Source of the DNA: Woeseiaceae bacterium
GTDB taxonomy: Bacteria; Pseudomonadota; Gammaproteobacteria; Steroidobacterales; Woeseiaceae
DNA: 33,780 nt
Direction of reading: 5' to 3'
Assembly: GCA_021773155.1 (NCBI GenBank)
Contig: JAJFKQ010000111.1
Coordinates: 1 to 33,780 of the forward strand
Part shown: positions 1-33,780 of the stretch, piece after piece
Position numbering within the stretch: the first letter of the stretch is position 1
Layout of the letters: each line of letters starts with the position of its first letter
Position numbers and translations under genes: made by a program
Notes under the pieces: model-generated
Told to the model about the DNA's origin: nothing
What the model saw: the letters and a program-made list of their open reading frames with translations, nothing else
Database searches by the model: none

Positions 1-1041
1 CCCCTCCTGTTGCTAATATTTATTACGGGAGGCTATTTCTTTGGCAATGTATATGCACTTCCAATGGGATTTCTTGCCGGCCATATCGCTTCGACGTTCA
101 TTTTGGCTTACCGGCTTCCGTACCGGTATCGGCCCCGTATCGATCTTCAGAACGCCGATGTACGCGAGATCCTGACTAACTCGGCGATGCTCACGGGCAG
201 CGGTCTGATCGCGCGTCTGCGCGGTCCGATCATGCAATACTATGGTTCACAACTCGGCGAAGGCGCAATCGCGGCCATGTCGCTGGCCGTGAAGCTTTGC
301 AGGCCAATATTTCAAACCTCCCTTATGGGAGTCCATATGATTGTGTTCTCTCGCTCCGCCAGAGAGGTCGCAAAGGGTAACGTCGACAAACTCGCAGACA
401 TTTATGACTACGCGTTATCAGCGGTGCTTATCGGGACGATGCCGATCGCGGTCTGGATGACGTTTAATGGAGAACCATTGATCAACGTGTTGTTCCTGCG
501 CGGCGAATTCACCGGTTCTATGGCCGCGCTGACCGTTCTGGCGTTGCTTGGGGCAACTGCGACCATCGTGTTCCAGGGCCTTGTGAAACTGCTGTCGGAA
601 TCTTTCTATGCCATGCACCGGATCACAATTCCGATAGTGGCAATGCCACTCGGCACGGTCGTATTCTTTGTTGCCACAAAATATTTGAGCGAATCCTATG
701 GGATATTTGGACTAACACTTGCAAGCTCGTCGGTGTCCTTCATGATGACGATCGTAATGACGTTCATTCTGGCGTTCATCCTGCCGAGATTTTCCGCATT
801 ACTGATCGTCAGACGTATCGTTTTATATTTCGTTCTGGCGGCTATTGCAGGGTTCGCGGGTGTTGAGATCTCCGCGTTTGCCGGGCTCACCGGTCTGCCC
901 CGGCTTGTTGTTTCATTTGCAGTGCTGTTCATCCCGTATGCCGGGGTATTGTGGATTATTCGAGAAACAATCTTCGTCCGAATTATGCGATCTGTCCGCA
1001 CCGCCACCGCTCCCGGCAATCGCAAACCCAAGGCGTCTTGA
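1..1041 (+). CDS. MurJ/MviN-like lipid-linked oligosaccharide flippase, 5' truncated by window edge
   Basis: This is a polytopic membrane protein of the MOP exporter superfamily, MurJ/Wzx type, expected to flip undecaprenyl-linked sugar units across the inner membrane. The open frame continues to base 1 without a stop, and the TTG at position 10 lies inside a hydrophobic helix, so the true start is to the left. About 346 residues are visible against roughly 500 for complete family members. The segment around LFLRGEFT followed by a hydrophobic stretch and a conserved FYAMHR is typical of MurJ. The C-terminus is basic and cytoplasmic. It ends 21 bases before the convergent GNAT gene. The setting favours an exopolysaccharide flippase over the housekeeping lipid II flippase, but this is inference. 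Confidence 0.82.
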   Translation, partial: PLLLLIFITGGYFFGNVYALPMGFLAGHIASTFILAYRLPYRYRPRIDLQNADVREILTNSAMLTGSGLIARLRGPIMQYYGSQLGEGAIAAMSLAVKLCRPIFQTSLMGVHMIVFSRSAREVAKGNVDKLADIYDYALSAVLIGTMPIAVWMTFNGEPLINVLFLRGEFTGSMAALTVLALLGATATIVFQGLVKLLSESFYAMHRITIPIVAMPLGTVVFFVATKYLSESYGIFGLTLASSSVSFMMTIVMTFILAFILPRFSALLIVRRIVLYFVLAAIAGFAGVEISAFAGLTGLPRLVVSFAVLFIPYAGVLWIIRETIFVRIMRSVRTATAPGNRKPKAS

Positions 1042-1062
1042 CCGCGTGATTACCGTTCCGCG

Positions 1063-2106
1063 TTATGACGGGTACGGACGGATCGCCTCATCCCCGCGCC
1101 ACATTGTCAGGTGCAATGGTCCGGATAGACTGGAGCTACCCTTACCCCACCAGAAAGCCGGCGTTCGCGACCGTTCGACAAAACCAATTCGCTTCAATGC
1201 GGCGGAAAACGTCGGGCACAATGCTCTGCAAGCCACCTTCGCAGCACCGCCTTTGGCGAGGATCTTGGACGTCTCGGTAACGAGCCACGCATAATGTTCG
1301 GCCGAATTTTGAGACGCTTGTACATGTAACAAATTTGCCTCACAGGCGCCATTTCGCTCGAAGAGGCGGCTAATCGTAAGACCAATCGGTTTATCGTCGG
1401 CATAGCCTACAAGCCAAAGGAACTTACCCATGTCGCGCGGCGCCTTTTCCAACCAGGCGCGTTCCCATTGGCTGCACATGCATGCGAGCGCGTAATCAGC
1501 ACTGGGTTCCACCAGCGGCAGCGGGTCGCCTGCCCGGTACTCGGAAATCACGCCGTCCTCTATCGCTGCGGCTGAACGACGATGCCACACAGGTATCGAC
1601 AGTGTGTGGGCCAGACGGGTTCGCAGTTTTCCGCGTGGGACGTGAAGCCGACCAAGCAACGAGTCTACAAGCGCGCCGCTTGTCAGTGGTAGTGAGTAAT
1701 TAGTCGTGTCCGGCAATTTTTGCCAGCCCATTAGCGGCAGAATATCTTGCGTCATCCAGGTACCCGCCATTGCAAACATTGGCTCTGGTTCCTTCATAAA
1801 CATGCGCATGAGTCTCAATCCCAGCCCTACGGGCCGGTACTCAGGAAGACATAACCACTCGCAGGGCTCCCGAACGCGGATGAATTCGTCGCCGTATCGA
1901 TATAAATGACTCGACGAGTCAAGCATCGCAATGCAACGATCTCCGTCAAACGCCAGCAGCGTATCCGCCTGCTCGCGAGCCGAATAACGCCAGCGGAAGA
2001 ACTGCTCCGAGAGTTCCTGAGGCCAATTATCCGTACTTTGGGATTGGCGCAATAGCCGAACTGCAGGCAGATGGTCGGCGCACAAGCGCTCGATCTTTAT
2101 CGTCAT
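1063..2106 (-). CDS. GNAT-family N-acyltransferase, last gene of the aminoacyl-ACP operon
   Basis: A protein of about 347 residues with GNAT features. An acyl-donor binding motif of the R/Q-x-x-G-x-G type (YRPVGLG) sits near residues 90-96, followed by a helix rich in Leu, Met and Arg. A second GNAT-like region lies toward the C-terminus (LLHVQASQNSAEHYAW, then RIGFVERSR). An FFRWRYS segment resembles the LNWRYS segment of the divergent GNAT-like gene at 4729, so the two are probably related. I placed the start at the ATG at 2106 because MTIKIERL is a natural GNAT beginning. A GTG at 2151 would add 15 residues, and neither start has a strong ribosome site. It follows an acyl carrier protein gene by about 115 bases, so the donor may be acyl-ACP rather than acetyl-CoA. 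The acceptor is unknown. Confidence 0.75.
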   Translation of the reverse strand: MTIKIERLCADHLPAVRLLRQSQSTDNWPQELSEQFFRWRYSAREQADTLLAFDGDRCIAMLDSSSHLYRYGDEFIRVREPCEWLCLPEYRPVGLGLRLMRMFMKEPEPMFAMAGTWMTQDILPLMGWQKLPDTTNYSLPLTSGALVDSLLGRLHVPRGKLRTRLAHTLSIPVWHRRSAAAIEDGVISEYRAGDPLPLVEPSADYALACMCSQWERAWLEKAPRDMGKFLWLVGYADDKPIGLTISRLFERNGACEANLLHVQASQNSAEHYAWLVTETSKILAKGGAAKVACRALCPTFSAALKRIGFVERSRTPAFWWGKGSSSLSGPLHLTMWRGDEAIRPYPS

Positions 2107-2220
2107 ATTCGACTGAGGTGCAAGAACACCCACTCGATCATATGAATGCACGTCAACATAAAATCCTGCATCCTATAGTCGCGTGTTACGCGGGTTGGGC
2201 TTCGGGTAGCTGATGGCACA

Positions 2221-2487
2221 TCACATCTGCACGGTCTTGGCGCGTACGATTTTGCCTATATCGGTAATAGTACCCAAGAACTCCGCGCTCATTTCATGTG
2301 GCTCAATTTCAACACCGAATTTCTCGTCGATGAATAGTACCAGCTTCATGATCCCTATCGAATCTACGATAGCGCCGGCAATCAGTGGTGTTGAATCGTC
2401 CAGATTCTCGGCTGGCTCCCCCGGCAAGAACTCTTTTAGGACGAATTCTTTTACCGCATCTTCTATCTGTCGATGGCTATCTGTCAT
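2221..2487 (-). CDS. Acyl/peptidyl carrier protein (ACP 1)
   Basis: A small acidic four-helix carrier protein of 88 residues. The phosphopantetheine attachment serine is Ser43 within IVDSIGIMKLV, a canonical D-S-x-G-x motif. Helix 3 (EFLGTITDIGKIV) also fits. It would carry an acyl or aminoacyl thioester between enzymes in the cytoplasm. I chose the ATG at 2487, which has GGAG about 12 bases upstream. The frame stays open to a TTG at 2532 that overlaps the stop of the diiron oxygenase gene, and an ATG at 2505 is also possible. The gene lies directly after that oxygenase and before a GNAT gene. Two different carrier proteins in one operon suggest separate partners or two steps. Confidence 0.9.
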   Translation of the reverse strand: MTDSHRQIEDAVKEFVLKEFLPGEPAENLDDSTPLIAGAIVDSIGIMKLVLFIDEKFGVEIEPHEMSAEFLGTITDIGKIVRAKTVQM

Positions 2488-2528
2488 CGTTGTACCCGTC
2501 TCCATGCGCGCGCCTGTTGCAGGCTGTC

Positions 2529-3392
2529 TCAAAATCCAATATCTGCGTAGTATTTCGCAAGGCCTTCAGACCAGGGCCTCATGAGGTCTCTTCGTTCATT
2601 ACTGGCGATCACTTCAGTCCGAAGCCGCATGCCGTTCTCCAGCCCCAGAGCGCGATAGACGGCTGGGTTACAGGCTGACTGGTAGATGTATTCCTGGTAG
2701 GTAGCCATCAGGTCTTTCGCCGCTCGCAGCTCCGAACTGAGATTCTTCTTTTTGGCACGGGAGAGGTTTTCTTCAATCATCGCCTTGTCCCAGGCTTTGT
2801 GACGGGCCTCATCGATCAGATGGTATTTATGAACCTGATGTGCGCTGGTATCCATATCGGAATCTTTAACAGCCTTCTGGTTGATGAACCCAAGATAGCT
2901 TTCCAAAATGTATGTTCGACCGTAGAAGAGTATGTCTTCCACTTCCGGTGAAAATTTTGGCTGCTCTACTGCGAAAGCACGATCCGGAAACACCGAGCCA
3001 TGGTAGCGCAGGCAGAATTCTGCCAGCATGTAGGTATGCGAGTTTTCCTCATGGATGAAACGCTGAATATACTTGCTGGACACAGGGTCCTCACCAACAC
3101 GTTTGTCCCTGTAAAGCCTCGGTTCCAAGGCAGCAACCAGAGCCTGTTCTCCGTGAATGTTCACGGAAAAGAAATTTATCGCCTCGAGAAGTGATAGCCG
3201 CCATTTTTGTTCGTCGTCCAGATCACCGTAAATCGGTAAATTGCGCAGCGACAAAAAATCTTCGGGAAACTGCCACCGATCCCCGTTTAGCGTCTCCTGG
3301 TATTCAACTCGATTAAACGGATCGTACTTCTTCTTATCTGATGCCGTAATGAGTTTTCGAGCGACTACCTGAAAAGTATTCTTTTGTGACAT
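2529..3392 (-). CDS. AurF-like diiron oxygenase
   Basis: A 287-residue all-helical ferritin-like protein with a complete candidate diiron ligand set: Glu82 (HGEQ), Glu116 and His119 (EENSH), Glu164 (ILES), His191, Glu195 and His198 (HLIDEARH). The E-x2-H and H-x3-E-x2-H spacings match the seven-ligand pattern known for the arylamine N-oxygenase AurF. Family members oxidise amines to hydroxylamine or nitro groups, and related diiron enzymes hydroxylate carrier-bound aminoacyl groups. It is flanked by two carrier protein genes, 63 bases after one and overlapping or abutting the other, so a carrier-bound amino acid is a likely substrate. That substrate is inference. It is too short and lacks the motif order for an acyl-ACP desaturase. 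The ATG at 3392 is a good start. Confidence 0.82.
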   Translation of the reverse strand: MSQKNTFQVVARKLITASDKKKYDPFNRVEYQETLNGDRWQFPEDFLSLRNLPIYGDLDDEQKWRLSLLEAINFFSVNIHGEQALVAALEPRLYRDKRVGEDPVSSKYIQRFIHEENSHTYMLAEFCLRYHGSVFPDRAFAVEQPKFSPEVEDILFYGRTYILESYLGFINQKAVKDSDMDTSAHQVHKYHLIDEARHKAWDKAMIEENLSRAKKKNLSSELRAAKDLMATYQEYIYQSACNPAVYRALGLENGMRLRTEVIASNERRDLMRPWSEGLAKYYADIGF

Positions 3393-3455
3393 TGTTAACT
3401 ACGGCCTCCATACTATCGGCAAGATCCGACATACTTGCTGTTCTCGAACACCCGG

Positions 3456-3716
3456 CTACTCGAGAAACGTCTGGCAGATCCTGTCGATGCTCTCTAACAT
3501 ATCCGGCTCAAGTTCCGTCGCATCGATTTCGATCTCACCGAGCTCTTCAATGAGTAGAAATAACTCCAAAACATCAACTGACGTAATCAACCCTTCCTCA
3601 ATAATCTTAGTCTGATCGGTAAACGTTGCCTCGTCAACAGACGGCGCCTTGCTGCGAATCCATTCACGCAGCACCTGTCTTGCATCCGAGTTGTTGGCTG
3701 GCATATTACTATTCAT
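3456..3716 (-). CDS. Acyl/peptidyl carrier protein (ACP 2), partner of the ligase
   Basis: An acidic carrier protein of 86 residues. The modification site is Ser46 in EGLITSVDVLELFLLIEEL. The usual Asp before the serine is Thr here, while the serine and the following hydrophobic-acidic helix 2 are kept. The ATG at 3716 overlaps the stop codon of the amino acid:carrier protein ligase in an ATGA junction, with a GGTGG element upstream, so the two are translationally coupled. Known ligases of this class charge a carrier protein encoded beside them, which makes this the most likely acceptor of the activated amino acid. The unusual T-S motif might affect which phosphopantetheinyl transferase or ligase recognises it, but it does not remove the attachment residue. 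Confidence 0.88.
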   Translation of the reverse strand: MNSNMPANNSDARQVLREWIRSKAPSVDEATFTDQTKIIEEGLITSVDVLELFLLIEELGEIEIDATELEPDMLESIDRICQTFLE

Positions 3717-4606
3717 CCTGCCACCAGATCTTCAAATCCCGGCCAGCTATCAGTATCCGTGCCAAAATGACCCAGGAACGCGAACAACCAGCGCTCAATG
3801 CCAAAGGCAACGCAGCCTGAAAATACCTCGCTCCCCTGGCACGAAATATCGAAGGTTTCTCCAAAAGAGCTCTGGTGAAAATTGATCGATCCAATGGCGA
3901 GGTGTCCGTCATAAACCATCTCGTGTTTGAGCGGAGCAACTTTTTGCATAATATATTTTCTATTTGTGGGTGCATTGAAAAACGGATCAGTGGCGCGTTC
4001 CAGTACAACCGGTAACGACAGGCGTTCGAAGAAGCCAACTACGATCTGTTTGAACTGCTCCAGATATTCCTGTACATCGCCTTGCGCACCCACACAGACC
4101 ACTTCACGCATCGTGAACGCCGTCTGCCGTTCCAAGGGAGTCAAGCTTTCCTCTTTGCGAAAGCATGTTGACCGAAGCGTAACAAAGCACGTACCCGGCA
4201 GATCCTGTCCACTCATGGACATGTAGACAGGGAAGCAAGCCGCCGGCGCCAGGCATTGGTGAACAGGTGAGGTTTCCGTGAGTCGCAATGCATCGTCCGA
4301 AGAAATCGGATCGTCTGCAAAAGCGTTGAGATTGTCATCATCGGGCAACAACGAAACCGGGAACATGACCTGATGCGGAAAAGATTTGAAATACTCGAGC
4401 TTGTTAAGCTGCGCCGCAGAAACCAAAGGCGAGAACTGCCGTTCTTCCGCGCCAAATTGCTGTGCCCAGTGAGCAAACAAGCGATCAATATCCTGTGCCA
4501 GGCCTAATACTGCACCGCCCAAGACCGCTTGCTTATCTTGGGTTACTTGCAGTCCGTCGACTTCATTTAAGTTAAAAATTGTATCTCCATCACTATCGCT
4601 TGCCAT
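3713..4606 (-). CDS. Amino acid:[acyl-carrier-protein] ligase, class II aaRS (atypical SerRS) homologue
   Basis: A 297-residue protein matching the catalytic core of atypical seryl-tRNA synthetases but lacking a tRNA-binding domain. Motif 2 appears as CFRKEES with Arg150 and Glu152, then FTMREVVCVG. Motif 3 appears as GCVAFGIERWLFAFL. Cys124, Glu168 and Cys265 sit where a zinc-binding Cys/Glu/Cys set is reported for the Bradyrhizobium enzyme family that loads Gly or Ala onto carrier proteins. It would use ATP to make an aminoacyl-adenylate and transfer it to a phosphopantetheine arm. The coupled carrier gene (ATGA overlap) supports this strongly. The amino acid cannot be read from the sequence. 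The start is uncertain: ATG at 4606 is used here, and a TTG at 4627 adds 7 residues. No strong ribosome site was seen. Confidence 0.87.
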   Translation of the reverse strand: MASDSDGDTIFNLNEVDGLQVTQDKQAVLGGAVLGLAQDIDRLFAHWAQQFGAEERQFSPLVSAAQLNKLEYFKSFPHQVMFPVSLLPDDDNLNAFADDPISSDDALRLTETSPVHQCLAPAACFPVYMSMSGQDLPGTCFVTLRSTCFRKEESLTPLERQTAFTMREVVCVGAQGDVQEYLEQFKQIVVGFFERLSLPVVLERATDPFFNAPTNRKYIMQKVAPLKHEMVYDGHLAIGSINFHQSSFGETFDISCQGSEVFSGCVAFGIERWLFAFLGHFGTDTDSWPGFEDLVAG

Positions 4607-4658
4607 TACCAGCGCGAATTCTAGCAATTATTCCGGCCGTTGTGGTAGACGGACTTCC

Positions 4659-4688
4659 TTGACTTTGTTCATATAACAGTCATATATC
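4659..4688 (+). promoter_or_regulatory. Candidate sigma-70 promoter for the divergent GNAT-like gene
   Basis: A TTGACT -35 box (4659-4664) and a TATATC -10 box (4683-4688) are separated by 18 bases and lie about 40 bases before the TTG start at 4729. The site is in the only divergent gap between the aminoacyl-ACP operon and the second GNAT-like gene. The reverse-strand promoter of the operon must also lie in or near this gap, but I could not pick a convincing pair of boxes there. Read by eye only. Confidence 0.45.
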
Positions 4689-4728
4689 GAGAGCTTTATT
4701 ATCAATCTCTACGCTGGGGTACGACGAA

Positions 4729-5763
4729 TTGAGAATTATCGAATACAGTCCGGAGTGGTACGACGCAGTCGCGCGTGCGGTAGAGCCCATAAAACAGGAG
4801 TCAGCTTTGACTCATCGTCCATTTGTCGACTACTACTATACGTCGCAGGACTGGTGCAAGCTCCTGCTGGCTCTCGACATTAACGACAGGGTCGTGGGTA
4901 CGCTCGGCGTGGACCGCATGAGATTTGAATCCGAGTCAGGAGAGATGATTCTCGGCTTCAGCAGTAACTACAATTCATTCCTTCCGGGTGTCGGATCATT
5001 TCTGTTTTTGCGGCGGCTGAACGAATGTCCCCTGGGACTGGTATTTTGGACTACGGAAGATACCCAAAAAGTGATCAGGTCCCTTGGATGGACTTACTTC
5101 CCTGACATCAGGCGACACTACCTGAATTACTCGTACCCCGCGTTCCCGAAGGAACCCGTGTGGCGAAAGGCGGCCAAGGGTATTTTGAGGCGCTTACCCG
5201 GCAAAAAGATTGGCGACTACGCGTCGCGGCTTCAAGGCGCGGTTGAAGCAGGTGTTTCGATTCAATCTGAGCGTTCATTTACAAATGACCTGTTACCGCA
5301 AGAGTCGCCGTTCGCGTTTCGATTTGCCCCGGATATCGCTTACCTGAATTGGAGATACAGTACCGAGCTTTCGTTTGTCCGGTATCGACTATTTCGTATT
5401 TTGGTGGATCAAACAACCGTCGGATACGTGGTTATCAACGACATGCCGGACCGTCTGGTCGTGGCCCAGTGTGACGGAGTGGATCCGATGACCCTGGCAT
5501 ATGGGGTGATGTCATGTATCGTTGAAGTAGGCAAGCACGATCAAAATCCCAGAACAGTCATGCTCACATCATCAAATCAGAAGATGCAGGAGATTTACCG
5601 CAAGTTCGGATTTCGCGCCAGTACATCAGACGAGTGTTTCGCTGTGGGAGGATATAGGCAGGATGTCGCGTTGAATCAGGATACGTCCAACTGGCTTATT
5701 AATTTTGATTGGGGCAACAATGAACTGCAGGGCCCGTTCCTGGATCAGACAGCGTCTGAATAA
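4729..5763 (+). CDS. GNAT-like acyltransferase, divergent from the aminoacyl-ACP operon
   Basis: A 344-residue protein that looks like two GNAT-like halves. The first half begins MRIIEYSPEWYDAV, a typical GNAT N-terminus, and contains the segment GVGSFLFLRRL. The second half begins near APDIAYLNWRYS and ends with EIYRKFGFRAS, the usual C-terminal GNAT strand and helix. The LNWRYS element resembles FFRWRYS in the GNAT at 1063-2106. The start is a TTG preceded by GGGG about 11 bases upstream, and no better in-frame ATG precedes it. Its 3' end overlaps the convergent sulfotransferase by 19 bases. It may transfer an acyl or aminoacyl group to a sugar or lipid, but the donor and acceptor are unknown. 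FemAB-like ligases are an alternative fold assignment. Confidence 0.68.
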   Translation: MRIIEYSPEWYDAVARAVEPIKQESALTHRPFVDYYYTSQDWCKLLLALDINDRVVGTLGVDRMRFESESGEMILGFSSNYNSFLPGVGSFLFLRRLNECPLGLVFWTTEDTQKVIRSLGWTYFPDIRRHYLNYSYPAFPKEPVWRKAAKGILRRLPGKKIGDYASRLQGAVEAGVSIQSERSFTNDLLPQESPFAFRFAPDIAYLNWRYSTELSFVRYRLFRILVDQTTVGYVVINDMPDRLVVAQCDGVDPMTLAYGVMSCIVEVGKHDQNPRTVMLTSSNQKMQEIYRKFGFRASTSDECFAVGGYRQDVALNQDTSNWLINFDWGNNELQGPFLDQTASE

Positions 5764-6647
5764 CCATATTGCGCCAGGGAATCGGCAATGCATGATGTCA
5801 GTTCCGATACTTGATCTGACGACAAATCCGTCAAGAATGCTTGTTTTCTGCTGGAGTCTATTCGGCTTCTGCGGATACGATTCGCTAAGTCGTCTTGGAA
5901 TTCAATTTCGGAAAACTCACACAAATCGCGTATCTGACCGATCGGGTCGATTATGAAATCTTCATAACGAATTGTGCAAACACTGTCCCCCCCAATCCGA
6001 TTCGCGTCTAGTTCAACACTCTTGACGAGAATCTCCCACGCAATGCCTGCCAAAACCAGGAAAGAATGGTTACTTGACTCCCACAGGGACTGATGCTGCT
6101 CATTCAACGAACCCAAATACCAGTTGTCAGGTCCAAGATATCCCGTCCACCACTCCATCTGGAGGAATGAATTGGCGACAGCACGACCATCGCGAACGAT
6201 GTGAACAAATTTTGCTTCCGGGAATATTTCCTTAAAAAAATCGACCCGGGACCAACCTGTGTATTTGTGGACGAAAATCTGTTTTCCCTGCGCGTGACAT
6301 CTGTCGAAAAAGAATTTTCGAAATGATTGTCTGAGCTCGGGGGTAACATCTGAAGCTCGAAGGTTTCTGCAACTATTCGAATATATCGGTGAAACCTTTT
6401 CGCTTATTAGCCGGTACGCTTCTGAGGGAGCAAATCTCAAGCCCCCTTTTTTCGTATGCTTTCCGAGTGGAGACCGAAATAATCTGCTGTTCAGCGGTCC
6501 CTTCGAATTGAAAAGCGGAAAATTATCGTCGACATTCGAAACAAATCCAACGCCGCGATGCTGCGATATCAACTCGTGCACGAACGACGAACCGCTTCGG
6601 CCAGAGCCAACTATGAATACGATCTTTATATTAGAGTCAGCGGACAT
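5745..6647 (-). CDS. PAPS-dependent sulfotransferase
   Basis: A 300-residue cytosolic sulfotransferase. The 5'-phosphosulfate binding loop is GSGRSGSS at residues 14-21 and is followed by a helix. The 3'-phosphate binding motif is HIVRDGRAVANS with Arg152 and Ser160. Length and motif order match Sulfotransfer_1/3 families. It would transfer sulfate from PAPS to a hydroxyl or amine of a sugar or lipid-linked intermediate. It is the last gene of the export operon, 40 bases after the BY-kinase gene, which points to a sulfated exported polysaccharide. The ATG at 6647 has no clear ribosome site. No PAPS synthesis genes are in the window. Sulfation of a small molecule made by the nearby ACP operon cannot be excluded. 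Confidence 0.87.
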   Translation of the reverse strand: MSADSNIKIVFIVGSGRSGSSFVHELISQHRGVGFVSNVDDNFPLFNSKGPLNSRLFRSPLGKHTKKGGLRFAPSEAYRLISEKVSPIYSNSCRNLRASDVTPELRQSFRKFFFDRCHAQGKQIFVHKYTGWSRVDFFKEIFPEAKFVHIVRDGRAVANSFLQMEWWTGYLGPDNWYLGSLNEQHQSLWESSNHSFLVLAGIAWEILVKSVELDANRIGGDSVCTIRYEDFIIDPIGQIRDLCEFSEIEFQDDLANRIRRSRIDSSRKQAFLTDLSSDQVSELTSCIADSLAQYGYSDAV

Positions 6648-6687
6648 TACAGCGGACGCGACGACCTTTCGTCTGGTTGGTCACAGG

Positions 6688-7527
6688 CTAGTAATAGTAA
6701 CCGGTGACGGCATCTTCTGACCGATTGAGAACCACACCCAGCAGTGGTAACTCTTGAAGGATGTCGATGCCCTTTTGCAATACGTCGCGTGACGTTCTGC
6801 CCTCACTTACAACGATCAGAAACGCGTCTGCTAACGGAGTAAAAGCCAATACATCATCTGTTGCCAGATATGGCGGCAAATCGCAAATAATAATCCTCCC
6901 AGGATCGGATCCGCGGAGCTCACTGATCAGGGTAGCTACCTTGGGCGATGAAATTGTTTCAGATGAATTTTCGTAAACCTCAGTATTGGGTAATATGGCA
7001 ATTCGCTCCGTCCCTTCAGGCCTGAAGAGCACCTCATCGAGTTCAGCCGATCCATCAAGATAATCGGATAATCCCTTGGAGGGGGCGACATCGAATTGTC
7101 GACAAATTGTTGGTCTTCGCAAATCAAGCTCAAGCAAAACTACTGACAGAGTGACTTCCCTGGCAAGACTGAGTGCCAAATTCACGGCGGTCAGTGATTT
7201 GCCATCGCCTTGCGATGCACTCGTCACGCCAATTACATGCCAGTTGTTCTGGCGTATGCGCCGCAACGCCCTGGTTCGAAGCATTTTGTACGCAGAGCGC
7301 ACGCTCTCGTCCTGTGAGTCGTTGAGGATAACTCTACTCTCAGACCCTTCGACAGAGAGCGTCGGTTCGACACGGAGTGTTTCGATCCATTTTTCACCCT
7401 CGTTGTCCTGAGGCAGCGGTTCTTGCGTCAGCGTGTCGACACCTGAACGCCGTTTTGCCTTTTTACCGCCTGCAGACTTACGCCTGTTCTCTTTTGCCCA
7501 GTTGAGTGTTTTTACAATCTTGCTCAT
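6688..7527 (-). CDS. CpsD/CapB-family bacterial tyrosine kinase (BY-kinase)
   Basis: A 279-residue cytoplasmic P-loop kinase that pairs with the membrane co-polymerase to control chain length and export. The Walker A loop is SASQGDGKS (residues 103-111), Walker A' is VVLLELDLRRP (129-139), and Walker B is IIICDLPP (212-219). The A' motif has Glu where an Asp is more usual. The C-terminus ends in GYYY, so the autophosphorylation cluster is only three tyrosines. The first 30 residues are strongly basic. The ATG at 7527 has AAGGA about 6 bases upstream and lies 17 bases after the co-polymerase stop. The separate kinase and co-polymerase arrangement is less common in proteobacterial Wzc systems but usual in GumC/exosortase-type loci. 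Confidence 0.9.
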   Translation of the reverse strand: MSKIVKTLNWAKENRRKSAGGKKAKRRSGVDTLTQEPLPQDNEGEKWIETLRVEPTLSVEGSESRVILNDSQDESVRSAYKMLRTRALRRIRQNNWHVIGVTSASQGDGKSLTAVNLALSLAREVTLSVVLLELDLRRPTICRQFDVAPSKGLSDYLDGSAELDEVLFRPEGTERIAILPNTEVYENSSETISSPKVATLISELRGSDPGRIIICDLPPYLATDDVLAFTPLADAFLIVVSEGRTSRDVLQKGIDILQELPLLGVVLNRSEDAVTGYYY

Positions 7528-7544
7528 TCGTTTTCCTTATCCTG

Positions 7545-9194
7545 CTACGAGCTCAGGTACCAAACGCCGGCCGCAGCACTCGAGATCATCACTCCAGCCA
7601 ACGATGCATGAGCGATAACCCTCAGTAAGCGTGAACGCCGATCTGATCGCGTTTCCACCACGGGAATGTTCGCCAATGGCGGAACCCCCAGCAGTGTACG
7701 AACATCCCTCGAATTCCTAACACTTCCGTCTGATACTTCCGCCAGCGCAAGAACTGCGATGGACAGCGCACCGGCCAGCACAATGCCCAGGGCCAGAATG
7801 CCAATCCTGTTTGGGCTCGAAGGTTCGCGCGGAACACGTGGTGGATCGATGGGCGTAAATTTCTCCCCCAATTGCTCAGTCTCGAGCTGGCTGGACATTT
7901 TGGCCGTCGCCAGATTCGCTTGAATCTGATCATGACGTTCAACCGCATCTTCATAGCGACGCATCAACATTCTGTATAGCCGTTCAATTTCCGGTACGCC
8001 CTTAAGTTCCTTTTCCAACGAGGCGATTTTCTTGACAAGGGCATCCTGGGTCTGGACGAGCCCGCTTAAAGAAGCGCTTCTTTCCCGAACCTCCGAATCG
8101 ATCAGACGCACAGCGGGGCTCGTGACCACGACCGCTGTGGATTGACCATCCTGATTCTGAGCCTCAAGTGCAGCCAAGGTTCTCTCCAAACGTCGCACGT
8201 CCGGATGATCTGCCGAGTACCTCTCAAGGGCCGACGCTAGTTGCTGCCGAACCTGGGTGATTACAATGGCCGAGTCGCCGCCATCTGTAACTCCGTCGAC
8301 CTGCTGAAGTATTTCAATCTCTCTACGTATGCTCAACACGTCCGGATGATTTGGCGCATACTTCGCACTTACCCGTGCGAATTCCTCTTGCAACTCTGCC
8401 ATTCTGTCAACCGCGCCACCAGCCTCGCTCATCGACAATCTTCGCTCATCTTGCAGATATCGGATGCGCTCCTCCTGCGTTCGGATCTGGCTCTTGACTT
8501 CGATCAGCTGCCTCTCCTCTCTTTCGAGAGACTGCAAATTGAACGTCGCATTCTCCGGCAACATCCCCTGATACTGGCTCTTGAAATTGGCGATCTCTCC
8601 GTCAATGCGATCTATCTCACCGAGATAGGCAGCTGATTGAGACTCCAGGAAAGAAACCGTTTCTAGCGTTTGCTCTTCCCTTGACCGCCTGTTTTCTTCC
8701 AAAAACAGTTCATTTACCTCAGTCGCCACGTCGCGCGCTAATACCGGGGATTCATGCCGAACAGCTACCGTAAACGCAATTGTCGCCAGACCGGGTCGGC
8801 CGGTACTTTGATTAAATACATCTGCACTAATGGATTCGATTACGATTGCGTCTTTCAACTTCGCGACCTTCGAAACTATCGATTCGTCGTCCTGTCCGTA
8901 GTCGTACAGCTTGTGACGCTGAATCAAGCCAGCGAGATTGTCGGTTGACATCACACGTTGCGATATGACTTGAATTCGCTCGTCCGCATAACTCGTTATG
9001 GTGGATTGCACCAGATCATCCGGGATGTTCTGTTGTTCTATCAGAATAGTCCCAGTCGACTCGTAAACTGACGGCAATCCGAATGCAAGCAACACCGTCA
9101 ATGACAGCAACGCGATAAACGTGTTTGCGAGGACGGTAAACCGCCGTCGCACCATTCCAAGAACTTCAGTGAAGCTGAGTGTGTCAGTATCCAA
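7545..9194 (-). CDS. Wzz/GumC-type polysaccharide chain-length determinant (co-polymerase)
   Basis: A 549-residue inner-membrane protein. A Wzz domain starts at residue 4, with a first membrane segment at about residues 20-42. A long periplasmic coiled-coil region follows, containing two GNVR-like stretches, each with a D/N-HPDV core (YAPNHPDV and YSADHPDV). The proline-rich motif PIDPPRVPREPSSPNR leads into a second membrane helix near residue 470, and a third hydrophobic helix ends the protein. There is no kinase domain, which is supplied by the next gene. It should form the periplasmic oligomer linking polymerase to exporter. The start is a TTG. The frame has a stop three codons upstream, and GGAGG lies about 12 bases before it. 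Confidence 0.9.
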   Translation of the reverse strand: MDTDTLSFTEVLGMVRRRFTVLANTFIALLSLTVLLAFGLPSVYESTGTILIEQQNIPDDLVQSTITSYADERIQVISQRVMSTDNLAGLIQRHKLYDYGQDDESIVSKVAKLKDAIVIESISADVFNQSTGRPGLATIAFTVAVRHESPVLARDVATEVNELFLEENRRSREEQTLETVSFLESQSAAYLGEIDRIDGEIANFKSQYQGMLPENATFNLQSLEREERQLIEVKSQIRTQEERIRYLQDERRLSMSEAGGAVDRMAELQEEFARVSAKYAPNHPDVLSIRREIEILQQVDGVTDGGDSAIVITQVRQQLASALERYSADHPDVRRLERTLAALEAQNQDGQSTAVVVTSPAVRLIDSEVRERSASLSGLVQTQDALVKKIASLEKELKGVPEIERLYRMLMRRYEDAVERHDQIQANLATAKMSSQLETEQLGEKFTPIDPPRVPREPSSPNRIGILALGIVLAGALSIAVLALAEVSDGSVRNSRDVRTLLGVPPLANIPVVETRSDRRSRLLRVIAHASLAGVMISSAAAGVWYLSS

Positions 9195-9294
9195 TTCTGT
9201 TCAATGCCTCCACCCAATCAAGCAACAATTCAGTCACATCCAATAACCAAATCTGTCAAAAATTAACGCCTTAAATCCAGGCTGGTTGCCGCCG

Positions 9295-9888
9295 TTATGG
9301 AACAACAACAACATCTCCACTTTCCAGAATAATGTTTTGCTCGAGGCGGCGACCTCTGATCACATCATCATACCGAAACTCGAGCGCAGTCTGCCCAGTA
9401 CTGGTCCGTCGTAGAATTCGAATGTTCTTCAGGTCCGCGAAAGGTGTTGTGCCACCGGCCATACTCAGGGCCTGCATCACATCAACGCGAGGGTTTACGA
9501 CGAATTCGCCGGGTTTGGCCACCTGACCGATGACGAAGACCTTATTTCCGTTAATTTCCATAACGGAAACAGTTACCAGCAAATCCGGAATGTAGCGTGA
9601 CAACCGCTCCGATAGTTCAACCCGCAGTTCTTCAACTGTCTTATTTCGGGAATTGATCTCGCCACTTAAAGGAAACGAAATTGCTCCATCGGGTCTCACC
9701 AGGACCTCTTTTTGTAATTCCGGTTCCTTCCATACAGATATAAATAACAAATCACCTGGCTGAATCTCATACGCTTCACCCGCCGCCGCGCGTTCCTGAG
9801 CTTGGGCGATACTGATTCCACACAGCGCGGCAATCAAAACAGAGAGAAGTTTTAGGTGCCTGATCGTCAATGTATGCCTCACTATCAT
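9295..9888 (-). CDS. Wza-like polysaccharide export protein (Poly_export plus SLBB), short form
   Basis: A 197-residue exported protein. The N-terminal signal peptide ends near AQAQE. A cysteine occurs in the hydrophobic stretch (AALCG) but does not fit a lipobox, so it is probably not a lipoprotein. The Poly_export domain begins at YEIQPGDLLFISVW and continues through VRPDGAISFPLSGEI. A SLBB domain follows with KVFVIGQVAKPGEF and the closing VILESGDVVVVP-type strand. The length fits the short exporters of GumB/exosortase-type loci rather than full E. coli Wza (about 380). It is the first gene of the reverse operon that continues with the co-polymerase 100 bases later, and would form the outer-membrane or periplasmic export conduit. 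Confidence 0.9.
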   Translation of the reverse strand: MIVRHTLTIRHLKLLSVLIAALCGISIAQAQERAAAGEAYEIQPGDLLFISVWKEPELQKEVLVRPDGAISFPLSGEINSRNKTVEELRVELSERLSRYIPDLLVTVSVMEINGNKVFVIGQVAKPGEFVVNPRVDVMQALSMAGGTTPFADLKNIRILRRTSTGQTALEFRYDDVIRGRRLEQNIILESGDVVVVP

Positions 9889-10101
9889 CTTGATATTCTC
9901 GATAAGCCGGACGAGTTGAATTAAACCATCGGACCGGAATCAAGCCGAGTGGTTCCAGTGCAGGACTGTAGAATATCCGAATGCACAATTCTATAGAAGG
10001 ATTTCTTCAGTTTCATTGCGTAACACCTGATTCTACATTCAAATTCTCACTGCGATCATTCCACCCGATTGATAGTGGATGACATAATATGTCGAATACG
10101 G

Positions 10102-10127
10102 CGAAAAAGCTCGACGCGCGCTTTTCG
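10102..10127. repeat. Inverted repeat in the divergent promoter region
   Basis: CGAAAAAGC (10102-10110) and GCTTTTCG (10120-10127) are complementary with one bulged A and enclose a 9-base spacer. The repeat overlaps the candidate -35 box at 10111, so it could be an operator. It could also be a chance hairpin. No T tract follows in a terminator arrangement. Confidence 0.35.
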
Positions 10128-10138
10128 TCACTTATAAT
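10111..10138 (+). promoter_or_regulatory. Candidate sigma-70 promoter of the 10277 operon
   Basis: A perfect TATAAT (10133-10138) is preceded at 16 bases by TCGACG (10111-10116), a 4 of 6 match to the -35 consensus. Transcription from here would leave a 5' leader of about 130 bases before the ATG at 10277. Confidence 0.45.
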
Positions 10139-10276
10139 CCACCCCGGCATAATATTGAAATCGGAGTCATTGCAATGGGTATCCCAACCCTACCTCGAAC
10201 AGAACTCATCATAAGAACTCGCGGCTGTATCACTCCATACCCCCTGAATCGAAGGTTTTTTGTCTAAAAAAACAAT

Positions 10277-11221
10277 ATGCTACGCCTGCTAAAGATTGTC
10301 GTTAGTGCCAGTTTAATCACGGTACTCGTTTGGAATGTTGAATGGAAAGAGATTTATTCTCACGTCCATGAATTCAATCCAGCACTTGCGTCGGCGGCGG
10401 CGCTTATACTAGCTCTGCAATATCCTCTCAGTGCCTGGAAATGGCAGCAATCGTTGCGGCTTCACGGCGTCGAATACCCTTTGGGTTTCTTGCTTCGCAT
10501 TCTTTGCATCGCGTTCTTTTTCAATAATTTCCTGCCAACGGCGATTGGAGGTGATGCGTACCGCGCGTATCGAACATTCGAACATGCAGATCGACCCGCA
10601 TACCCGATTTCCGCCATCTTTGTCGAAAGAGCTCTTGGCCTTCTGGTGCTCGTTATTCTTGGCTACATATCGGTGATTACATTGGTCGCAACCGGTACTC
10701 TGCCTTACAAGCAAGTAGTCATCCTGACTTCAATACCGGTCGGCGTGTTCTTTTTACTTCTCTTGATTGCGTGGCAAGCTGGTTTTCTGCTGGTAATCAC
10801 GAACAGGTTACGCAAAATAAAAAAATTGGAGCCACTGATGGAAAGTTTTCGAGTGATGCGGGCGAATCGCAAGCGCCTTTGGGGGCTTGTCGGTACATCA
10901 CTACTTTTTCAGGTAGCCGCCATCGGCTCGATCACTCTTCTTTTCTCCGCGCTGGCCTTGCCCGGAAAAGTCTTTGAAAGCGGATTCACCACCGCGGCTG
11001 CCGGCGTGGCCGGTGTGATACCGTTGTCCATCAATGGAATAGGAATCGTCGAAGGGTCGTTCGCCGTCGCTGCGACCCTCGCAAACCTGCCCTATGCCCA
11101 AGCTGTTGTTGTGGCTCTGTTTTTACGTGTCTTCGGCCTTGTATCCAGTATATTATTTGGGGTCTTGTATCTTTTTGAGCGTCGCACCAATAGCGCTATG
11201 AGTCGTGGGGATACTGCATAA
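10277..11221 (+). CDS. LPG-synthase-TM/AglD-like multi-pass membrane protein
   Basis: A 314-residue protein with about eight hydrophobic helices. It contains the family signatures FFFNNFLPTAIGGDAYRAY (residues 82-100) and the later GVIPLSINGIGIVEGSF segment, both typical of the lysylphosphatidylglycerol synthase transmembrane family (PF03706). In MprF this region flips a charged lipid, and in other polysaccharide loci its homologues are thought to move or handle lipid-linked sugars. Only the membrane domain is present, with no aminoacyl transferase domain. The ATG at 10277 has only a distant GAAGG upstream. The stop codon abuts the ATG of the next gene, so the two are probably co-translated. 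Since amino acid lipid chemistry occurs in this family, a link to the aminoacyl-ACP operon is conceivable but unproven. Confidence 0.8.
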   Translation: MLRLLKIVVSASLITVLVWNVEWKEIYSHVHEFNPALASAAALILALQYPLSAWKWQQSLRLHGVEYPLGFLLRILCIAFFFNNFLPTAIGGDAYRAYRTFEHADRPAYPISAIFVERALGLLVLVILGYISVITLVATGTLPYKQVVILTSIPVGVFFLLLLIAWQAGFLLVITNRLRKIKKLEPLMESFRVMRANRKRLWGLVGTSLLFQVAAIGSITLLFSALALPGKVFESGFTTAAAGVAGVIPLSINGIGIVEGSFAVAATLANLPYAQAVVVALFLRVFGLVSSILFGVLYLFERRTNSAMSRGDTA

Positions 11222-11836
11222 ATGAGTCATCTTCCCCATAAAACGCAGATTTTACTGCGGGCTGCCTTCAAAAACCCTTCAGAGCTACTTCGCATTGCGA
11301 AAATTGCCTGGACGTCGTTCCGTTACCGATGGATACGGCGTTGCACAGGTCGGAATACGGTAGTTGGTGAAGGAACCGTAATGGTCAATAGTGCCAACAT
11401 AAAAATAGGATCAAATTGCCTGCTTCAGGATCGAGTTTATTTGCGCGCTGGGATTGACGGTCATATTGTGATCAACGATGGCGCAGCATTGAATAGCTTT
11501 GTTCAAATGTACGGCCACGGTGGAATCGACATCGGCAAAGACACCCAGGTTGGCCCGAATTCTGTAATCACAACTACTGGGCACGATTATCTGTCCAGCG
11601 ACCTCGATAGTGATTTCGCTGCAATCACCATTGGAGAAAGAGTCTGGATCGGGGCAAATTGCACCATCATTGGAGGTGTCCATATCGGAGACCACGCAGT
11701 GATTGGAGCTGGCGCCGTAGTCACGAATGATATCCCCTCTCGCTGTGTCGCCGTTGGGGTACCCGCGCGGGTGATACGCTCATTCGATGCATCTGAAGCT
11801 TCCGATACCGAGAACAATGCTAACAAAATGGACTAA
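11222..11836 (+). CDS. Left-handed beta-helix (hexapeptide) acyltransferase
   Basis: A 204-residue trimeric O- or N-acetyltransferase of the WcaF/NodL/LacA type. Hexapeptide repeats run from about residue 60 (IKIGSNCLLQDRVYLRAG) to residue 185 and include VWIGANCTIIGGVHIGDHAVIGAGAVV. The catalytic histidine is probably that in TTTGHDY, and the GVPARVIR end is standard. It would acetylate or acylate a sugar using acyl-CoA. The ATG follows the previous stop with no gap (TAAATG) and the gene ends 10 bases before the AsnB-like gene. Confidence 0.9.
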   Translation: MSHLPHKTQILLRAAFKNPSELLRIAKIAWTSFRYRWIRRCTGRNTVVGEGTVMVNSANIKIGSNCLLQDRVYLRAGIDGHIVINDGAALNSFVQMYGHGGIDIGKDTQVGPNSVITTTGHDYLSSDLDSDFAAITIGERVWIGANCTIIGGVHIGDHAVIGAGAVVTNDIPSRCVAVGVPARVIRSFDASEASDTENNANKMD

Positions 11837-11846
11837 TCGATAGACG

Positions 11847-13778
11847 ATGTGTGGAATTGCCGGTTTAGTTGGAGAATATTCGGATAGTGTCGCGTCTGTA
11901 CGGCGAATGATCGACGCTTTGAGTCACCGCGGTCCAGACGACCACGGGATCTACGAAGGGTCCGGCGCCACGCTGGGACACCGAAGATTGTCCATCATCG
12001 ACCTCGGCGGCGGACACCAGCCAATTGTTGATCAGTCGCAGGGACTGAGCATTGTCTTCAACGGCGAAATATACAATTACCATGCGCTGCGCAAAGAGCT
12101 ATCGGACGAAGGGATTGAGCTAAAAACTGATTCTGACACCGAGGTCATCCTGAGGCTCTACCAAAGTCGTGGAAAGCGCCTGTTGCAGTCACTTCGCGGC
12201 ATGTTCGCATTCGCTATCTGGGACGAAAAAAAGCAGCAGCTGTTTGCCGCCAGAGACCACCTCGGTCAAAAACCGTTCTACTACTACGCAGACGAGCGCA
12301 AGTTCGCATTTTCCTCCGAAATAAAAGGACTCCTGGCGTTCGACCCTTCTCTTCGGGAGCTGGATCATCAGGCACTTGATCAGTACTTCTCGCTAAGGGT
12401 CGTTGCACCACCGTATAGCATGTTCAGAAGAGTCAGAAAGTTGCCACCCGCCCACTTTCTGACATTTTCCGCAAAGGGTGGTCTTAAGGTCGAGCCTTAT
12501 TGGTCACTTGAATTCGAGCCAAAGGATGACCGCTCTGAAGACGATATTCTGGATGGACTTGAGGAACGCCTTATTGAGGCAGTGCGCCTGCACGTAGTCA
12601 GCGATGTACCAGTGGGCGCCTTCTTAAGTGGCGGGCTTGATTCAACGTTGGTGACTGCGATTTTAATGAAACACGTCGCCGACTCGCCAATACCTACATT
12701 TACGCTTGGTTTGCCGCACCAAAACTATAATGAGGCGCCACTCGCGGCCCTCGTTGCAGCGAAATACGGCACCGAGCACCATGAGCGAACTGAGATCCCC
12801 TCACTCACGCGGCATCTACCGACCTTGATTCACCATTTGGATGAACCCTCCGATCCTCTGTCCATTTGCGTGTACATGGTCTCGGAAATGGCGAGCAAGC
12901 ACGTGAAAGTCGTCCTTGGCGGAGACGGCGGGGATGAATTATTCGGCGGATATGACCGGTATTATGGAAATCACTACGCTGGGTACTACGCCAAAGTTCC
13001 AAGATGGTTCAGATCGAATGTTATCGGTCCCGTTCTGCAACGTATCCCGGAAGGAACCTGGTACAAAAGCAAGGCGCACCAGCTGAAGTGGCTGCACCGA
13101 TTGTCTTTTAGCACCGGTGGCGCACGCTACGCGAAAAGCCTCAGCTATTTCTATTATGAGGGTCAGGCGAAGGAATTCCTTTATGGTCCCGCCTTGAAGC
13201 AGGCATTGGGGCAATTTGATGCAGAGACCCTGATCGCCAACGCCTATGACGCAGCACACGCGAGCGAACCGGTCGACCGCATGTTATCGGCTGACAGCCA
13301 GATCAGACTGCCGGACCATCCTGTAATGATCACCGACCGAATGACCATGGCACATGGCCTGGAGGCCAGAAGCCCGTTCATGGATCACAGCGTTGCGGAG
13401 TACATGGCCCAGGTCCCTGTGCGCTATAAAGTTCGTGGCCGTACACTCCGCTATCTTCAAAAACGCCTTGCCGAACGATATTTGCCTGAGGAACTGCTGC
13501 GTTTTCCAAAACAAGGGTTCTCGTCGGCCCTACCCTATCTCTTGAGGGACGAGTTCAAGCAATTGTTCTCGGTGTTCCTCACGCAACCCGTTCTGGTGAA
13601 AGCCGGTCTGGTTAATGCGGAGGCGGTAAAAATGCTGCTTGAGGAACATTTGGCGCAAAAGGCTGATCACGGCAACCGACTTTGGCTGTTGCTCAACGCC
13701 GAGGTTTGGTATCGGATGCTGATAGAGGGCCAGTCGCGCGATTACATTGCGGACACGCTCGAGAAAGGAAGAAGATAA
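11847..13778 (+). CDS. AsnB-like glutamine-hydrolysing amidotransferase
   Basis: A 643-residue protein with an N-terminal class II glutaminase domain (Cys2 in MCGIAGLVG, RGPDDHG, NGEIYNY) and a C-terminal ATP-pyrophosphatase synthetase domain (FLSGGLDST, then LGGDGGDELFGGYDRYY). Catalytic residues look intact. Such enzymes make asparagine, but in polysaccharide loci homologues such as WbpS-type proteins amidate uronic acid carboxyls of sugars. The UDP-sugar dehydrogenase at 20852 could supply such a uronic acid. The location between an acyltransferase and a glycan-related propeller protein favours sugar amidation. Housekeeping asparagine synthesis remains possible. Confidence 0.92.
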   Translation: MCGIAGLVGEYSDSVASVRRMIDALSHRGPDDHGIYEGSGATLGHRRLSIIDLGGGHQPIVDQSQGLSIVFNGEIYNYHALRKELSDEGIELKTDSDTEVILRLYQSRGKRLLQSLRGMFAFAIWDEKKQQLFAARDHLGQKPFYYYADERKFAFSSEIKGLLAFDPSLRELDHQALDQYFSLRVVAPPYSMFRRVRKLPPAHFLTFSAKGGLKVEPYWSLEFEPKDDRSEDDILDGLEERLIEAVRLHVVSDVPVGAFLSGGLDSTLVTAILMKHVADSPIPTFTLGLPHQNYNEAPLAALVAAKYGTEHHERTEIPSLTRHLPTLIHHLDEPSDPLSICVYMVSEMASKHVKVVLGGDGGDELFGGYDRYYGNHYAGYYAKVPRWFRSNVIGPVLQRIPEGTWYKSKAHQLKWLHRLSFSTGGARYAKSLSYFYYEGQAKEFLYGPALKQALGQFDAETLIANAYDAAHASEPVDRMLSADSQIRLPDHPVMITDRMTMAHGLEARSPFMDHSVAEYMAQVPVRYKVRGRTLRYLQKRLAERYLPEELLRFPKQGFSSALPYLLRDEFKQLFSVFLTQPVLVKAGLVNAEAVKMLLEEHLAQKADHGNRLWLLLNAEVWYRMLIEGQSRDYIADTLEKGRR

Positions 13779-13830
13779 ACGTGCAAAGCCAAAACGCAAT
13801 CGCACGGATTCATTTCGTGGCTAGTATATT

Positions 13831-14820
13831 TTGAGCTTGGTCCGGTCAGCAAAAAAGTTGCTAAAGCGTCTTCTTTGGAGAATTTCCCCAAAGACTGTTT
13901 ACCGCATGATCCCTGACGGCAAGACCCAATTTTCAATTGGTATCTACGCGGGGGAGTCACCCTTCAATTTGCAGCCGGCACCGATGGCTTCGAATCCGGT
14001 CCTGACGCCGATGGACATTACAGAAGCGCCGAGTGGCACAGTCGCCGACCCGTTCATGTTAAAGGTCGGTGGCGACTGGTACATGTTTTTTGAGCTGACA
14101 AACAGATTTAACAACAAAGGCGAGATTGCACTGGCAACCAGCCAGGATGCTGTCAATTGGAAATTTGAGCAGATTGTTCTCTCGGAACCCTTCCACATGT
14201 CGTACCCGTATGTCTTCGAATGGGACGGTGATTTCTACATGGTTCCGGAAACAGGAAGAGACAAATCTGTACGTCTGTACAAAGCGGGCCAATTTCCCCT
14301 GGGTTGGACATGCGTCGCAACTCTTCTGCAGGGTTCGAGATTTGCTGATAGCTCGTTATTCCGGTTCGGCGGGCTGTGGTGGCTGTTTACTGACGCGGGA
14401 GCCGATGCGAAATCTCCGACGCTGCGATTGTATTTTGCGACCGACCTCTTTGGCCCCTGGACGGAGCATCCGAACAGCCCAATGGCAGACGGTGATCCAC
14501 ACATTTCCAGGCCCGGCGGCCGCGTGGTTATCATCGATGGCACGCCCTATCGCTTTGCACAAAACGTATACCCTGTTTACGGAACAGAACTCCGTGCATT
14601 TGAAATCTATGAGCTTTCGACTACGACGTACGGGGAAAGACAGGTTGGTGACGGGCCAATAATGGGCCCCGGCTCAGACGCATGGAATCGGCACGGAATG
14701 CATCATATCGACCCACATCTTCTGCATGATGGCTCATGGCTAGCCTGTGTTGATGGCTGTATTCGACGAGACTTTGACGAGTCTCTGCTTTCGCCGGTTG
14801 ACCCGTCATCAAATGACTAA
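13831..14820 (+). CDS. GH43-like five-bladed beta-propeller protein (GINT1 N-domain type)
   Basis: A 329-residue protein resembling the N-terminal propeller domain of plant glucosamine inositolphosphorylceramide transferases, a domain also found in bacterial glycan loci. Blade-like repeats include VADPFMLKVGGDWYMFFEL, SYPYVFEWDGDFYMVPETG, FADSSLFRFGGLWWLFTDA and DPHISRPGGRVVIIDG. Acidic residues at blade starts (ADPF, ADSS) recall GH43/GH32 active sites. There is no signal peptide, so it is probably cytoplasmic, which argues against a degradative glycosidase. Its reaction is unknown. The start is a TTG at 13831 because an in-frame stop lies three codons upstream. Its end overlaps the GT39 gene by 8 bases. 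Confidence 0.68.
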   Translation: MSLVRSAKKLLKRLLWRISPKTVYRMIPDGKTQFSIGIYAGESPFNLQPAPMASNPVLTPMDITEAPSGTVADPFMLKVGGDWYMFFELTNRFNNKGEIALATSQDAVNWKFEQIVLSEPFHMSYPYVFEWDGDFYMVPETGRDKSVRLYKAGQFPLGWTCVATLLQGSRFADSSLFRFGGLWWLFTDAGADAKSPTLRLYFATDLFGPWTEHPNSPMADGDPHISRPGGRVVIIDGTPYRFAQNVYPVYGTELRAFEIYELSTTTYGERQVGDGPIMGPGSDAWNRHGMHHIDPHLLHDGSWLACVDGCIRRDFDESLLSPVDPSSND

Positions 14821-16846
14821 TAATTCTCATGAACATTCGGGGGAAGTTGTTGCTGGCCTCAGCCAACGCATCCTGCTTGTCAGCCTGATTGCCATTACAT
14901 TACTCGGGTTTTATCTGCGCTATCGATGCCTTGGATGCCTGGGGTTTCGCTGGGATGAAGACCTAACCGCGCTTGCTGTCAAAGCGTTGCTGGAAAAAGG
15001 CACTCCAGAGCTGCCGAGTGGCATGATTTACCTCCGTTTTTACCCGTACCAGTGGATCGTCGCCGCACACGTCAAATTATTTGGTTTTAGTGAGTTCAGC
15101 ATGCGACTGCCTGCCGTAATTATCGGCACAATTCTTATCCCAAGCGCATACTGGGTCACCGGAAAACTCTTCGATAAGCGGATCGGCCTGATTGTTGCGG
15201 CCTGCATCGCATTATCGTTCTGGCAAGTGGAAATATCTCGAACGGCGCGAATGTACGCGCCGTTTTTCCTCGTATACCTGTTTGCCGCTTATGCGATTTT
15301 TCGCGCGTACTATCACAATCCCGATCGGGTATTTAGCCCGTGGGTATTGCCTTTGGCATTGCTGGCACTAAGTATCCACCAACTTGCCTATTCCCTGGCA
15401 ATAATATTGTTGCTGGCTATTCCTTTGCGTAAATCGCTGACCCGCACAGTGTCGCTTCTTTTGCAGGCCGGTGGAATTGGCGTTGCTTTCATAGCTGTTA
15501 AGTCGCTTCATCAACGATTTTTTGATATTCCACTTCGTAACGCCGAACCCGTGGACGTCTCGCAAGCCATTGGCAATGACTCCGGACCAATCGCCGCGCT
15601 GTTGAAGCAAGTCACTCTCCCGGATTTCGAATTTCTGTCCCAGGTTTACAACGCGTTTCCAGCGGCATTTCTGGTCTGTCTGACCGTGGTACTGCTAGCG
15701 ACACTTGCCATAATGCGAATTGTGTGGCGATACGGTATTACCTATCGAGCTTTAGTCATAATCGCCATTGGCCTGTCGGTCACTCATCAGTTCAATCTGG
15801 TTGGAGTAACACTGGCCCTGATGCTGATTTCACTCAAGGGGGGAATAAAGGAAATCAGGAACCCGGCATGGTATTGGCCGGCAATTTGTTGTCTTTTGGT
15901 GTTTATCCTGTGGCTCGCTACGGTTGCGATTATTAGCGTGTCATTCCAGGACGAAATCGCTATGGCGGCTCAGGGTATTCGTAAATTGCTTCGGGTACTC
16001 GTTGATTACCCAAACTTCAGGCTATTTTGGTCATACATTCTGGAAAGACCGATAATGGCCCTGCCTCTCGCCCTCGGCACACTATGGGGAATAGACAAGA
16101 TATCAAAAGACCGGCCGGACGCGACCGCACTATTTGTGGTCGGCAGTTTTTGGGGAGTCGTGTTCGTCAATGGTTTATTAGAGACCAAATTCGAGTTTTT
16201 CCGCTACAATCTTCACGTTGATCCCTTTTTTCTGATGTTGGTCGTTGCAGGTTTATTCGCAATACCTGACCTGTTGACTCAACTGGGCATTTCACTTCCC
16301 AGGGTCCTCAGGAAACACTCCCGCGGACGGGTCTGGACACTCGTCGTCGCGGCAATCGCAATTGCCGGCGTGAATCCTGTCGCTGCCTTCCTGACATCCA
16401 AGCGTGATTACACGGAGACATCGTTTCCTTACCCATCCCTGGGACTTGACAGCTACGACGACTTCAAGACTCCGGCAGCGTATGTCAGTGATCGTCTGCA
16501 AGACGACGATATTATTTTGGTTCTGGATCCCCGTGAGTACTGGAACTACATCGGCAGAGTCGATTATTGGATCCGAACCAGCAACTTCGAATCGCAGACG
16601 TACCAGCAACGAGGCCGTGCTCTGGACCGTTACCTGGGGATTCCGCTCGTACACAGCTACGCCGAGCTACAAGACATAGTCGCTGAGCGTAGCGGCAATA
16701 ATGTCTGGATATTGTTCTCAAAGAGACGGTTGAATCTGACCCCCTCGGTCTCAGCTGATATCAAGACGTATCTCAATAGTCTGGATGATCAGATCGTTTA
16801 CGTCGGGCGTGACCAGCAGACAGTTGTCATCAGGCTAACTGACTAG
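14813..16846 (+). CDS. GT39/ArnT-like polytopic membrane glycosyltransferase
   Basis: A 677-residue integral membrane transferase. The first large periplasmic loop holds the acidic pair typical of GT39/ArnT/PMT enzymes (GFRWDEDLTALA, near residues 45-56). About eleven hydrophobic helices follow, then a soluble C-terminal region of about 130 residues. It would move a sugar from a polyprenyl-phosphate donor to a lipid or polysaccharide acceptor on the periplasmic side. The ATG at 14813 overlaps the preceding stop. A longer frame from 14747 would begin inside that gene and is less likely. The two downstream GT2 genes, of the ArnC/DPM1 type, could supply its donor. Confidence 0.85.
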   Translation: MTNNSHEHSGEVVAGLSQRILLVSLIAITLLGFYLRYRCLGCLGFRWDEDLTALAVKALLEKGTPELPSGMIYLRFYPYQWIVAAHVKLFGFSEFSMRLPAVIIGTILIPSAYWVTGKLFDKRIGLIVAACIALSFWQVEISRTARMYAPFFLVYLFAAYAIFRAYYHNPDRVFSPWVLPLALLALSIHQLAYSLAIILLLAIPLRKSLTRTVSLLLQAGGIGVAFIAVKSLHQRFFDIPLRNAEPVDVSQAIGNDSGPIAALLKQVTLPDFEFLSQVYNAFPAAFLVCLTVVLLATLAIMRIVWRYGITYRALVIIAIGLSVTHQFNLVGVTLALMLISLKGGIKEIRNPAWYWPAICCLLVFILWLATVAIISVSFQDEIAMAAQGIRKLLRVLVDYPNFRLFWSYILERPIMALPLALGTLWGIDKISKDRPDATALFVVGSFWGVVFVNGLLETKFEFFRYNLHVDPFFLMLVVAGLFAIPDLLTQLGISLPRVLRKHSRGRVWTLVVAAIAIAGVNPVAAFLTSKRDYTETSFPYPSLGLDSYDDFKTPAAYVSDRLQDDDIILVLDPREYWNYIGRVDYWIRTSNFESQTYQQRGRALDRYLGIPLVHSYAELQDIVAERSGNNVWILFSKRRLNLTPSVSADIKTYLNSLDDQIVYVGRDQQTVVIRLTD

Positions 16847-17017
16847 TCCCTGGGGACCGCGGGAACGGAACTGTGTCGCAGTTAAAACTGTGAACTTCTA
16901 CTGGACGCATTGTCAGCCACCGAGTAACGTTCCGACTTGAGAAACTCGCAGTCAGCGAAACACAGACCGTTGATCTGCCAGATAAACTTTGCGTACAACA
17001 CTCATTTGATAGAAATT

Positions 17018-18004
17018 ATGCCTAGTCGTTATGATCTTTCCGTTGTGGTGCCCTTCCTGAATGAGGAAGAGAGCATTCGACATATGTATGACGCAGTAAT
17101 TTCTGCTGTCGAACCACTGGAACGCCGTTTTGAAGTGATTTTTGTCGACGACGGCAGCACCGATCGTACGTTGGCGATCGCACGGGAACTAGCGACAAGT
17201 GATGACCGACTACGCGTTATCAGCTTTCGACGAAACTACGGGCAAACTCCGGCAATGGCGGCTGGCATTGATCACGCTCGCGGGCGAGTGATCGTTACAA
17301 TGGATGGAGATCTCCAGAATGACCCCCGGGACATCGGTGAACTCCTCAAGAAGATTGAAGAAGGTTATGATCTGGTCGTCGGTTGGCGGCACGACCGCCA
17401 GGACAAACTATTCAGCCGAAAGATACCTTCGGTTATCGCGAACTGGCTGATCGGCAAAGTGACCGCTGTGCCGATCAAGGATAACGGCTGTTCGTTGAAG
17501 GCCTACAGAGCGGAAGTAATTCAAAACGTTCCGCTCTACGCCGAAATGCATCGCTTCATACCGGCAATGGCCGCGATCGCTGGGCCGAAAATTGCAGAAA
17601 TCAAAGTCCGTCATCACGCGCGTAATTTTGGCAGCTCAAAGTACGGGCTGTCGAGAGTATACAAAGTGCTTCTGGACCTGCTTACGATCAAGACTTTAGC
17701 GGGTTTCTTCTCTAGACCAACGATATGGTTTTCCTTATTGGGTGCGCCATTCGCAGTACTTGGCGTCACGCTAGGCGTTGCAACTGTACTAAGTTTCTTC
17801 GCATCCGGAACATTTCCCATGCCGCTGGCGGGTACTGGTTTGCTCTTTATTGCGCTTTCAGTTTTTCTATTTTTTAACGGCATCCTCGGCGAACTCGTAT
17901 ACAAAACCGGCGATACAAAGACCGGAGATTTTGCCCGTATGGCGGTTTCCGACCGTACCAACATTGAAGGATCCGCCCGGGCCAAGGAATCTATTACCCA
18001 ATGA
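17018..18004 (+). CDS. ArnC/DPM1-like polyprenyl-phosphate glycosyltransferase (GT2), active type
   Basis: A 328-residue GT2 enzyme. The GT-A domain has VVVPFLNEEESI at the start, VDDGSTD at residues 43-49 and the metal-binding MDGDLQNDP with DGD at 96-98. Two C-terminal membrane helices follow, as in ArnC and DPM1. It would make an undecaprenyl-phosphate sugar for a periplasmic GT39 enzyme such as the upstream one. I prefer the ATG at 17018 because the conserved domain begins within a few residues. A TTG at 16937 would add 27 atypical residues. The stop overlaps the next ATG (ATGA). Confidence 0.9.
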   Translation: MPSRYDLSVVVPFLNEEESIRHMYDAVISAVEPLERRFEVIFVDDGSTDRTLAIARELATSDDRLRVISFRRNYGQTPAMAAGIDHARGRVIVTMDGDLQNDPRDIGELLKKIEEGYDLVVGWRHDRQDKLFSRKIPSVIANWLIGKVTAVPIKDNGCSLKAYRAEVIQNVPLYAEMHRFIPAMAAIAGPKIAEIKVRHHARNFGSSKYGLSRVYKVLLDLLTIKTLAGFFSRPTIWFSLLGAPFAVLGVTLGVATVLSFFASGTFPMPLAGTGLLFIALSVFLFFNGILGELVYKTGDTKTGDFARMAVSDRTNIEGSARAKESITQ

Positions 18005-18984
18005 AAGACGATCACTCAACGCCCCAACTCTCCGCCCTTGTTGTTGTCGGAGATCGAAAAGACGATCTCAGATTATTGGCGCGAGATTACTGGAACGCCA
18101 TAAACGCAACGGAAAAGACGTTCGAACTTATATTTATCCTGGACGGTCCTCAGGACGCTGCGGTATCAGAATTGGAAGAGGTACGATCTGCCAACAATTT
18201 GCCACTCAAAATTGTCCAGTTGTCTCGATCTTTCGGCGACGCTACTGCACTGATGTGCGGAATCGATCAGGCGCTTGCAGAGACGATCGTGACGCTGCCG
18301 GCGTATTATCAGGTTGATCCGCAGGAACTTCCGGCATTAATTCGACAATCAACAGAACACGATGTGCTGATCGTTCGCCGTGAACCACGACGAGGCGGAA
18401 AATTTGAACGCTTCAGAAGAGTTATCTTTCACAGAATTCTTGAATCAATAACCGGCTATCGATTCAACGACCTTGGGTGCTATGTTCGAATTTTGAACAA
18501 AAAAGTCCTGATGGAGTTGCGCCTGTATGGTGATCAACATCGATTTCTACCTATTCTTGCGAGAAATGCAGGCTTTACGACTATCGAGGTCGATGCAAAA
18601 CAATCCGACCGCGATGACTTTCGGTCCCGCTACCGCATGCGTGAATATCTGCATCGTCTGCTGGATATATTCACAATCCTTTTCCTGGTCCGTTTCACCA
18701 AAAAACCACTCCGATTTTTCGGCATGGTCGGCAGCTTGATTGGTATCGCCGGGGGGTTGATTCTCGGCGTTATTGTGTTTGAGCGACTATTTCTTGGTCA
18801 ACCACTGGCGGATCGGCCTGCATTGTTGTTGAGCTCTTTGCTGGTTGTTCTCGGTCTCCAGTTGTTCAGCCTGGGGCTGCTCGGGGAACTGATTATTTTC
18901 ACCCATGCCCGATCTCTCAAAGAGTACAAGATCGCGGAAATAATCGGTGCTGATGAATCGACTGAACGGAATGAATCTTTGTGA
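18001..18984 (+). CDS. Divergent GT2 paralogue lacking the DxD motif
   Basis: A 327-residue protein clearly homologous along its whole length to the preceding GT2. Aligned segments include RSFGDATALMCGIDQ against RNYGQTPAMAAGIDH, and both end in two membrane helices. The metal-binding MDGDLQNDP of its neighbour is LPAYYQVDP here (residues 99-107), and VDDGSTD is reduced to LDGPQDA. The core catalytic aspartates are therefore missing. The frame is intact and translationally coupled to the active paralogue by ATGA, so it is not an obvious pseudogene. It may be a non-catalytic partner subunit, a flippase-like helper, or a transferase using other residues. Confidence 0.82.
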   Translation: MKDDHSTPQLSALVVVGDRKDDLRLLARDYWNAINATEKTFELIFILDGPQDAAVSELEEVRSANNLPLKIVQLSRSFGDATALMCGIDQALAETIVTLPAYYQVDPQELPALIRQSTEHDVLIVRREPRRGGKFERFRRVIFHRILESITGYRFNDLGCYVRILNKKVLMELRLYGDQHRFLPILARNAGFTTIEVDAKQSDRDDFRSRYRMREYLHRLLDIFTILFLVRFTKKPLRFFGMVGSLIGIAGGLILGVIVFERLFLGQPLADRPALLLSSLLVVLGLQLFSLGLLGELIIFTHARSLKEYKIAEIIGADESTERNESL

Positions 18985-19060
18985 CGTATTATTTTTCGTC
19001 CGCGCAATTATCCGGACGTAGTGCTACGTATCTAATTGACGTTATTGAAGGGGGGACAAT

Positions 19061-19852
19061 GTGAACGAACCACATGGAGCATCCAGCATCGGCGAATCAC
19101 CTATCGAATTCGCGCCTCAGGCTAATATCGACTCGGAGACGCTTGCCGCGCGAATAGAGCCATTTGACTCGTACTGGCAGGCTCCTGAGGACGTTGAAGC
19201 CGGGTTTCGTAGTTTTACAGCCTATTATCGCCATAACTACTTACAGCACCTACCGGCGGATAAGGACGCATCAATTCTCGTGATAAGTTGCGGCCCCGGA
19301 TACCTGGTTAACCTGCTTCAGTCGGAAGGCTACAGTGGGGTCGAAGGGATTGATTCTGACGAAGGCAAAATCAAGATTGCGCTCAAACGCGGACTGAACT
19401 GTCAAGTTGCGCGAGCATTCGAGTTTCTGCAGGCCAAACCGGAAAATGAGTACGATGTCATTATCCCCGAACAGGAATTAAGCCATCTTACACATGCGGA
19501 GACCATCGAGTTTCTCAAGTTGTGCAGGTCACGTCTGAAAGACGGCGGAATACTGGTCACATATACCCTGAACGGTGCCAACCCGCTCGTGGGTGCCGAA
19601 AATCTGGCACACAACATTGACCACTTCTATACAGTCACTGAGTACAGTTTCAACCAACTGCTTGAAATCAGCGGTTTCCAGAAAATTGAAATTTACCCTT
19701 TGAAGCTTTATGTATTCTGGAAAAACCCGCTAAATTACGTCGGGCTCGTATCAACCTTCATTATTGAGTTGTTTTTCCGTGCCATTTTCGCACTGTACGG
19801 GAAGAAAGTACGCGTACTCACGAAGAAACTTTTGGCAACGTGTGTTCGGTAA
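19061..19852 (+). CDS. Class I SAM-dependent methyltransferase
   Basis: A 263-residue Rossmann-fold methyltransferase. Motif I is ILVISCGPGYLVNLL, and the acidic end of strand 2 is VEGIDSDEGKI. A YDVIIPEQELSHL motif II follows, then LKDGGILVTYTLNGANP. The C-terminus carries a hydrophobic helix near residues 225-245 (VGLVSTFIIELFFRAIFALYG), possibly a membrane anchor. It probably methylates a sugar or lipid-linked glycan. The GTG start has a strong AAGGGGGG ribosome site about 6 bases upstream. It is the last gene of the + strand block. Confidence 0.88.
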   Translation: MNEPHGASSIGESPIEFAPQANIDSETLAARIEPFDSYWQAPEDVEAGFRSFTAYYRHNYLQHLPADKDASILVISCGPGYLVNLLQSEGYSGVEGIDSDEGKIKIALKRGLNCQVARAFEFLQAKPENEYDVIIPEQELSHLTHAETIEFLKLCRSRLKDGGILVTYTLNGANPLVGAENLAHNIDHFYTVTEYSFNQLLEISGFQKIEIYPLKLYVFWKNPLNYVGLVSTFIIELFFRAIFALYGKKVRVLTKKLLATCVR

Positions 19853-19874
19853 CGCTGGTGACCTTTTGATTCGA

Positions 19875-19890
19875 CGGTGAGACGTCACCG
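19875..19890. terminator. Weak hairpin between convergent genes
   Basis: CGGTGA and TCACCG pair around a GACG loop between the methyltransferase and the convergent SDR gene, overlapping the SDR stop codon. The stem is short (6 bp) and there is no T tract. It could act as a bidirectional pause or terminator, but the evidence is weak. Confidence 0.25.
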
Positions 19891-20844
19891 AATATAGTAG
19901 TCCATCGTACGCCTGAGACCATCCGATAGTGCAATTTCCTCAGTAAATCCGGTGAGTTTTTTCAGTTTGGTAGTATCGGGAGATCGTCGCGCGACGCTGC
20001 CCTTTGGCGAATCGTGAAGCTCGATCTCAGCATCAATACCGGCCAGTTCCAACAGCATCTTGCCGATATCGACGATCTGTACCTCGTTCTCGCTGCCAAG
20101 GTTTACTGTCTGGTTCGCCGCACCAGCGCAGTCAGCGAGCATTAATGTTGCTCTGACAGCGTCATCAATATAGATAAAGGAGCGCGTGTCACTGTGCCCA
20201 TACAGGCTGTATACACCGTTTTTCATCCTTTCGAGAAAATCCGGAACCACATGTTTGTCACCCATGCGCGGACCGTAAACATTGTGGTAACGAATGATAG
20301 TGTGGTCCTTCTCATACTGATGACAGGCTGCAGTCACCAGCACCTCGCCGTGAAGCTTGGAACCACCGTATGACCAACGGAGATTGGATGGATCAGTAAT
20401 ACACAGTGGCACGTCCTCTGCTGTCGGTACGGGCCAGTCGAATGTGGACACAGTTCCGGCATAGGCCTCGGAGGAACCCGCATAGACGAATCTCTTTAGT
20501 CCGCTGCTTGAACCGTACCGATCCAAAAGATGGAAAGTCGGCAGCGTCGAGCAACGAACGACGTCATAGGGCCGTTCGTAAAAATTTTGCGTGCCATTCA
20601 ATGCGGCCATATGAAGTATCAAATCGATTGATTCCGGCAGCTCGCGAACAGCGTTTCTGTCTGTCAGATCGAGATCAAATGCAACCACGGAGTCCCGAGA
20701 GCAAAGCTCTTTGTAGGCTGCGTCGCACTCCCCACGTATGAAGTTATCTACGACAAAAACGTTGGTATCCGCACGTCTGGAAAGTGCATCGGCGAGAGCG
20801 AAGCCGATAAATCCAGCGGCCCCCGTAATAAGTACATTAGTCAT
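19885..20844 (-). CDS. NAD-dependent sugar epimerase/dehydratase (extended SDR)
   Basis: A 319-residue extended SDR acting on nucleotide sugars. The cofactor motif is GAAGFIG near residue 8, and the catalytic Y-x3-K is in SYGGSKLHGE. HNVYGPRMGDKHVVPDF is the substrate-side region typical of UDP-glucose epimerases and UDP-glucuronate-processing enzymes. I chose the ATG at 20844, seven bases after the dehydrogenase stop, because the Rossmann domain begins immediately. The longer frame to 20925 would run into that gene. Coupling to a UDP-sugar dehydrogenase suggests it acts on a UDP-uronic acid as a 4-epimerase or decarboxylase, but the exact reaction cannot be read. Confidence 0.88.
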   Translation of the reverse strand: MTNVLITGAAGFIGFALADALSRRADTNVFVVDNFIRGECDAAYKELCSRDSVVAFDLDLTDRNAVRELPESIDLILHMAALNGTQNFYERPYDVVRCSTLPTFHLLDRYGSSSGLKRFVYAGSSEAYAGTVSTFDWPVPTAEDVPLCITDPSNLRWSYGGSKLHGEVLVTAACHQYEKDHTIIRYHNVYGPRMGDKHVVPDFLERMKNGVYSLYGHSDTRSFIYIDDAVRATLMLADCAGAANQTVNLGSENEVQIVDIGKMLLELAGIDAEIELHDSPKGSVARRSPDTTKLKKLTGFTEEIALSDGLRRTMDYYIR

Positions 20845-20851
20845 TGGCAAA

Positions 20852-22093
20852 TCACCCAAGCAAGACAGATCCTGTTCCAAGAGAATCCCAGATGTCGACA
20901 ATTCGACAGCCGTTATTCTCCACACGCCCCATGAGCATATCTCTTTGTTCGGAGTAGAGACTGTGATTCGTTGCGATCACGATGAGATCAGCGTCGGATA
21001 CAGCATCCGATAAGTCGTGCGTGAATGTAAGATCCTGCATTTCAGGAACGTCATCTTGTTGCACCAAGTGGTCTTGAAGCACCAGTTTCTTAGGACACTC
21101 CCGGTGGAGATAACGCAGGACTTTATCGCTCAGTGTATCGCGTACATCATCGGCGTCGCGCTTAAAGGAGAACCCTAGCACCGTGACATTAAGTGCAGAT
21201 AGGTCACCCCATCGCCCCTTAGCTGCTTCGACGAGAAATTTCGGCATGGATTCATTAATTCGCCAAGCGCTAACCAAGATATCTGCGCTCCAATAGGCTT
21301 CAGACAACATGCCAAAGTCCTTGCGTAGGCAGGTGCCGGCGGTAAAACCAGGTTTCGAAGTGATCGGCCGCGGATAATTATGGTTTGTAAGCCTGAGAAT
21401 CTCATACGGCTCCGCCTTGTAGTCAATCGCAATCATTGCAAGAACGTTCGCGATCGCGAAGTACGCGTAGCGAGACACATTGTTGAAAAGTTTGACCAAT
21501 TCGGCCGTGATGTAATCACAGTGCATTATTTCCACGCCGAGCATCTGAAAGAGTGCCTCGGCCAGGTCCCTGGACTTGGTGTCTTCGGTGCCGACGATCT
21601 GTGGTAACGCCAGTAGCTCTTCTTTAGCTTTCCCCTCAAGAATCCGCTCAGGACAGCACGCCAGGAAGATTTCCTTTCCGACCTCGAATCCGGAAGCCGC
21701 TTCCAACTGCTTCTTGACATATTCAGTAGTGTGAGGGGCCGTTGTTGATCGCATCACGACCGTCTGTCCTTTCCGAATCTTGGACCCGAGGTCTTTGATG
21801 ACACGCGTTACGGCTGTCAGGTCAGTTTCAATGTGATGCAATAACGGAGTTCCGACGGTTATGACGAAATAGTCAATATCTTCGACATCGTCGATGAACT
21901 CTCTGATCTGCAATTTGCCGCTTTGCAATACTTCCTCGAACCCGGGCTCAAGGAACGGCATGGTTTTGTCGATATTGACCGCCTGCCGTATTTCGCTATT
22001 AATATCGATTCCGATAACATCTGCACCGGATTCTGCGAACGCCAATGCCAGCGGTAAACCAACACGCCCAGTGCCAATAACAGCTATTTTCAT
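20852..22093 (-). CDS. UDP-glucose/UDP-ManNAc/GDP-mannose-family dehydrogenase
   Basis: A 413-residue NAD-dependent dehydrogenase that oxidises a nucleotide sugar at C6 to a uronic acid. The N-terminal Rossmann motif is GTGRVGLPLALA. The family markers STTAPHTTEY, CPERILEGKA and KLFNNVSRY follow, and the catalytic Cys is in GTCLRKDF. A C-terminal domain (LGFSFKRDADDVRDT) completes the usual architecture. CPERILEGKA leans toward the WecC-like UDP-N-acetylmannosamine branch, but UDP-glucose cannot be excluded. The ATG at 22093 has GAGAGGA about 6 bases upstream, which decides it over the longer frame from 22165. Confidence 0.9.
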   Translation of the reverse strand: MKIAVIGTGRVGLPLALAFAESGADVIGIDINSEIRQAVNIDKTMPFLEPGFEEVLQSGKLQIREFIDDVEDIDYFVITVGTPLLHHIETDLTAVTRVIKDLGSKIRKGQTVVMRSTTAPHTTEYVKKQLEAASGFEVGKEIFLACCPERILEGKAKEELLALPQIVGTEDTKSRDLAEALFQMLGVEIMHCDYITAELVKLFNNVSRYAYFAIANVLAMIAIDYKAEPYEILRLTNHNYPRPITSKPGFTAGTCLRKDFGMLSEAYWSADILVSAWRINESMPKFLVEAAKGRWGDLSALNVTVLGFSFKRDADDVRDTLSDKVLRYLHRECPKKLVLQDHLVQQDDVPEMQDLTFTHDLSDAVSDADLIVIATNHSLYSEQRDMLMGRVENNGCRIVDIWDSLGTGSVLLG

Positions 22094-22236
22094 GCCAGTC
22101 CTCTCGTAAGTTTCTGGTTTTTGGAACTCGTCAAAAGAAAAATCAATATTTGCGAACCGCGGCAAGAATATCGACAGTGGACATCATATACAATGACGTG
22201 CTTCACGTATGGGCCACCTAGTCGTATGGAAAGTCG

Positions 22237-23955
22237 ATGAAAGACAGACGCAAGGAACTTGCAGACCGCAAGTTCGATATTCTGGTTATCGGTGCAGGGA
22301 TATTTGGTGCCTGTATTGCCTGGAGTGCCGCTCTGCGAGGCTACTCAGTGGCTGTGATCGACAAGGGTGACTTCGCCAATGCCACGTCATCGAATCACTA
22401 TAAGTTCATCCATGGCGGGATCCGCTACCTCCAGCATCTGGACCTCATCAGGCTTCGAGAATCTAGCAGGGAGAAGTCTGCGCTGATCAGAATAGCGCCA
22501 CATCTCGCCTATCCCATGCCCATTGTTTTCCCAACCTATGGATACGGACGTCGCGGCAAGGCGCTCATGCAAGCGGCTATGCTCATCTACGATATGCTGA
22601 CGGTCGATCGTAATCGCGGCATTGAGGATCCGAAGCGTCAGACACCTAGCGGATCGGTGATCGGCCGCGAGCAGGTCCTTGGGATGTTCCCCGGCACACC
22701 GAAAGACGGATTGACAGGCGCGGCCGTCTTTTTCGACGGACAGATGTACAATCCGGCGCGTTTGGTTCTGGCTTTTTTGCGGTCGGCGGTATCGAAGGGC
22801 GCGATCGTTTCAAATTACGTCAGCGCTGACAACCTTATCCGTGAGAATAACGAGATTGTGGGCTGTGCGGCTACAGATGGTCTATCCGGAAACCAGTTTC
22901 ATATTCGCGCACGAATGGTGGTCAATGCCGCCGGCCCCTGGGGGCATCAATTGTTACGCGAGGATCCGACATTAGCGCCTCAACCGGAACCGAGTTTTTC
23001 GCGTGACCTTGCCTTCGTAGTGAATAAGTCAGTGTTTGCAACACATGCGATCGGATGCCAGTCCGCGTCTGCTGATTCCGATTCCATCATTGACCGTGGT
23101 GGAAGACATCTGTTTCTCGTTCCCTGGCGGGGTATGACCTTGGTTGGAGTATGGCATCGATATTCGCTCGCCGATCCGGATGACATCTCGGTTTCGAGAG
23201 AGGAATTGCAAGAATACCTGGACGAGATGAACACCGCTTACGGTGGACTAAATCTGTGCATGGATGACATTACAATGGTCAATACCGGGCATATCCTGTT
23301 CGGTTCTGAAGCCGCCCAGGGATCCGAAACAGAGCACAGCTTTGCCAAGCGATCGCTCTTGATTGACCATGCGGAGGACGGTGTAGAGGGTATAGTCACA
23401 ATTATTGGTGCCCGCGCCACTGTCGCGCGTGGCGCTGCAGAAAAGACAATGGACCTCATCCAACGCAAATTTGGAGAGAAAATCAGGCGTTCGAAAACTG
23501 AGATTGAGCGAATTCACGGTGGGACATTTGATAATTTCGACGCTTTGGTCGACGAAATCCGAACGCAACTTCCTGCCGAAAGTAAACATGCCGCAGAGTC
23601 CATCGCTCACAACTACGGATCTGATTATGCTGCAGTGCTTGAGTGTGCGTCAGATTCAACACTTCGAAATACCGTAGGCAATTCAAATGTCATAGGCGCT
23701 GAGGTCATCCACGCAGTTCGTTATGAGATGGCAAAGACACTGGCCGACATTGTGCTGCGACGGACGGAACTGGGTAGCGGCGGTGATCCAGGTGATGAGG
23801 CTATTTATGACGCCGCAAAAATAGCCAGTAGCGAACTAGGCTGGGATGAGGAAGAAACCGACTCCCAGGTACGATTTGTGCAAAAAATTCTCCGACAAGG
23901 TGGCCCGTGGAATTTTGTAGATCAATTGCCACCGATGGAGACAAGTACGACATGA
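22237..23955 (+). CDS. GlpD-like FAD-dependent glycerol-3-phosphate dehydrogenase/oxidase
   Basis: A 572-residue FAD enzyme of the DAO/GlpD family. The FAD-binding motif is VIGAGIFGACIAW near residue 17, and the GlpD signature HGGIRYLQ follows. VVNAAGPWG lies in the middle, and a C-terminal DAO_C-like helical domain covers residues 440-555. GlpD oxidises sn-glycerol-3-phosphate to dihydroxyacetone phosphate at the inner membrane. Its place in a glycan locus, coupled by ATGA to an SDR and then a GT4, is unusual and may mean a different alcohol or sugar substrate. GGAAAG lies about 6 bases before the ATG. It diverges from the UDP-sugar dehydrogenase across about 140 bases. Confidence 0.85.
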   Translation: MKDRRKELADRKFDILVIGAGIFGACIAWSAALRGYSVAVIDKGDFANATSSNHYKFIHGGIRYLQHLDLIRLRESSREKSALIRIAPHLAYPMPIVFPTYGYGRRGKALMQAAMLIYDMLTVDRNRGIEDPKRQTPSGSVIGREQVLGMFPGTPKDGLTGAAVFFDGQMYNPARLVLAFLRSAVSKGAIVSNYVSADNLIRENNEIVGCAATDGLSGNQFHIRARMVVNAAGPWGHQLLREDPTLAPQPEPSFSRDLAFVVNKSVFATHAIGCQSASADSDSIIDRGGRHLFLVPWRGMTLVGVWHRYSLADPDDISVSREELQEYLDEMNTAYGGLNLCMDDITMVNTGHILFGSEAAQGSETEHSFAKRSLLIDHAEDGVEGIVTIIGARATVARGAAEKTMDLIQRKFGEKIRRSKTEIERIHGGTFDNFDALVDEIRTQLPAESKHAAESIAHNYGSDYAAVLECASDSTLRNTVGNSNVIGAEVIHAVRYEMAKTLADIVLRRTELGSGGDPGDEAIYDAAKIASSELGWDEEETDSQVRFVQKILRQGGPWNFVDQLPPMETSTT

Positions 23956-24947
23956 GAGTTCTAATTACCGGCGGCACTGGTTTCATTGGCTCAAGACTTG
24001 CGATGCGGTGCATTGAGCGTGGATATGAAGTGTCTGTTGTGGGACGAGAGGATGCAAGTGATGTCGAAATCGAAACTCGACAATTGCTCGCCGATCAAGG
24101 CGTTAAAGTCATCGTCGGTTCCGTAACAGATCGTGAAAGTATGTTCGAAAGCAGCAAGAACATAAATATTGTCTTCCATCTGGCCGCAGCACAACACGAA
24201 ATGAATGTGCCAGACGAGCTTTTTCGCGCCGTAAACGTTCAGGGAACACGCAATATGCTCGAAGCGAGCCTGGCGGCCGGGGTCGAGCGCTTCGTCCACG
24301 GCAGTTCCATCGGTGTGTATGACCGTGATGTTGCCAGTGTTGTAGATGAGTCCACACCGCTTCGACCCGACAACATATACGGTGTAACGAAAGCTGAGGG
24401 TGAAGAAACTGTTCGAGGATTCTTTGATAAACTGGCTTGCACGATCATCCGAATATCTGAAACATATGGCCCAGGGGACCGGCGCCTGCTCAAACTGTTC
24501 CGCGGCGTTGATAAGGGTGTTTTCTTTGTTATCGGAAATGGAAAAAACATTCATCAACTCATTTACGTCGATGACCTCGTTGACGGCTTGTTACTGGCTG
24601 CAAAACACCCGGCGGCAACCAGTGAGACGTTTGTTCTCGCCGGCGAAGAGCGATTAACAACGAATGACATGGTTGGAGCTGTTGCCGAGGCTGTCGGTGC
24701 GCAACAGAAAAAGTGGCGTGCGCCCCTCTGGCCTTTCATGTCGCTCGCCAAAGTGCTCGAAGCCACGCTGCGGCCACTTGGGATTCAGCCACCCTTGCAT
24801 TCCAGAAGGATGGACTTTTTTACGAAGAGCTTTCGGATTTCGACAGCGAAAGCAAACAATATCCTGGGTTTTCAGGCGCCAACCAGTTTTGCTGAGGGGA
24901 CACGAAGCACTGCCAGGTGGTATCAGGATAACGGACTGCTGCAATGA
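23952..24947 (+). CDS. NAD-dependent epimerase/dehydratase (extended SDR)
   Basis: A 331-residue SDR beginning MRVLITGGTGFIGSRL with the extended-SDR cofactor motif. The catalytic Y-x3-K is in NIYGVTKAEGE, and SETYGPGDRRLLKLF matches nucleotide-sugar or sterol-type SDRs. The ATG at 23952 overlaps the GlpD stop (ATGA) and decides the start over an earlier frame opening at 23907. Its own stop overlaps the GT4 start the same way. The three genes thus form a tightly coupled unit, probably making and adding one unusual sugar or polyol. The substrate is unknown. Confidence 0.87.
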   Translation: MRVLITGGTGFIGSRLAMRCIERGYEVSVVGREDASDVEIETRQLLADQGVKVIVGSVTDRESMFESSKNINIVFHLAAAQHEMNVPDELFRAVNVQGTRNMLEASLAAGVERFVHGSSIGVYDRDVASVVDESTPLRPDNIYGVTKAEGEETVRGFFDKLACTIIRISETYGPGDRRLLKLFRGVDKGVFFVIGNGKNIHQLIYVDDLVDGLLLAAKHPAATSETFVLAGEERLTTNDMVGAVAEAVGAQQKKWRAPLWPFMSLAKVLEATLRPLGIQPPLHSRRMDFFTKSFRISTAKANNILGFQAPTSFAEGTRSTARWYQDNGLLQ

Positions 24948-26098
24948 AAATTCTAATGGTCAATTATGAGTACCCTCCCCTCGGCGGCGGCGGCGGAATC
25001 GCCATGATGGAGATCGCCCAGGAACTGGCGCGTCGTCACGAAGTCCATGTATTGACCTCCGGGCGTGCGGGACTGGAGGCCATCGAGCACCACCATAGCC
25101 TGGATCTCACGGTGCATCGGGTCCATGTTTTCGGAAGATCGGACCGAGCGACTGCTTCTTTTATGTCGATGGCGGCATTCCTGCCGGCGGGCATTCGGCG
25201 TGGCAACCAATTGATGGCAGAGCACGATTTCGATGTGGTCAATACCTGGTTCGCGATTCCCAGTGGCATAACGGGCGCCGCCATCGCCAGAAAGAATAAT
25301 GTACCGCACGTTTTGACGATTATCGGGGGCGACATATACGATCCTTCGAAGTGGTACTCACCTCATCAGTTTTTTCCTGCTGGCCTGGCGGTAAAGCGAG
25401 TTCTGCGGCAAGCGAACTCGCATGTCGCAATATCAACAGATATTGCCCAGCGCGCTCGAGACTATTTCGGTTTTGATCGCCCAATTGAGGTGATTCCGCT
25501 CGGCATTGCTGAGCCGAAATTCAAATTGGCCGATCGAAAAAGTCTGGGGATGGATCACGCAAAGAAATACATCGTCGCGGTCGGTCGTCTCGTCCGCCGT
25601 AAGGACTACCCAACACTCTTCAAAGCAGTCCGGGACCTGGACCGGGAAGACGTCGATTTAATACTATTAGGCGACGGGCCGGAACGGCAGAATCTTGTAA
25701 CCCTGGCAGAAAGTCTTGGCATAGGTGATAGGGTCCATTTGAAAGGATTCGTTTCCAACGAATTGAAATTCCAAACACTTTCCAACTGCGACATATTCAC
25801 ACTGATTTCACTGCATGAAGGATTTGGCGTCGTATACCTCGAGGCCATGCGTTGTGGCCTGCCTGTGATCGCGGCCAACGAGGGGGGACAAATCGATCTC
25901 CTGCAAGACGGCGAAACCGGCCGACTCGTACCAATTGGTGACCAGGACGCGATTGCGAACAGCCTGCGTGAACTACTCGATGATGATCAGTTTGCAAGCC
26001 GGGTCGGCGACTACAATAAGCAGAGATTCCAGGACTTCTCCGTGGCCAATCTTGCGCGACGATATGAGGATGCTTTCGACGCCTGTCGGGCGAAGTAA
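24944..26098 (+). CDS. GT4-family glycosyltransferase
   Basis: A 384-residue GT-B glycosyltransferase. The N-terminal glycine-rich loop is YEYPPLGGGGGIAMMEIA. The C-terminal GT4 domain shows VAVGRLVRRKDYPTLFKAV, LLGDGPERQNL and the E-x7-E region LHEGFGVVYLEAM. It would add one sugar to the growing lipid-linked repeat unit at the cytoplasmic face. It is coupled by ATGA to the SDR upstream and ends 17 bases before the convergent SGNH hydrolase stop. Confidence 0.92.
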   Translation: MKILMVNYEYPPLGGGGGIAMMEIAQELARRHEVHVLTSGRAGLEAIEHHHSLDLTVHRVHVFGRSDRATASFMSMAAFLPAGIRRGNQLMAEHDFDVVNTWFAIPSGITGAAIARKNNVPHVLTIIGGDIYDPSKWYSPHQFFPAGLAVKRVLRQANSHVAISTDIAQRARDYFGFDRPIEVIPLGIAEPKFKLADRKSLGMDHAKKYIVAVGRLVRRKDYPTLFKAVRDLDREDVDLILLGDGPERQNLVTLAESLGIGDRVHLKGFVSNELKFQTLSNCDIFTLISLHEGFGVVYLEAMRCGLPVIAANEGGQIDLLQDGETGRLVPIGDQDAIANSLRELLDDDQFASRVGDYNKQRFQDFSVANLARRYEDAFDACRAK

Positions 26099-26115
26099 AT
26101 CACATCATTCGTATG

Positions 26116-27147
26116 CTACTGCTCGACGGTCAGATTCTCCGGGGGCGCCGGGGCGATTGTGTCGGCTGGCGCGCCGGGATTGGCCAGGAACCATTCTTTC
26201 GCCGTCGCGTCCGTTTTGAAAAAGTCGAGCAGCATTGACGCGACCTTTCGCATGCCGGCGTCAGACGGGTGAGTACCATCGTCGGCTCGCAGATCACTGC
26301 AATTCCAGACTAGTCCGTCGCTGCGTGGGGTTAGGCCGTCCGCCCAGAGATACGGACCCCAGGATAGCCACGGTGTATTGACGGTTCCGTTCGCCGGATC
26401 GAAGTTCAGCGCTGCATTACCACTCAGTTGCTTTTCGATAGCCTGTTTCACAACAAATCCGGATTCATAGGCGTAAGGTTCTGGATTGAGTGAAGACGTT
26501 GCATAGCCAGCGTAAATACGGCTGGACAAGTAGGCGAGCTTTAGATTCGGAAACTTGTCGTGCAGAACGTTCAGCACAGCTTCAGCATTCTCCTGCAAGT
26601 CAGCCCGATAGCTATCAGGAGTTTGCCCGCTTGCTGAATTGGCCAATTTTGCCCAGACAACGACAACCTGACTCGCACTGACGTTTTGCTGCGATAATTT
26701 TTGCATAGCTTCAGACCAGACAGCATTGGACGCATTGGACCAGTCAATCGCCGTCGCGCCGCCCTGAGCGCCATTGACGATGACCAGATCAGGATCTTTG
26801 GCAGGATCTGCGTTCGCATCCGGCAGGAAAACGTCAAACTCCTGATTCGCGTTCGACATGCCGATGGACAGCAAAACGTATTTACCGTTTGGGTCAGGGC
26901 TGCCGTTCCCACTCATGGGCGCAATTGAACGAGCGATCGTCAATCCGGCTGATTCGTGATTTCCCGGACGCACGTTTGATCCGCCGGGATACAATCCTCC
27001 CTGAAAACCCAGGTACGAGCCGGTGCCCAGATCGTTTATAGGAGTAAAACCAACAGAAGTCTTGCTGCAATCCGCGCCGAAAGCAACCGGTGAAATTGCG
27101 ATTACGCCAACGATAATGCCCTTTGATATCAATTCGATTAATTTCAT
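26116..27147 (-). CDS. Secreted SGNH/GDSL-like hydrolase with a truncated FN3-like tail
   Basis: A 343-residue exported protein with a signal peptide cleaved near VAFGADC. The SGNH pattern is visible as IGMSN (block I, Ser98), NGAQGGAT (block II-like Gly region) and DDGTHPSDAG with Asp290 and His293 (block V). Such enzymes often deacetylate polysaccharides. The last 15 residues, DTIAPAPPENLTVEQ, look like the opening strand of a fibronectin III domain that then stops, so the C-terminus may have been lost. The ATG at 27147 is preferred, with a TTG at 27153 as the alternative. It lies 17 bases after the lipoprotein stop on the same strand. Confidence 0.7.
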   Translation of the reverse strand: MKLIELISKGIIVGVIAISPVAFGADCSKTSVGFTPINDLGTGSYLGFQGGLYPGGSNVRPGNHESAGLTIARSIAPMSGNGSPDPNGKYVLLSIGMSNANQEFDVFLPDANADPAKDPDLVIVNGAQGGATAIDWSNASNAVWSEAMQKLSQQNVSASQVVVVWAKLANSASGQTPDSYRADLQENAEAVLNVLHDKFPNLKLAYLSSRIYAGYATSSLNPEPYAYESGFVVKQAIEKQLSGNAALNFDPANGTVNTPWLSWGPYLWADGLTPRSDGLVWNCSDLRADDGTHPSDAGMRKVASMLLDFFKTDATAKEWFLANPGAPADTIAPAPPENLTVEQ

Positions 27148-27164
27148 ATTCAATTACAACCCGT

Positions 27165-27815
27165 TTATTGGACGGCTCCGCTGGCCTCATTGGAGGCCTT
27201 ACTTTCGTTACTCGATGTGTCCACTGCCGAAATAATGAAAAAATAATTTCCAGAAACGAGGCCGTCTATCACATAGCGCGAAAGGCTCGGATTATTGACT
27301 TCCAGAACATTGGGGTGACTTCCTGACTGAGTCCCCCAGTGAATACGGTAGCCGGCCAGATCATTCAATGAAGATCCATCGGCACTCTCGGTCGGTGGCG
27401 ACCAGGTGATAGAAAGGGATCCGCTCCCCGTCGGCACGACCTCAATGTCGAACGCCGGCAGCTCGACACTATCCTGCCCGTCGCTGACGCTGATCAGGAT
27501 GTTTGCATAGGTCCCAAGATGCTGCACCGACGGAGTACCGGATAACGCCCCCGAAGTGGCGTCGAACGATGCCCATGAAGGCATGTTGGTTATCGTGAAC
27601 GTCAACACGTCGCCGTTTGGGTCACTGCTCGTCGGTGTAAAACTGTATTGCCAATCCTGCACCGCACTAGCCGGCGGCGCACCGGACACGCTCGGTGGCT
27701 GATTCACCGTCGGCGAGCTCAATTGTGGGCTATCAGACGACGAGCATGCGGACGCAGCCAGCGCCATGGCCAACAATACCAGGTAAAGGGGAGATCTTTG
27801 AATCGTCATAATCAT
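27165..27815 (-). CDS. Lipoprotein with a cadherin-like (He_PIG) domain and an FN3 domain
   Basis: A 216-residue exported lipoprotein. The lipobox is LAASAC at about residue 24, followed by a Ser-rich linker. Residues 38-125 form a putative-Ig/He_PIG domain (YSFTPTSSDPNGDVLTFTI, GTPS, VSDGQD). Residues 130-216 form a full FN3 domain (ITWSPPTESADGSS, AGYRIHWG, ISAVDTSSNES). Ser follows the lipid Cys, which suggests outer-membrane sorting. There is no catalytic domain, so a binding or scaffold role for the co-transcribed SGNH hydrolase is plausible. The start is ATG 27815 or ATG 27809. Confidence 0.78.
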   Translation of the reverse strand: MIMTIQRSPLYLVLLAMALAASACSSSDSPQLSSPTVNQPPSVSGAPPASAVQDWQYSFTPTSSDPNGDVLTFTITNMPSWASFDATSGALSGTPSVQHLGTYANILISVSDGQDSVELPAFDIEVVPTGSGSLSITWSPPTESADGSSLNDLAGYRIHWGTQSGSHPNVLEVNNPSLSRYVIDGLVSGNYFFIISAVDTSSNESKASNEASGAVQ

Positions 27816-28475
27816 TACAGCCCAGTCGAGCCTTGCGGCCTAAATCACGGCCTGCTCTCAGGTGGTTTCAGTTGTATCGGAAAGCGGCCGGTATCGGGCG
27901 CTGTGACGAGCAGTTCCGCAAATCCTCTGCGGCGAGACTCGTTGCAAAATCCAGAGCTAATAATTATGCCCGGCGGAAAATTCAGTTTGCAAGGAACCCT
28001 GTTCCAACATGCAATTTGCGGTGTATTCATCGCCGGCAACTACCTGAGAACATGATGATTTTTGAGAATCGGAAATAAGTCCTTGCACGTCAATTGTAGC
28101 CACAACTGCGCTTTTGCACTGTCGCCGATTTGCGACGATGGTCAGCGCGACAATGCGACAGATGCCATGCTGTACTGGACACGAGAGGTCGTAAAATACC
28201 CATGCTAATTCTGCAATATGTAAAGTCCTCCGCACAGTTTCGACGCAATGATTTAGAATTAGTTCAAATAAAAAGTTCGAACATAAATGTAGCGGCCATT
28301 GCATGCCTGTTCAGAATGTTCAAAGTTGAAGTAGTATGCTTGAAATGGCTTAGCTAAATGAGCTACGCGGCGCCTCTCCGAATTCCAAATACAAGACGAA
28401 AAACGACCGGGGATCAACCAGCGGCGGTGTGGCTCGCGTGCCAGATGTATTCATCGACTTATTAAGGGGAATGGC
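27816..28475. other. Divergent non-coding region of 660 bp
   Basis: This gap lies between the lipoprotein (-) and the first FG-GAP protein (+). Reading frames here are short and lack ribosome sites. The part from about 28190 to 28350 is AT-rich and includes the palindrome GTTCGAAC (28275-28282). I looked for a cyclic-di-GMP riboswitch on both strands and did not find its conserved core. The region must hold promoters for both flanking genes and may hold a longer leader or a small RNA, but I cannot identify one. Confidence 0.5.
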
Positions 28476-28496
28476 GTGAACGATAAAGGGGAACCG

Positions 28497-31454
28497 ATGC
28501 AGACGGTCAAAATACTGAGAACAAGAATTCTGTCGCTGGTCTCCATGGGCCTGTTAGCGATATCGTCGACTGCAATTGCGCAAAGCGTGTGCAATGACAT
28601 GCAATTTACCGATGTCACCGCGAGCTCGGGAATAACTCACGAATTTGTGTGGCCACCGACCAATAACGCGTCCACGGTCGGCGGTGCGACCGCCGTCGAC
28701 GTCAATGGCGATGGTTGGCTCGACCTTTATGCGGGACAAGGGGACGGCGGACCAAACCTGCTCTATATCAACGATCAGAACGGCGGTTTCACGGAGGAAG
28801 CAGCGGCCAGAGGCGCGCAGCTATCGGGCCTCTATACGACAGGCGCGTCAGCAGCGGACTTCGACAACGATGGCGACATCGACATCGGCGTATCCCATTA
28901 CTATTCCTCACCGACCGTACTTGTAAATGACGGCAACGGATTTTTTACGGAGAAGACGCTTCTGTGGCCCAACCAGCGGACCTTTAGCTCGGCCTGGGGC
29001 GACGTGGACAATGACGGCTTGCTTGAACTGGCCATGGGCCAATGGATGTCCCGGAATGAAACCGGGCCGCAAGGCTTCTACCTGTACAAGAACAACGGCG
29101 GCGGCAACCTGGACCAGTATGAGTTTCGAACAAATCCCCAGGACGACCATCACGTATTTGCGCCTCGTTTTGCGGATTTAGACGGCGACCGACTCTCAGA
29201 CATACACCTGGTAGCCGACTACGGCGCCTCCCGAGTCTTCATGAATGTTGGCGGCGGCATGTTTACCGAGTCGGCCGGGTTCGGTGGGCAGAATGACATG
29301 GGCCACGCAATCGGCGACTACGACAAAGACGGCGATCTCGACATATTTACCACCGACATTGAAACAAATGCGGGCAACACGCTTTGGAATAATGATGGTT
29401 TGGGTAACTTTACCAACGTATCCACAGCAGCGGGGATCACCGCCGGTGGCTGGGCCTGGGCTGGCACGTTTGGCGATCTTGACCTCGACGGTGATCTCGA
29501 TATCTACCATGTCAATGGCTTCGTCGGGGACGGTGACATCTGGAAGGATAATCCTAACCCTCTGTTTATGAACAATGATGACGGTACGTTTACCGACGTA
29601 TCGGTATGTTCCGGCGCAGACATCGCGTTAGGCAGCCAGGGCCGTGGCATGCACATGTGGGACTACGACAACGACGGCGATCTCGATATTTTTGTTGTCA
29701 ACAATCGATATATGGAAACGGGCAAGGCCGGCTCAAACGGAATTCCGGTCTTGCTTCGAAACGATACTCCGGCAAATGGCAAGCACTGGCTCAAAGTCAT
29801 ACTTGACGGTACGCCACCGATGCATCGCGATGGCATCGGCTCACGCGTCTATGTGAAAACCGGTAGCACGACGCAAATGCATGAGATGCACGCCTCGACC
29901 AACTTCCTGTCACAGGACGCGGGTCACATAGCCCATTTCGGTCTCAATACGACGAGTGTTGCCGACGAAGTGAAAGCGGAATGGGTAACGGGTGATGCAA
30001 CCGTTCTAGCTGGCGTTTCCGGCGATCAACAGATATCCATACCGAGCCCGACGGCAACTGTTTCTACGCGGACTCCTGCGACAGGGCAAAACGTCACGGC
30101 AACGTCCAACGAATCGTCGCCTGTCGAGTGGGAGATCGGTGGCATTACTTTCGCTGATCCGGTAACAACGTCGTTCAGCAGCGGCGGTCCGAAGGATCTG
30201 ACGCTGCTGGTGTACGACGCGACGATGACGCAGGTATTGCGCAAGGAACTGATCCGCATAGACGTTGCCGGGGTAGCTGGCGCGCCGGAGATCACGTCGC
30301 CGACGCCCGGGTCGACATTGCCATTGGGTAACGTCAGTTTTGCCTGGACCAGCAACGGTAGCAGTGTTGACGACTGGCAATTGCAGGTCGGTACCAGCGT
30401 TGGTGGCAACAGCTTGTATGACAGTGGCGTGCTAGCGTCCGCTACCACAGCCGCGGTTGTGAGTGGCCTGCCTGAAGACGGCAGCACCCTCCATGTCACG
30501 TTGCGCTGGACCGACGGCGGCACCCCCAGTGAGTCGAATTACACCTATACCGCGGCGACAGCCGGCGGTGGCGGTGGTGTACCGATGATGCTTTCACCTG
30601 CGGATGGCAGCACATTGTCGGCATCGTCTGAGACCTTCACCTGGTCGGCCGAGGGCGCCGTTGTAACCCAATGGCGGCTGGAAGTCGGTACCACTGTCGG
30701 TGCCAGAGATATATACGCCAAGAGCTGGGGCTCGACCGTCACCTCGCAATTGGTCACTGGCCTGCCGACCGATGGCAGCCTGGTTTACGTCAAGCTGAAG
30801 TGGAAGGTCAGTGGCGCCGTCGCAGAAGCCAACTACGTTTACACGGCGACAGGTGGTGGCCCACCGCCACCGCCCGTTCCGGCCATTACCGCACCGACGC
30901 CCGGGTCGACATTGCCATTGGGTGACGTCAGTTTTGCCTGGACCAGCAACGGTGCCAGTGTTGACGACTGGCAATTGCAGGTCGGTACCAGCGTTGGTGG
31001 CAACAGCTTGTATGACAGTGGCGTCCTAGCGTCCGCTACCACAGCCGCGATCGTGAGTGGTCTGCCTGAAGACGGCAGCACCCTCCACGTCACGTTGCGC
31101 TGGACCGATGGCGGCACCCCCAGTGAGTTGAATTACACCTATACCGCGGCGACAGCCGGCGGTGGCGGTGGTGTACCGATGATACTTTCACCGCTTGAAG
31201 GAACTACATTGGCGGGGTCATCTGAGACTTTCACGTGGTCAGCCGAGGGAGCCGTTGTAACCCAATGGCGTCTGGAAATAGGCACGAGCCCGGGGGCCAG
31301 AGACCTGTACGGCAAGAGCTGGGGCTCGACCGTCACGTCTCAGCTGGTCACGATTCTGCCGACTGATGGCAGTATTGTTTACGTCAAGCTGAAGTGGAAA
31401 ATTGATGGCGTTGTCGGCGAGGTCAACTATGTCTACACGGCGGCTATCCAGTAG
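28497..31454 (+). CDS. Secreted FG-GAP/VCBS propeller protein with UnbV domain and four Ig-like modules
   Basis: A 985-residue exported protein with a signal peptide ending near AIAQS. Residues 50-400 hold about seven FG-GAP/VCBS repeats with calcium-binding D-x-D-x-D-G loops (DVNGDGWLD, DFDNDGDID, DYDKDGDLD, DLDLDGDLD, DYDNDGDLD). An ASPIC/UnbV domain follows near residues 440-515 (GSRVYVKTGS, HFGLNT). From residue 596 on there are four Ig-like modules of about 95 residues in an A-B-A-B order. It is probably a surface or secreted adhesin or matrix protein. The ATG at 28497 has AAGGGGA about 5 bases upstream. A GTG at 28476 has an equally good site and would add seven residues. Confidence 0.85.
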   Translation: MQTVKILRTRILSLVSMGLLAISSTAIAQSVCNDMQFTDVTASSGITHEFVWPPTNNASTVGGATAVDVNGDGWLDLYAGQGDGGPNLLYINDQNGGFTEEAAARGAQLSGLYTTGASAADFDNDGDIDIGVSHYYSSPTVLVNDGNGFFTEKTLLWPNQRTFSSAWGDVDNDGLLELAMGQWMSRNETGPQGFYLYKNNGGGNLDQYEFRTNPQDDHHVFAPRFADLDGDRLSDIHLVADYGASRVFMNVGGGMFTESAGFGGQNDMGHAIGDYDKDGDLDIFTTDIETNAGNTLWNNDGLGNFTNVSTAAGITAGGWAWAGTFGDLDLDGDLDIYHVNGFVGDGDIWKDNPNPLFMNNDDGTFTDVSVCSGADIALGSQGRGMHMWDYDNDGDLDIFVVNNRYMETGKAGSNGIPVLLRNDTPANGKHWLKVILDGTPPMHRDGIGSRVYVKTGSTTQMHEMHASTNFLSQDAGHIAHFGLNTTSVADEVKAEWVTGDATVLAGVSGDQQISIPSPTATVSTRTPATGQNVTATSNESSPVEWEIGGITFADPVTTSFSSGGPKDLTLLVYDATMTQVLRKELIRIDVAGVAGAPEITSPTPGSTLPLGNVSFAWTSNGSSVDDWQLQVGTSVGGNSLYDSGVLASATTAAVVSGLPEDGSTLHVTLRWTDGGTPSESNYTYTAATAGGGGGVPMMLSPADGSTLSASSETFTWSAEGAVVTQWRLEVGTTVGARDIYAKSWGSTVTSQLVTGLPTDGSLVYVKLKWKVSGAVAEANYVYTATGGGPPPPPVPAITAPTPGSTLPLGDVSFAWTSNGASVDDWQLQVGTSVGGNSLYDSGVLASATTAAIVSGLPEDGSTLHVTLRWTDGGTPSELNYTYTAATAGGGGGVPMILSPLEGTTLAGSSETFTWSAEGAVVTQWRLEIGTSPGARDLYGKSWGSTVTSQLVTILPTDGSIVYVKLKWKIDGVVGEVNYVYTAAIQ
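30300..30598 (+). repeat. Near-identical direct repeat, copy 1 (module A1)
   Basis: A 299-base segment encoding the first A-type Ig-like module. It matches 30894-31192 at a fixed offset of 594 bases (198 codons). By eye I count about 11 differences, roughly 96 percent identity. The repeat stays in frame. Confidence 0.9.
30894..31192 (+). repeat. Near-identical direct repeat, copy 2 (module A2)
   Basis: Second copy of the 299-base A module within the same gene. The B modules that alternate with the A copies (from about 30599 and 31193) are clearly related to each other but more diverged at the DNA level. Confidence 0.9.
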
Positions 31455-31484
31455 GCCGAATGAGCGACATTAGAATCGTGGTAA

Positions 31485-31508
31485 GGGATGGGCGTTGACG
31501 CCCATCCC
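31485..31508 (+). terminator. Perfect 10-bp hairpin downstream of the FG-GAP gene
   Basis: GGGATGGGCG (31485-31494) and CGCCCATCCC (31499-31508) are exact complements around a TTGA loop, 31 bases after the stop codon. No T tract follows, so intrinsic termination may be inefficient. It could also stabilise the 3' end of the mRNA. Confidence 0.7.
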
Positions 31509-31624
31509 GCCCGAGTTCGTGATTGAAGACGGCCAGGACCGGACCACGAATAATCATAATTAGCACAGCGCCTTCATGGCCATTTCAACCGGTTAGAGAA
31601 GACGCTTTAATAGGGGAGCGACTC

Positions 31625-33780
31625 TTGAAACACGCGCAATCTGCAAGCAATCAACCAGCCGATAAACCGACCCGTATGGGCTTACGAATCGCCACACTTG
31701 TTATTGGTGCCCTCTCGTCGCTGACCGCGTACTCACAAGTCGATCTCCAGGAAATTTCCTCGCAGGCGGGTATAGCCGGCGATTCCTTCGATGCCAGAAC
31801 CACGCACGCCCTGGGAATGATCTGGATCGACTACGACAAAGACGGGTGGCCCGATCTCTTCGCAGGAAATGGCTGGAATACGGATGGTGCCCATCTTTAC
31901 CGAAATGAAGGTAACGGCACGTTTTCACGTCAGGACGGTCTGCTGCCCGCGCTTGTAAACGACGAGATGATGGGATCGGTTTTTGCCGATTACGATAACG
32001 ACGGCGATTCGGATATCTACATTTTCACCGACAACTATACCGGGCCGGTCGGACCATCGGCTGGACCGGTTAATATCCTGTTGCAGAATCAATGGGTGGA
32101 AAACGGTAACACGGTCGTGCCTGGGCAACCTTTGTTCGTCGACGTGACCGTTGCCGCTGGTGTGGAAGATCTGCTCGACACCCCGCTCGCGGACGGCCCT
32201 GCCTATCGAAGCTCGACCGGTGGCTGGCTTGACTATGACCGCGACGGCAATGTCGATCTGTACGTCTGCCACTGGGATCGGCAAAAGCAAGGCGAGTACA
32301 CCAACAACGACCGGCTTTACCGCAACCTCGGAAACGGAACATTCGTCGATGCGACAGATTCGAGTGGCATCATTCCCACCAATGACGGGCTTTATGCACG
32401 GTCCTGTCTGGGATTTATCGGTGCACATCTCGATTCCGATCTGTGGCCGGACCTCTATGTTGCCAATGTCGATGCTCCATTGCCGCACTTGCGCGATTAT
32501 ATTTTTCAGAACGACGGTAATGGCGGCTTTGTAGACCGGACACTGGATTCACCTGGAGTCGGTGACGATTCACACGCCGCCATGGGCATAACGATTGCCG
32601 ACATTGACAAGAACGGCGGTTGGGATGTCTACATGTCCGATCTGTCAGGCGGCGTTACCCCCAGCGGCAACCCGTTTTATCTGCACACCGGCACCGACAT
32701 CCTGTACAACGACAATTCCGCTGACGTGGCGGGCGTCCAGGATGAAGCCTCCTGGGGCGTGAATTTTCTCGATGTTGACCATGACGGCTACGAAGATTTG
32801 TACGTGGCCTCTATGGGTGTTAACCAGACCGATAACCTCTACATGAACGATCAGGGGGACGGCACGTTTACAAAGGTTCAAAACGGCGTTTCCGTGAAGA
32901 TGCAAGCCCGCGGCAGCGCGTATGCTGACTTTGACCGCGATGGTGATTTGGATATCGCAGTCATCGGTATGGGCGGAGCATCTTTGAAGCTGAACCGGAA
33001 CGATTCAGTCAATTCCGGACACTGGTCGCAAATCCAGTTAGTCAGTAACGACACTCAATCCGGTTTACAAAGCAATCGCGACGCAATTGGCACGTTGGTA
33101 AAAATTTCCGCTAACGGACAGAACTTCATGCGCCAGGTCATCGGTGGTGACAGCGGCCATGCGCAGAATAGTCTCGACCTCCATTTTGGTCTCGGCCCCG
33201 CAGCAATTATTGATCAACTGGAAGTGTACTGGCCGAGTGGGGCCACATTGGTACTGACCAATCAGCCCGTAGACACCTTCATGGCGATCAGCGAACTTGG
33301 TACGAGCGTAGCACTTACATCCCCGCTCCCTAACACTGACATCACGAATGCATCAACCACTTTCACCTGGATGGCAGATGGTGCGATTCCAGTCGATTCC
33401 TGGCAAATCACGGCGGGGTCTACGCCGGGAGCGATTAATTATTTCGATAGTGGCAGTCTTTCGGATTCCCAAACGTCCGCACTGGTGACCGGCTTGCCGA
33501 CGAACGGCACGCAGGTCTTCATTCGGCTCCACTATCAACTAAGTGGAATGGCGCATCATATCGATTATCAATACGGAAGCTCAAACCAGGGACCGCAGAC
33601 ACCGTCTGTGACGTCCCCGGTTCCTGGATCGACGCTGGCGAGCGGCGATGTGACGTTCTCGTGGACCGGTAACGGGGCCATTGCGGACGATTGGCAATTG
33701 CTGGTGGGTACGAGTGTGGGCGGCAACAGCCTGTTCGACAGTGGTGTGCTTGCCTCCGCCACCACGTCTGCCGTGGTCAG
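31625..33780 (+). CDS. Second secreted FG-GAP/UnbV protein with Ig-like modules, 3' truncated by window edge
   Basis: An open frame of 718 codons with no stop before the window end. It begins with a TTG that has AGGGGAG about 6 bases upstream. The N-terminus is long and basic (about 22 residues) before a hydrophobic signal segment ending near AYSQVD. About seven FG-GAP loops follow (DYDKDGWPD, DYDNDGDSD, DYDRDGNVD, DVDHDGYED, DFDRDGDLD). A UnbV domain near residues 470-545 contains NRDAIGTLVKI and HFGLGP. Two Ig-like modules of the same type as in the upstream gene start near residues 562 and 658, the second cut by the edge. It is a paralogue of the 28497 gene in the same order and strand, 170 bases downstream. 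Confidence 0.85.
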   Translation, partial: MKHAQSASNQPADKPTRMGLRIATLVIGALSSLTAYSQVDLQEISSQAGIAGDSFDARTTHALGMIWIDYDKDGWPDLFAGNGWNTDGAHLYRNEGNGTFSRQDGLLPALVNDEMMGSVFADYDNDGDSDIYIFTDNYTGPVGPSAGPVNILLQNQWVENGNTVVPGQPLFVDVTVAAGVEDLLDTPLADGPAYRSSTGGWLDYDRDGNVDLYVCHWDRQKQGEYTNNDRLYRNLGNGTFVDATDSSGIIPTNDGLYARSCLGFIGAHLDSDLWPDLYVANVDAPLPHLRDYIFQNDGNGGFVDRTLDSPGVGDDSHAAMGITIADIDKNGGWDVYMSDLSGGVTPSGNPFYLHTGTDILYNDNSADVAGVQDEASWGVNFLDVDHDGYEDLYVASMGVNQTDNLYMNDQGDGTFTKVQNGVSVKMQARGSAYADFDRDGDLDIAVIGMGGASLKLNRNDSVNSGHWSQIQLVSNDTQSGLQSNRDAIGTLVKISANGQNFMRQVIGGDSGHAQNSLDLHFGLGPAAIIDQLEVYWPSGATLVLTNQPVDTFMAISELGTSVALTSPLPNTDITNASTTFTWMADGAIPVDSWQITAGSTPGAINYFDSGSLSDSQTSALVTGLPTNGTQVFIRLHYQLSGMAHHIDYQYGSSNQGPQTPSVTSPVPGSTLASGDVTFSWTGNGAIADDWQLLVGTSVGGNSLFDSGVLASATTSAVV

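Follow-up and report, generated by a model that had tools for sequence, protein, structure and literature searches.

Genes and setting of the operon

Five co-directional genes inside an exopolysaccharide locus of a Woeseiaceae bacterium raise the question of what a ligase resembling an aminoacyl-tRNA synthetase (aaRS), two carrier proteins, a diiron oxygenase and a putative transferase make together, and for what. Our leading answer, which we hold tentatively and at slightly less than an even chance, is that they form a cassette for oxidising an amino acid on a carrier protein in the service of the exopolysaccharide locus; its product would be an N-oxidised aminoacyl group, probably destined for the exopolysaccharide. 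The window (33,780 nucleotides of contig JAJFKQ010000111.1) has the following features in this region.

10..1041, plus strand: MurJ-like flippase of the polysaccharide locus (PF03023, 71.7 bits)
1063..2151, minus strand: putative GNAT-type transferase (PF13527, below cut-off)
2221..2532, minus strand: ACPb, second carrier protein (PF00550; NF052616 below cut-off)
2529..3392, minus strand: AurF/CmlI-type ferritin-like diiron oxygenase (PF11583, AF2 model, ligand residues)
3456..3716, minus strand: ACPa, ligase-adjacent carrier (aligned with ACPs of related loci)
3713..4627, minus strand: class II aaRS-like amino acid:carrier protein ligase (PF00587, NF005479, PDB 3mey match)
4729..5763, plus strand: 'GNAT2', divergent partner of this AurF subtype, fold unproven (homologues adjoin ligase/AurF in other loci)
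5745..9888, minus strand: sulfotransferase, EPS tyrosine autokinase, chain-length determinant and export protein (PF13469; TIGR03018, TIGR03007 and TIGR03027, the TIGR models below cut-off)

The original prediction of five same-strand genes with short gaps and one ATGA overlap is borne out by the ORFs from 4627 to 1063, which run ligase, ACPa, AurF-type oxygenase, ACPb and putative GNAT. The overlap joins the start of ACPa with the stop of the ligase. The first start of the ACPb ORF is the TTG at 2532. The ligase has a likely internal start at ATG 4606, ACPb one at ATG 2487 and the putative GNAT one at ATG 2106; because these internal starts are plausible, the other intergenic gaps come to ∼40–115 nt. 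The divergent gene 'GNAT2', omitted from the prediction, goes with the operon. The flippase lies on one side of the operon and the sulfotransferase, autokinase, chain-length and export genes lie on the other. The best-scoring models for the locus are those of the XrtA/PEP-CTERM type, each below its cut-off: TIGR03018 (137 bits, cut-off 231), TIGR03007 (226, cut-off 279), TIGR03027 (135, cut-off 180) and TIGR03108 (510, cut-off 817).

The ligase and the carrier proteins

The ligase matches PF00587 with 38.8 bits (cut-off 29.3) and the amino acid:[carrier protein] ligase equivalog NF005479 with 147 bits, under the cut-off of 357. Its top PDB match is 3mey, with 147 bits using 3 rows and 184 bits using 27 rows. 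The zinc-site residues C131, E175 and C272 are kept in 65/65 rows and align with C151, E196 and C299 of the 3mey chain, which we take to be residues 131, 176 and 279 once the 20-residue tag is removed, and to hold the zinc. At 304 residues, against 522–527 for its SerRS matches, the protein has the class II core and three zinc ligands without a tRNA-binding domain, and the carrier protein expected beside such a ligase is present as the overlapping ACPa. As far as we are aware, no physiological role has yet been settled for the aaRS-like carrier-protein ligases. Judging from its family, the ligase would use ATP to activate a small amino acid (of the Gly, Ala or Ser type) and would load it onto the phosphopantetheine of ACPa.

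ACPa reached no Pfam family at E 0.1; it aligns with other ACPs, with the serine in place within an LITS motif. ACPb matches PF00550 with 21.1 bits (cut-off 20.8). It also scores 85.7 bits against NF052616, the model for the ACP in OlsH/OlsI ornithine-lipid synthesis (PMC12493201), which together with the presence of two ACPs and two GNAT-like proteins would suit an aminoacyl lipid, made by a GNAT that joins an ACPb-borne fatty acyl group to the oxidised amino acid. We consider this improbable: the score falls far short of the 130-bit cut-off, a Pfam scan of the operon genes found no OlsH- or OlsI-type enzyme, and an amine oxidised past hydroxylamine could not be N-acylated.

The diiron oxygenase

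The oxygenase matches PF11583 with 97.8 bits (cut-off 29.6), and the enzyme classes predicted for the ligase, the ACPs and the oxygenase are all upheld. Its AF2 model has a pLDDT of 93.1. Among the AurF/CmlI and R2-like rows considered in the structural comparison, the modelled fold is nearest to CmlI (Z 22.0, r.m.s.d. 3.1 over 263) and AurF (Z 20.2, r.m.s.d. 4.2 over 279), with the R2-type rows at Z 16.8 and below. The predicted diiron ligands, three His and four carboxylates, are E82, E116, H119, E164, H191, E195 and H198; all but the first are invariant in 82/82 sequences, and position 82 is Glu in 47 and Ile in 35. By alignment, E164, H191, E195 and H198 would correspond to ligands of AurF/CmlI, and E82, E116 and H119 to those of an R2-like oxidase. 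The protein thus shares its family, its 3 His/4 carboxylate set and its predicted fold with the arylamine N-oxygenases AurF and CmlI, at ∼15–16% identity in the structural alignments. AurF and CmlI act on an arylamine, whereas the partner genes here suggest a carrier-bound amino acid; the enzyme may oxidise the α-amine of aminoacyl-ACPa to an N-hydroxy, oxime or nitro group.

AurF-type enzymes have also been described in halogenation (CylC/NocO), in hydrazone oxidation and possibly with amides. The enzyme might act on carbon, hydroxylating or halogenating an ACP-bound acyl group as CylC/NocO do with fatty acyl-ACP. The gene sets are alike in having an AurF-like protein, an ACP and an adenylating loader, with AMP-ligase neighbours found here, and PMC12101540 describes NocO as chlorinating an ACP-tethered dodecanoyl thioester in a pathway with an FAAL. 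We nevertheless judge carbon chemistry unlikely. The CylC type has a QExxH motif, a seventh coordination site predicted to be open and a fatty acyl substrate (PMC12101540), whereas the window and 82/82 sequences have EExxH (E115-E116-x-x-H119), E164 is present throughout, and the loaders scored are of the aminoacyl type. Identity as a CylC-type halogenase was ruled out on the motif.

Recurrence of the module and exchange of its loader

The AurF–ACP–ligase core is found in several bacterial phyla. A scan seeded with ligase-linked AurFs covered 79 distinct loci; since 56 of these, albeit in a set seeded in this way, carry a ligase within 6 kb of AurF, each with an ACP-model match inside the block, the pairing is not a matter of chance. 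The two genes are co-directional in 55/56.

A related AurF subclade comprises 14 loci, and in 12 of them the gene after AurF–ACP is labelled as an AMP-binding enzyme (with weak label scores). The two adenylation enzymes scanned match TIGR01733 with 326 and 334 bits (cut-off 317.4), DltA models are next-best for the adenylation loader of loci L060 and L038, and a third loader of the subclade is AMP-binding by Pfam. An AurF–ACP pair of one kind therefore occurs with two unrelated kinds of aminoacyl-ACP loader. This exchange of loader between loci supports a carrier-bound substrate for the oxygenase, and the replacement of the ligase by an adenylation enzyme is our best evidence that the substrate would be an aminoacyl-ACP; it lends support, at the level of sequence, to the prediction that a small amino acid is first attached to an ACP and then oxidised. 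Polysaccharide markers are near 8/14 loci of this subclade, and the three loci read in detail (L060, L051 and L038) each contain polysaccharide genes, with AurF preceded by a gene for a protein of ∼375 residues.

The further partners of the 56 ligase–AurF loci are a nitronate-monooxygenase (NMO)-like flavoenzyme (24), a ferritin-like protein (16, mostly with KASIII) or neither (16). The NMO-like gene adjoins 24/56 ligase loci versus 0/23 ligase-less loci, a distribution in line with nitronate chemistry; these proteins match FabK too, under its cut-off. An NMO gene is absent from the window, and its genome (a MAG that is 77% complete) gave only a weak match with 28% identity.

Such partners bear on the possibility that the product of the operon is small and diffusible (an N-hydroxy amino acid metallophore, or a nitronate or diazeniumdiolate-like signal) and that its polysaccharide location is incidental. 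Many relatives are clustered with KASIII, a thioester-reductase-like SDR, a ferritin-like protein, an FAAL or MMPL, and others with NMO, a hydrolase and a PPTase. Moreover, the AurF homologue HamC is described as oxidising an NRPS-tethered valine in fragin/valdiazen biosynthesis (PMC11659414). HamC/HamD thus resemble the window in placing an AurF-type enzyme on a carrier-tethered amino acid; they differ in having an NRPS-module loader and a small-molecule product, and the seven ham genes described in PMC11659414 include no aaRS-like ligase. The five-gene operon is without a chain-building, reductive-release or efflux gene, and the window-type relatives of Ideonella and Accumulibacter adjoin polysaccharide genes too. 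A diffusible product seems to us a minority prospect, if the most serious of the rivals.

Putative transferases and the glycan setting

In the cassette reading that we prefer, a GNAT-type enzyme ('GNAT2' and/or 1063–2151) would move the oxidised acyl group to an exopolysaccharide sugar or precursor, possibly via ACPb, as the context suggests. The prediction of a GNAT for 1063–2151 is marginal: the PF13527 match exists (E 0.0028, 18.1 bits) and lies under the cut-off of 25. Among 348 other genomes of the phylum there is one homologue, amid polysaccharide-type genes, and its PF13527 match is marginal too (E 0.017). 'GNAT2' matches PF00583 at E 0.08, three homologues gave no Pfam GNAT match, and a single-sequence structure model has a pLDDT of 33. 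Homologues of 'GNAT2' adjoin ligase and AurF in L018, L019 and L023 as well, and among 300 genomes of Ideonella's order 'GNAT2' occurs in one, the same genome that has the operon. 'GNAT2' is the likelier dedicated partner of the operon; the GNAT label and the acceptor are weak assignments. Comparison of 'GNAT2', 1063–2151 and the L060-type protein (∼345–375 residues each) by hhalign gave scores of 16–24 (E 0.02–0.3), and one pair scored 23.55 versus 22.7 for the best of 30 column shuffles; homology among the three is unproven on these alignments. Profile and sequence searches of the three proteins against PDB sequences yielded nothing useful.

Polysaccharide genes adjoin all three window-type loci with readable flanks (the window, L019 and L023), and the Ideonella and Accumulibacter relatives, which adjoin such genes, keep 'GNAT2'. 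The glycan context in Ideonella consists of one Wzx-type flippase and one PF13480 protein; no glycosyltransferase was noted across ∼40 kb. Most ligase loci have no polysaccharide gene nearby, as judged with 16 marker proteins. The predicted glycan setting holds for the window's own type and fails as a general rule, most AurF–ACP–ligase loci of the wider family having other partners; for that family, this is the outcome that the prediction itself had named as speaking against it.

Relation to known systems

The original prediction knew of no described pathway with this gene set, and the idea is not wholly new: in 2010 a note added in proof set out the same logic for the bll0957-type ligase family of Mocibob 2010, for example Agrobacterium Atu2574, suggesting that an amino acid is joined to a surface sugar, with a different redox enzyme and transferase (PMC2922099). 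Those systems resemble the window in their aaRS-like ligase, adjacent ACP, redox enzyme and glycan-gene neighbours; they are described with a Rossmann-fold monooxygenase/dehydrogenase and an Atu2574-type transferase (PMC2922099), in contrast to AurF and GNAT-like proteins here. FemABX/MprF-type enzymes likewise transfer an activated aminoacyl group with a GNAT fold, from aminoacyl-tRNA (PMC2922099) rather than from the carrier protein proposed here, where the GNAT fold is putative. The window has no acyl-CoA-dehydrogenase-like or DUF1839-like match. Neighbours of both kinds occur in L008, L009, L015 and L016, and we take them to be the bll0957-type redox enzyme and transferase, respectively. 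In D-alanylation by DltA/DltC, a carrier-bound small amino acid decorates a surface polymer; that system has no oxidation step and its ligase fold differs. If the cassette reading is right, N-oxidised acyl groups would join the known decorations of bacterial exopolysaccharide, and AurF–ACP–ligase, with or without NMO, would be a genome-mining handle for nitro/oxime chemistry in little-studied phyla.

Assembly and spread of the module

In the AurF tree the window joins Ideonella/Accumulibacter and L020/L021 in a six-row clade (100/100). In the 75-row ligase tree, the bll0957-type ligases and the window's kind fall in separate clades (100/100 and 100/98). The window ligase falls within a starred set of 22 rows, mostly KASIII-cluster ligases, in that tree; its exact position in the 42-row tree is not fixed. 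A single ligase clade of the window, L018, L019 and L023, a group named only after the first ligase tree had been seen, was rejected (Δ lnL 89, p-AU 0.00026). Inheritance of the Ideonella operon as a whole was rejected, as the AurF and ligase trees disagree. The AurF–ACP–ligase module is, on the phylogenetic evidence, a mosaic.

It is possible, if rather doubtful, that this is a mobile general module in which an aaRS-like or DltA-like loader feeds an AurF N-oxygenase to give nitro- or oximino-acyl-ACP, with placement on glycan in EPS loci and an NMO-like flavoenzyme or a KASIII line elsewhere. Bacteria would then carry N-oxidised aminoacyl sugars. The recurrent partner set offers one testable chemical step, a mass shift on a small ACP. 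Among viral contigs, none of 45 pattern matches was a relative of the ligase. An AurF match was found in eight plasmid records, of which four, picked for a nearby ligase, were inspected (Nostoc and Azospirillum were left out). On the NBC_01237 plasmid the ligase lies far from AurF.

Operon and genomic context

The operon originally described is present as claimed: five co-directional ORFs run along the minus strand of the window from 4627 to 1063, with an ATGA overlap joining the ligase and the first carrier protein. Some of the listed start codons probably lie too far upstream.

Features in gene order, followed by two further genes of the locus
Minus strand, from 4627 (listed TTG; ATG 4606 better): ligase
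Minus strand: carrier protein ACPa
Minus strand: AurF-type oxygenase
Minus strand, from 2532 (listed TTG; ATG 2487 better): carrier protein ACPb
1063-2151, minus strand (listed GTG 2151; perhaps ATG 2106): putative GNAT
4729-5760, plus strand: divergent gene beside the operon, a possible second GNAT
13831-14820: GINT1_N family protein (PF24793)

The operon is flanked by an exopolysaccharide locus encoding a MurJ-like flippase, a sulfotransferase, an autokinase, a chain-length determinant, an export protein, an LPG_synthase_TM-type protein, an amidotransferase and a nucleotide-sugar dehydrogenase. XrtA/PEP-CTERM models are the top scorers for four flank genes, each below its cut-off. No homologue of the putative GNAT occurs in 39 relatives, and 348 further genomes from the phylum yield one; this distant homologue lies amid polysaccharide-type genes, and the genes listed around it include neither a ligase nor an AurF. 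A second PF24793 protein (locus L152, 10477-12168) adjoins it.

Ligase and oxygenase

The ligase passes the Pfam tRNA-synt_2b cut-off. Its top NCBIfam match is NF005479 (amino acid:ACP ligase; 147 bits, far under the cut-off of 357) and its top PDB match is Bll0957 (PDB entry 3mey; 147 bits with three rows, 184 with 27). Residues C131, E175 and C272 align with the positions that we take to be the zinc ligands of 3mey, and are kept in 65 of 65 aligned ligases, including six without an AurF link. In the ligase tree the sequences linked to AurF fall into a single clade (63 rows, 100/98), and a separate Bll0957-like clade (100/100, seven rows for four loci) is mostly linked to acyl-CoA dehydrogenases. 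L017, from a genome of the window's class, encodes two divergent ligase-like proteins of this aaRS-like kind (2490-3359 and 11056-12186, ∼8 kb apart) in a cluster that looks biosynthetic.

The oxygenase matches PF11583 at 97.8 bits. The solved structure nearest to its model (built from 37 sequences, mean pLDDT 93.1) is CmlI (Z 22.0, r.m.s.d. 3.1, 263 aligned), followed by AurF (Z 20.2, r.m.s.d. 4.2, 279 aligned), with R2-type proteins at Z 16.8 and lower. E116, H119, E164, H191, E195 and H198 are invariant in all 82 aligned AurF homologues. At the presumed first diiron ligand, E82, 47 rows have Glu; the other 35 have Ile, are all actinobacterial and show HGIRE or alike for HGE, with a Glu two residues further on, and their metal site may be altered. 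Two actinobacterial rows (L073 and L079) retain Glu. CylC-type halogenases are described as having QExxH (PMC12101540), as against EExxH in the AurF family of the window.

Recurrence of the ligase-AurF pairing

The ligase is present in two of 60 relatives (the window's own genome and one congener) and in seven of 369 genomes of the class; among the stretches fetched from class genomes, AurF adjoins it only in the window and in genome G380. A profile scan of genome contigs, using an AurF alignment of three rows, gave 102 loci, of which 80 were kept and 79 are distinct, as L064 duplicates the congener's contig. In 56 of the 79, AurF has a ligase within 6 kb (co-directional in 55); this rate is overstated, as the seed alignment was built from AurFs linked to a ligase. 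In a less biased sample, the order of Ideonella, 44 of 399 genomes have an AurF match, and the ligase adjoins AurF in two of the 30 loci listed, one being Ideonella itself. The ligase is downstream of AurF within 700 nt in 52 of the 56 loci, upstream as in the window in three (L018, L019 and L023) and on the opposite strand in one (L073). Every block contains an ACP-model match. By record title the 56 span Pseudomonadota, Actinomycetota, Acidobacteriota, Myxococcota, Melainabacteria, Nitrospirota, Omnitrophota and Bdellovibrionota, eight phyla without counting the doubtful Ignavibacteria title of L018.

An adjacent gene of the nitronate monooxygenase (NMO) family PF03060 occurs in 24 of the 56 and a ferritin-like protein in 16 (15 of these with KASIII); the two sets are disjoint, and 16 loci have neither. 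The NMO-like gene is found in none of the 23 ligase-less loci (Fisher p = 7e-5, without correction for relatedness). Its products exceed the Pfam NMO cut-off; since they also resemble FabK, below the FabK cut-off, nitronate oxidation is suggested only tentatively. Among four of eight AurF plasmids, picked for a nearby ligase, the same block recurs in that of Streptomyces NBC_01431, in that of Tistrella as diiron oxygenase, ACP, ligase and NMO, and in that of Agrobacterium vitis as oxygenase, NMO and ligase; that of Streptomyces NBC_00335 has the oxygenase-ACP-ligase triple without NMO.

The typical KASIII cluster reads KASIII-AurF-ACP-ligase-thioester-reductase-like SDR-PPTase-ferritin-like-ACP, plus an ICMT-like protein and an AMP ligase; its parts vary, and some loci lack the full set (L012 7289-19901, L004 4145-14158, L022, L024, L026, L028, L034, L037, L041, L042, L047, L048, L057 and L079). 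Record titles name Acidobacteria, Melainabacteria/Obscuribacterales, Omnitrophota, Nitrospirae, Deltaproteobacteria, Bdellovibrionota and Gammaproteobacteria. We know of no product of this cluster.

Loci of the window type

The AurF tree groups (100/100) the window with L018, Ideonella (L019), Accumulibacter (L023) and L020/L021, KASIII-cluster loci without the aaRS-like ligase. Gene 4729-5760 or a homologue lies beside the set in the first four, and is absent from L020/L021; a search of 300 genomes from the order of Ideonella found it only in Ideonella. An NMO-like gene lies directly 3' of it in Ideonella and Accumulibacter. In Accumulibacter the flanks encode a GT4 as well as proteins of the Wzm/Wzt, RfbA and sugar-transferase types; in Ideonella they encode a PF13480 protein and a flippase of the Wzx type, with no glycosyltransferase noted in about 40 kb. 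The L018 contig (JAPUKJ010000109.1) is too short for its flanks to be read. Its AurF and ligase are 78% and 74% identical to those of the window; the genome, titled Ignavibacteria, may be mistitled, or the contig may belong to another bin. A single clade for the four window-type ligases is rejected, and uniting their AurFs is not (p-AU 0.33); the two histories differ, and the ligase has therefore been exchanged, perhaps with its ACP.

Exchange of the loading enzyme and proposed activity

One AurF subclade (100/100; L025, L029, L031, L036, L038, L043, L046, L051 and L063) lacks the aaRS-like ligase, and was extended by motif to 14 loci (adding L032, L035, L049, L054 and L060); FCGEALP is common to seven aligned members. 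In 12 of the 14 an AMP-binding enzyme, labelled from weak scores, follows AurF-ACP within 2.5 kb. In an NCBIfam scan of L060 and L038 both enzymes score above the cut-off for an amino-acid adenylation domain, and DltA models rank next; that of L031 is AMP-binding by Pfam. Because two unrelated kinds of aminoacyl-ACP loader adjoin related AurF-ACP pairs, the oxygenase substrate would be an aminoacyl-ACP, and this exchange is the strongest sequence evidence for it. Outside the subclade, L067 has a FAAL-like neighbour (257 bits), and fatty-acyl loading is therefore also found near some AurFs.

L060, L051 and L038, read in detail, hold polysaccharide genes (sugar transferases, GT2 or GT4; an amidotransferase in two), and polysaccharide markers (16 marker proteins) lie near eight of the 14, some matches being single and weak. 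Ten of the 23 ligase-less loci (L025, L029, L031, L032, L035, L038, L049, L051, L054 and L060) encode a protein of ∼375 residues no more than about 5 kb from AurF, and none of the ligase loci does; the nine of these ten proteins that were scanned had no Pfam match. The operons near which this family lies pair AurF-ACP with an adenylation enzyme, and several of them are close to polysaccharide genes.

The sequences establish the gene content, the intact metal-site residues, the recurring ligase-AurF pair and the exchange of loaders. A small amino acid would be loaded on ACPa, N-oxidized by the AurF-type oxygenase and perhaps transferred to a glycan. As far as sequence can say, the predicted loading and oxidation stand; a polysaccharide context does not hold as a general rule. 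In open-licence PMC text we recognized no description that brings together AurF, a transferase and an aaRS-like ligase. The operon is a variant on a known, mostly predicted logic, the nearest precedent being a Bll0957-type set that a note added in proof proposes to ligate an amino acid to a cell-surface sugar (PMC2922099). Among AurF homologues, HamC is stated to act on carrier-tethered valine (PMC11659414) and Dob3 on hydrazones (PMC13061610), and LitN possibly acts on an amide (PMC10616846).
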